A stretch of DNA of 64,000 nt from Medicago truncatula (Eukaryota; Streptophyta; Magnoliopsida; Fabales; Fabaceae): contig NC_053042.1 of NCBI RefSeq assembly GCF_003473485.1, positions 50,245,762 through 50,309,761 on the forward strand. Reading direction: 5' to 3'. Shown here piece after piece: positions 1 through 64,000 of the stretch (its first letter is position 1; each line of letters starts with the position of its first letter). A program made the position numbers and the translations under genes. The notes beneath the pieces were generated by a model. The model was not told the DNA's origin. It saw only the letters and a program-made list of their open reading frames with translations, and did not search any database.

Positions 1-189
1 TACCCCCCTAATAGGTCATAAAAAAACGACTTTATTTTTTTTTTTGCAGAATTTTTCATTTTTTTTATGACCTATTTGGGGGTATTCTAAAAAATATATA
101 TTTTACAGGGGGTAAATCAAAAAAAATATTTTATAGAGGGGAAAACAAAAAATGACCTATATTACAAGAAGGTAAAACACTATTAACCC
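1..189. mobile_element. Right end of a long-TIR Mutator-like element
   Basis: The segment ends in GGTAAAACACTATTAACCC at 171-189. This resembles the right terminus of the complete element ending at 41630, which closes with GGTAAAGACATATTAACCC. G-runs spaced like those in that terminus lie at about 110-145. Positions 1-84 also form an inverted repeat around a T-rich loop (TACCCCCC/AATAGGTCAT against ATGACCTATTTGGGGGTA). The left end lies outside the window, so target duplication cannot be tested. Confidence 0.45.
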
Positions 190-830
190 TTTAATATTTT
201 AGTCTCTACCTCAGTTCATTTATAAAAGATGTTTATGTTAAAAGTCTAATATCAAAGCTCATAAAATAATCTTTAAACATCAAAGAGCACCGATATATAT
301 GTATTTAAATATTAACCACCAACAAAATCTTTACACCAACAACGTGAGTTAAATCAACTCATTTGTATATAAGTCAATTCTTTACTAATTAGATCCATTT
401 TTGTTAAAAGAAATATTTGTTCAGTTTGTTGTGAATTCAAACCCTTGTGCAAAACCAACAAGACAAAGATGCGGAGCATATAACAATAACAATCGACAAC
501 CAAACGGTCCAAACAATTAATCTAAGAGTGCGATAAACTCTATAATCCACTATTAATAAGTTTCTTACAAAAAAATACAAAGAAGTTACAATATTCGGAA
601 GATCTTTCCAAAAGCAAACCCTAATTAAAGCTTACTTAAGTTTAATTATGTCTCAAATAAATTTTACTGAAGACTCATAATATCTAGACAGTAATGTGAG
701 TGTGTGTTGTATATCAGTCAGAGACTTAAAGCTAACCTGTTTGTCAAAGCTACTCCGTAATTTATAGATGCATTTACTCTACACGTTGAATTTTTTCAGA
801 AAATAACGTCAGCAATAAATATCCTTAAAC
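190..830. other. AT-rich intergenic, nothing recognised
   Basis: No coding potential, RNA gene or repeat boundary was seen. Stop codons are frequent in all frames. Confidence 0.5.
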
Positions 831-1681
831 CGGGGTCAATTTCCCCCCTGAAATTGTAGGTTTCGTCAATTATCCCCTGAAATTAACAAAACTTCAATTA
901 CCCTCCTGGAATTGCATAACGTTAATCAATTTACCCCCTCCGTCAAAATTTTTTGTTAACTATTTACGATTATGATCTAATACCCCCCCTGAAATTTTGC
1001 ACTTATGTGCAAAATGCCCCCTAAACTTGATTTTTTTTTTTTATCCTTGACTCAAAAGATATTAAAGGCAAACAAATTAACAATTATTGATCATATAAAT
1101 ATGTATGAAATGTATGTTTATGCAGCTATTGGTCATATAAATCTTTATGAAAGGTATGCTACTCTCATGTGTTTTAAATATGTACATATATAGAAGATTT
1201 TTTTTTACACAAGTTGGTAATTATGTTAGAGTATGCAGTCATAAAGTACACAAGTCTTGATAATTGTGTGTCCATATGTTAATATCTGCAGAAGGAAGAA
1301 AAAACAAGGTTTGTTGATAAATATGAAATATGAATGAAAAGGCTGCACATGACAAAACCATGATTTCTTTGGCATATATTCATTCATTTTCTTGTGAATA
1401 GAATTTTTATGACAATAGGTACAATATACTACTTGAAGAACTAAATGTATGATTTTTGGTAAGAAAAAAAATATAAATTTTTAAGTTTAAGGGGCATTTT
1501 GCACATAAGTGCAAAATTTCAGGGGAATATTTGATCATAACCGTAAACAGTTAACAGAAAAATTTGACGAAGGGGTAAATTGATTAACATTATGCAATTT
1601 CAAGGGATAATTGAAGTTTTGTTAATTTCGAGTGAGTAATTGACGAAACTTACAATTTCAGAGGAAAAATTGACTATTTAC
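831..1681. mobile_element. Non-autonomous long-TIR element (about 850 bp)
   Basis: The two ends are imperfect inverted repeats of about 200 bp. On the left, C-rich blocks with CTGAAATTG recur at 845-1010. On the right, their complements occupy about 1490-1680. For example, TTTTGCACTTATGTGCAAAA at the inner left end is mirrored by GCACATAAGTGCAAAATTTC at about 1501. The flanks share CTTAAAC (824-830 and 1683-1689), a degraded target duplication of about 9 bp. The interior has no convincing protein, so the small ORF there is ignored. The structure fits a Mutator-like deletion derivative. Confidence 0.6.
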
Positions 1682-3626
1682 TCTTAAACTGGGAAAAGTT
1701 TAATTTACTGTGATGCCTTTTCTTACGGTAAAAGGCACCATTTTGTATCTTATTTAATCGTTTACCCCTCTTTTTTGTTTGTTTGTTTAGCTTTAGTATT
1801 TACAAATTGCAGCATTTGCATGCCAAAAATTAAATTAACGAAGATTTAGTGGCTAGGAACATGAGTGGGAGGGAGTCTCATTTTCTATGGAAGAAATAAA
1901 TGGTACCATCATATTGATATGAATTCGATTTAGATTTTAGAGTAAACCTAATAATAAAGTTCCACAACAACCACTCACACGTACTCGTTCACTTATGCTT
2001 TTAGTTGGTTCTATTTCAAACGACAATACCCATTTCTTGCAATTTTATTCCATCAATAATTTATCCTAATGACTAATTCGAGTCACGGATATTAGCTACT
2101 TTGAGCAATTTTAATTTCCATGTACTATCCTCCAAATTCATGTGAGCAATATTTCGATTATACCTTACTCATGAGGTTGACTAAAGTGTTCTTTTCAACA
2201 TTCATTTTTGTAGTAAATATATGCCACCCTCTTTTAGAAAAACATGTAAGAGTTAAAAAAACGTAATTATCAGCAGAAAGCAACAAACTTTTAATACTCC
2301 AAAACACTATCAATGTACGCTGATAATATTACAATTTTTTTTTTAAGGAATTACAAAATATCATTTTTTTTTAGGTAAAAAAAAAAATACACGGTCGATA
2401 TATGTAAAATTAAATACTTTTAAAAAATATTAACGTTATCGTCATTCCAAATTTCTACACCAAAAAAAAAAAAAAAAAAAACAGAGCTACAATATCGCTA
2501 TCGATTCGAAGATAAACTGACCAATAATGGTGTGACATGTTAATTGGACACAAACTAGAGCTGAAACTAATGGATTGATGGCGATCTGTATCCATCTGGA
2601 GAATTTAAAGAAATGGGCCATTGATTTATTGCGATGATTCAACCTTCGAATGTGAAAGAATTGAACCACAAATGATTGGGAGTCACACCTTCCACATATC
2701 TATATTGTCATCAACCCACCGTCCATCAAATTTCCCATGCACCATCAACTTTTTCAAAACATTTTACCATATAACTTTGAGAATGATATTCATAAAAATT
2801 ATAAGTTGTGATCATCTACAACCATTCATAAGCAGAGGTGATTTTGATTGAGTTAAGAATCATTTTCAATAAATCACGTTTGATATACTACCCATTGTAT
2901 CAAATAGAGGTCAATTTCGTCGTTTTGAGCGTCATTCATGTTAACTATTTAGGGTTTGAGAGAGAATAACAAAGGAGATGCATGGTTAGGGTTCCAATAA
3001 TATCAAATGGTATGATGTGTCAAAATGTTACAAGAGAATGGGCTCTACTAACTTAAAATTTAAAGGACTCATGACATAACTTCAATCTTATTATCTAATA
3101 ATTCCAACATTAACCGGTGTGTTATTAAAAAAAAATCCTAGTCTAATAAATTTGGATAAAAATTGTTTGATCCCTACACTATCGTTTACTAAATAGATGT
3201 CAATTGTATAAACTATAAAGCATATTTAATTAATGGTGCGGAACTTCAAGCCTTACTCCAAATCTCCACCCTAAATAAGACAGTTGGATAAAGAATGTTC
3301 ATCGAATTTGGAGCAGATATATCCTTGGTTATGCCTAACTTGAAAATAAGCTAATTGTTCATGGATAGAAAGAGATAACATTACCTTTTGAACTTTCTCT
3401 TTTACCGGATGACATTCTATTTTCAAATGTTTTCTCTCATGAAATATTGAATTAGAATCTATGTGATGTGCTCTTTAATTATCACAATATAACATTGGTA
3501 GCATGGTACATAAAATGTTCAAGTCTTTAAGCATACCTAACAATAATTGAAGTTCACATGTCACTATAAAAAGAGCTCTATAATTTTAGTCATTTAAATA
3601 TGAAGTCCTAGTTAAGATTTTTAAAA
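1682..3626. other. AT-rich intergenic, nothing recognised
   Basis: Contains homopolymer A/T runs (for example about 2463-2480) and short ORFs with no recognisable domain. Nothing here is supportable as a gene. Confidence 0.5.
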
Positions 3627-3862
3627 GATAAATGCTAACGTGTGCCCTCAATGCACGTACAAGTTAGTGATTCAAATATAAAAATAATTTATTGAAATGT
3701 TTGTATCGTAGAATATTAATAGAGAATATTTTAACTTAAGAGGATATTTTTAGAAATAACATATATAATCAATTAAATGCACAAAATTTTAGAAAATATT
3801 TGTTTTTAGTTTCTTAACATATGTCCTAAGGGCACAAATTAACACTAATGGCACAAGTTAAC
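3627..3862. mobile_element. MITE, GTTAAC-type family, copy 1
   Basis: The left end GATAAATGCTAACGTG and the right end with GGCACAAGTTAACGT are inverted relative to each other. The termini match four other short elements in the first 15 kb (7641, 8411, 9735, 14165). This copy is longer and more diverged, with no coding capacity. Confidence 0.45.
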
Positions 3863-3958
3863 GTGACCCACTAAATAAATTTATTTGTTAAAAATTAGGA
3901 GAAATATGAAAGTCAAACAATTTTCACATGATTGATAAATTTATTTCATCTTACTTTA

Positions 3959-4366
3959 GGTACCGTTTGACCAGACTTTTTTTCGGTCTAAAAGCTACTC
4001 TAAAACAAAGTTAAAATAAAGCTCTTTAAGAAAAAGGCTAAAGCTGTTTGGTTTCTTTATTTTTTTTAGTTCTAAAGTTATTTTTGAGTTAAAAGCTGTT
4101 TGGCAAAATATTATATAAAACTTTGAATTTATTATTTTTTGGTGGTGTCTGGGGTTCGAACCCGGGACCTTGCATATATTTATGCATTGTCTATAAATAA
4201 AAAAAACTTTGAATTCATTATGAATTAACATAATAAATAAAAAAATGTCTAAAATATTTTTTGAAGGGAAAAAATGTTTAAAATATAAAAGATATATTTT
4301 TACCAATACTATATTTACTCAATGACGTTTATTTTGTGTAATTAAGTTAATGAACCAAACGATGTA
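3959..4366. mobile_element. PIF/Harbinger-like MITE with a nested SINE
   Basis: The termini GGTACCGTTTG (left) and CAAACGATGTA (right) are inverted, and TTA flanks both sides (3956-3958, 4367-4369). A 3 bp TWA target duplication is the hallmark of PIF/Harbinger elements. A SINE fragment at 4125-4204 sits inside, so it inserted later. Confidence 0.5.
4125..4204 (-). mobile_element. 5'-truncated tRNA-derived SINE
   Basis: On the minus strand the sequence carries a polymerase III box B, GGGTTCGAACCCC, preceded by GCAAGGTCCC. It ends in CACCACC and an A/T-rich tail. The 16 bp flanks at 4109-4124 and 4205-4220 are direct repeats with one mismatch, so this is a real retro-insertion. Box A is missing. 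Confidence 0.65.
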
Positions 4367-5063
4367 TTAAGCGGATTTATTTTCATACGATTTCACTGGC
4401 TGCAGTGTGGTGCTTTATTTGAGAGTGATGAACAAATTAAGGAGGAAGATGATGACGTAGCCAGGCACGCCACCACGCGCAACAGGTAAAAAGACTGTAG
4501 AAAAACAAAGTGTCAGAGAAAAACATTGTTGTAGTAGTTGTACGTGCCACTGAGATCATGAGCAAGAAAAACCTGATCAACTTGCCACACTTTAAATCCC
4601 TTCAACTAAATGTAAATTAAATCAACACGAAGAAAATAAAAAATATACACTGACCATTTAAAAAATTGAATTCAACGGTATTTTAAGAAGTGAAATTTAT
4701 TTATAATTAAACAAACAATCTATATCTTTTTCAATTTAAATAATTGAATCATTTTTATGGATGAGTGTTTAAAAGTGAGTGTTCTTTGCATTTTATATCG
4801 AATTTTATCCATCACATAGATAATTAGAGATTGACAATATCCGTCACATAGAGAAATAGAGATTGACAATAAATCGTCTACTATAATTGTTCCTCTTTTG
4901 GTACAAAATATTGTGTATAACTGTTACTACTCTCGTCTCAACCGGAACATTCCTATTTACATATAATTGACTTTCATATAAATAATGATAGATAGGATGA
5001 TGTCGTTTTCATGAAATCTTGAAAGATTTAATTACTTAAGTAACCATAAACAACCTCATACTC
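4367..5063. other. Intergenic, nothing recognised
   Basis: Includes a GC-richer patch at about 4435-4500 with no open frame of note. No gene is supportable. Confidence 0.45.
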
Positions 5064-5584
5064 AGTACATACTCTTCCCCTTCTCCTCTCTTGTGAGCCG
5101 TCACCAAAAACCTAATTTTCTTCTCCTTCATCCCCACCAAAGAGGGGTGATTTATGATCAATTTTTGACTCAAAATCACCCTCTAACTCGTTTTATATTT
5201 CTCTTTTATTAAAATAAGTGATTTTCACATCTACTTTGTTTTTTTCTTTCGTGATTTCGTCGTCTTTGTGCGGCGGTGTTTGTCTTTCTTGTTTCGCTCA
5301 AGTATTTGTTCGGTTCAGATTGTCAGATCAGTTTCAATTCAGTGCAAAATCAATTCAATGACTTTGGAGTCCTCAACGTTGCAGATCCGGACACATGAGT
5401 ATTTCAGAGACTTAAATATACTCATATGTGTAGACTTTAGTACTTTGTCGTTTTATGTTATTAACATGGATGATGTGAGTTTGTTCACATATTCATCCCT
5501 TTTGTTTTTAGCGAATTTTCATTGTATCGATGTACTCTATCAATTTGAATGAATGAATATCATTTATTTTTGTCAAAAAAAAAA
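5064..5584 (+). mobile_element. Short poly(A) retroelement with target duplication
   Basis: The segment starts pyrimidine-rich (CTTCCCCTTCTCCTC), ends in TTTTTGTC followed by an A run, and is flanked by CTCATACTC at 5055-5063 and 5585-5593. A 3' A tail plus direct flanking repeats shows target-primed retrotransposition. The 94-codon ORF within it has no recognisable domain. It could be an internally deleted LINE or a SINE-like element; no tRNA-type box A/B was found. Confidence 0.5.
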
Positions 5585-6529
5585 CTCATACTCTATTTTA
5601 TTTTTTTTTACAAATTTCTTAAAAAAAAAAAGTAACTACAAACAAAAACGAAAATATTTTCAAAAAAGAAAAGAAAAAATGCTTTGGAAAATTGTCTAAA
5701 CTGGAAAAAAAATACTTTTCTTTTTCTTTTAACTAAATGGTATCGCTCACTTTATTATTCTGTACACATTTGACTTATCAGCTATTAATTGAACTTTTCA
5801 TCATCTTATTAAACCAAATCATAATCTTAAGGTTAAATCTATTTTGCATATGTGACATATGTTTTGCACGATATACACAAAGTTGTTTCTTCCATTCCAT
5901 TGTATCAACAAATTTCAATATCAAATTTAATGATCTATTGTAAGATTTAATTATTTATTGAGAAAAAAAAGTTTGTATATAGTTCAATACTGATTTGTTT
6001 GTGAAAGAATATTACACAAAGTCAGTCTTATGAGAGGTGATTTTTTAACGCCCTTGCCAAAAATCAACCTTTCTCATTCTCTTTATCTCACTTCATCATT
6101 TCTCATAGAAATAGAGAAAAAGAAAGAGATGTCAAAATGAATATTGAAAAATTATTGATGAACAAGCGTTAAATTCCTTTTCTTAACGAAGGGGCATTTG
6201 ATTGCAAAACCTTTTCACTGACTGTGCAGGGGTAGTATCCCACTAATAAATGGATAGACATTTTGTAGGGAAACCATGCATTAATGGGTGCATGTATATT
6301 ATCGGTACGTGTCGTAATATGTAGTGGTACTTGGGTCATGAAATTGTGGTTGTAAATAAGCGGTAGAGCGTGATATTTGGATACCAATATTGAGAGGAGG
6401 ACTTCTATAAATATAAATATAAATATAAATATAAATGTAATGTAGGAGTATCTTGGTTAACTAGGCTAACATATTGGCAAAAGAAGTTTGACAGTTAGAA
6501 TTTCTTTGTATAAATTACTACTTTATTGG
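5585..6529. other. AT-rich intergenic with a (TATAAA)n microsatellite
   Basis: A run of about five TATAAA units lies at 6406-6436. Nothing else is recognisable. Confidence 0.5.
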
Positions 6530-6785
6530 GGGCGCGATTATGGTGCATAAGAAAATTCTTATGCATCCTGCATTAATCCAGAAATGGTTTTTGTGAGTTG
6601 TACTCTAAAATCATTAGATGTACTTAATGGTTTCCAGCACCCTGCATAAGGATTTCCAGCACCCTGCATAAAATTATGCCTAAACCATTTTGTTGTGGAA
6701 ATGATTTTTGTGAGTTGTACTTCAAAACCATTTATCGATTTATACAGGGTGCATAAAGATTTCCTTATGCACCATAATTGCACCC
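6530..6785. mobile_element. MITE with ATTATGGTGCATAAG termini
   Basis: Left ATTATGGTGCATAAG (6537-6551) and right CTTATGCACCATAAT are perfect inverted repeats. The interior repeats CAGCACCCTGCATAA twice (about 6638-6672). The inside has no coding capacity, as the overlapping minus ORF only reads the repeat. Confidence 0.65.
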
Positions 6786-6813
6786 GTTTGGAGGCAATTT
6801 CATTTAAGACGTA

Positions 6814-6958
6814 CTCCCTCCGTTACTAAATATAAGCAAATTATACTTTTTAGGTTAATTCAATTAATGATGTATGTGATTCATATTATAAACCACATAC
6901 AACATTAATTGAATGAACCTAAAAAATATAATTTGCTTATATTCATAAACGAAGGAAG
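6814..6958. mobile_element. Stowaway-type MITE
   Basis: Ends in CTCCCTCCGTTACTAAATAT on the left and the matching inverted GAAGGAAG on the right. TA flanks both sides (6812-6813, 6959-6960), and the arms pair along most of the 145 bp. The CTCCCTCCGT terminus and TA target duplication are diagnostic of Stowaway (Tc1/mariner-derived) MITEs. Confidence 0.8.
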
Positions 6959-7039
6959 TAACGAATACGTCAAAATTCAATCTGATAAGGCAGCTATCAA
7001 TGAGAGAGACTATCTTTGTTCATCCTCATGTGGATGCTA

Positions 7040-7323
7040 CTCGCTCCATCCGAGTATATAAGCCCCTTTTACTTGTTTTACATATTTTAAGAAAAGTTGT
7101 GAGTGTAATTAATGTGTTTGTTTTGTGTGTTAATATTATCGAATTGTCCTTTGTTTCTATGTGTATTAAATTTGATTTTTCAAATTTCAAGACAAGTTAG
7201 TAATATTAATTAGGGGTGTATTTGGGAAAAAGATAATAAATACATCTAGTAATTTGAAAAAAAGTTTACATCTAAAGACAAAAATAAAGTCAAATGAGTG
7301 CTTAGATATAGGGACAGAGGGAG
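7040..7323. mobile_element. Stowaway-like MITE, longer copy
   Basis: Begins TCGCTCCATCCGAGTATATA and ends ATATAGGGACAGAGGGAG, with TA on each side (7038-7039, 7324-7325). The terminal pairing is imperfect. The short plus-strand ORF at 7000-7200 is an artefact of this element. Confidence 0.6.
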
Positions 7324-7640
7324 TAGTTCAATGTAAATAATTGACCTCCATGAGAAGTTTAGGAACATTACGAATCTTTAACGGAGGAGTTTCAAACTTT
7401 TAAAATTTGATACCTATTATATACTTTCACGAGGAGAAAAGTTTTTGCAGTTTTATGAGACTCAAAGTCTCGCTTAGACCTCAATATTAAGTGGAAACAT
7501 GTATTTTTTTTAATGTTAAAAAATTGAAATTTAATTATATAAAATTATTAATAGTTAATTAATAAGCTCTACTTAAGAAATATGTGTGAGATACTGCGTT
7601 GGAAAATTAAATATTTATTAGATATTATTATTAAAAAAAG

Positions 7641-7802
7641 GATAATGTTAACCGGTACTCCGAGACATTGGTTAAGAAATCAAATATAGCAAATATTACC
7701 TTGAAACTTGTTTTATTAACTCTTTAAAAAGCATAAAAAATGTTATTTTCTTTATAAAACTTCATTTTTTTAGTTTCCTTAAACATTGGTTAACATTACC
7801 TT
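7641..7802. mobile_element. MITE, GTTAAC-type family, copy 2
   Basis: Left GATAATGTTAACCGG and right GGTTAACATTACC are inverted. Near each end CATTGGTTAA or its variant recurs. The internal sequence is AT-rich and non-coding. Confidence 0.6.
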
Positions 7803-7859
7803 TAAAAAATTACAAATAAATAATATATACACGTATGACCCATTTAATTACCTATAAAT

Positions 7860-8045
7860 GAATATCTCCGCCGTGGATGTGTTATACGGACCCTGGAAGG
7901 CCGTCATTCCCCATGCCTTCTTCTCCCACGTTGTCCATGGTTGTGGCCATAACAACTACTCGGCTACTGGTCCTGAAAAACTGCCAGTTAGCTTTTCTCC
8001 TGCAATATCTCGCCAACTGCTACCAACAATGCTTTAAAAAGTGTT
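7860..8045. other. GC-richer non-repeat island, origin unknown
   Basis: About 180 bp of near-balanced base composition embedded in AT-rich DNA between MITEs. One frame stays open for about 50 codons but matches nothing I recognise. It may be a captured or decayed exon. Confidence 0.3.
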
Positions 8046-8168
8046 TGAAATTTTGAAAACTTTATGGGGTGATTTAGCACAATGCTACCCAACAATGCTA
8101 AAGTTGTAGGCAGCGTCCTTTGGATCTGAATGGGTTTGGTTAGCCCACACGAAGGTTTTAAGTATATA

Positions 8169-8402
8169 AGAGATCCACAATGGTGAGGTTTTCACCATTT
8201 AAGATTTGGTATCTAATAGGTATTTTTATTGTGGAAAAAATTTTTAGTGGTTCCCACACATTTTTTTTATTAAAATAATATGTTAGTGGTTGAATGTAAG
8301 TGAGGAAGAGTTAGTTGTGGTATCCATTTAAACTTTTCGTGTACAAGCGAGATCCGTTTAAGACCTTTAAATTGAGGGTCTCCATTGTGGATGCTCTAAG
8401 AA
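8169..8402. mobile_element. MITE with ATCCACAATGG termini
   Basis: Left GAGATCCACAATGGTGAG and right CTCCATTGTGGATGCTCT are inverted. Termini related to GAGCATCCACAATGG are widespread on plant MITEs (family knowledge). No target duplication was assigned with certainty. Confidence 0.5.
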
Positions 8403-8410
8403 CTTTTTTT

Positions 8411-8583
8411 GATAAATGTTAACGAGTGTCCCCGGAGCACTCTTTAAGAGCCTAGAATAGTAACTTTTTATGAAAACTTGTCTATTTAATATATTGGAAA
8501 TTAAACTGTTTGACTTTTTTAAAGAATAACTTCCTAATTTAGCATGCTTAAAGAGTACCCTGTAACACTCGTTAACAAAATCC
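8411..8583. mobile_element. MITE, GTTAAC-type family, copy 3
   Basis: Left GATAAATGTTAACGAGTG and right CACTCGTTAACAAAATCC pair as inverted ends. It immediately follows another MITE, giving a small cluster. Confidence 0.65.
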
Positions 8584-8788
8584 TTGTTTTATAGAGAGTG
8601 GTCAATTGGCCTGAATAATCTTCTCCTGCAAAGTGCAAACACCACTTCCTTTCGCTGTTTCTTGTTGACTAGATTAAGGTTAGTCTTAGCTTCCTTTATT
8701 GGGTCTTTCTGTTGTAATAAGTTCAAACCTCCTCATGTTTTGCATTTTAATTTCTCTTGCCTTGATTAGAAAAATAAAATAAAATAAA

Positions 8789-9657
8789 AGCTAAATTACC
8801 TTTTTGGCCCTCTAACTATTTAATTGATATCAGATTGATCCTCTAACTAAAAAATGATTTATTTCGATCCCTTAAGTTTCTCACTGTTACTGCATTTAGT
8901 CATTTCCGTTAAATTTAATTAAAAAACGTTAGGGTTCATCAATTTCTGAAAAATAGGAAGAACACCATCAACAACAGCAAGAACAAAACTCAGCAACATG
9001 AACAAACAACAACAACGAAACCCAACAATAAAAAATCACAACAACCCATTAACCACAGCAACAAAATCTAGCACTACCAACATAAAATTAGGGTTCTAAA
9101 AGGGGGGAAAACAAAAAGGGATAAAATTGAATCTGATAAATCTGCTTTGCTTGAATGACATAAAACGAATTCTATATTCAATTGAAAACCTTTTTTCGAT
9201 TATGATTCCTTGTTGAAAGGCAAATTAAATTCAAAATTGATATAGGGTTTCTTCTTGAATTCGATTCTGAGTTTGGGGGTTTGAGATTTTGGTTGATTTG
9301 GTTGCTGGGATTTGATGAAGATGATGATGAAAAGGAAGTTTTTTTACTAGGTTTATTTTTGTTTGTTGCAGTTTTTCTTCCTCCTATTGGCTCGTAACAA
9401 CTTGGTTTCTTTAGGGAGGTTTATTTTTCAGATTTTTGTTTTGTTGTTTTTTGATGAAGGTGAATGAGGAAGATGATGAAGAAGTTGAATGAAGATGATG
9501 ATTGTATAAAACCTAACGTTTTTTTTAATTAAATTTAACGGAAATGACTAAATATAGTAACAGTGAGAAACTTAAGGACCGAAATAAATCAATTTTTAGT
9601 TAGAGGACCAATCCGATACCAATTAAATAGTTAGAGGACCAAAAAAGTAATTTAGCC
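8789..9657. mobile_element. Non-autonomous Mutator-like element, 869 bp
   Basis: The long inverted termini begin GCTAAATTACC and run about 150 bp; the GGCCCTCTAACTATTTAATT block near the left end is mirrored at the right. The 9 bp direct repeat TAAAATAAA flanks the element exactly (8780-8788 and 9658-9666). Long TIRs plus a 9 bp target duplication identify a MULE. The interior is low-complexity (CAA-rich, then GATGAA-rich) with no transposase. Confidence 0.85.
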
Positions 9658-9734
9658 TAAAATAAATTATTTTTAGTTTCGAAAATTGATTACTCATAAA
9701 ATGTTAAACATAATTCGATAGAGTTAGAATTAAG

Positions 9735-9890
9735 AGAAATGTTAACCAGAACACTGGTTAAGGAAGCCAAAAGAAGAATTTTGTAAGTCAAAAAATATAC
9801 TTTTTAAGTTTTTTATACATTGATTACACAAATTTCAATGCTAATATTACTATATTTGCTTCCTTAACCAATTCCTTGGGGCACTGGTTA
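9735..9890. mobile_element. MITE, GTTAAC-type family, copy 4
   Basis: Left AAATGTTAACCAGAACACTGG and right GGGGCACTGGTTA are diverged inverted ends. The inner motifs GGTTAAGGAAGCC and GCTTCCTTAACC are inverted too, giving a strong hairpin of about 155 bp. Confidence 0.6.
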
Positions 9891-10532
9891 TGAAGCCCGG
9901 ATATGTAGTACGGATACGGGTACGATACGATATGGGTACACGGATACGCGAAATTTTTAAAATTAGGATACGATACAGTTAAGATACGTTAACAAAATAT
10001 TTATACTAAAATTTATATGCATGTAAAATACTTAAAAAAAAACATTGACTACTCTTCAATACTATATAATCATAAATTCACAATTTACAAAAAATAATAC
10101 ATGTGATCAAATTAAAAAATGTAAAGTTTTCGTATAAATCATCTTCCATTTTCATTAATGTTAGGTTATCTCCTCTCTCTCTCGTTACTTTCATCCACCA
10201 AAAACATAATTTTTAATTGGTCATCGAAAAACAATTATAGTGATTCATATCTTAAATTGAATCATATACATCTCCATTGAATTTTCACAACATAGTCTCA
10301 TTTTTTTATACTTCATTTTTTTTTCTTCAGGATATGTCTCTGTGAAGTATCTTATAAGTATATGTGTATATCTGTCGAGTATCTTATAAATATCCGGTAA
10401 AATATATATTTTAAATTAAAATAATTAATTCCAATACTCCGTGAGTACGTATCTGACAGTATCTGCGGAGTATCAGTATTCGATACATATCGGATACGGA
10501 TACGTCTCCATTTTAGAGTATGAGGGCTTCAT
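9891..10532. mobile_element. Inverted-repeat element rich in GGATACG
   Basis: Left TGAAGCCCGGATATG and right GAGGGCTTCAT are inverted. Both ends carry clustered GGATACG/GATACGA words (9895-9975 and 10440-10505), and the centre is AT-rich. Target duplications could not be fixed because the left end abuts another MITE. Likely a non-autonomous DNA transposon, superfamily unassigned. Confidence 0.45.
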
Positions 10533-10585
10533 ACATGACCCTAGAATTCATTCTAACACTTAAAAATCATTTCTAATGTCTACTT

Positions 10586-10885
10586 TTGTTTTTGATTCAA
10601 CTTATGAATATTGAATATTGCCTAGCACAAGAAGTGCACAGGCTACTGTTACAGGAGGCAAAAACAAGTAGTACAGCGGCTGAATGGGGCATTACAAACA
10701 TGCAAACCAAAAATAAAACAAAACTAAGCACAAGGACCCCTCCCAACATGCTGAACTACAACGCAGGAAAATCCCCTGCCATAACAGCTGATACGGTCAC
10801 AACAGAGACCCTACAGCAGATCCAAAAAGAAAGCCACTTTCATCTCCTATTTAAACATTCTTTAGGATTTCAAGTCCACTCGTAA
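10586..10885. other. GC-richer block, possible retroelement 3' remnant
   Basis: A 99-codon plus-strand ORF exists but has no recognisable domain and begins at a non-ATG codon. Read on the minus strand, the sequence is T-rich with TGTAATGCC-type words and ends in an A-rich stretch, like a LINE 3' region. This is only a suggestion. Confidence 0.2.
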
Positions 10886-11208
10886 AAGAGAAAGGAAGCT
10901 ATGTTAAGTCTACTCAATACCCAAAACCAAGACACCACTTTAATTTCATCCACAATCTCATAAACATCCTTTGCTTGATCATTAAAAATTCTCGCATTTC
11001 TTTTCTTTTAAATTGAGAATTTCATTTACCACTTTTGTATTCTAAAATTATGTATAGCGCTTTGAAGGTTGAAGCGACTTTAATCAACACGTTATTCAAT
11101 CAACTTCCTAACCTTAAAAGTCTATTACCATAAGCACATATTAGGCTTTTATAGGGTATAGATGCTCTAATGTGTGATTATCACGGGAGATGGTAATATA
11201 CAATCTTC

Positions 11209-11488
11209 GGTTAATTAAGTAAATGATTCTTATAAATATTTAGAATTTTGTTTTTATTCTCTACAAAATAAAATTGCATTTTTTAGTTCTTATACAAAAT
11301 TTTATTAATATTTTTAGTCCCTATAAAATTTTTCCATCATCATTTTTAGTGTAAAAAATTTCCATCAACATTTTTTGTCTTTAAAATGCTTAAGGAAAAT
11401 ATCGCAGAGACTAAAAAGTGTAATTTTATTTTATAGAGATTAAAAATAAAACTGTGAATATTTATATAGTCTAAAAACTTAATTAACC
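11209..11488. mobile_element. Short TIR element of the TTTTTAGTCCCT family
   Basis: Left GGTTAATTAAGTAAATG and right CTTAATTAACCC are inverted. Both arms carry decayed TTTTTAGTCCCT words, related to the ends of the elements at 12013 and 50325. Non-coding. Confidence 0.5.
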
Positions 11489-11639
11489 CTAAAATAAGTT
11501 ATCATTGAAATTTATCTCATGTAACTTTTTATATGTTTCTCTTTTTGTTTGAATGGTGAAAGATTAGGTACAAATTACCCCACATGTAAAAAAAAAAAAA
11601 TGTCAATATGTGTTTTCCTTTTTTCATGATAAAAACTTA

Positions 11640-12012
11640 TGGGTTAATTAAGTAAATGATCTGTGTAAATATTAAAATTTTGTTTTTAGTTTCTATAAAA
11701 TAAAATCACACTTTTTATTTCCAACAACATTTTTAGTCCTTATAAAAATTTTCTATCAACATTTTTAGTCCCTGTACAAAATTTTGCATTAACATTTTTG
11801 GTCCCTAAAATGCTTGAATAAAAAGGTTAATTATGTTTTAATTAGGTCCCTATAAATAGGCGCGTTTTCAACGTTAGTCCCTACTTAAATTTTATTAAAT
11901 TTTTTGTCCCCAACGTTTTTTTCCGTTAGCAAAATAAGTCCTCGTTGTTAATTGTTGTTGATTGAGCAAACGGTGAAGCACACATGGATGTCACGTCTGA
12001 CTTTTTTTTTTT
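11640..12012. other. Stacked left ends of truncated TIR elements
   Basis: At 11640 GGGTTAATTAAGTAAATG begins a partial copy of the element at 11209. At 11826 GGTTAATTATGTTTTAATTAGGTCCC begins another terminus with TAGTCCCTACTTAAATTTT following. Neither has a matching right end nearby, which suggests successive nested insertions or deletions. Confidence 0.4.
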
Positions 12013-13132
12013 GTTAAATATGTTTTTAGTCCCTGTAAAATTGAGGCATTTTAAGTTTAGTCCTTACTTAATTTTAATAATTGTTTTAGTTCTTACAAAA
12101 ATACTATGCACTCAGTATTAGTCCATACTCAATTCAAATTTGTTCAATTTATGCTTAAACTCTTGTATACTGCCACTAGTTTTGCATGAAATGGGAGCAT
12201 ATGGGTTGGTTCGAATTAATATGGAATTATTTTCCCACGCTCATTCAATATTTTGCCCATGGTTAATGATATTAGGTTCTATTCAAATAATCTATGCCAT
12301 TCAACATCTTTTGGTCAACATAATTTTAAAAAAAGAATAGCTTATTCTTCGGTATCTCATATGAGTTTCATAATTATAGGAATTGGTTTTATAAGTGAAA
12401 TTGGGCTCAACGAGGCCGTTTTACAAATAATATATCATGGATTTATTGGTGCTGCCCTTTTTTTCTTGGCAGGAACTAGTTATGATAAACTACGTCTTCT
12501 TTATCTTGACGAAATGAGCGGAATGGCTATCCCAATGCCAAAAATATTCACGATTTTCACTATCTTATCGATGACTTCTCTTGCATTGTCCGGCATGAGT
12601 GGTTTGGTTGCCTAATTGATATTTTTTTTTTGGAATAATTACTAATCAAAAATATCTTTTCATGATGAAAATATTATCATAACTAATTTTAGTAGATTTT
12701 TTAGTCCCTACAAAAAAAAATTACTTCTAATTTTAGTCTATGCTAAAACAAAGTTTGTTTAATTATTCTTAAACTCTTAAATTTTTGAACGGTTTTTTTT
12801 AGACAAGTTTAGAACACTGTGAAAGGTTCAATTATTAAAATTTAGATTTTTTTAACATAAAACGAATTAAATATGAATTTTTGAAAACGATAAAAGTTAA
12901 AGATAAAAGTAATAAATCTGGACATATCAACTAAATTTTGCGATAATTTTTTGCGGATGAACTTTTAGTAATGTTCTTAACACGTCTACAAAAAATTGTT
13001 AAAAAACTTAAGAGTTTAAGCATAAATTAAACAAATTTGAATTGAGCTGAGACTAATACTGAATGGATAGTATTTTTGTAAGGACTAAAACAACTATTAA
13101 AATTAAGTAAGGACTAAAAACTTAATTAACCC
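12013..13132. mobile_element. TIR element interrupted by plastid DNA
   Basis: Left arm about 12048-12160 and right arm about 13015-13132 are inverted repeats. For example, the left TAGTCCTTACTTAATTTTAA is mirrored by the right TTAAAATTAAGTAAGGACTA. Outer ends TTAAATATGTTTTTAGTCCC and CTTAATTAACCC match the 503 bp element at 50325. About 530 bp in the left-centre is unrelated plastid sequence. Just after that insert (12695-12775) part of the arm recurs in direct orientation. Confidence 0.55.
12157..12690 (+). pseudogene. Nuclear plastid insert: fragment of ndhD
   Basis: Translation gives a central-to-C-terminal piece of plastid NAD(P)H dehydrogenase subunit 4 (ndhD, antiporter-like membrane subunit). 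One frame reads [13 protein letters not shown] and onward to about 12290. The other reads [25 protein letters not shown] and [15 protein letters not shown] to 12612. A small deletion near 12290 shifts the frame, and a TAA stop replaces a sense codon after GMSGLVA (12613-12615). Faint similarity continues to about 12690. Some 150 residues of a protein of about 500 remain, with no start, so it is non-functional. Substitutions spread along its length suggest an old transfer. Confidence 0.85.
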
Positions 13133-14164
13133 AAAAGCTAATACCGCCATGAGCCTAGGACTACACAATAATGCAAATATATTTTCTCCCTTCAATGTCT
13201 CTCTCAATTGTGAAATTTCAACAACAAACCAAATAACCTAATTTCTTTTATATGACTTATATGAATTACGTTGATTTTGTGGTGTGTTGTATTTTATTAA
13301 ATGATGTATTTTTATTATTTATTAGAATATGTGGGGTTCATATAACAATGCATTGCATTGTTATATAACGGTCAACAAAGATCCTTGACATCAAATAAAG
13401 ACACAGAAAATTACATAACATCTGATTCGGATTTATGTTTTCGGAAATCACTAACAACCTGATCCGATTATGTAATCCGAATCAAGGGTATTTTAATAAA
13501 TTTTGCAGGGTGCGCGAGAAGGCAGCCGAATAGAAAAAGTACTAGTCTATTTTGAATTTGCAGTTGAGCTAGCGAAAGTTGAAAGACAAGAGGGGACATA
13601 ATGAGATGCGACTGATCGGCATCAATAAGCAAGCGATAGATGGATGTAAATGTATACAGAAGATTGAAAGCAAAAGAATTGATTATCTACAAAAAAAAAA
13701 TATCTACAGTATAATGATTTTCCAAAAAGATTATGCATCATAGTAACTACTACTAGGCTACTGCTTCTGAAGCCAGTCATTTGAGTACTACAACCATTAG
13801 GTTGCAAAATTTCATTACCCAGTCCAATACAATTTACCTATGTACGCCGTAAATAGGTCGTTATTTACATTTTCCCCTACCACACCCCCAACACTCTAAC
13901 ACATAATAAAATAAAGGTTTACTAATTAATGTTTTCCTTAGAATTTGTGACCAGGTCTAACACAATTTTTTAAAAATTGACTTGTAAATTCAAAATCACC
14001 TCTATTTATAAATTTATTGTATCATCTGTTATCTGATGAGAGAATTTATAACACCTCTTAAAAAAATTATTAATCAATTTTTTTTACGAACTAATCAATT
14101 TTTTTTACAATGGGTGCATGTAAAGAGTTTCTATAGTCATTGTGAATCAATGATATTTTTTTAA
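13133..14164. other. Intergenic, nothing recognised
   Basis: Short unsupported ORFs only (for example 61 codons at 13622-13807, minus). No domain or RNA gene was seen. Confidence 0.45.
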
Positions 14165-14330
14165 GGAAAATGTTAACCGTGCCTTCAAAGCACTGATTAA
14201 GGAATTAAGAAAGAAAATATTTTCTTGAAAGTTATGTATTCTATTTTTTACAAGTTATAATATTACTTTTTTTAATGTAAATTATTGTTTTTTCTTAGAA
14301 ATCCTGGAAACACCGATTAACAAGACCTTT
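14165..14330. mobile_element. MITE, GTTAAC-type family, copy 5
   Basis: Left AAATGTTAACCGTGCC with AAAGCACTGATTAAGGA, and right CACCGATTAACAAGACC, are diverged inverted ends on an AT-rich centre. Confidence 0.5.
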
Positions 14331-16160
14331 CTTTTAAGGGGTGCCAATCAATACTATGCATCCAATTATTTTCAATATTTTTTTCACTATTTAGTTTTTA
14401 AATACAAATAAAAGTTCAACAAATGTTTTTGATGTACTTGTACCAAATTCTAAATTCAAAAACATAAATTCTCAATTTTGGAGATTTTCAATCATTGGAA
14501 TTTATTTTATTGCTGCTTATGCATCAACAAAAATAGCTGTATTTTGTCAAAAATTTGAATCAAATAGATAAAAAAAAATTGATCAAATATATTTGTCATC
14601 ACAATTTTGATACATAAGCAACAATAAAACAAAAATTCATTTTAAAATGGAGGATATTGTTTTTTGAAAATCCTATTATTAGAATCTGTCCATGTTACGT
14701 TGTCTGTGCAGTTGCAGTAGGTGTTGTGTCATTTGACATTAGACATTTTATTTATTTATTTATGCAATGGAACAGATATAGTCCTAGCTTAGGTTTTAGT
14801 AGCTGCTGCTGGCTATGGAAAGTTTTTCTGGTAGAAACTTCTCTAGCACTAGCAGTTTAATGATGGTTTCGCTGACCAGTAGTATCAGTGATTGAAATCA
14901 ATGTGTTGGAAAAGAACGATTGTAGTTCAATTTTCCACATAGTCGAGCGACTGAAATCAGTGGAAAGATAGATAGATACTAATGCTGTGTTTGGTTGGTG
15001 AATGAAAGTGAAAGGAAAGGAATGATTATATCAAAAAAGAAAGAGAGTAGAAAGTAAGAGGATTGTTATGATTGTTTGGTACAAGAGAAAGTAGAATAGA
15101 AAGTAAGAGGAAAGAATGATCTATGTTCAATAATTGACATAAATACCCTTCTATAGAATTATTAATATATACAATATATCTTAATTAAATCTTAAGTAAA
15201 CTTTTTAAAATTTTCAATTAAACAATATTAACAACAATTTTCCAACTTTATCTTGAGTACATGATATTCTAACATTTTTTTTAATGACATGATTTTCCAA
15301 CTTTAAATACAAGAATTTTAACCGGCAAAACGACAGTAATTTGTAGATAATTTTTAATGCGCTGCAGTTTAAAAAATATAATATTTTACTTATTTGTTCA
15401 AAAAAGATATATTTTGCTTATGCAATGTTGTCTCAGCATTATATATTGTTTTGTTAGGGACATCATATATTGTTTTTTTAGGAATTTAATACCAATGTAT
15501 ACATTGTTTATTCTGGAAAAAAAATGCGTTACATATTGCTAATATTACATTAAATAGGGTTATTTTTATCTTTTTCAATAAAATATGGTCTCCACTTTTG
15601 TTTACGTCCAATCCAGCAAAGAAAAGATTTTAGCATGAGTCCTGCCTAAAACTTTCTTTCCTTTCTTTTTTGCAGGGTTCCAAACTATAGAAAGTGAATA
15701 ATATCTTGTTCAGCTATCAATTTTTGAAGTGCATGATAAAAATTGGATTCAACCAATAGAATATTTTCACCGGGTCAACAATTAGATGATTGGTTGAACC
15801 GTCTAACAAAACTGAATTGAACTTAAAAAAATTGATGGTTGATCATAGATCAAGTATCTTCAACGAGTTTTGTTCAACTATCAATATGTATGCACATGAT
15901 CTTAATAAATTGTTCTGCGGAATTCAAAGATTCAATCAATCGGTTTTGTCATGCAGTTCGATCAATTATTTAATAATTCGAGCAACATCACCGATCCAAT
16001 TTTTAAAACATTGATTCATTTATCATTCGCGTATTTTTGTGTAATAAAGAATCAAATTGTGAGAGTTTTTATTTTTTATTTTTTTATAAATATTAGTTTG
16101 TTAATATATTATTAAAGAAGGAAAATTTTAGTAGTTATGGATGAAACTGTATCTCCTTCA
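14331..16160. other. Intergenic with one truncated MITE end
   Basis: GCTGTGTTTGGTTGGTGAATG at about 14989 resembles the left terminus of the MITEs at 16161 and 29961, but no right end is found. The rest is AT-rich with short ORFs lacking recognisable domains. Confidence 0.4.
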
Positions 16161-16936
16161 GGGTGTGTTTGGTTTAGAAGAGAAGTTATGAAGAGAGAGA
16201 TAGGTAAGAGAGAAGTTGTGAAGAGAGAAAAAGGTAAAAAATAAGGTAGATTTAATGAGTTGTTTGGTATAAGAGAAAGAAGAGAGAAATAGAAGAGAAA
16301 AAGAAGCTACTTTTTTTTAAAAGACAAAAAGACAAAAATACCCTTGAATTAAAACTAAAATATAATTTATTGGTTCTATATAATTAATTTTTTTAAGGAT
16401 ATAATCAAATTATTATTAACTGATGTAAAAATATCCTTTAATTCAATCTTAGACAAAATTAGTTTATATAATTTAACAATCTAACTAACTTAAAGTGTAT
16501 TTTATATTTTCGAAACACAAATTTGAGCACCGCTGTTCCCTCAAAAAAAAAAAAAAAAAAGAGCACCGCTATGGCTTGTTGTTGGTTCAGCCTCATTTAT
16601 TTATTTTTTTATAATACACACGTCAAGTTTTCTTTTTTTTGTATTTGTTGAAAAAAAATGGGTTTGGCATTTTCATCCCAAAATTCATTAAAAAGAATTA
16701 AAATTGCATAAGTATGATGAATTTGTAGTGGCATAAGTGTAAACTTACCATCTCTACGTCACTCCTCTACATTTCTTCCCTTAATTGAAGAGAAGCAAAA
16801 AGGTGGTAGGGTCCACCTATTTTTATTCTCTCTTCACAAACTCTTTCCTATCCAAACAAGAGAAGTTTGTTACTTCTCTTGTATTTCTCTCTTCACTAAC
16901 TCTCTCTTCTTTAACTCTCTCCAACCAAACAGAGTG
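16161..16936. mobile_element. PIF/Harbinger-like MITE, 776 bp
   Basis: Left GGGTGTGTTTGGTT and right AACCAAACAGAGTG are inverted, with purine-rich GAAGAGAGA arms against pyrimidine-rich TCTCTCTTC arms. TCA flanks both sides (16158-16160, 16937-16939). A paralogous element lies at 29961-30505. No coding capacity; the 63-codon plus ORF reads the right arm. Confidence 0.6.
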
Positions 16937-17889
16937 TCAATGTTCCAACCTTTTAACCATTAGATTACACGTTTGAGTAGAGGAGCGTTAGAGTGGCGAA
17001 GCCCTTGATGGGGCCCATCCGGAAAAATTTAAAAATTAACGATCCTATGTCTATTTTGTGAAAGATTATACAACTTTGTGTCGGTTTTAGAATTCAGTTG
17101 GTCTAAATTCCCGCAAAGTGGTGCAGTGGCCCATCCGAAAAATTTAAATAATTCAATTATAAATCTATTTTGCGAGACTTTAAACAATTTTTTAACCGTT
17201 ATGGTTTTCCCCGATTTCAAAAGTGGCATATGTGATTTTTGTGATGCTTATACCCATGTTAGCGAAGGCTTATAAACGCACAAATTTGCATGGGTTTCAA
17301 ATCTCCTGCATAATATCCATTAACAAATTTGCTTGATGCTTATTACAACTTTAATTTGTGTTTATATATTATAATTAGGGTATATTCAATTAGGATTTTA
17401 AAAGACAATTTTTATTTAAAAAAGTCTTGAAGATTTTGAAAGACTTTGTAGGATTTTAATGACCTTTATGAAAGACTATTAGGATTTATAATTTGGATTT
17501 CAATGGATTTACGTCATAAAATTTTAAAGGATTTGAAATGATTTTATGAATTTACTATAAGATTTCAAAAGATTTTATTAATTTTAAGGACTCAACATAG
17601 TCTCTATCATAATATTCTCAATACAAAACTCTGACTAAGCATGTTTCATGGAATTTCAACACATTCCAAAGTTATAAGATTGGAATAAAAAGTTAACATG
17701 TTTGTTATCATGGAACCAACGGTTTGTTCCCAAGAAATAAATTTTGCCTAAGTTGTTTGGCTTTCTATTCCCCTCCAATTGAAGCTATTCAAATTATACA
17801 ATTCAAATCCTATAACAAACATGGTTCCATGATAAATGACCCATTCATATTTTTTATTTTTTTTTGTCCTGTAGTGTATTCAGAAAATT
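16937..17889. other. Intergenic, short repeats
   Basis: ATGTTTGTTATCATGGAACC (17699-17718) recurs inverted as AACAAACATGGTTCCATGAT at 17816-17835, a small fold-back. Convergent short ORFs at 17029-17275 have no recognisable domain. Confidence 0.4.
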
Positions 17890-18233
17890 GAGAAAAAATT
17901 TCAATTTTGTTTCCAAAGGGAGTCGAAGCAGGAGCCTATGAGACATTGCTTTTCTGTTTTGCCACTAAGCAAGCGTACATTTGATATTAATTTTCGCATC
18001 CAATAATATATATACCATTTTTAAAATCAGATTCACACACCATGAGGCATGAACCATGCAACTTTTTCATTTTTGTTTTTTTATTGGATAATTTAGGATC
18101 TCCGACGAAATATATTTTGATAAAATATCCGACTAATATATATATAATTTATCGGTGAAAAATTATCCGACAAAATATATATATTATTATCCGACAAAAT
18201 ATATATTTTTCACCGATAAATTATCTGACGAAA

Positions 18234-18303
<70 letters not shown>

Positions 18304-18682
18304 AATAAAATCTAGATTTTGTTCATATTCGAGTAATTTTTCAAAATAAAATCTAGAATCCAATTAAAATTATAAAATCTCCTATATATTATTGGATGCG
18401 AAAATTATCATCAATAATGCGAAAATTTTTCACCCTATATTTTTTTTATAAGACTTATATTAAAAAAACAAAAATGAATTATTTTTTTGAGGGAACACAA
18501 ATGAAAAATTGGTTGGTTCATGCCTCATGGTGTGTGAATCTGGTTTTAAAAATGGTATATATATTATTGGATGCGAAAATTATCATCAAATGTACACTAG
18601 TTTAATGGCAAAACAGAATAGCAATGTCCCATAGGCGCCTCGTTCGACTCCCTCTGGGAGCAAAATTGAAATTTTTTCTCAA
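17890..18682. repeat. Large inverted repeat with SINE-like arms
   Basis: Arms at 17890-18079 and 18497-18682 are near-identical inverted copies of about 190 bp. Each carries a tRNA-like box B word, GTTCGACTCC on the plus strand at about 18645 and its degraded complement at about 17919. It is followed by CTCTGGGAGC, similar to the SINE at 23699. The centre holds inner inverted words (TTTATCGGTGAAAAAT, ATTTTTCACCGATAAAT) and an (AT)32 run. It could be two head-to-head SINE copies or a fold-back transposon. Confidence 0.7.
18236..18299. repeat. (AT)32 microsatellite
   Basis: An uninterrupted alternating AT tract of 64 bp in the centre of the inverted repeat. Such tracts are usually length-polymorphic and can extrude cruciforms. 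Confidence 0.98.
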
Positions 18683-19169
18683 AAAAAAAAGTGAAAGTAG
18701 GTCATTTATGTCATTAATTCTCATATGGGGTCTAAAGTGGAATTGATTTGAGAAACAGGGTCAGAAAAAAAATTCTCCCGAAGATGTTGAAGCTATTCAA
18801 ATTATACAATTCATTTAAAAACTATTTAAATTACAATTTTATCTATACCTAATTACAGGTTGTTCAAGATAGGGAGAAGAGAGAGGGAGGAGAATTTGTT
18901 CTTGCTACACCCAAACTTTTTTTATTGGTGTCTCTTTTTTTCTTTCTTTTTAAACGTGAATTCAATCGCGGCAAGAAGATTGCGATGGTAGAGCAACAAC
19001 TGAGGCAACAAGAAGACACATTCAATGGTAAATAAACATTGTTGTAAATTTGAAGTATATTTTAAAAACTTTAAAAATATTTTGATTCATAACTTTAAAT
19101 GCGAAATATGGGAAAATATGTTTATTACAAAAATATTTATTCTTCTTTGATTTATGGTAAAATTTTGAA

Positions 19170-19716
19170 CCAAATTACAGAAGTTGATGCTCTTTTTCTT
19201 CTGAGCTAAAGTTGATACCCACCAATTTTGTTTGGCTGGTTACATTGTTTCTCTGGTGGATCGAGAGTTTGGGATGCCCTCCTGATTAGGTCATGTAGTC
19301 TGGTGGGCCATTCGCTTTTGATTCGAGATCGAGAGTCAGTTCTTTGGTTCAATTTTTGATTTTGGGTATTTTTTCGGCGGACCGGAGGTTGAGAGGTGGT
19401 GGGAGTTGATTGATCTGTAGAATTGGCTCAACTTTGGTGATAAGGACATAATGTTTATTTAGAGGGGTGTTATTTTGGGAAGAGTAGTGGCGATGTTGAT
19501 TATGGATAACGTGTTCCAGTGGTCGTTTCGTGAAGAAGTCTGTTTTAGATGGTGATTTTATTTTGGTGGGTGTTGTCTTCAGGGGTCTTTTATGATGTTT
19601 TATTTTCGGGTGTTCCGCCTATATACAACGTCTTTTGTTTGTATTATCTGAACCACCGGTCTTTATTCGTCTTGAGTAGGGATCTCATTTTTAATAAAAT
19701 TTGTAGTTAAAAAAAA
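19170..19716 (+). mobile_element. Probable LINE 3' end fragment
   Basis: A GC-richer stretch with many GGTGG/TTTGG words ends TTAATAAAATTTGTAGTT plus an A run at about 19708-19716, the form of a plant L1-type 3' untranslated end. No intact reverse transcriptase or RNase H frame remains. Target duplications were not found. Confidence 0.4.
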
Positions 19717-19776
19717 GGGGGGGATATTAATTTACCTCCATGCAAAAACATTAAGTAAATTAACATTCACTTAAAA

Positions 19777-20155
19777 TCATTGAGCAAGTTTTTTTTGACT
19801 AGGTACAAAAATAAACTAGCCTGTGGAGAAAAAAAATATATAAGGGGGTTGCGAAATAAAGACAATAAATCTTTTTTTTTTCTTTCCTATAACTACACAC
19901 ATTCTTGTGATATGAGACATATTAGAAACACTTTCTTTTTAATATTATCTTTATATTGAGTAAGTTTCTTAAAAAAAAAAAAAATCATTGAGCAAGTTTT
20001 TTTTGACTATGTACAAAAATAAACTAGCCTGTGGAGAAAAAATATATAAGGGGGATGCGAAATAAAGACAATAAATCTTTTTTTTTTCCTCCGACTACAC
20101 ACAATCTTGTGATATGAGGCATATTAGAAACACTCTCTTTTTAATATTATCTTTA
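19777..20155. repeat. Direct repeat, two copies of about 175 bp
   Basis: The segment starting ATCATTGAGCAAGTTTTTTT occurs at about 19777-19955 and again at about 19983-20155. Both copies include AAATAAACTAGCCTGTGGAG and AACTACACACA/GACTACACACA. The copies are about 90-95% alike by eye. Function unknown. Confidence 0.75.
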
Positions 20156-20331
20156 CATTTCACTTTTTATTGGGTTAAACTCACGTGGCTTTCACCACTT
20201 TATACGAAATCATTTACAAATTGTAAAATTCATGTAAATTTCATCTAATAAGGAAATGAGTATTAAAGAAAGTATTCATATCACTCACCTACTTGTGATA
20301 CTTTGACAATAGTAAGCAAGAGTTTAGATTT

Positions 20332-21874
20332 GGCTTAAATATGTAAAAGGTCCCTGTAAGTTTGCGTGTTTTTGGTTTTCGTCCTTGTATTTTTTTTTTT
20401 CTAACACAAACCCTGTAAGTTGTGAACATTTTGGTTTTAGTCCCTAACGTTAACCTCTGTTAGAAAAACGCTTAGTTGGCAAACGGAGTCACACGTGGCA
20501 ATCGCTGACATGACAAAACATGCTTATGTGTACTGACAGATCATAAGTGACTAGATTTGAGAGACCAAAACCAAAAACGTAAAAGTGCAAAGGGATGAAA
20601 TTGAAAAAACATAAAAATCAAAATTTAAAATTTAAAAAGTAGATCTTCTTCATCTCTCTGTTTTTTCTTCTTCATCTCCAACCTCATTTTCTTCATCTCT
20701 AACAACAGATGGTAATAGTAAAATGGGGATTGGGCTTTTTGAGGAGATAGAGAGGAATAAAGTGAAACCTGATATTTTAAAGAAGGGAAGACTAAGAAAG
20801 CTGCTTATATGGTAAAGGATGTTCATAAGGGGAATTGGTAGCAAATGCGTCTACTTTTTCTTTCTGCTCTTATTGCTGGACACAGTTTTGAACGTCGTTT
20901 AATTGTTTATGGAAACATGGTGAGGAGTGTTAGGAATATTTACTTCGATAATTATTCATTATTTTGCTATACAAAATTAGAAGAAAAATTGCTATACAAA
21001 AATTTGGCATCTTCTTTAAATATAGGCATATATGATTTTGTTATAATTCAAATGATTATATACTTCCCTGCAAATGATTATACATATCGGTGATATCACA
21101 AGACTATAGTCAACAACTTGTGTAAAATCAATTGAAAGAGGAATTGCTTTGTGGGCAGCACAATTTGGATTTGCAGCTATATATCGGAAGAAGACATAAC
21201 AACTCTATAGAAATCAATAAAAAGGAAAGAGAGAAGATACACACCGAAGAAGAAAACAAGTCGACGCTAGAATGGTTCTATGCGCTATTAGGATTGTGTT
21301 CTGTTTTGTGGAATGTGTTGGTTTTAATAATTTGGTCTTTCAATTTTTCACCCTTAGATTAAATTAATGTTTGGATTTTATTGTTGAGAGGATTGAGAGA
21401 AAATACAGATTTAGAGGATCCGGATCCTCACCTAAGAGTTAGCAATGGATGATGAAGACATTCTTAGGCGTGTAATTACAAAGATGAGGAAGATGCAGAA
21501 GGAAGATAAAGAACTTGGAAGTGAGGAAGTGAGGATTGAGGAAGAAGATGGAAGAGAAATTGGTTTTTAATTTAAATTTTTCGTGACTACCGTCTTTTTT
21601 TGGATTTAGTCCCTCTCGTAATTTTCGTTTTTGGATTTGGTCCTTTGAATATGGTGACTGGTCACATGGATGGACACATCAACCAATTTCGCCACGTCAC
21701 AGTTCGCCACATCAGCCTCCGTTAGCCACATGTGCGTTTTTTTAACGGATGGTGACGGCAGGGACGAATTTCAAAAAGTTAAGAAAATACAAGGGTTGTT
21801 TCGCAACAAAAAAACTTACAGGGACTAAAACAAAAAACGCGCGGACTTTCAGGGACCTTTTTCTTATTTAAGCC
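20332..21874. mobile_element. Mutator-like element, 1.54 kb, possible Pack-MULE
   Basis: Inverted termini begin GGCTTAAATATG and GGCTTAAATAAG and both include AAGGTCCCTG followed by GTTTTTGGTTTT-like blocks. The flanks TTTAGATTT (20323-20331) and TTTAAATTT (21875-21883) match at 8 of 9 bases, a MULE-type duplication. The interior at 20640-21560 has more balanced composition and purine-rich coding-like runs (CTTTTTGAGGAGATAG at about 20738, GATGAGGAAGATGCAG at 21483), suggesting captured gene pieces. No transposase was seen. Confidence 0.7.
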
Positions 21875-21883
21875 TTTAAATTT

Positions 21884-23262
21884 TCTTTATCATGGAGGAC
21901 TAATGCTTATGAGGCTGAGGCAGATAAATTCTTAAGATAGGTGATGAAGTCACACCTCATGTTTTTGTATAATTGTTTTTTATTTGCAGAAATATAGTTC
22001 GATATTGTTGATTGCTCATGAATTGCACGTGAGTGGCTTCTGGTTTGTGATTGATGATACACATGTAGAGTTCGAGATGATTGTAATTGTTCGTTATTTG
22101 TAGAGACTGGACAAATATTACAACACATAGTCGAATAACAAAGAGACGTAATGACTTTTTTATATATATAAAAAAAATCATAGACATAGGTTTGTTTGGA
22201 GGTGTGTATGAGGATTCAATTGGCTCATTCGAGGTGCTTTATTTTTGTCTCATTTTTTCAAATGTTAATTCAATGGTGACAAGAAAATTGTAATGGAGTG
22301 AGAACATCTAAGGCAACTTAAAGACACATTTGGCTTTGGTGAAGAGGGATATTATGGGGTAGAAATAACAACACAATCGACTAACAAATAGACACAATGA
22401 ATGGCCTTTGTTATTTTTTCTAAAAAAAAAATGTTGGCATCTTCACATAGGCTAAAAAATGTGGTCGTCAAAATGAAGGGGATTCCAAAATACAAATCAT
22501 TAAAGGTCAAAATTGCTTGTTTTAAAAATCGAGGTCAAAATTGTCTAATGGCGATGCTTGATGAGCCAAATATGTAATTAAGTCTAGTTAATTTTAGAAA
22601 CTAATTTGTCACTTAAATTTGTGAGACAATTATCTGAACTCTAAGATTTAAAGTACCATAACGATGATTTCAAACTACTATTATATCAGTCTACTATATT
22701 TCTCTGAAGATTATCCAACCATAAAACAGATCAGCATGCAGTCGAATAATCAGCCAAAAAATAAAACAAAATAAGACATGCTTATTACAGAAATTCCAGG
22801 TGCAGATAACTGGTTTTCAGGAAACTACAAATTTATCCTGAAATTGGCAAAAAACAAAATAATTTTTTTTAACAACTTTATTTTATAGCATGTATCGAAA
22901 AAGGCTATGAACTAATTTAATTATAACCGACAAAGATTCAATAACAAGAAGTATCATAAATACATGCTAATATATATCTTTAATTAACAATAAGGAAGAA
23001 TGTCTAAATAAGCTCTCTCGACACTTTCTCTCCGCTATATAACTTCAAACCAATGAAATCTTAGTGCTACATTTAAAAAGTTCTACAGCAAAAGTCTTTG
23101 GAGCTAACTGGCTGTTCACAATTAGCATATAATGAACAATTACAGGACTACACTTTTATATATTATGAACTCATTAATAAATAGCCTCAATGACGTAGAG
23201 AGAACAAAATTTCAATTAATTTAGATTCAGTGTTCTACATGAAGAGAAGACAAGCCTGGCAA
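21884..23262. other. Intergenic / KAS I downstream region
   Basis: No gene was recognised. Overlapping minus ORFs at 21907-22187 have no recognisable domain. The last few hundred bases are the probable 3' untranslated region and downstream flank of the minus-strand KAS I gene, whose stop codon is at 23263-23265. Confidence 0.45.
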
Positions 23263-26200
23263 TCAGGGCCTGAAAGCAGAAAAAGCCACGACAGAGTTGT
23301 GTCCACCGAATCCAAATGAATTTGAAATGCCTGGAAAAAAAGGCCAGTTAGTTAGCAGTCCAAATTATGATCTTTATCATGTGAAAATGAAAAATGCACC
23401 GGTCGCTGAATTATTTATAATCTTACCAACATTAATTTCATGCTGCTGCTTGACATTTGCCACCGTATCAAAATCAACTGCAGGTTCTGGATTCTGCACT
23501 CAAGACCAAGGCAAACAGAATGATTATGAAAAGATAACATCTAATTAACAATGAAACCTAAAACACGTCTTTTAGTCTAACGTCCATCCCAATTACCGAG
23601 CAATGAAAACAACAAGACTTGACTTCTCAATAATAACACGATAGTCAATATATCAGCACAACAAAAAGAATCCAGGTGAATAAAAATAAAGGGAAAAACC
23701 CATTTGGGGTTGGCCTAGTGGTTGACTTGGGATCTTGGAGTTTGCTCCTCCAAAGGTCTCAGGTTCGATTCCCTCTGGTGCCAATTTCGGTGGGCTAAGT
23801 CCATACAGAGCTTGCTCTGACTTTAAAAGGCCCCCCCGCAAGTGGGCGGTGGGATTGATCCCCTCGGATTAGTCGGTCCTTGGATCGGATATCGAGTTTT
23901 CAAAACAAAAAAAAATAAAATAAATAAAGGGATAAAATACGGACATTGATTAATACTCCCATTGTCTCCTTTTATTTGTCATTTAAGACAATGGACACAC
24001 AGTAAAGAAATCATTAATTATACTTCTTTTTAAGAGAAAAAAAAAATGTCCCATCTAAAATGTCCTTATTGTAGCAAGAGCAAAATGAAAGCTAAAAAAC
24101 AGGTTGAGGTACCGATAAATAAGGTTATTATTGAACGGAAAATAATTAATATTTTACTGATATTCTAAAGTGAACGATAATTTGAGACAAGCCATTATTG
24201 AAAGATAAAATGAGACAGAGGGAGTAACGAGCAAGGATCCTCTCCATTTATGAAAATAAAGGGAGGATGCCATTTAGAAAGAGATACACACAAAATACGA
24301 TGTGGGTCCTACCACTAAGTGGGACCCACCATCATTAATTATTTTTTACTTTTTTCAAAACTTTGTGTCTTTATTTCTCCAAATGGAAGAAATGGAGGAC
24401 ATAAATGGAGAGGATCTTGACTTGGGAGTAACAACAATTTATCTACCAATAATAAATGCCCGTGCACTCAGTTGATTCTAACAAAGACACAACAATCCTA
24501 ATCCTGAAAAACAAAGAATTAAATAAACGTACGAATTGATTGATTGATGGATGTAGCCATCCTGTTGTTATGGCTTTCACCGTGGCAATAGCTTCCAAAC
24601 CCCCAGCTGCACCAAGACAGTGACCTATCATAGACTGATATCACACAAGAACGTATGCATCAGTTAATGGCCATGGAATTGATCAACTATAACCTACTAT
24701 ATGATTTAGAAGGCAGAAAGCTTTCACCAGCAAATAAGAGCAAATGACATGCTAATAATACCTTGGTGGCATTTATTTTGATGCCAGAAGTGTCCTTGAA
24801 AACCTTTTTGATAGCATTAATCTCCGCCAAATCACCAGCAAGAGTGGAAGTTGCATGTGCATTTATGTAGTTGACCTGAAAATAAGAAAATGGCATACTT
24901 TCACTATGCTAATTTTTTGTACGCATTGATCAGAAAACTAATCCAATGTTAAGACTGATTTCTACAACTAACATATCAACATGCAGCAATCAACTAACAA
25001 ATTGTCTCTCCCTCCAATTCATTCACAAAGCATCTCTTTCTTGCCTTTTCTCTTTCCTCTCCTCCCATAAATCATCCAACTCTATCATAAGAATTCTGTC
25101 CCTTTCCCCACACCCCCTGCCGCACGTGCAAGCAATTGCACCTTATTTTCACAGCTGGTATTGTTTAAGTGAGCTGTCAATTTCAGTTATACCCGTTTTA
25201 TGGGTGGTTACCTAAGAATACAAACACGCACAGTTTCACCTTGTCCTTGAGGTATAAATCAAGAAATTTTTCATATCGCTAAAATAACAAGAGTTCATTT
25301 TGGAAATAGTTTCATTCTGTTCTGAGCATGAACCAAATTCTCCTTTATTTCATCAAGAATATGGTTTCTCTCCACAATATTAGCAATGCCTTCCACCATG
25401 GAAATGTGTCCAGTTTTTCTCACTAAATTCGGTGGTTTCATCTCTCTACCATACAAGGCTGAAACAGGAATGGGTTTACAGGAGCTATTTAATTTTTTGC
25501 TTCACTAGAACTCAAATCAGGTGAGCCATCTTTGTCGTTCATAATTGTTGTAAGTTCTTCCTTCACCTTTCAACCCTTATCCCAGGAATTTTGATTCATG
25601 ATTCCAGTTTTGATGCCTTATACCAGAGGCAGAGCTATCCCACTTCCCTCCATCTATATATCGATCGTTTGCAGCACCCACAATTGGGAGCTCTAACACC
25701 AGTTGGTAAAAACTGGACCAAAAAGAAAAATGATAATAGAACGTATAATGTATGTATAACCCAGGCACTGATAACAGTTTAAGCACCCTGAATTACAAGA
25801 GAAAAACCAACAGAAATGACTAAAATCGAATGAAATTAGTCAGCCCAAGGCTTTTTTAGAGGCCTTAGCTTTTCTCTTCAATGCACTCACCGTGCATATT
25901 TTTCTAGCATTTTCTCTTCCATCTCCCTATTTATCATAGGATTAAATGCCAACACCAGACCCATAGTCCCTCTCATACCCACACCCCAACACCATGTGTG
26001 CAGACCGCTTCACATGTATACTTTTCAAGCATTATGTGCATCCTAATTTATGTAATTGGAAGACTATATGAACCTAACTTCTTCACATCTATTTATACAG
26101 AACTCAAATCATAGAAAATCTTGTAAACCTACTTGAAACCATAACTACATAGCAGCAGCTATACAAGAGATGTTTGCTATTTTTCATGCATGCCAGATCA

Positions 26201-28020
26201 TCCCCCTAATGTATCGTGTACTAAAATATGTTGAAAACACGCATCCAGTATTGCAAGCAAACAGAAATGTAGAGTCGGCCAGAAAGGAAAAACATGCTGA
26301 AGGAGAAAAAAAAAAGAATTAAATGGGAGAATTGAGACCAACAACCATTTAAATAGATAATGTTAGCAACAAAAAGTGTAAGCCGGGTAAAGAGAATGAA
26401 ACGGTACCTCCTCAGGAGACACACCGGCGTCTTCAAGGCTGCTCTGGATGCATGTAGACACGCCGAGTCCGTCAGATCTTGGATCAGTCATGTGATAAGC
26501 ATCACAGTTAACAGCACCTCCCAAATATTCAGCAATAATAGGTGCACCTCGCTTCATGGCATGTTCCAGGCTTTCCAATACCTGTGAAGTTATAGTACTC
26601 TCGTTACAATATAGAAATTAGCTTAAATAGGACCCAAAAAAACAGGACACACACAACATGGCTACTTCTTAAACACTTCAAAGATGCAAGGTTTAGAATT
26701 ATTCTTTTTTGGATCATGTACAAAGGAAAAGATAATGCTGTTACAATGCTCACAATAGTATTAAAAATAGATCATCTTAAGAAGCAAGTATAGCAGTAGC
26801 AATTGCAATTGAATTCTACTCAATCATGAATTTTGTGTATATTTTTACTCAAATGTTAGTATTTAGTTGTTAGATTAATTATTTATTCATTTGTCTGAGT
26901 TTGAACTCAGGACCTCCAACACCTTAACCCTTGAGCTGCCCAACTCCCCATATTGTTAATTAAGGTAACCAACAACATCCAATCCAAAACAATAACAAGA
27001 AAACATTAAAGACGTTGAGAGAAATAAATCCTTACCAAAACTCCAGAACCTTCACCCATAACAAAACCATCACGTGCTTTATCCCAAGGCCTAGAAGCAG
27101 TTTTAGGGTCATCATTTCTCTGAGAAAGTGCCCTACAAGCAACAAAACCACCCAAACCAATCGGAATAATCGCAGCCTCAGTCCCACCGGCGATCATCAA
27201 ATCAGCCTCACCTCTACGAATGTGATTGGCAGCAGCATAAAAACAATAATTTGAAGTAGCACAAGCAGTAGAAATAGAATAATTTGGACCCATAAAACCT
27301 AAATCAATCCCAAGCAAAGCTGAACCCATATTTGTAATAGCATAAGGAATAAAAAAAGGTGTTATCTTTCTATATCCCTTTTCAATCAAATTCTTAACTC
27401 CTTCAGAAAATACAGTTAAACCACCCATTCCTGACCCAACCAAAACACCAGCACGTTCCTTATCAATCTGCAAAATCAAAATTGAAAATCCAATTTAAGG
27501 TTTAGTGAGAAAATCAAATAAAAAAAAAAAAGTGTGAAATGAACAAAACGAGACAAACCTTGGATAAATTTGCAGCACCGAGATTAGCGTGTTCGAGTGC
27601 TTTCTTACCGGCGACAATGCAGTACCGGAGACAATCATCGAGTCTCCGGTCATTCTTCCCGTCAATGTAACCCTCAGAACTGAAGTCACGGATCTGACCA
27701 GCGAATCGAGTTGGGAATTTGGAAGCATCAAATCTATCAATGGAAGTGATACCACTCTCACCAGCGAGAAGCTTATCATAGTAAGCATCAACGTCATTTC
27801 CAAACACCGAAGCAAGACCCATACCGGTAATCACAACACGCTTCTTTGGATCCTTTTCTCTTTGAGGCGCAGTGGTGGTGGTGACCGCGGCGGAGATACG
27901 AGTAACTCTCTTTGTTTTGGCGGTGGCGGTGGCGGCATTGGAGGATTTACGGCGAAGTGGTTCGAGCGGTGAAGGACGGAGAGTGGAGGGAAGTTGTTGT
28001 TGAATCTGAACTGATTGCAT
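23263..28020 (-). CDS. KAS1: 3-oxoacyl-[acyl-carrier-protein] synthase I, chloroplastic
   Basis: Beta-ketoacyl-ACP synthase I condenses malonyl-ACP with growing acyl-ACP (C4 to C16) in plastid fatty-acid synthesis. Seven exons: 27559-28020, 27036-27467, 26408-26581, 24762-24875, 24533-24634, 23427-23493 and 23263-23330. All introns are GT-AG, giving 472 residues, the usual length of plant KAS I. Residues 1 to about 50 are rich in Ser/Thr/Ala/Arg, a plastid transit peptide; the condensing domain starts at KKRVVITGMG. Visible catalytic residues are Cys223 (STACATSN), His363 (NAHATST), Lys394 and His399 (SMIGHCLGA). The C-terminus has the conserved NSFGFGGHNS loop. KAS I is favoured over KAS II because of overall length and the close match to KAS I signature stretches such as RRLDDCLRYC. 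The ATG at 28018-28020 opens the transit peptide. Intron 3 (1.5 kb), intron 5 (1.0 kb) and intron 2 hold transposon insertions. Confidence 0.95.
23699..23921 (+). mobile_element. Full-length tRNA-derived SINE in KAS1 intron 5
   Basis: Has polymerase III box A TGGCCTAGTGG (23711-23721), box B GGTTCGATTCC (23762-23772), a tRNA-unrelated body and an A-rich tail. It is flanked by AAATAAAGGGA at 23684-23694 and 23922-23932, a target-site duplication. It lies antisense to the host gene. Confidence 0.85.
23956..24224. mobile_element. Stowaway-type MITE in KAS1 intron 5
   Basis: Begins CTCCCATTGTCTCC, ends GATAAAATGAGACAGAGGGAG, and TA flanks both sides (23954-23955, 24225-24226). The GTCTCCTTTTATTTGTC arm pairs with the right arm. 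Confidence 0.75.
24233..24419. mobile_element. MITE with AGGATCCTCTCCATTTATG termini, KAS1 intron 5
   Basis: Left AGGATCCTCTCCATTTATG and right CATAAATGGAGAGGATCTT are inverted. The centre holds a GTGGGTCC/GGGACCCAC inverted pair. Third small transposon in a row within the same intron. Confidence 0.7.
26865..26965 (-). mobile_element. Decayed tRNA-derived SINE in KAS1 intron 2
   Basis: On the minus strand a box-A-like GGGCAGCTCAAGGG is followed by a box-B-like GAGTTCAAACTC, then AT-rich sequence. Spacing is near that expected for a tRNA head. No target duplication was confirmed. Confidence 0.4.
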
Positions 28021-29828
28021 TGTAAGTGTTTGATGAAATGACTGACACTAACTGACGGAGAGTACGAAGAAGGTGAGTGAGTGTGAATGAGTGTGTAATG
28101 TAAGGTAAGATAGTTAGTACTAACAAGTTGTTGGTATTTAATGTATTTTGACGGTAATAACTATGTTTTCTTCTGCATTGGAAATTTCGGAGTTCATAAA
28201 TATAACGGCAACTTTGACATGTCCACCACTTCTTTAGGTGGTTCATAATAGATCAACTACCCCATTTAATTTTTTCTAACTAGTAGGGATTCGTTAGCTC
28301 ATACAATTTCCTCTCATAAAATAGATTTTGACTAATATGCATAAATTTGTTTTCTAGTATTGAATCAGGAAATTAGTCATTTAAGTGTGTCTTTGGATTG
28401 CCATCACGTTTTCTCAAACCCCACATTTAAAGTCACGTTAGCAGTGAAGTGAAGCTAAGTATTGTAGCTTCGTGCTTTTAGCGTTTGAGGTGCATTGGGG
28501 CGCAAGAATGTCGTGAAAAATGCTTTATCAAATAAGCTATAAGCGTATTTACCGTCTTTAATTTGCGTAGAGAAAGGTGTTGACACTTTTCATTTACGTG
28601 GTCTGGGTTTATGGTTAGGTATTTGAAAGCTAAAAGTTTCACAAAAAAATAAACAATCTTATTTAGCGAATGTGTTGTGGCTATTTAAGTTTCCATGTTT
28701 CCTTAATTCTATTCACCGAAGGATTTGTTTAGATGAAATTTTAACTCGCATATCAAAACTATTACGGCTTAACGATCTATTAATTTGACAACATGGGAAG
28801 GTGGTAGCAGTGTGGAAGCAAGGGCACTGTCTTCGTGCTTCATCTCTAGATTTACATCGACAATATCCAAACATGCAAGTTGGTCCCCAAGCATTCAATT
28901 TTATTACACTTAGTGAAGAAGGCGTCATCAAGCACTAGTAAATACTCAATAGTTGATAAATATTCAACTCATGTTGATGTTGTCAATAGTTAATCCACTA
29001 GTCCATTCCTTCGTAAATGTCAATCAAGCATACCAGATAGTGTGTTTCAGTACTTGTTGCAGGAGTTTGGTGTTTCAATCCCACTTGAAAATAGAATGCA
29101 TCATTTTTATCCTTTCACTTCATTCCACCCATTTCTTCAATCTTTCAAGCAACTTGGCAATTTCTGGATGATCATGCTAATGAGAAGAAAGAACAACATT
29201 GATTCTCCACATGTGAACATTGATACCGCATCGCTTCCTCTAAATTCCAGTTCTTCGTCATGATCTTGCTCCTTTTCATTGTGCCTCAAGCATCCATTGC
29301 TCCATCTCAAGTATATATATATGCTCATTAACTTCATCTGTCATAACCTTGTGTTAATAAAAAATAAGATATAAAGGTCAAGATACTTTGTCCTCCTTTG
29401 GCATAAATAACCGTGTGGACACACTTTTGAGTTCTTTAACAAATTAAAAGAATGTCCACATATATCTATGTATATAATAAAAACACAGATCAAAATAGAG
29501 AAACATTCAAAGTAAAACACGATTGAAAGTTTTTTTGAGAAAATATTAGAGACTCCACCAGCAACAACTTGCTTATTTGTGCAGCATCACAATTCCCTCT
29601 TTTTTTCCCACTCTCTCCGGTCCCATATTATAAGTCATTTTCTTGGCATGCACAAAGAAGTAATTTGATTTCATTCGTCATTGTTCTTGATAAAAAGAAC
29701 AATACAGCAGAACAGCTTATACACTATGGTAAAGAAACTATCTAGCTGAAACAGTTACAGAACTGACTATTTATATTCTAATTAAACTATAGTTAATATA
29801 TATAACACGACCAGAGCATTGAACATCA
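28021..29828. other. Intergenic, KAS I promoter side
   Basis: The part next to 28020 should hold the KAS I 5' untranslated region and promoter; no convincing TATA box was identified. The remainder has short ORFs without domains. Near 29610-29640 there is a CTCTCCGGTCCCATATTATA word like one Stowaway end, without a partner. Confidence 0.4.
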
Positions 29829-29833
29829 GCGGG

Positions 29834-29876
<43 letters not shown>

Positions 29877-29901
29877 GCGTGTTCGATCCACGCTCACCGC
29901 A
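29829..29901 (+). tRNA. tRNA-Phe (GAA)
   Basis: A 73-base cloverleaf with acceptor 5' GCGGGGA and 3' TCACCGC plus discriminator A. The D arm is GCTCAGTTGGGAGAGC. The anticodon GAA is at 29862-29864 in loop CTGAAGA, and the T loop is TTCGATC. There is no intron and no encoded CCA. Internal box A (TAGCTCAGTTGG) and box B (GTTCGATCC) drive polymerase III. The fifth acceptor pair is a G-A mismatch, a feature I recall from plant cytosolic tRNA-Phe, so this does not mark a pseudogene. Confidence 0.97.
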
Positions 29902-29910
29902 TTATTAAAA

Positions 29911-29916
29911 TTTTTT
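29911..29916 (+). terminator. Polymerase III T-run terminator of tRNA-Phe
   Basis: Six consecutive T residues ten bases past the mature 3' end, the standard polymerase III stop. Confidence 0.85.
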
Positions 29917-29960
29917 CGCTTTCAACAGACTAAACTTTGATTTTTTGGGCCCAACTCTTA

Positions 29961-30505
29961 GCCTTTGTTTGGTTGAAGAGAAATACAAGAGAGATAGTCT
30001 ATTTCTCTTGTTTGGATTAGAGAGAAGTTGGGAAGAGAGACCCATAATTAGTGGAACCCACCACTTTTTTCAATCTCCCCTGCCCAGAGAAGAAAGGGCA
30101 TTTTCATTAGTGCCCCTTTCTCTTTTTCTATATTACACATTTATATCATTTCTATGATTCCTTCTTTTCCCATTGAATAAATTTCTTCCTTTTCTTTTAT
30201 ATAATTTTTTTTTTAAGTTTTATAATTTGTTGATTAGTAAGAATAATTTTTTTTTTTTTTTATGTATCTTCTTGTGAAGTTGAATAAGTTTAATAAGAAA
30301 TCAAATTCAAAATAAAAATTATATTGAGCTTTTCATTTAAGGGTATTTTTGTCATTATAAAAAATAAACACACTTCTCTCTCTTCTATTTCTCTTAAACC
30401 AAACAACACATCAAATCTACTCTATTTCTCATCTATTTATCTCTTTTCACACTCTCTCTCATCTATTTCTCTCTTTACAACTTCTCTCCCAAACCAAATA
30501 CACCT
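29961..30505. mobile_element. PIF/Harbinger-like MITE, 545 bp
   Basis: Left GCCTTTGTTTGGTTGAAGAG and right CCAAACCAAATACACCT are inverted, with GAGA-rich against TCTC-rich arms. TTA flanks both ends (29958-29960, 30506-30508). Paralogue of the element at 16161. Confidence 0.65.
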
Positions 30506-30508
30506 TTA

Positions 30509-31427
30509 ATTTAATTTTTTAAGGGAAACTCTTAATTTAATTGACACTTCTATATATAAAAGATTTCCTTCAAAAAAAAAAAAACTTCTATATATAAAAG
30601 ATATTAATTTTGACACTAAAATCGGTTACTAATAAAATGTAAGTATCCTTTCTTTAAAAAAATAAATAAAGAAATGTGTTGTGTATACTTTTTCTGCTAT
30701 GAGTAAACTAAACAACTAGATTAGAACAACAACATAATAAATCTACGTGGAATCTAATATGGACTTATAAAAAAAGTTCCAAAGGTATATATCTGTTTTA
30801 AATAAATTTTAATAAAATATAACCCATCCTTCCTTTTTACATTTTAAAATCTACTATTTTATACTCAACACAATGTGATGAATTAAAGCTCGAATTTTGA
30901 TAGGCTCAGATTAACTCATGTGGAGTTAGAAAGAAAAAAAAAACTGTTGTTTTCTTAAAAGTCGTAAGAACTCACACATAATGTGTAGTCCAGGGTTTAA
31001 ACTCCGCCCCTATACAAATTATCTCTGCTAATTACCAACTGAACTACACTAACAATTTCTCGTAAATTTAATAAGATATAACTCTTATTATTTCTTGAAA
31101 AAAAATCTTTATATTTTTTTATTTTGTGATTTAAAAATTTAGATGAATTGGATTCTAGAATTTCATCAATAAGGTCATCAACTCCTTACCATCATCTGAC
31201 TCAATCTCCATTGATTGTTTATATTTTAGTTCGTTCATACTATTTGTATATTTTAAATTGATTTAGCCTAAATCACAGGCGAACATCTCAAATAATGAGG
31301 GAGTGAGTTGTTTCAACTGATTTGAAACTAGAGGATTAAAGAAATCAAAGGATCTAAATCCTCGAAAAAACAAAAATACTAACATAACAACCTAGTATTT
31401 TGAATTTGAGCGAAAGATACATGCAGT
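30509..31427. other. AT-rich intergenic containing a SINE remnant
   Basis: Apart from the SINE at 30950-31068 nothing was recognised. Confidence 0.4.
30950..31068 (-). mobile_element. Decayed tRNA-derived SINE
   Basis: On the minus strand box A is TAGTTCAGTTGG (31035-31046), and a degraded box B reads AGTTTAAACCC about 35 bases on. An A/T-rich tail lies toward 30950. It resembles the fragment at 4125. Confidence 0.55.
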
Positions 31428-32300
31428 CACCGGCGGCGGAGCTACATAGAGCTCGGAGGGTTCAAGTGCACCCCCTCAATTCTTAATTTTACATTCAAAT
31501 TATCATGTTGAATCCCCTCAAATATAAACATTGCACCACACTTGCACCAGCTGCATCACAATTGCACTAACTCTGACTCTTTTCCTGACTGTGTTGTTTA
31601 AGTATGGTGAAATGAGACAAAGCTTGTAACTGACAATTGCAGCAGCTAGCACGTGTCCTTTGATAGCAAGTATTATACTAATATCATCATGTGGCACATT
31701 ATTAATTAGTTTAGTGAATGTCTAGTATTGTAATTGTAATATTATTATCTTGATAGCACATTTGTTTTGGTGAATGGCTAGTATTATTGTAACAAAAAAG
31801 AAAAGAACGGTTAGTATTGTAATATTAATTAGTCAAATGAGAACTACTATTATACAGTGAAATATAAATTAATTAAATAGTGTAGATTTTCCTAATTTCT
31901 TATATTAATTAATTCATAACTAATTCCTTAAACTAATTCATAGGTTTTACAATTTAAATTCAAAATCAAAACATTCCACATAAATTTACCTGTGTGGGAG
32001 TCGGATTAGGTTGTGGTGTGAAATAGAAAAAAGCTTTGCCACCGAGTCAAATAAAGGATAAATGGATGAACAATTCTCTTTTAATTTGTAGTATTTAGAG
32101 AGATGTAGTTGACAATATTGATAATTAGTCGGTTATTCAACGATATTATAAAATTGTGCAGAGGATAATAGTAGACTATATATGTAATTTTTTGAGTACC
32201 ACATAAATTAAATACAATATAATTTTTTTAATATATATTATAATTTTTAATTAAAATTCAAAAGTTAAACCCCTGATTCAGATTCCTGGCTACGCCACTG
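31428..32300. mobile_element. Non-autonomous hAT-like element, 873 bp
   Basis: Left CACCGGCGGCGGAGCTAC and right GGCTACGCCACTG form imperfect inverted ends (consensus CA-GGCG-AGC). ATGCAGT is repeated directly outside each end (31421-31427, 32301-32307). This fits the 8 bp hAT duplication with one mismatch. No transposase frame is inside. Confidence 0.6.
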
Positions 32301-32435
32301 ATGCAGTTAAACATGCAGTAACTAATAAAGTTAGTTTATTCTCCGTATAAGAACCTGGCATGCATGATGATGGATCTGCCATATAATAATAACAACTTTA
32401 GGGAGTTCATACGTACGCTTGTTAAATACAATAAC

Positions 32436-32628
32436 AAAAAGGTTTTTTCTAGATTACCTTTGAAGAATGGTGGGTAATTTACCCACCAATCAATGAAAAT
32501 GAACAATTTGTTGGTGGGGTCAAGATAGTTCATGAATATCACTTAAAAATGTGTTTATGTGGCTAATGTGTATTGGTTGGGGTAAATTATCCACCATTCT
32601 TCCATGGGTACTCTAGGTGTCACCTAAC
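32436..32628. mobile_element. MITE with GAAGAATGGTGG termini
   Basis: Left CTTTGAAGAATGGTGGGTAA and right TTATCCACCATTCTTCCATG are inverted, with diverged outer ends (CTAGATTACC, GGGTACTCTAG). A relative of the right half is at about 58670-58725. The minus ORF across it is spurious. Confidence 0.55.
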
Positions 32629-33545
32629 AAAAAACATTCAAATTTAAGACGTCAATATGTTTTGTTATGAAAAAAAGACTTCAAATGTTTTTATCCTCTT
32701 TTTTCTAAAAGATGATAACCGTTGATTTCTCTCCTTACTTTTAGGTCAGTATTCAGTCTTTTTTTAAGTGAGAGAAACCGGTTGTGATCATTATCGAAAA
32801 AGAGAGAAAAATTAACAGATTTTTTTAGGACCAAATCAGTAATTTACCCTAATTTTGGGGACTAAAACATATTGAAGAACAAAATTAAATATACTAGATT
32901 AGCATTGCATATCAAACACAACAACCATGCATGCATGTTAAAGTCTTTAAGGAGATTACCCAATTAAGTTGAATAAAATAATTTATGCACTGAATCAATC
33001 TTGATGCCAAGTTGCTTAACATGAATAAAAAGAGTTATTTAACATAGTAGCTATATTAGATAAATGTGACTCATCACATGGATAGATATGTGAATTTGCA
33101 TGTTTATACCTAACAACCCACTAGCCATAGTAGATAAACGTGTGACTCACATTAATCAGAGTCCAAGGTACTAACATGCTTCGGAAAATAGTTATTCTCA
33201 CATGAATCAAATAGTTTAGTGGCTAGAAATTCAGCCCAAGGTAAATAAGAGGAGAATCAGAAGTTTGAAGCTAAACCCCTGCATACATAACACAACGTTC
33301 ATACCAACTTAATTATGTTTACGGAAACATATACACGATAATTAGTAACTTGCTTAAATGAATATTTTGCGAGTTAGATATTTTTCCCTTCTAACTACAA
33401 AGTAACACTCACCACTCTGCTCATAAATTATACATGACCAATGTGCAAAACATGAACGATGAAAAAGAAAGCAAGAAACAGAGAACCCTGTTTTAATTAT
33501 CTCAATAACAAGCGAATTTGCAAACCCTTAAACAAATAAATATCA
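32629..33545. other. Intergenic, downstream of the RING-H2 gene
   Basis: No feature recognised. The final stretch is probably the 3' untranslated region of the minus-strand RING gene. Confidence 0.45.
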
Positions 33546-34686
33546 TCAAGGCTCAACAATAGTTCTACAATAAGGACAATGAGGATGTGTTTCAAGCCAA
33601 GGGAGAAGACATGCTGAATGATACTTATGTGAGCAAGAAAGATTCATAACCTCTTCATCCTGCTGAAAATCTTCTAAGCACACAGCACAAATTTTTCTCT
33701 CTTTCTTAAATTTGTTGCCACGTAATAACCATGAACTTTCTAGTAACTTCCTACCTAATCCTGCATCTTTCTTTTGGAATTCTTTTCCTTCTTTTTTGGG
33801 ATTGTGTTCACTTGACCTGTCATAAGAAAACGAGCAAATTAATCATTAATTAGTGTAAGATGACACAAGCAAAATAATAGTTCTGCCTTACCATGAATAG
33901 TTCGGGACATTCCAAGTTTGATTCCTGATGAAAATATTTTTTGATCAAATTTTACTTACTTTTCGACCGAATTTTAGTTTACTAGGGTCTTTTTTCTCTA
34001 GGAACTAGAGGTTAACACAAAAAAATCTGTTCTTACTTTGATATTAAGAAAATATTACTGTAAGCCAGAGCCAGGTTAGAAAGTAAAATTGATAAAAATA
34101 AAATATGAATTTCAATGGATATCACGTGGATTTTAACAGTAATTTTAACAGTAATTTTAACAGGATTCTTATAGCCCACATTGTTGTATGCAGAATGACC
34201 TCATAACTCATCATAAATGGTTATAGAAACAATATTAAATCAAAACACAATTAAATCATGTGAATCTTCCTTGATATCCTTCACTTTAGAGAGAGAAAAA
34301 AAAGGTTAAATTCCTTACTATGCATGTGAGTGTACATAAGAAACATGTGGAAAATTAAATAAAAGCCTAGACAATTTGTATAAATTCTAGCTAGTTAGAC
34401 TAAAAATTAAGACTAACAGGTTTCTTGTTTCTTAAAAAAAAAAAAGTATTATTCTGTAGGAGTGGATGTACCTTGAAGAGGAAAAGAAGTGACCAAGTTT
34501 CTTCTGTAGGCGTTGTTTGGCTTTGAAAGCAGTTTCATCTAAGGTAGTAGTCATTGAAGTCCATGGTGCATCCAATGATTCCTTTAGGTAAGAGTCTCTG
34601 TAGGTAGCATAATGTTCATGTCTGTTGTGATAATGTTCTGATCTTTTCCTTGGTGACAATCCAACACCAGGTAGCCTACCAGCCAT
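33546..34686 (-). CDS. RING-H2 zinc-finger protein, putative E3 ubiquitin ligase
   Basis: Two exons (34472-34686 and 33546-33816) joined by a GT-AG intron of 655 bases give 161 residues. The C-terminal RING-H2 finger has spacing C-x2-C-x14-C-x1-H-x2-H-x2-C-x10-C-x2-C, beginning CAVCLEDFQQDEEV and ending CPYCRTIVEP just before the stop. All eight zinc ligands are present, as is the Trp of LLPWLE that usually contacts the E2 enzyme. The N-terminus MAGRLPGVGLSPRKR is basic, followed by His/Tyr-rich sequence and a helical AKQRLQKKL stretch. There is no signal peptide or membrane segment, so a soluble ubiquitin ligase is inferred. Specific substrate and subfamily are unknown. Confidence 0.85.
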
Positions 34687-36800
34687 TCACTCTTCTTTAC
34701 CTAAGCTTATTCTCATCTCAATTTATTGCTTAGACCCACAAAAAATAATAATGCATCCATGTTTTGATTGATGGTTGCGTGCTCTACTGGGACAAATATA
34801 CAATTTACCTCTTTGTAAATACCAAAACTTAGAGGGGTCAATTTTCATGACTCTACATGGACTTTTGCTAATTATTTAAATTGTGTGATTGATATTCATG
34901 TGCACATGACATCAACAATGCTTTGATTTTGGCTTTTGGTGGGTTTGTATGGAAGTGTAATGTTCTAGGATGTGGGAAATTGGAAATATTTTTTTTTTTT
35001 TTGAAGGAGTTTTATTGGTTACATCTTACTATTGGGAGGATGATTTTTTAGTGTCCACAAAGAAACACGTGGTTCTGAAAAGGATAGCCGAAAATGGAGA
35101 GGCAATGTTGTCTCAAGTACTGTAGTACAACATCATAACTGTTTATTGGGAGAGTTGGGGTCTTTTTTCCTTACGTGATTTTTGGTACTCAACTTAGGTG
35201 GTTAGTTATTTTACAAGAATGGTCCAAAATTCAAAAAATTGTACTAGGGCAAGGTGGGGCATCAGGTAATTGATCTCAAGGTGAAGCATCCGAGAGTGAT
35301 ATTTGTTACGGTGTGTTAAGTGTGAGTTAAAGTACTATAGTAGGTGGAAAAGTTGAGGTTGAACAACATATAATTGAGGCGAACCATAAATCCAATGTTT
35401 AAGATTTTAGGTAAAAATGTGGTGTACAATCTCACTCGTGTGCTTATTCTTAATCCGATATGATAGATCAACCCCATGAGGCTCCCAAGATTTCAACTCT
35501 TTATAAGGAGTCTAACTTATTTTTTAAGATTACTTTTAAAGTGTGTTTGGTGCGAAACAAATTAGAGAGAAACAACTACAAGAGAAGTAGTGGAGAAGGC
35601 GTTTTTCACTTTTGCCCCTAAATTTCCAATTTTACCAATAGTTATTCGAAACACATGACATGATCACGATGGTATATATGTAGAACGAGATGTCTTAAAG
35701 GCGAAGGTGACTTAAGTGATAAATTACAATCAATGATTAAAAATGGAAGTTTAGTTGCGCCTTGATGTTTCTTGCATTCATATAAAACTTGGATGTAACT
35801 TTAGAGAAGTAACAAGGTGAGATATCTCGACCTAGCGCTAAATAGAAGTCAATACTTGTCACTTCACTAAAAGTTGTCTTAAAAAAGAATTGGGAGTGCA
35901 CTGCAAATCCAACTGATAGTATTTTTTTTCTTTCTTTGTTGTAATTGGATGCGTGTCTTGTGTAAAACTGAGAAGACTAAATCTCTTGAGCTACCGAGAT
36001 CTATTTTAACGGGTTGACAATTTTTTTTCAATGTTGGATTACAAAATTTATGCAAGAAATTATATGGGGTAAATGTATACCTAGAAATTGAATTGAAAAC
36101 GACAAAACTTCAACCAAATTGCCAATGTCCTACCACAATGTTGTGCAGTCCATTCAATTCATTCGACAATGCCAGTCATTGACATTAGCCATATAAGTTA
36201 GCTTACAATTTACACGCATACAAAGAATCCTAGGTTTTCATATATGTACTATGAGACTCTTCGGTTATGGGATTTTTTTTTTCCGTAGCAGAAAAAAAGG
36301 GATCATCATGAAAAAAAGCCGAAAGACATAACCCATCATCCAATCATCTAATATTAGATCATATTTTTGTTTGAATTTATTTAAAATTAAATCAAATTTT
36401 GAATGAGTGTTGTTGTACCCGGTCAAATTGCAAAGAGTTCTAAAAAAATTATGTTGCATACAAAGTGTTGTGTATAGTATATGAGTGTGTGCGCTTATAC
36501 CAACGACAAGACAATGGGCTTAAACTAACAGAAACATATATAATTTTTTTATCTGTGTATGAAACCCTTAAACTATCAAAAATATAAAACTCGCGGAGTA
36601 GTTAAAGACACAGTTGGTTCCTCATCTTGTCGTCCTACCAGTATTATTCACTATTTTGTTTAAGAGAAACACACCAAAATGAGACATGTGTACTATTTAA
36701 AATGAAGGTAATAACACGATTAGATGAGTTCAATAGAGAAAACTATATTAATCACTCAAAAAATAGTAAATTCAACCTCTTAAATCTCACTTTACAAATT
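34687..36800. other. Intergenic, nothing recognised
   Basis: Promoter side of the RING gene. A lone GTGTGTTTGGTGCGAAAC at about 35551 resembles a Harbinger-like MITE end without its partner. Short ORFs have no recognisable domains. Confidence 0.4.
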
Positions 36801-37030
36801 TACAATGATATTTCAATCATCAATCACTCTTTTAAAACTATTAAAAAACTTTAATTATTCGGTGTAATTACTTTTTCCTAAAACAATTCATTTTTTGGTC
36901 ATGCAAAAGTATAATTACAATGATATTTCAATCATCAATCACTATTTTAAAACTACTAAAAAACTTTAATCATTCGGTGTAATTACTTTTTCCTAAAACA
37001 ATTCATTTTTTGGTCATGCAAAAGTATAAT
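36801..37030. repeat. Tandem duplication, 2 x 115 bp
   Basis: 36801-36915 and 36916-37030 differ at only a few bases. Both start TACAATGATATTTCAATC and end GGTCATGCAAAAGTATAAT. The copies are head to tail with no spacer. Confidence 0.95.
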
Positions 37031-37256
37031 TAATAGAAAACATAAAGTTCAAAAGGTTGAATGAATAAAAATTAACATTTAAGTTTTGTCATGCAGCTAT
37101 AATTGTCACATACTATTCTAAATTGACAGGAAAACCCATGAAGTGTGCAATACAAATATACAATTACCAACTCTTGGCTTAACCAATGAATCTGAAATGT
37201 TACATAGCATATGGACCACAACCTGATTTACCAATGGAAGAAGTGACACTTGAAAC

Positions 37257-37262
37257 AAAAAA
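37257..37262 (-). terminator. Polymerase III terminator of 7SL copy 1
   Basis: Six A residues on the plus strand, so TTTTTT on the transcribed strand, directly follow CCACCACC-like sequence at the RNA 3' end. Confidence 0.75.
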
Positions 37263-37562
37263 GTGGTGGTTCAGGTGGCTAGGCTCACCAGGCATATTGG
37301 ACTAGAAGTGCAGCGGCCAGTTATCCCTCCACTGTCAAGAGACGGAGGTGTTTGCTGCTCTGTGAAACCAGCCTCACACAGTGCCCTCCAGTCTAGGACC
37401 AAGGAGACTCAAGCCTTCGCCTAGGTCACATTGGCCAACTCTCAACTTGGAGTGGGCAGGCCAGCATGGTGCAGCCACCAACCCAACCTGGCAAATCTTA
37501 AGCCATGTTCCATCACCTTCATGCCCCCACTTGGGTTACAAGTTGAAGTTACCCAACTCGGC
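37263..37562 (-). ncRNA. Signal recognition particle RNA (7SL), copy 1
   Basis: The minus strand reads as a plant-type 7SL RNA of 300 nt. The start GCCGAGTTGGG is followed by the Alu-domain word CTTGTAACCC, with the conserved UGUAA loop at 37535-37540, then GTGGGGGCATGAAGGTG. Mid-molecule lies the SRP54-binding hairpin TGAGGCTGGTTTCACAGAGC, with AGCAG after it (37348-37386). The 3' part has GGCCGCTGCACTTCTAG, as in SRP RNA 3' ends. Length, order of domains and a USE/TATA polymerase III promoter 30 bases upstream all agree. SRP RNA scaffolds the particle that targets signal-peptide proteins to the ER. The plus-strand ORF across it is spurious. The family call rests on motif memory, not a covariance search. 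Confidence 0.82.
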
Positions 37563-37584
37563 AAGCTGGCAGCCTTGCCAGAAG

Positions 37585-37627
37585 TTTATATAGACTTATT
37601 TCTATCATGAAATTCTCGATGTGGGAC
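37585..37627 (-). promoter_or_regulatory. Plant polymerase III promoter (USE + TATA) of 7SL copy 1
   Basis: On the minus strand GTCCCACATCG (37617-37627) exactly fits the plant upstream sequence element RTCCCACATCG. TATATAAA (37585-37592) follows after 24 bases and begins at -30 from the proposed start. About 24 bases between the two elements is the spacing known to select polymerase III over II in plant snRNA and 7SL genes. Confidence 0.88.
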
Positions 37628-38775
37628 TTCTAAATGTTAACTAAAACTTCTTCCCCTTCCACCATGTTCATTGTTCAACTTTCATTGCTCACCTAAGCTT
37701 TTGAATTAAGATGCTATGCTAATTTTATTGATGTAGGTTTCAAGGCTTCGTTGTGTTTAAGCTTTTGGGCTCTCCTTCTATGACTGTCCTAATTCCTACA
37801 CATATATATTTGATGCTATGGTATAGGAAGACCATATAGACTTCTGAAGAATGACATTTGTATAATGACATTTGTATAAGGGTGCAGAAGACTCCTCCAA
37901 AGTTCATTTTGATTGTATTCCATTTCACAATTTACATGTGATGTGAGTGTGGGTTAGAATCACCAAAATTGTATGGGCAAAACAACATCTTAATTAGTTG
38001 ATGATCATGTAAAACAGGCCATTCTTTACACCAAACTATCAACAGCAGATTGTGAAAAAACAAGCATAAGAATTGTTTAGTGCCATTTTCTAAATACAAT
38101 GAAAGTTTAAACCTCAATCTCTTAAGGTACTAAAAGGTGGTTTACTGTCATATATTTTCCTAATCTTGAATTAATTCCATTGTAATTTGTTTGATGAACA
38201 CTCAAGTTTTTCTCAACCAATATAGCTACAGTGTCATTTTTGTTTATATATCACAATTAAAACTAATATTTTTAAATTAAATCATTTTCAAAATCTTACA
38301 GCTTTAAAATGTATTTGATCCTTAAGAAAATGTATTTGATATGCATACATATTTTATTTGCGTTCATGTTCAAACCAATTCAAACTAAACTGCAACTTGA
38401 TAAAGAAATAAAAACTGCAGAAAATTAAATATTGTTGGATATGTTCGTATGTTTAAAAAACTAAGCAAAGTGCACATGTATATTTAATAGTTGTTTTTAA
38501 TTTTTTTACTGGAATGATATATTCCATTAACCAATTATTTGTTGATATTAATTCTTTTAAAAATACTTATTAGTTCAATTCATATGTTTTAACCCCCTAT
38601 GTAATCGATGTTTTTCATTACGCTGTGCGCGCGCATGTGTCAATATATATCATTTTGTATCATACCAATTATTTTATCATATCTTTATAATATTTATATT
38701 AATACAATTTTTTATAGTTGTAATTTGGATATTCAAAAGCTAACCTAAATTAAATCGCATAAAACTGGATATTTC
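37628..38775. other. Intergenic upstream of 7SL copy 1
   Basis: 37628-38135 is part of the duplicated block; the remainder is AT-rich. Minus ORFs at 37740-38117 are not conserved in frame between the two copies and are judged non-coding. Confidence 0.5.
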
Positions 38776-39232
38776 AATATTTTGTTTTGGTCCCATTAAA
38801 TTTTTTGTTCGACTTTTAGTCATCCAAAAATGTTACATCACCACTTTCTATACTTTTAAGTCAACTCAATTGTATTATTCCTAATTTTTAATTTTTTGAC
38901 GCAATCATATTTAGTACATTATAGAATTCTCTCGAAAAAGTTAAATTTTTTTAACAAGAGATGAATTAAATATAAATTTTTATTTTTTTTGTGATTAAAA
39001 ATTCATATTTAATACATGTGTTTTTTAAAACTCTTTTTTTTTTGGAGAAAATCTTTATAATATTTTAAAAATTTATGCAAAATTTTAGTCGAAATTTCGA
39101 ATGATACATATGAGTTGACTTTAAAGTAGGGACTAAAAGTGACGATGTAAATTTTTTAGTGGACCAAAAGTCAAAATATTTTAGGGAGAAGAAGACAAAA
39201 AGTTTGAATGTTTATTGAGAACAAAACCATAT
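38776..39232. mobile_element. Decayed TIR element of the GGTCCC family
   Basis: Left TTTTGTTTTGGTCCCATTAA and the right complement around TTTTAGTGGACCAAAAGTC are inverted. An internal AATTAAATATAAATTTTTAT against AAAAATTCATATTTAATAC pair mirrors the centre of the element at 50325. Same family, older copy. Confidence 0.5.
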
Positions 39233-39468
39233 TGTAATTACTCCTTTGTAATTACTCCTTTCTTAAACAACTAGTTACAATCCCGTGCTTCGCACGAGTT
39301 GAATAACGTATTTTTTTAAAATTTAGTTTCGAAGGAGAAATCTTATAAATTACGGAAAATTGTTGTCCTTTATAAATGTGAAAATCAAAGCTGCGTAAAC
39401 CAAAATTTTGCAACACAGAGCCTAAAACACTACATAAAAAATAACATAACAACTATTATAATATCTTA

Positions 39469-41860
39469 TTCCTTAAAGTTAACCCGAACGCAAAATTTTG
39501 CTCAAGATTTAACCTAACTTCTTTGCTTAATTTTATTGTATTAATCCTATTTAATTTAATCAAAATGTTAACGTTAATTGTTAGGGAGATCAAAATAAAC
39601 AAATCGCTTCTAATTTTTCTCCTTAATTTTACTAAACAAATTATATTAACCCTAGATTTAATTTATGCAAAACGTCATCTCTTATCTCTTATTTTTAAAT
39701 GTTAACCCGTGACACAATATTAACCCTAGATTTAACCTAATTTTTTCGTGTGACTTTACTATATTAACCCTAGATTTAATTTATGCAAAATGTCATATCT
39801 TATTTCTAAATGTTAACCCGTGATGCAATATTAACCCTATTTTTTCGCATGACTTTACTATATTAACCCTAGATTTAATTTATGTAAAATGTCATCTCTA
39901 ATTTTAATCTAATTTTTTCCTCCACACTTTTGCATTTAATGTTTATCTAAAGTAAAATAAAAGTATGTTCCCAATTATATGCTGTTTTTTTGGAAAGGAA
40001 TAACCGTTAACCCGTCTAGCTATACTTAACTTAATCTCTTACTTATAAATGTTAACCCGTCTTGCTATACTTAAGCTATTTTATTTTATTTCTTAAAGTT
40101 AACCCGGACGCAAAATTTTGCCCTAGAATTAATCTAACTTCTTTGCTTAATTTTACCGTGTTAACCCTATTTAATTTAATCAAAATGTTAACGTTAATTG
40201 TAGGGAAATTAAAATAAACAAATCGCTTCTAATTTTTCTCCTTAATTTTACTAAAAAAATTATATTAACCCTTATGCAAAATGTCATCTCTTATTTATAA
40301 ACGTTAACCCGTGACGCAATATTAACCCTAGATTTAACCTAATTTTTTCGTGTGACTTTAATATATTAACCCTAGATTTAATTTAGGGTTAATATGTCTT
40401 TACCCCCCTGTAATTTGGGCGAGTTTCGGTTTTCCCCCCTATAAAAAAAAAAGTTTAGATTCCAACCCTGTAAAATAAGATTCTTTGATTTTAGCCCCTG
40501 ACCCATGTGACTGTGCATAATTGCTGACGTGGCGGGCTGAGTGGCATGCTGACTGTGCATATCTGATTATGTGGCGTGCTGACTATATAATTAATTATTT
40601 TTTTATTTTAAAAAATATATAAAAATTAAAAAAAATAAGGATTTTTTTTATTATGAAAAATATTTTCTAAAATATTTATTTTTCGAAAATTCCAAAATTT
40701 ATAATTTACGAAAAATATATATTTCAAAATTTTTTAAAATTATTTTCAAAAATGTTGAAATATATATTTCAAAAAAAAATTCAAAATTATTTTCGAAAAT
40801 TTGGAATATATATTTTTTAAGTTTAAAACAGATTTTTTTTCGAAAAATAAGTTTTTAAAATTTTCTCAAAAAAAAAAAAATCTAGATACAAATTTATTTA
40901 AATATTTAGATTTTTATTACGATGTGTTACAGATTTGAGAATATTTTTTAATATTCAAAAATTGAGGATAAAAAAAATCTGGAAATTTTTTTAATATTTA
41001 AATTTATTCTTATCTATTTGTTACATGTGTTATTTGTATTGAAAATTGTGGACATTTTTGAAAAGAAACAGCCAACCCAAAAGCTGAAAGGGGTTGTTTT
41101 CTTTATATATATTTCCAAAAATATTATATATAAAAAATTCATACAATTACTATATTTTGAAACTTTCGAAAAATTAAAAAAAAATCCAAATTAAATTAAA
41201 ATTTTAAAAATATTCGAAAAAAATAATATAAACTAATTTTTGAATGTTTTGGTAAAAAAATTAATATTTTTATTTTTTGAAAAAAAATCCAATTTTTTTT
41301 TTCATTTTTTAAAAAAAATTGTTTTTTTTTTCTTGATTTTAAATTTTTGAAAATGAATTTTCAGTTTTTTTTTATCTTTTTAAAAATAATTTATTAAACC
41401 ATTACACACATGTCAAATTTAAAAAAAAAATTAAAATTAAAATAATTACACAGTGGCGTGCCATATCAGCGTCTGAATGGGGTCAGGGGTGTTTTGTGGA
41501 GAATCTTCATATTACAGGGGTGTTTTGTGGAGAATCTTTATATTATAGGGTTGGAATCTAAACTTTTTTTTTTACAGGGGGGAAAATCGGAACTCGCCCA
41601 AATTACAGGGGGGTAAAGACATATTAACCCTTTAATTTATGCAAAATGTCATCTCTTATTTCTAAATGTTAACCCGTGACGCAATATTAGCCTTAGATTT
41701 AACCTAATTTTTTCGTGTGACTTTACTATATTAACCCTAGATTTAATTTATGCAAAATGTCATCTTTTATTTCTAAATGTTAATCGGTGATGCAATATTA
41801 ACCCTAGATTTAACCTATTTGTTCTAAAAGTACTTTTTTTAGTAAGTACTTAATTGATAT
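39469..41860. repeat. Tandem-repeat block inside the Helitron
   Basis: Units of roughly 110 bp carry GTTAACCCGTGACGCAATAT, TTAACCCTAGATTTAA and TATGCAAAATGTCATCTC. Copies begin near 39703, 39815, 40303, 41669 and 41788. A longer module (39469-39715) recurs at 40091-40310. The block is split by the element at 40386-41630. Copies show mild divergence. Confidence 0.8.
40386..41630. mobile_element. Long-TIR Mutator-like element, 1245 bp
   Basis: Left GGGTTAATATGTCTTTACCC and right GGGTAAAGACATATTAACCC are perfect inverted ends. The TIR extends over 120 bp, for example GTTTAGATTCCAACCCT against AGGGTTGGAATCTAAAC. The 9 bp TTTAATTTA flanks it exactly (40377-40385, 41631-41639). Removing the element and one duplication restores a normal unit of the surrounding tandem repeat. 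The centre is extremely AT-rich with no ORF. A short duplication near the right end repeats GGGGTGTTTTGTGGAGAATC. Confidence 0.9.
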
Positions 41861-42865
41861 TGTGTTTTACCTAACTTCTCCTTAAAAATGTAGAGAAGTT
41901 TGAAAAACGTCGGGTCAAACGATACCTTAATCTCCCATAACGGCAATGTAGAAACAACTGAATTTGGGATAAAAAGTTGAAAAAGTTAAAAATATAAAAA
42001 TTGGAAAATAATTAAAAGTTATTAAAAATATAAAAATTAGAAAATAATTAAAAAAAATTGGTTAGGGGCAAAAATGGAAATTCATAGGCCATTGTTAAAA
42101 AAAACTCAACCAATAAGTAGATTACCAAATTGCCCCTTATAGGGGCAAAATGGTAAATTCAAGGGACATTTCTTTTCTTATTAGTATATATATAGATATA
42201 GATTCATTGTTTTTGTCAAAAAAATAATTCATTGTTTGGTAAAAAGAAAAAATATTTAAGAAAAACCATAAAACTCAAATGGTTGAATGAATGAAAAATT
42301 AACATTTATAATTTTGCCATAGAAAAATCCTAATCCTATAGATTACCAATTAATTATGTTACACATGATGTGCTTTAACTTATCCTATCACAATCCACAA
42401 ATATACATCAGTAGCTAAAAGAGAGAAATGAAGAGAAGGATGGAAACATATAGAGGGAAAGTGAAAAGGAGTGACTCTTATTTCACAGTCAACCTTGTGT
42501 GATTTATAGTCTGCACTCTACTCTATCTCGTTTGTGGTGTCAACAGCAAAATAAGACTTGAAGTTAAAAAGATTATTGTCACATAAATTGACCGAAAAAC
42601 CAGAAACAATAGTTTATGACTTTATGTCATTTTGTCAGGGTAAGAGAAGTATGCACTACAAATCTGCAATTAACATCAAAACACTCCTGGCTAATCTTTG
42701 TATCTGAATTGATGGAAAAGCCATTCAGCATTACCAATATGAAGTAGCATGACAAATTGCCATATATGCTAAAATTGAATGTATTAGTTGTAAAAGTGAG
42801 AACATAAGTGAACGCTGCCACACCTTAATTTACCAATGGATTATGGAACAAGTGATACTTGAAAC

Positions 42866-42872
42866 AAAAAAA
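42866..42872 (-). terminator. Polymerase III terminator of 7SL copy 2
   Basis: Seven A residues on the plus strand (T7 on the transcribed strand) at the RNA 3' end. Confidence 0.75.
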
Positions 42873-43183
42873 GTTGTGGTTCAAGTGGCTAGGCTCACCA
42901 GGCATATTGGGCTAGAAGTGCAGCGGCCAGTTATCCCTCCACTCACTGTCAAGAGCCGGAGGTGTTTGCTGCTCTGTGAAACCAGCCTCACACAGTGCCC
43001 TCCAGTCTAGGTCTAGGACCAAGGAGACTCAAGCCTTCGCCTAGGTCCCATTGGCCCAACTCTCAACTTGGAGCGGGCAGGCCGGCATGGTGCAGCCACC
43101 AACCCAACCTGGCAAATCCTAAGCCATGTTCCATCACCTTCATGCCCCCACTTGAGTTACAAGTTGAAGTTACCCAGCTCGGC
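42873..43183 (-). ncRNA. Signal recognition particle RNA (7SL), copy 2
   Basis: Same architecture as the copy at 37263: GCCGAG start, ACTTGTAACTC Alu loop, GTGGGGGCATGAAGGTG, and the identical SRP54-binding hairpin at 42961-43000. It then has the GCCGCTGCACTTCTAG 3' region and a T-run. It is 311 nt, longer by a CACT insertion and a duplicated six-base TAGGTC-type word near 43010. The promoter is intact, so it is probably expressed, although the insertions in the S-domain stem may affect folding. The plus-strand ORF here is spurious. Confidence 0.78.
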
Positions 43184-43205
43184 AAGCTGGCAGCCTTGTC
43201 AGAAG

Positions 43206-43248
43206 ATTATATAGAATTATTTCTTTCATGAAATACTCGATGTGGGAC
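43206..43248 (-). promoter_or_regulatory. Plant polymerase III promoter (USE + TATA) of 7SL copy 2
   Basis: GTCCCACATCG (43238-43248, minus) and ATTATATA on the plus strand (TATATAAT, 43206-43213) have the same 24-base gap and the same -30 position as in copy 1. Conservation of both boxes while the intervening bases drift supports function. Confidence 0.85.
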
Positions 43249-46200
43249 TTCTAAATGTTAACTAAAACTTCTTCCCCTTCCACCATGTTCAACTTTCATT
43301 GCTGGCCTAAGCTTTTGAATTAAGATGCTATGCTAATTTTATTGCTGTAGGCTTCATTGTGTTTATGCCTGTGAACTCTCCCTTTAAGACTGTCCTAACT
43401 CCCACACACATATATGTTAGAGGAAGACATATATAGACTTTTGAAGAATGACATTTGTATAAGGTTGCAGAAGACTCCTCCAAAGTTCATTTTAATTGTA
43501 TTCCATTTCACAATTTACACGTGATGTGAGTGTGGGTTAGAATCACCAAAATTGTATGGGCAAAACAACATCTTAATTAGTTGATGATCATGTAAAACAG
43601 ATCATTCATTAGACCAAACTATCAACACCAGATTGTGAAAAAACAAGCACAAGAATTGTTTAGTGTCATTTTCTAAATACAATGAAAGTTTAAGCCTTAA
43701 GGTACTAAAAGATTGTTCACTGTCACATATTTTCTTAATGCTGAACTAATTTTGCAACATGAGGTATACAAACCTAATATGTAATTGAATGCATGTATTA
43801 AAAAATACCCCTCATCATACATGTAAATTAAATTAATCCATAATTTTTTTAATTTCCGGAGTGTATTTCTACTGTCAAAAATGATCTTATATACTTGTTT
43901 TTCCTACAGTGCTTCAGAACTTACCAAGCATGCACTAGCAGCTATATCATGTTCTCTGATTAGCTGGAATCAAAGGATTTATCTCCAATCAAACAGTATC
44001 TCATATTGTAAACCCATGTGAACAACATTATTAGCCATACACAAGATTCTCCAAAGTTGTTGATTCAAAGCCTGTGCCTTGTATTGTCCCTTGTTTTAGT
44101 ATTCTAAACAAGGTAATAAACAATTTAAACTCCATTATTTTGTTTTAAGTCAAGTATTATTATCATGTAATGAATAACAGAATGTCTTTGAAGGGATATG
44201 TTGATTGTTGACTACATCCACATGGGGTAGAAGAGAAATTAAATCAAAATTTTGGACTCTCCTACAGGCCCCACTTGGAGAGGATCTTCTGCATTCAGAT
44301 ATCAGATTATGTTTTAAACATGTCTTCTTTACGTACCATATAAGAACTTTCCAAGAAAATGCATCATCACTGGCCCATCTTATATTACATGCTTTTGGAC
44401 TTTTGGGTTGGATTCGTTGAATGATTGCTATACTAGTTTTTAACCATAGAATAGAAGCAAATTTTTCATCAAATATTGTTTTTTTATTTTTTATTTTATT
44501 TTATTTTTTATTTTTTATAAATTATTGATATTATATATTCAACTAAGGTCCAAGACTCAGGAAACATATTTGCTGCTGTTACCGACATTTACCACATATA
44601 TGTACTATTTAACATATGGTTTAGAGTGATTTGCAAATAACTTGTACAATTTTACAGAATTAAGGGTATACATCATAGAGAAGGCAATGAGGAAAATTCC
44701 AAAGGTGGTGTTTCCTCCAACAGAACACCTTGTAAAATGGGGGAGCATATATGTAAACATGCCATGTGATTGCCAACTAGTGGTTTGTATATGAAAATAT
44801 ATCCTTCAGATCAAAACAAATATGCAAATTAATTACTTACTCTATTATATGAATAAGATGGGCCTATAGCTATTAATTTGATGTATACCTATGTTTACTG
44901 GCCATCCCTGGTTTATTAGACTTATGTCCCTTTTGTTAAATGGATTCTATGGATACATTATTTGCATGCAATTTATTGAGAATCGGTTACATTTACTCCT
45001 TATCCATCCATTCTATTATGACTGACATATTTCTATTTTTTTCACACAAATTAATGAAAAAATATAGATAAAACTATAGAGAAAAACCCTGGTGGCACAT
45101 TAATAAAAGATAATAAAGAATGATAATAGTTTATCAAGAGGATTACCCTTCACTTTAGAAGGGTGGATTAGGAATAATTCTAATACGGGACATGAATATT
45201 AGGACATATTTTGGACCCTTGCAAAAACACAAAAATGAAGGAAAAGAATAATTAAATAATATTTATTTTTTAAACTAATAATATATGATGTGCATTTTTT
45301 TGAGTGTGTGATCAAATAATGTATCTAAATCTAATGTCCACACAAGAATTGTTTGTGAATTAGACTTGATATGATATCAAGCCTATCATTTCGCACCATC
45401 CATCATTTATTATATCTAGACATTGGACACCAATTTTGTAAGGATGAGTTAGATTTAATTTAGAAACCTAATAAAAACAATTATATCAAATTAATCTAAT
45501 TAAGTTTTAATACATCATTTATTTGTTTACCGAACCTTGAACTAAATAGTTAAGGGGTTTAAATATCTATAACATGTGTTATGTTAAGTAAGGGGTCCAA
45601 GTAAATAAATCATTTAGCCACCATTGAAGCCAAGCAATCTTAATTTAAAGCTTGGTATGGGTGACCAATCTCATTCATAACTACTATCATAATCTGAAAC
45701 TATTTAAAACATCTGGCAATTGACATCTCTATAACTTCACGTACGGTCTCCAGTTTGTTTTGCAAGCTAACATGGAATTGTTGTTATCAGTGTCACATTC
45801 TGCTCAGCATACTGTAAAGGTTATGATGATGACTTCTAGCAAGGTCTTGGTATCATGAAAAATAAATACTATATTGAAAAAAAACCAGTATCTAAAGTTA
45901 TTCTTTACTTTTAATTTATTTATAACTTGTGCTTAACTTATCTAAAATAATAAAATTTGATAGTCACAGATAACATTCATTATTCTTCTTGACTACACAC
46001 GGATAGGAAGGGCACGTGCAAAAACTAAGGACACCTACCCCACAAACTTCTTCTAATTTTCTATAGTTCATGACCCCTACAATAAACCTTCAACTCTTAA
46101 TACAAAATTAATTTTGAGTATTTTACACGGATGCTGCATGTTCTTCACCTATTATCACATGCTTTCTGATCCACCCCATCCCATATTAACCCACATTTGA

Positions 46201-46572
46201 AATCACCAAAACACCCTTGAGTGACAGTCATTTATTCCCTATACTGTCAATGTGGGGACAATTAAAAAAATTCTTTTACATTTTAGAGGGTAAGGAATCT
46301 TTTTTTTTTTCTTGTCAAGGACCTTACCTAATTACATGAAATGGTAGTTAACATTTTAGTGCCAAAAAAAGAAAAAGATTTGATGTAACAGTTAGTTTAG
46401 GCTGTAAAATAGTGTTATATAATAATTTCAATAATGTGCCAATCCATATAGTACTGAAAGCAACTTGTCAATTATAGATACCAAGAGATCTACAAATAAA
46501 ATCATTTTGCAACTTTCTTATAGGTAGTTGCAACAATCCATGTTAGTTTACTAGGCACTTGAGAGAAAAGAG
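43249..46572. other. Intergenic, 7SL flank then IQD promoter side
   Basis: 43249-43720 belongs to the duplicate block. Around 44205-44420 a 71-codon ORF ends in a stretch faintly like the RNase H tail of LINE proteins; I do not call it. The rest is AT-rich; the part before 46573 should hold the IQD promoter and 5' untranslated region. Confidence 0.4.
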
Positions 46573-48897
46573 ATGGGAAAAAAAGGTAAATGGCTCAAAA
46601 ATTTCTTGACAGGGAAGAAGGACAAAGAAAAAGAGAAGGAAAAATGTAACACAAACCAGAATTTTTCAAATGGAACAGAAAATCCAACTACTCCTGTTTC
46701 AACAACACCCTCAAAGGAGAAGAAGAGATGGAGTTTTAGAAGATCATCAGCAACAGCTACACCAACAGCTTCCAAGGAATTGAATAATTCTGAAATTACT
46801 GCTTCAATGACAGTGCAAAGTACTGTCATTGATATTCAGAATGAGCAAAGGAATCATGCCATTGCTGTGGCTGCTGCTACAGCCGCGGCAGCTGATGCAG
46901 CAGTGGCAGCTGCACAAGCTGCAGCTGCTGTGATCCGGTTAACTTCTGGTTCAAATGAAACATCTAAAAGTATTGAAGATGCTGCTGCTGTTAAAATTCA
47001 ATGTGTCTTTCGATCTCACTTGGTATGAAGTTAGTTTTCCTAGTCCTTGAAATTTTAAGGGTCGGTCAATTTAATCTTTCAAATTTGCGAATTAGTATTT
47101 TAGTCCCTTAAAGTGAACAATGTCAGATAATTTCGTTGTTTTTCCAAATTTATCGCCACAATTTAAGGGTCGGCCAATTTAGTCCTTCAAATTTGTAAAT
47201 TGCCCTACTTTACAATTTCAAGGACTGAAATACTTATGGTTTGTGAATGTGTGAATGTTTCTGTGACAGGCAAGAAAGGCATTGCGTGCTTTAAGAGGAT
47301 TGGTGAAGTTGCAGGCACTGATAAGGGGTCACTTGGTGAGAAAACAAGCAAAGGCAACACTCAGATGTATGCAGGCTCTGGTCACAGCACAAGCTAGAGC
47401 TCGTGCTCAAAGGATCCGAATGGTGTCAGAAGGAAAGCCTCATCTAAATCACAGAAATGCTATGGAAAATGACTTGTTCAGGCAAATATATAATGTTAGT
47501 TCTCTTACTACTACTAATTAATAATTATCTTTTCTTACCAATTTGAATTTGATTGTTGAAATTTTCTGAATTGATGTCATAAACATGATTGGAAATTATC
47601 TATATCGAATTGAAAACAACATTTAGTTCAAGTGTGTTTTCAATTTGACACATAAATTTTGTAGGTAAAGAAAGTAACAAGTTTCATTTTGCATTAGTTA
47701 AAACATTACTCTATCATGAGCCATGGCACCACACTTTATATTGAAAGTGTGTCTGAGCATCCAACAAGCTACACTACTGTTTCAGACCGACACGACACCA
47801 ACACTTGTGATTACATACACTCACTTCTATTATCTTAAATTATTACCAGTGTGTATGTGTAAGCATAGTATCATGTCTTGTGTACGTTTTAGTATTTCAT
47901 AGGTCACGGGAATTAACAAACTTATTCTTAAAACTCAATTTTTTTTGCTTGAGTAAACTTAAAACTCAATTAGTGCCTAGAAAATTGCTTCTTTTGTGTG
48001 TTGTAAAATCCAAAGTAAAACATGTTACATTATAAAATTGTTTAGTCTATCCAAATGAGGAACAATATGAAGTAGTTCTAGTCATGAAATTCGGTTTTGT
48101 GCATGTAGGAAATGGACAGAGGCTTGGAAGACAACATCAAAATTGTGGAGATGGATTTTTGTGAATCAAAAGGCAACTCTACAAGCAGAAGCAGCAGTGT
48201 AAATAGACAACATTATGAGCAATCTGAAAATAGATATTCCATAAATGGTTCCTATACGAAAGAAGAAAACTACAAAGTATCACCAGCTCCATCAGCTTTA
48301 ACAGAATTGAGTCCAAAAGCATGCAGTGGCCATTTTGAGGATTGCTTCAGTACAGCTCAAAGCAGTCCTCAATGCTATTCTGCTATATCAAAAACAGATG
48401 AATCAAATCACCCTTTTGCTTTCCCTAGGCCATCTTATGCAGAACAAATGTCCTATGACTACCCTTTGTATCCAAGTTACATGGCTAATACAGAATCATC
48501 AAGAGCTAAAGTTAGATCACAAAGTGCACCAAAACAAAGGCCTGATTCATTTGAGAGGCAACTGAGTCGGCGGAGAATTTCGGTTGAAGGAAGAAATGTT
48601 CCTAGGCCAGTGAGGATGCAGAGGTCATCTTCACAAGTAGGTGCAGCTGCTCAGAACTACCAATATCCATGGTCAATTAAGCTTGACAGATCGGCGGTTT
48701 CACTCAAAGACAGCGAGTGTGGTTCGACAAGTACAATGCTCACAAACACTAATTACTGCAGATCCCTTGTTGCATATGATGTGAGTAGTACTAGTTTTTA
48801 TCATACAATCGTTTGAAGAAAAAAAAAATATATCGGATAAGTCATTAATTGCTTTGTTACATTGTTTTGATTGCAGCCAGAGGGAGATAGGTACTGA
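46573..48897 (+). CDS. IQ67-domain (IQD) calmodulin-binding protein
   Basis: Four coding exons (46573-47022, 47270-47494, 48109-48780, 48877-48897), all GT-AG, give 455 residues. The N-terminus [16 protein letters not shown] is Lys-rich, as usual in IQD scaffolds that bind microtubules or the nucleus. An Ala-rich helix (about residues 92-120) precedes the IQ67 domain (about residues 138-205). There IQ motifs [32 protein letters not shown] and [20 protein letters not shown] follow each other, split by an intron between the first and second as in the family. The C-terminal third has the DUF4005-type [14 protein letters not shown] and VRMQRSSSQ motifs. The last exon adds only PEGDRY; reading through intron 3 would instead give a different 11-residue tail. 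IQD proteins recruit calmodulin and kinesin light chain-related proteins to the cytoskeleton (family knowledge). Member number not assigned. Confidence 0.92.
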
Positions 48898-50324
48898 GTG
48901 TGTACCTTGTGCAACACTAAAATAGAAGTCACATTGCAAGACCAACAAAAACGTAAGCATTGAGGTGTTAAGGTTTCTGAGTTCTTCTTTTCCTTTTAGA
49001 GTTCCAAAGAAAATATAAGTTCTGTTTTTTATGATATAGAGTGCTGGGATTTATTGAAAGTACAACTTCTGTAGAGTTTTTTTTTCTTCTTATATTCATT
49101 GTTTGTACTGTCTGTGAATTACATTTGTGTGAAGGATTTGTAATGGTTTTTTGTCATGTATAAATGTTACCAAGTTAGATATATTTCAGAACAGCACTGT
49201 TTTACTAAAGAGTTGTTTATTTTCTTTGATGATTTACTTAGTCCATCACTAGTTGACAAATATTCTTCAAGAGGGCAAGGACCACATCCACATGTTAATT
49301 GATGTCAAAATGTCAATACTTAGTACCTATAGTTGAAGCTAACTACTAACAAGTGCACTACAAAACACTAAAGTACCTATACTGGTACATTTTGTTGACA
49401 GAAATTTTCATGATTTTATCATGAGTGCTAGTACCGCATGTTAGTGACATCCATACAAAGTGGTATTGGTACTGCCACTCTAAAGAAAATTTCTTATAGA
49501 ATGTATCTTGAGGCATATAAACTATTCATAATTCTGTTACCTATATCTTTGTCACTTCCAAAAGCCCGAAAACTATTCTATTCATAAACTGAACAATAGT
49601 TGAGTTTGAGGTAACATCCAATTTCATGCTGCACATTTGCATTACTAATCACATCATAGTTGAACCAAGGGAGCAATATGTTTTTTAATATACATCATTA
49701 GTACAAAGGTAATTATTTTATCAAAAAATTAAAATAAAATTACAAAGGTAATCAAGATTGAGCTAGTGATCTTGAGTGCAATTAGAAAATGTAATCAAAA
49801 TTGAAATTTTGAAATAGGTGGTGTAACTGTTCTTCTGAGGTTGTAGAAATCTGGATATTATATACATAATGGGGGGTGGCATTAAATACATGATTGGAGC
49901 ATTACAAAATGTTACTATCTTGTTGATCTGGTGTCATCTTTATACCTCTTTTAATGTCTCAAATCAAAGAGATTGTTGCTTTTTTGGCCCAAAAAATGCA
50001 CAAACCGTTCCAAAGATAACATTCGGGTGATAACTCATGAAGGTTGTTTTTCAAGATAAAGAGCAAATAGAAGGCTAAAGAAGAACGACCATCAAGCAAA
50101 GAACTAGAACCCATAATCTTGTAACAGATCTACAAAGTACTGCTCATTGTGTCTTTTGGCCGATCAATCATATATATATTTGTGAATTTCTTTTCCACCT
50201 CCAACATTCTCGTACACCATATTTTCGAATTATAAAATCCAAAAATTGAGAGCTTTGGAAGGTTTTTGAGCGTGTTTTACACTTTTCGAATTATATACAA
50301 AAAAAATTCCTATTATATATTAAT
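48898..50324. other. IQD 3' untranslated region and intergenic
   Basis: The first few hundred bases are probably the transcript 3' end (T-rich, with TTTGTACTGTCTGTG at about 49103). No other feature recognised. Confidence 0.45.
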
Positions 50325-50827
50325 GGGTTAAATATGTTTTTGGTCCCTATAAATATACAAATTTTTTTCGTTTTTGTCCCTCTAAAATTTTCCTTCAACT
50401 TTTGGTCCTTTAAAAATTTTTCATCTTCACTTTTGGTCCCTCCTTTAAAGTAAACTCATATGTAGATTCATATTTTTGAATAAAATTTTGCAGAAAATTT
50501 CATAATATTGTAAGAATCACTCCCAAAAATAATTAGAATTTTTTAACAAAACATGAATTTAATATGAATTTTTATATTTGTGAATGTTAAAAATTCATAT
50601 TTAATTTATGTTATGTTAAAAAATTCTAATTTTTTTTAAAAAATATTTTTACAATATTCTACACATATCTCCATAATTTTATTAAAAAAAATACCAAAAT
50701 TAACTTAAAAATAGGAACCAAAAGTAGTGATAGAAAATTTTATAGGGACTAAAAATTGAAAGAAAATTTTAGAGGGACTAAAACGAAAAATTGGTATATT
50801 TATAGGGACTAAAAACATATTTAACCC
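50325..50827. mobile_element. Mutator-like MITE, 503 bp, intact ends
   Basis: Left GGGTTAAATATGTTTTTGGT and right TAAAAACATATTTAACCC are inverted, continuing through CCCTATAAATATAC and further for over 100 bp. TATATTAAT flanks it exactly (50316-50324, 50828-50836). The centre is a second fold-back (AACAAAACATGAATTTAATA with its complement). The best-preserved copy of a family also seen at 12013 and 38776. Confidence 0.88.
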
Positions 50828-52546
50828 TATATTAATATAGCAGATTACTCATATGGCATGTATCGAAAAATAATCATGTGTCATCAAAATAATAATAATG
50901 ACAATAATATATTTCTTTATACCAATAATGGGTTGGTCCTTAAGCATGTGGTTGGGGTTTGGTTTCTAGCTCATGCATACGGAAAAAATCTAGTTTGGGT
51001 GGAAGAATTCACATTGTGTGCTTCGAAGATTAATCATTGTTAAGCGGTGATGAAAACTTCGTATTAATATTATGGTAAAAAAATAAAATCTTTGAGTAAA
51101 GTGGAACATGTATCATTTTTTTAAAATTAATAAAAAAAATATCCTTGTTTGTGTACTTGAAAGAGTAATAAACTGTTTTATCTGCACTCCTTGACAATTT
51201 TTTCCTATACCATAAAAGTGAGTTGAAAGTTTCTTATGCTTTCTACCAACTAGTTAATGATTAATAATAAAACGTGTAAAAATTTAAGTCAAAAGGAAAA
51301 GCTAACGATATGAGAAAATGAAAACCTTTTCGTCCTATTTTATTCTCTTTCCATCTTAGTTTTCATTTTTTTTCACCTACTGAATACGTTTATTATAAAA
51401 TGGTAATAATAGATAATATAGGCCACAATCTGCCACGAACCTTCATAGGAAGTATAACATAATAATAATAATAATAATAATTGTTGCTGGCATTCATATT
51501 TCATAGAAATTTTCTAAAAAGAATGACATATATAGTGTAGTTTGTGTTTTAGTTTTACTCAGTCCAAAACGTTTGGTGATATTGTACATTGACATCAACT
51601 AAGATACAATCATTCTAGAAACTAACAGCACTATACGTCAAGTTTTGTATAATCGCCCTTTATTTGTCTCTTATGCCAAATTGTGCATGTAAATATCAAA
51701 CATGTCTATATCTTCTTTAAAACTAGAGTGCACTGCCACTTAATATAGAGGATAAATTTATGGAGTCATAACTGTATCAATGATACTAGGAACTATAATC
51801 ATGTACACATATACAATTATCACAATTCACAAACTTTAGCTGATTTTTTAATTAATATGATACGGTCCCACGGATATGCTTTGTATTTGTACATTTCAAA
51901 AAATTAATAATGATAATCTCTTCCTTGGTTATCTCATGGTGTTTGACTTTGATTGGCTCTTCAATCTCTATATCCTTAATTTAATATATTAACTTATTAT
52001 AATTAAGTTTCTTATCACAAGTGGGATAAAATTATACTACATGTTTTCATATCACAAGAAAACGACTTAAAGAATTTTTCTCCCTTAAATTTCAACCATG
52101 CTTAAATAGACCATGTAGCCAAGCTTTCCTCCCCATGAATTCTTCTTGTGGTAATTCCTTCCCATGGATTTTATTACCTACTCTACCGTCTTCAGTTTAA
52201 CTAATTATGAAGACTTGGCTTTTATTTTCACAGTGATTTTGGAAGAAACTGAATTACACAAAATTTTATAGTAGTTGACAATAAAACATCTATATATGCC
52301 ACTTGAATAAGTTGAATTGCATAATAAAAAATGTTGAATGTAACTAGGCAACATATATATGCAGAAAATTTGCTAGAGGAGGAAAATGAAAAAAAATACT
52401 AAGACATGAAAGCTACTTGAACAATAGGGACATATGGAATTGAAAAGTGTCGAAATACCATCAATGTTAGTTCTACCCTGATGATGTGAAATTATTGTAG
52501 GTGAGTATGTATAATGCTACTGAAATATACTGCATGAATTTTTTTT
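50828..52546. other. AT-rich intergenic, possible SINE remnant
   Basis: At about 50930-51045 GGTTGGGGTTTGGTTTCTAG resembles a decayed box B region followed by a conserved-looking non-tRNA body; low certainty. An (AAT)n run lies at about 51460-51482. Nothing else recognised. Confidence 0.35.
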
Positions 52547-53048
52547 AGTGAATCATCAACTTCGTCTCTGAATTTTCACGGGTCGGCTAACTTCGTCCTT
52601 CAATTATGCGAAATATCAATTTAATTTCTGAATTTGTTAAATGTCAATCAAGTTAGTCCTTCTGTTCAAACGGAGCGTTAACGGGGCTGACGTGGCCGTT
52701 AACCTTTCACATGTCAGACGCCACGTAGGCAGGGACTAATTTGGCCGATAATAACAAACATTTTGAAGGACTAAATTGATTGATTTGCAGAAAATGTTTT
52801 GGCTTTCTTCCCAAATGGCTCTTTTCTTCCCCAATAGCTCTTTCTTCCCCAATTTATAAAATTGGAACCTTAATTACACAATCTGCAATCTACACTCTAT
52901 AATCATGAAAATTTCCTCCAATAATAAGTGGTTCAGTTCTACCCCAATTCAAAAAACTTCAAACCCTAATTTTTTTCGTAGTGAATTTGAAAGCCAGAAT
53001 CCTCAAAATTTCTTGAAGCAAAACTATTGAAATTGAATCTAAAATGAT

Positions 53049-53300
53049 GTGGGGTGGGAATATGGAAAAAACGGTTATGAAAGTCAAGCTTCATCTTCAA
53101 GCTCCAAGTTTAATGGTGTTGTGAGAGTGCTTGAATGTTGGTGTCCTACAATTTGTGTTGTTAGAAAATCCAATACTTCAAAAAACCCAGGAAGGTCATT
53201 CTATGCTTGCCCTCTGCCAAATGTTGGTTTAACTAATCAAAAGAGGTTGAAGATGATTGAGAAATGTAATCTTTCTATAATAATATTGCCATCAAATTAG
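53049..53300 (+). pseudogene. Truncated GRF-type zinc-finger ORF in the MULE
   Basis: Reads GWEYGKNGYESQASSSSSK, then VLECWCPTICVVRKSNTSKN and PGRSFYACPLPN. Cys-x-Cys, Thr-Ser-x-Asn-Pro-Gly-Arg and Phe-Tyr-x-Cys match the first half of the GRF zinc-binding motif. The second half (Cys-Gly-Phe-Phe-x-Trp) is missing, and the frame runs instead into unrelated sequence and a stop. The codon at the expected start is GTG, with ATG triplets upstream only in another frame. Likely an internally deleted GRF gene. Confidence 0.6.
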
Positions 53301-53656
53301 TCCCTGAATTATTTCTCTATCTATCAAATAGATCCCTACGTTATATAAAAAACCATCAAATAAGTCCTTGAATTGTTTAATCAGATATCAAATTGATCTT
53401 TGAAACATATGTGTACAAAATAAACTAAAAAAGGCAGAACACACAAATTGAAATTGAAATATTACATAGGCATAAGTCATATGTCATAAGTCATAAGTTT
53501 GAGATATTACATAGGCAAAAGCAACCCAACTATGGGGCATTAACAAGTCATAAGTCTTAAACGACAATTTAAGCAAAAAGAAACCCAACTATGGGGCATA
53601 ATTCAAATAAGCCTAAATATTACAAATCCAAAACATCTATTAAACTCCAGGAAGCA

Positions 53657-54076
53657 TCACTTCTTTGGAAATCCGGTAGTTGGTATAAACTCCATGAATT
53701 TAGTAGGTTGAGTCGAACCGGATGGACCATAGGTTGGATATGGAACCCTAATTATGCCAGCAGGAGTTGGATGAGCTGGTGCAGGACCCCTCATTGATGT
53801 TTGCCTAGGCCTATCAACTGAAAGAATTGGTCCTCTAAGGTCATACCTCCTTGGTGCAGAAACCTGAAATTGCAAATTCAATCAAATTAGTCCCTAAAAT
53901 CATAACATAATCAATCATATGAGTCCTTCAATTAATATTACTAATTGCCAAAACGATTCTTAAAAATTAAGAGTCATACCTGTCCAGCATTTGCAACAAC
54001 ATTTCCTGCAGTTTCTGCATTCCCAGACACAACATTATTCTTGTGGCTGACTTTCTTGAGCCTCACTTCAAAAACC
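53657..54076 (-). pseudogene. C-terminal exon pair, probably of a MULE protein
   Basis: Exons 53980-54076 and 53657-53863 (minus) splice cleanly (GTATGA donor, TTTCAG acceptor). They yield VFEVRLKKVSHKNNVVSGN and, after the junction, VSAPRRYDLRGPILSVDRPR, then a Pro/Gly/Thr-rich tail ending TTGFPKK before TGA. Basic sequence plus a proline-rich tail fits the C-terminus of a plant MURA-like transposase, but no catalytic or SWIM zinc-finger part is present. Upstream (54077-54470) only a partial frame exists. Identity is inferred from position inside a MULE. Confidence 0.45.
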
Positions 54077-54712
54077 CTAAAACGAATAATCAAAACAAAT
54101 GCCTCAAAAACGCAACAAACACAAACAAAAAACAAGGCAAGCATCAACGATCACAAAAACAAAATAAAACAACATGATCAAAACTTAAAACGAAAACAAA
54201 AAAAAAACGGACAAAAACAGGGTGAATACGAACACAAAAACTTGATAAACAACAGGAAATGTGTTACCTTTAATCACAGCCGAACACACAAACTTCAAAA
54301 ATGTCAGAATCGTCGAAGATGATGATGATTTTGGAGGGGTGAAAATGGAGGAAGTTTTAGCGAAAAGAAGAAGGGTCAAAGACGTTTTTGATGTTCTGAA
54401 ATGTGAAGAAGGAGTTATGGATAATGCAGGGGAAAAATGCGAAAAGCAGAAAAAAATAAACTGAAAAGTGAAAACTCAACATTTTCCAATTCAATCAAAT
54501 TCGTCCCTGAACACGTGGCTTCCTTTTTGCCACGCGTACAAGACAACACAACATGCAAGGCGACAGATCAGCATGGCTAACGGAGCACTTGGACGGAGGG
54601 ACCTTTTTGGTGGACGTCTGACAAATTCAAGGACTAAGTTGATATTTCGCATAATTGAGGGATGAAGTTGGCCGACGCGTGAAAATTCAGGAACGAATTT
54701 GATGGTTCACTC

Positions 54713-55784
54713 AATTTTTTTTCTAAAAATAAGAAACATGCATGAAAGTCAAATTGCTATAGTCAAAGGAAATAAACATGTGTGCTTATATAAATAAGCT
54801 AAAGATGGTAAAAACCGTGTTTCTGGTGAGATATAAGCCACCAATTTTCTTCCGGTCTTCTACAATATGCAATTAAACATCAGCATTGTCATCGTTTACA
54901 TTGCATGCCAGTTCATTGCCACCATGTAATACTGCATAGTAGCCTTTTCAGCACAGTTGAATCCACAAATAATCAAATTAGTATAACTAATTTTTTTCAG
55001 AAATAGTAGAACTCATATGTATGAATGATAATATTAAAAGGTAAGTTGTATTGTGGTGGTAATAAATTATTTTAAACACATATTTAATCCCATTTTTATT
55101 TTGTTTCAAAATACTGAAGTCACAATTTGAAATTGTCACTGCTATTATTTTTATTTTAAAAATTAAATAGCACGTTGAGTGTTAGATTAGATATATAATT
55201 TTCTTAGCCTTTATAAGCATCTTTGAATTACTACTTATGACTTATATAATTTTGTTATACCAGTATCATAATTTTATTTTCATAGGACCCTATATATTGT
55301 AATTCGAGTTAAATTACAGAATTTGAATACTAAATAAAGCCGGCAGCATTTCATTTTGGCAGTCCTATCCACAAAGCCTCAAACAAAATAAACTTAAATT
55401 AAAAGTACAAAAGAAACAGAAAAATCAATTTATAGTATAGAACTAAAATCAAATTAAATTTGAAACCTTTCATCAAAGAAATAAAAATGGTAAAAGACAT
55501 TTGAACATATGATAGGTAGTTTAATCTAGTTGAATATTCAAGCAATATAATTAGAAATTTTCAATATAAAAACAGAAAAAGAATGCAAAAAAGTCTAACC
55601 AAAATATACACATTCTTCATTTCTCAAAGTATAAAAATATTATAATCATGATCAAAAGCTGTATGGATGTCCGTTTAAATGTCTAACCAAACCAATCACT
55701 CTATTATTATTTTATAAGAGTAATGTCAATTTGCAGCACAACAAACAGAAACTTCCAAAATTTCTCCAACATACACACACCCCT
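54713..55784. other. Intergenic, promoter side of the first LRX gene
   Basis: The stretch 55200-55345 recurs at 58040-58178 and marks the upstream edge of the tandem duplication. No other feature. Confidence 0.5.
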
Positions 55785-55792
55785 TATATAAA
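55785..55792 (+). promoter_or_regulatory. TATA box of LRX copy 1
   Basis: TATATAAA begins 52 bases before the ATG, in a promoter block shared with copy 2 at the same distance. CACAACAAACA and CTCCAACATACACAC words just upstream are conserved too. Confidence 0.7.
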
Positions 55793-55836
55793 TTCACATT
55801 CCCATAACACAAAATCAAACCCATCCATTATCAGTA

Positions 55837-57267
55837 ATGGAATCCTCTTATAGTCTACAATTCTTAATTACCTTCATTGTCATTCTCATATCCATCAACC
55901 CCTCATCACACCAATCTCTACCACCACTAAACCCAAGACTCACCAAAGCCTACATAGCACTCCAAGCATGGAAACAAACATTCACCTCAGACCCAAAAAA
56001 CACCACCTTAAACTGGTATGGCCCAAATGTATGCAACTACACAGGTATCTTTTGTGCACCGTCACTAGATGATCCTTACATCAATACCGTTGCTGGTATA
56101 GACATAAACCATGCAAACATAGCAGGTTCATTACCAGAAGAACTTGGTCTTTTAACAGACATAGCTCTTTTCCACATAAACTCAAACCGTTTCTATGGTT
56201 CACTCCCCAATAGTTTCAACCACCTTCACCTTCTCCATGAGCTAGACATCAGTAACAACCAATTCTCAGGAACATTCCCGGAGGTTGTTCTTTGCATTCC
56301 TTCATTAAAATACTTGGACATAAGATACAACAATTTTCAAGGAAATGTTCCTAAAGGCCTCTTTGATCTCAAACTTGATGCACTTTTCATCAACAACAAC
56401 AAATTCAAATTTTCTTTACCAGAAAATTTCGGAAAGATGCCAGCTTCTGTTGTTGTGTTCGCGAACAATGATATACAAGGTTGTATTCCATCGAGTGTAG
56501 CGAATATGAAAGATACAATCAACGAGATAATTATGACGAACAGCAGAATGAAAGGCTGTTTACCTAATGATATAGGAAAATTGGATAAAGTGACAGTGTT
56601 TGATGTTAGTTTTAATGAGTTTGTTGGTGAATTGCCTGAAAGTATCAGTGGAATGAAAAGTTTGGAGCAGTTGAATGTGGCACATAATAAATTTTCTGGT
56701 GTTATTCCTGAGAGTATATGTAGATTGCCAAGGTTGGAGAATTTGACGTATTCGTATAATTATTTTAGTGGTGAATCAAAGATTTGTGTGAACTTGGATG
56801 ATAAGGATGATAGGAAAAATTGTATTCCTCATAGGCCTTTGCAAAGATCGAGTGATGAGTGTGATGCTTTTTATAAACATCCTGTTCATTGTACTGGTGT
56901 TGGTTGTTCTTTTGTAACTCCACCGCCACCTCCACCACCACCTCCACCGCCACCTCCTCCACCACCACCACCGCCACCACCACCTCCACCTCCTCCTCCG
57001 CCACCACCGCCGCCGCCTCCACCACCACCACCATCACCGCCTCCACCTCCACCTCCACCACCGCCGCCTCCACCTCCACCTCCACCTCCTCCTCCGCCAC
57101 CACCACCACCTCCACCTCCTCCTCCGCCACCACCACCGCCGCCGCCTCCACCACCACCACCATCACCATCACCGCCTCCACCTCCACCACCTCCTCCGCC
57201 ACCATCTCCTTGTCCGCCACCACCTTCACCACCTCCTCCTCCGGCAACTTACTACCATTATCTCTGA
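55837..57267 (+). CDS. Leucine-rich repeat extensin-like protein, long proline tail
   Basis: Intronless, 476 residues. A signal peptide (residues 1 to about 26, hydrophobic core FLITFIVILISI) sends it to the cell wall. An N-terminal capping region follows (ALQAWKQTFTSDP, CNYTGIFC). About ten LRRs then fit the plant extracellular form (for example LDISNNQFSGTFPEVVLCI and LNVAHNKFSGVIPESICRL), to about residue 318. A Cys-rich hinge (CVNLDD, NCIPHRP, CDAFYKHPVHCTGVGC) links to the extensin part. That part is about 110 residues almost entirely proline, with few serines, and ends TYYHYL. LRX proteins bind RALF peptides and couple cell wall and membrane during growth (family knowledge). The canonical Ser-Pro4 and Tyr cross-link repeats are nearly absent, which is unusual. 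The ATG at 55837 matches the start in the paralogue at 58882. Confidence 0.92.
   Translation: MESSYSLQFLITFIVILISINPSSHQSLPPLNPRLTKAYIALQAWKQTFTSDPKNTTLNWYGPNVCNYTGIFCAPSLDDPYINTVAGIDINHANIAGSLPEELGLLTDIALFHINSNRFYGSLPNSFNHLHLLHELDISNNQFSGTFPEVVLCIPSLKYLDIRYNNFQGNVPKGLFDLKLDALFINNNKFKFSLPENFGKMPASVVVFANNDIQGCIPSSVANMKDTINEIIMTNSRMKGCLPNDIGKLDKVTVFDVSFNEFVGELPESISGMKSLEQLNVAHNKFSGVIPESICRLPRLENLTYSYNYFSGESKICVNLDDKDDRKNCIPHRPLQRSSDECDAFYKHPVHCTGVGCSFVTPPPPPPPPPPPPPPPPPPPPPPPPPPPPPPPPPPPPPPSPPPPPPPPPPPPPPPPPPPPPPPPPPPPPPPPPPPPPPPPPPSPSPPPPPPPPPPPSPCPPPPSPPPPPATYYHYL
56919..57243 (+). repeat. CCN-codon minisatellite encoding poly-proline
   Basis: Built from CCA, CCT and CCG codons. A 126 bp (42-codon) higher-order unit is visible: TCCTCCTCCGCCACCACC starts at both 56991 and 57117, followed by GCCGCCGCCTCCACCACC and a CCATCACC serine codon each time. 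Length is therefore likely variable between accessions. Open reading frames on both strands across it are composition artefacts. Confidence 0.9.
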
Positions 57268-58829
57268 TGAGACAAGAGCTTGGAATTTTTTATTCTTCTT
57301 TTCTTCCAAATTGGTATACGTAAGAGAATTAGAGGTAGTGTTTAATTGGTCATATATGTAAAAATAAATTATAAGAATTTAGCTATTTCCATTTTAACCG
57401 TTTGGATTGAAGGTTGGTCAGGCAACTTTGTTTTGAATTTGAGAACAAATATTATGGTTGTTAATTCTTGAGTGTGTCATTGCACACATAGTTATATATA
57501 CATAAACATATACTCAATTACTCATAGTTGAATTCAATATAACTCAGCTTGTGAATGTGCAGAATCGGGTTTTCGCCATTGTCTCTAAAAACTCCAAGTC
57601 TAAACCAAGTTTTAGGTGAAATTGACAAAATTGTTGCTTCATAAACAAAATCGTCACTTGTCGGGTCAATGACGGTGATTCATTTTTTTTGTTGTATCAT
57701 GAATGAATGTCGGGTTTGTTAAGTCGTTATCATTGATAATTACCAAAATAATTATTTTTATAGCTAAGTTTACCAATTCAAATGCCACATTTTGAATTGA
57801 AACTCGTCAAATATTTTATAAAATAATTCAGCAAGGCTAACTGCTAAATATATAATACCAACACCAACTTACTTTAACTTTTTTCTCACTTACGTTAAAC
57901 TGAAGATATTTGATAGAAATGTAAAAACATCTTATTTGATGTTTTCTTGAAGCTGCACAAAAATAAATAAAGGAAGACAAAACTGATTTCCTAAAATATA
58001 ATTTTGAATTACTACTTTGAATTATACATAAAGGAAAACAAAACTGTAAAAACATCTTTGAATTACTTATGACTTATACAATTTTGTTATACCAGTGTCA
58101 TAATTTTATTTTCATAGGACCCTATATCAAAATTCGAGTAAAATTACAGAATTTGAATACTAAATAAAGCGGGCAGAGGTGGTGGCGTTTGCTTGGAAGG
58201 CACTTCTTAATCGGATAGCAACAAAATATAACCTTGTGTTAAGGAATGTCCTTCCAATGGAGTCTTCAAATTTGTAAAAAAATTATTATGATTTTTATAA
58301 ACAATTAAATGATGTTTTTTCTTATGAAATGTTGTTCTATAAAATATAAATATTGACAAATAGCTATTTACTACATAAAAAATGATCGTTCATTTATAAA
58401 ATTAAGAAGCAGGAGTACCGGTACACCTCATTTTGCGAGTGTACCGTAGAAGTTCCCATTTTAAAATTATTATTTTTTAAGTAGCGAGGGCCAGACCCAC
58501 ATCATGTCAAACGTGGGTCCGTCCCTGCTCTCCAATCACATGAGAGTTCAGAGAGAAGATAATTAATGGTGTAAATTATGTCACTGCAGAGGATTGGAGA
58601 GATTTCCACCGAAGGAAATCCACATGCACGAAATCCATGAAGGATACCACTTAAAAATGTGAATATTTATTCGTTAGTATAAATTACCTACTATTCTTTT
58701 ATAGGTAACCTAGATGTCACACCATTTAAACGTCTAACCAAACCAATTACATTATTATTTTATAAGAGTAACGTCAATTTGCAGCACAACAAACACTAAC
58801 TTCCAATATTTCTCCAACATACACACATT
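57268..58829. other. Spacer between the LRX genes
   Basis: 57268-58035 is the downstream flank of copy 1 (a version recurs after 60030), and 58040-58178 repeats the upstream flank. 58176-58271 is a LINE fragment, and 58670-58725 resembles the right half of the MITE at 32436. No independent gene. Confidence 0.6.
58176..58271 (+). pseudogene. LINE fragment (zf-RVT-like)
   Basis: A 32-codon frame reads EVVAFAWKALLNRIATK, then YNLVLRNVLPMESSN. It matches the zinc-binding reverse-transcriptase-associated (zf-RVT) consensus downstream of plant LINE reverse transcriptases (W+ALL-RI-TK-NL--R-V). It stops at once on both sides, so it is a relic, possibly brought in when the duplication was interrupted. 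Confidence 0.6.
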
Positions 58830-58837
58830 TATATAAA
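58830..58837 (+). promoter_or_regulatory. TATA box of LRX copy 2
   Basis: TATATAAA 52 bases before the ATG, identical in position to copy 1, so both copies keep the core promoter. Confidence 0.7.
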
Positions 58838-58881
58838 TTCACATTCCCATAACACAAAATCAAACCCATCCATTATCGGTA

Positions 58882-60030
58882 ATGGAATCCTCTTATAGTC
58901 CAAAACTCTTAATTTCCTTCATTGTCATTCTCATATCCATCAACCCCTCATCACACCAATCTCTACCACCACTAAATCCAAGACTCACCAAAGCCTACAT
59001 AGCACTCCAAGCATGGAAACAAACATTCACCTCAGACCCAAAAAACACCACTTTAAACTGGTATGGCCCAAATGTATGCAACTACACAGGTATCCTTTGT
59101 GCACCGTCACTAGATGATCCTTACATCAATACCGTTGCTGGTATAGACATAAACCATGCAAACATAGCAGGTTCATTACCAGAAGAACTTGGTCTTTTAA
59201 CAGACATAGCTCTTTTCCACATAAACTCAAACCGTTTCTATGGTTCACTCCCCAATAGTTTCAACCACCTTCACCTTCTCCATGAGCTAGACATCAGTAA
59301 CAACCAATTCTCAGGAACATTCCCGGAGGTTGTTCTTTGCATTCCTTCATTAAAATACTTGGACATAAGATACAACAATTTTCAAGGAAATGTTCCTAAA
59401 GGCCTCTTTGATCTCAAACTTGATGCACTTTTCATCAACAACAACAAATTCAAATTTTCTTTACCAGAAAATTTCGGAAAGATGCCAGCTTCTGTTGTTG
59501 TGTTCGCGAACAATGATATACAAGGTTGTATTCCATCGAGTGTAGCGTATATGAAGGATACAATCAACGAGATAATTATGACGAACAGCGGAATGAAAGG
59601 CTGTTTACCTAATGATATAGGAAAATTGGATAAAGTGACAGTGTTTGATGTTAGTTTTAATGAGTTTGTTGGTGAATTGCCTGAAAGTATCAGTGGAATG
59701 AAAAGTTTGGAGCAGTTGAATGTGGCACATAATAAATTTTCTGGTGTTATTCCTGAGAGTATATGTAGATTGCCAAGGTTGAAGAATTTAACGTATTCGT
59801 ATAATTACCTGAGTGGTGAATCAGAGATTTGTGTTAAGTTGGATGATAAGGATGATACAAAGAATTGTATTCCTCATATGCATTTCCAAAGATCGAGTCA
59901 TGGGTGTGATGCTTTTTATGAACATCCTGTTCATTGTACTGGTGTTGGTTGTTCTTTTGTAACTCTACCGCCACCACCACCTTCTTGTCCACCTCCTCCT
60001 CCTCCGGCAGCTTACCACCATTATCTCTGA
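58882..60030 (+). CDS. Leucine-rich repeat extensin-like protein, tail-less copy
   Basis: Intronless, 382 residues. Signal peptide, capping region, LRRs and Cys-rich hinge are nearly the same as in the gene at 55837. Differences are scattered: SPKLLIS against SLQFLIT, VAYMKD against VANMKD, NSGMKG against NSRMKG, and several in the hinge. After CTGVGCSFVT the proline part is only LPPPPPSCPPPPPPAAYHHYL in outline, about 14 prolines instead of about 110, ending in the same Tyr-His C-terminus. The hinge cysteines are kept, and an extra Cys lies in the short proline stretch. It should be secreted, but without an extensin domain its wall anchoring is doubtful; it could act like a soluble LRR partner. 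No frameshift or stop suggests decay. Confidence 0.9.
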   Translation: MESSYSPKLLISFIVILISINPSSHQSLPPLNPRLTKAYIALQAWKQTFTSDPKNTTLNWYGPNVCNYTGILCAPSLDDPYINTVAGIDINHANIAGSLPEELGLLTDIALFHINSNRFYGSLPNSFNHLHLLHELDISNNQFSGTFPEVVLCIPSLKYLDIRYNNFQGNVPKGLFDLKLDALFINNNKFKFSLPENFGKMPASVVVFANNDIQGCIPSSVAYMKDTINEIIMTNSGMKGCLPNDIGKLDKVTVFDVSFNEFVGELPESISGMKSLEQLNVAHNKFSGVIPESICRLPRLKNLTYSYNYLSGESEICVKLDDKDDTKNCIPHMHFQRSSHGCDAFYEHPVHCTGVGCSFVTLPPPPPSCPPPPPPAAYHHYL

Positions 60031-61614
60031 TGAGATAAGAGCTTGGAACATTTTATTCTTTTCTTTTTTGTTCTTTCAAATTCAGAGGGAGTGTTTACTT
60101 GATCATGTCATATACGTACGTGTTTTAGGTGAAATTGACAAAATTGTTGCTTCATAAACAAAATCGTTGCTTGCCGGGTCAATGCTATGAGATTCATTTT
60201 CTTTTGTATCGTGAATGAATGTCGGATATGTGCGGTCATTTGTCATTGATAATTACCTTCCAAAAGATAATGGATAATTTATTCGAAAAAAAAATAAAAA
60301 ATCATTGATAGTTATCAAAAGAATTATTTTTATATTTAAGTATACCAATTCAGATGCCACATTTTGAATTGAAACTGGTCAAATATTTATAAAATAACTC
60401 AGCAAGGCTAGTTGCTAAATATATAATGCCAACACCAAGTATTTTAATTTAACTTTTTTCTAAGTTAGATTAAACTAAAGATATTTTATTAAAAATATAA
60501 AAACATCTTATTTGATGTTTTCTTGTAGTTGGGCAAAAATAAAGGAAGGAAAACAAAACAGATTTTCTAAAATATAATTAAGCATTTTTGTAAAACGTTT
60601 TTAAAAATTTGTTTAAATTATATGAAATGATACTGATGATATTGCTCGAACTAGATATTATGATGATTGTAATATTTTGATAAATAATTTTGCTGCTAAA
60701 AGAAACTAAAGAAAAAAAAAAAACAGATCAGGGTTAAAAAAGTTTACAGCAAATTTTTATTTAAGCATTAAAAATAAAAATGGAATATTTGCGTCCTCTC
60801 AAAAGTTTCTGTTTTATTCTCTAGAAAAAAAAATACTGTTTTATTTTTTGTTGTTAATGGACTTGATTTTGTCATGTCTTTAACATTTCTTGAACAAAGT
60901 ATGAATATAAGCACCACAAAGCGAGTTAGAAGCACCACGAACAAAGTATGAATATATGAAAATATAAAGGTTGAATATAATAGATAGACATAACTTAAAC
61001 ATGTCTTGAACAAAAAAATTACAATAATATGAATTTTTTTTTTAAGGCACGATTGAAAATATCTAATTTTTTATCGTCATAGACTAAAATTAAAATTCGT
61101 TATATACTTAAGGACGAAAAACTTATTTAACCTTAAAACAAATACTTTTTATTTTTTTTATCTCATTATGGAAGCCTCAAAGTTTTAGATGTGACCCTGA
61201 TTAAAGATTTTATGCAAATAGTAAGCAAAGGGTTATAAAGTGATACCATTACAAGATTTGTTGGAGGATTACATTAAGGTCTTAATTGTTTTTTTATAAG
61301 TAAACTCAGCTAATTAATAATAAAAAGTGTGTCAAAAAAAGGTTATCAATAAAAAATGAAAATTTTGTGAGACCATGGTGTATTGATCCCTCTCTCCCTC
61401 CTAAACATACAGTGTTTTCGCTAAGTATCTGAGAGACCTAGCCTTACGGTGTACATGTTTAATTCGTAACTCCTAATCTTGAGCAATGGGAGGGAGTTAA
61501 CTCCCAAACCAACCACTCAGGGTATTCTTGAAAGTTTGATGGGCATGTGAGCAATTGAAGGGGTCTAGTGAGCAATTTTCATGATTTATTTATTATGAAA
61601 AAACACCACACCTA
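60031..61614. other. Intergenic between LRX copy 2 and RPS3a
   Basis: 60120-60600 repeats the downstream flank of LRX copy 1. After that AT-rich DNA, and no gene was recognised. Confidence 0.5.
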
Positions 61615-61687
61615 TTAGGGCTTTACAAAAACGGTCCATAAAGACGAAAAGCTTAAGCCCACGTAACATTGGTATGATAAAACCCTA
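61615..61687 (+). promoter_or_regulatory. RPS3a promoter: site II and telo-box motifs
   Basis: AGCCCA at 61656-61661 (TGGGCT on the other strand, a site II element) lies about 20 bases before AAACCCTA (telo-box, 61680-61687). A TAGGGCTTTA word is at about 61617. Site II plus telo-box is the known signature of plant ribosomal-protein promoters bound by TCP and Trb/Pur factors. The ATG follows 87 bases later. Confidence 0.75.
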
Positions 61688-61773
61688 CATCAGAAACCTA
61701 AAACGGTGCCATTGTTGCTGTACTCTGAGCCGTCACTAGAACTCTCACTCTTATCACTGCCAACAGTGAAACC

Positions 61774-63972
<2,199 letters not shown>

Positions 63973-64000
63973 TTTGGCGACGATGTTCTTAGTTTGATTT

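Follow-up and report, generated by a model that had tools for sequence, protein, structure and literature searches.

Two duplicated 7SL (SRP) RNA genes in a 64-kb window of Medicago truncatula, one probably functional and one of doubtful function

Two minus-strand loci in the window (the whole 64-kb stretch analysed here, C1:50245762-50309761 of a 429.9 Mb, 42-contig genome) are plant 7SL RNA genes of an ordinary kind and belong to a gene family that is large in this genome. 7SL RNA forms the scaffold of the particle which directs newly made proteins to the secretory system. Judging from sequence comparison, it is very probable that a local DNA duplication made two nuclear 7SL RNA genes, of which copy A most likely works, contributing a minor share of the 7SL RNA beside a 34-copy array elsewhere, while copy B would be a weaker gene or a gene on its way to becoming a pseudogene. 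Evidence for the gene reading comes from the full sequence and fold, from an upstream sequence element (USE) and TATA box at Pol III spacing, from T-runs and from the duplicated flanks.

Results

Both loci were compared with the Rfam covariance model of plant SRP RNA (Plant_SRP, RF01855; gathering score 105 bits). Copy A (minus strand, 37562-37259) scored 245.8 bits with an E-value of 7.1e-72 and copy B (minus strand, 43183-42869) scored 210.0 bits with an E-value of 9.9e-61; both are above the gathering score and match all 305 model positions (1-305), and with such E-values a chance origin of the matches is excluded. The initial annotation, made by reading the sequence alone, had placed two minus-strand 7SL loci here with 5' ends at 37562 and 43183 and had proposed RF01855 as a check; the search on the minus strand of both regions gave these significant matches with the same starts. 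The lengths differ from the 300 and 311 nt given there, as the covariance model extends to 304 and 315 nt and includes the first Ts of the terminator. The proposed domain order, an Alu-domain TGTAAC loop followed by the SRP54-binding hairpin and the 3' region, agrees with both the model and the sequence. In common with the plant SRP RNA of RF01855, copies A and B show a full-length covariance match, the Alu-domain TGTAAC loop, a GAAG-loop hairpin and helix 8 with GTGAGG...AGCAGC; the SRP54-binding helix 8 is identical in the two copies, and after the TGTAAC loop copy B has one wobble change (CCCA to CTCA). Unlike the RF01855 RNA, copy B carries insertions of 6 nt, 4 nt and 1 nt.

The exact USE, GTCCCACATCG, occurs at only two sites in the 64 kb, 37627-37617 for copy A and 43248-43238 for copy B, both on the minus strand at -65. 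When one mismatch was allowed, three sites were found, compared to a mean of 0.55 in 100 shuffles (one shuffle reached three). A TATATAA box (minus strand, 37586-37592 in copy A and 43207-43213 in copy B) starts 24 nt after the USE and 30 nt before the gene start in both copies, and a T6 run at 37257-37262 and a T7 run at 42866-42872, on the same strand, are the presumed Pol III terminators of copies A and B, respectively. Exact matching and sequence inspection therefore confirmed at both loci the USE, the TATA box 24 bases further on and the terminal T-run that had been noticed before. According to a report on plant snRNA promoters (PMC9845283), the plant snRNA USE is RTCCCACATCG, the TATA box lies at -28 to -30, and the USE is one helical turn closer to the TATA box in Pol III than in Pol II plant genes. 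Copies A and B have this USE, a TATA box near -30 and the Pol III spacing, and thus share the consensus, the TATA position (-28 to -30) and the close spacing with the U6/U3 promoters described there; the U6/U3 promoters drive U6/U3 RNA, whereas the unit in copies A and B is a 7SL RNA of about 300 nt. As far as the sequence goes, the upstream boxes fit the plant Pol III arrangement, and the term "intact promoter" covers the upstream USE and TATA box alone. Yukawa et al. are said to have classed plant 7SL RNA genes in 2005 as Pol III genes with mixed promoters ("type 4"). Copies A and B resemble such type 4 genes in their upstream USE and TATA box at Pol III spacing, which we take to be the upstream part of a mixed promoter. 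The proposal of two duplicated, full-length 7SL genes with plant Pol III-type USE and TATA box is borne out.

Next to the 7SL pair, the window contains several other features. Tandem leucine-rich-repeat extensin-like genes lie at 55671-56960 and 58722-60005; their DNA is 96% identical and their proline tails differ in length. Among the best 120 of 900 matches to the LRR-extensin, the best named relatives come from Psophocarpus, Crotalaria, Arachis and Sesbania, all legumes, which makes a legume source likely; the closest match is 98%. An open frame at 12220-12615 matches PF00361 (NADH-quinone oxidoreductase membrane subunit) and is presumably a plastid DNA insertion. A tRNA-Phe (GAA) gene is found at 29829-29901, a minus-strand open frame matching beta-ketoacyl synthase (KAS) at 27006-28047, and a plus-strand open frame matching ribosomal S3Ae at 62795-63139. 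The plus-strand open frame at 46555-48816 encodes a protein with DUF4005 (48109-48816), which we assume to be IQD-like. A self-complementary repeat of 0.5 kb (50316-50839 and 38935-39237), 77% related to a stretch upstream of copy A, is perhaps a miniature inverted-repeat element.

The two genes sit within duplicated segments of about 0.94 kb, 37234-38176 (copy A) and 42843-43751 (copy B), which are 88.3% identical over 956 columns. A retrocopy origin was ruled out because the promoter, along with roughly 600 nt of DNA upstream, is part of the duplication. With gaps left out, A-B identity is 96.7% for the gene, 95.6% for an upstream block at 37853-38117 and 87.8% for the intervening 37679-37852; it reaches 100% over the 44 aligned bases immediately 5' of the USE and amounts to 87.0% in the USE-TATA spacer (3 of 23 columns differ), 93.5% from TATA to gene start (2 of 31) and 82.6% just downstream of the gene. 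Gene and middle region differ in conservation (p = 0.0004), whereas gene and upstream block do not (Fisher p = 0.51). The upstream block (43436-43700 in the copy B segment) is 89-90% identical to the related locus on C7, is non-7SL, and gave no Rfam match at E up to 1; the four weak matches to other Rfam families near the genes are all below their own family cut-offs. It may reflect gene conversion or an as yet unnamed element. The earlier statement that strict conservation is confined to the promoter boxes and core hairpins does not stand: this 265-nt non-7SL block equals the genes in conservation, spacer columns vary, and copy B also has insertions within the gene. A, B and C7 are approximately equidistant over 110 nt (37743-37852), while A groups with B in both the gene and the upstream block (Fisher p 0.0055 and 0.011). 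As the borders of that stretch were chosen after inspection, this pattern is no more than suggestive of A-B gene conversion.

Two copies lying 5.6 kb from each other in direct orientation, each about 0.94 kb long, could also be read as the LTRs of an element that captured a 7SL gene, and a 7SL-containing TRIM has been speculated on, with none found so far, in PMC10886601. However, homology between A and C7 extends to 38376 while the A-B match ends at 38176, and weak A-B homology continues further downstream (36995-37092 with 42221-42320). Because these homologies run past the edges of the A-B match, the edges are not element ends; we rejected an LTR origin and assign it a negligible probability.

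To place the pair in the genome, BLAST with copy A was run on the genome stretches examined and on the window, and every locus with more than 200 aligned query positions was counted; a fragment near C1:16171 kb, present as two shorter pieces, was not included. This gave a minimum of 42 7SL loci. The largest group is a tandem array of 34 at C1:16178661-16236969, whose units follow each other in steps of 1626-1828 bp; a solitary copy (C1:16150711) precedes the array by 28 kb, C5 has four copies, C7 has one, and the remaining two are those in the window. In eight pieces of the array region, Rfam gave 35 matches above the cut-off, one per locus (34 array and solitary), with the lowest scores coming from a divergent copy at the array end (162.4 bits) and a copy truncated at a piece border (146.5 bits, but 234.5 when scored in full). 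A genome search with RF01855, in which the best 28 of 1418 candidates were scored and all 28 were above the cut-off, provides a lower bound since copy B is absent among these 28. Array units 4-18 carry 0-5 substitutions in approximately 1727 bases relative to reference unit 14, and the other array units compared are 96.6-98.9% identical to that unit. Of the 42 loci, 40 combine an exact USE with a TATA-like box and a T-run. The helix 8 string was found in none of the viral contigs, and neither plant 7SL arrays nor Medicago 7SL were described in the titles and abstract starts of the literature matches listed.

A tree built from 24 distinct genes, which did not include the divergent array copy and whose bootstrap had not settled, shows the groups window plus C7 (100/99), C5 (100/99) and array plus solitary copy (100/98). 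Copy A is 91.1% identical to the C7 copy and 77.6-81.3% to the array, solitary and C5 copies counted. It is quite improbable, in our judgment, that the three lineages (window and C7; the four C5 copies; the C1 array), each holding the fold and copy A differing by about 20% from the other two, supply SRP populations with distinct assembly or use, the window pair being kept as a minority isoform for a particular task. When the window was compared with 50 kb of C7 (43983001-44033000), the matches consisted of the 7SL segment with its flanks plus scattered repeats, and the KAS and IQD-like exons of the window had no match there by blastn at E 1e-10. In these 50 kb the comparison thus speaks against a large duplicated block shared with C7, and a small segmental copy would be the likelier relation.

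We examined whether substitutions among the copies respect the RNA fold. Copy A and the C7 copy differ by 27 substitutions, and 104 standard pairs were counted against a random-placement mean of 91.9 (0 of 20,000 placements as high); in the other direction the count was 101 against 94.3 (p 0.0098). Over all 11 comparisons p ranged from 0/20,000 to 0.087, and for copy A against copy B alone the test was weak (p 0.031 and 0.087 depending on direction). In a further test on 12 of the 42 copies, in which the shuffles ignore relatedness and the structure comes from copy A's own Rfam alignment and so favours register 0, 82.2% of structure cells were paired compared to 35.6-46.0% when the structure was slid, and 37 cells had both sides changed compared to 18.7 after shuffling (0 of 500 as high). 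For these 12 copies, 35 of 500 shuffles gave at least as many pairs with both sides changed as observed, and 499 of 500 gave at least as many pair types. The fold is kept by paired changes among the relatives as a set, the signal being weak for A and B alone. Copies A and B both have the exact helix 8 string, which 5 of the 42 copies lack, C7 included. Changes relative to C7 that respect the fold support a functional history of the gene.

Copy B departs from the family in several respects. Its tandem-duplication insertions of 6 nt and 4 nt are absent from the other 41 of 42 copies, and its 1-nt insertion is private to it among 12 aligned copies. The 4-nt insertion interrupts ACAGTGGAGGG, which is intact in 40 of 42 copies, so that the conserved stretches are not uninterrupted in copy B. 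Its 210.0 bits are below every other scored copy (at least 218.6 bits) except the divergent array-end and border-cut copies. These features bear on the reading in which copy A works and copy B is a pseudogene or has been weakened by its insertions, with the 4-nt one enlarging an internal loop within a conserved part of helix 5, a reading to which we give slightly less than an even chance. It is favoured by the two longer insertions seen in one of 42 copies and the interruption of a stretch that 40 of 42 have intact, by the low RF01855 score, by the longer end branch of copy B (0.025 vs 0.01) and by five substitutions on the B side against three on the A side (two undecided). On the other hand, the fold can still form in copy B (102 of 123 standard pairs, compared to 101 in A), the A-to-B changes break two standard pairs and make three, and neither helix 8 nor the terminator is damaged. 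By single-strand folding energy copy B is not the worse of the two, because its z-score is -2.96 compared to -1.14 for copy A. We consider the function of copy B doubtful.

Discussion

The initial annotation argued that both copies are active, as only the promoter boxes and core hairpins appeared to be kept. This argument fails on three counts: the whole segment is similar at 88.3% with an upstream block conserved as well as the two genes, four loci elsewhere in the genome have the same USE and TATA box over an eroded gene body, and the insertions of copy B are found in no other of the 42 copies. A-B similarity alone does not show activity because the upstream block is as similar as the genes. 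The eroded loci were found by a search for USE, TATA box and GCCGAG, which gave seven places, namely the window pair, C7 and one each in L024-L027 (the other 7SL lineages start with GCTGAG; the pattern took GCCGAG). The loci in L024-L027 have a well-kept Alu-domain start, score only 36.8-42.1 bits and are without a full S domain; loci with promoter boxes and an eroded S domain lie at L024 582 and 1566, L025 1566, L026 1566 and L027 1565. In the one at L024 582 a single USE base is changed. Those of L026 and L027 precede the window start on C1 by about 141 and 134 kb and are separated by 6.2 kb. All of them resemble 7SL relics whose promoters are intact, and we infer that they are inactive. Since they keep USE and TATA box over eroded gene bodies, intact boxes do not show a working gene; the fold-preserving substitutions relative to C7 are a better argument for activity than conservation of boxes and hairpins.

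It is unlikely, though less so than the special-isoform idea above, that both window copies are pseudogenes, duplicated together with their promoters but silent, with 7SL RNA supplied by the tandem array and other copies. The 40 other matching loci in the stretches examined, the existence of relics with intact promoter and eroded gene, and the insertions in copy B would fit such silence, as would the observation that copy A is hardly more similar to C7 in the gene (91.1%) than in the distal flank (89.7%). Against it, the substitutions relative to C7 preserve base pairs beyond random placement, and copy A at 245.8 bits scores higher than every scored array copy (maximum 240.1). We concluded that copy A is probably functional.

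The pair itself is ordinary; the new points are that copy B is doubtful and that the genes belong to a large 7SL family of three lineages. The value of the finding lies mainly in annotation: the two are non-coding housekeeping genes that protein-based annotation would miss, and copy B should be counted as functional only once RNA supports it. The fairly uniform 34-gene array beside dispersed, divergent copies would make this genome a handy case for studying whether 7SL isoforms differ in function and how arrays are kept uniform.
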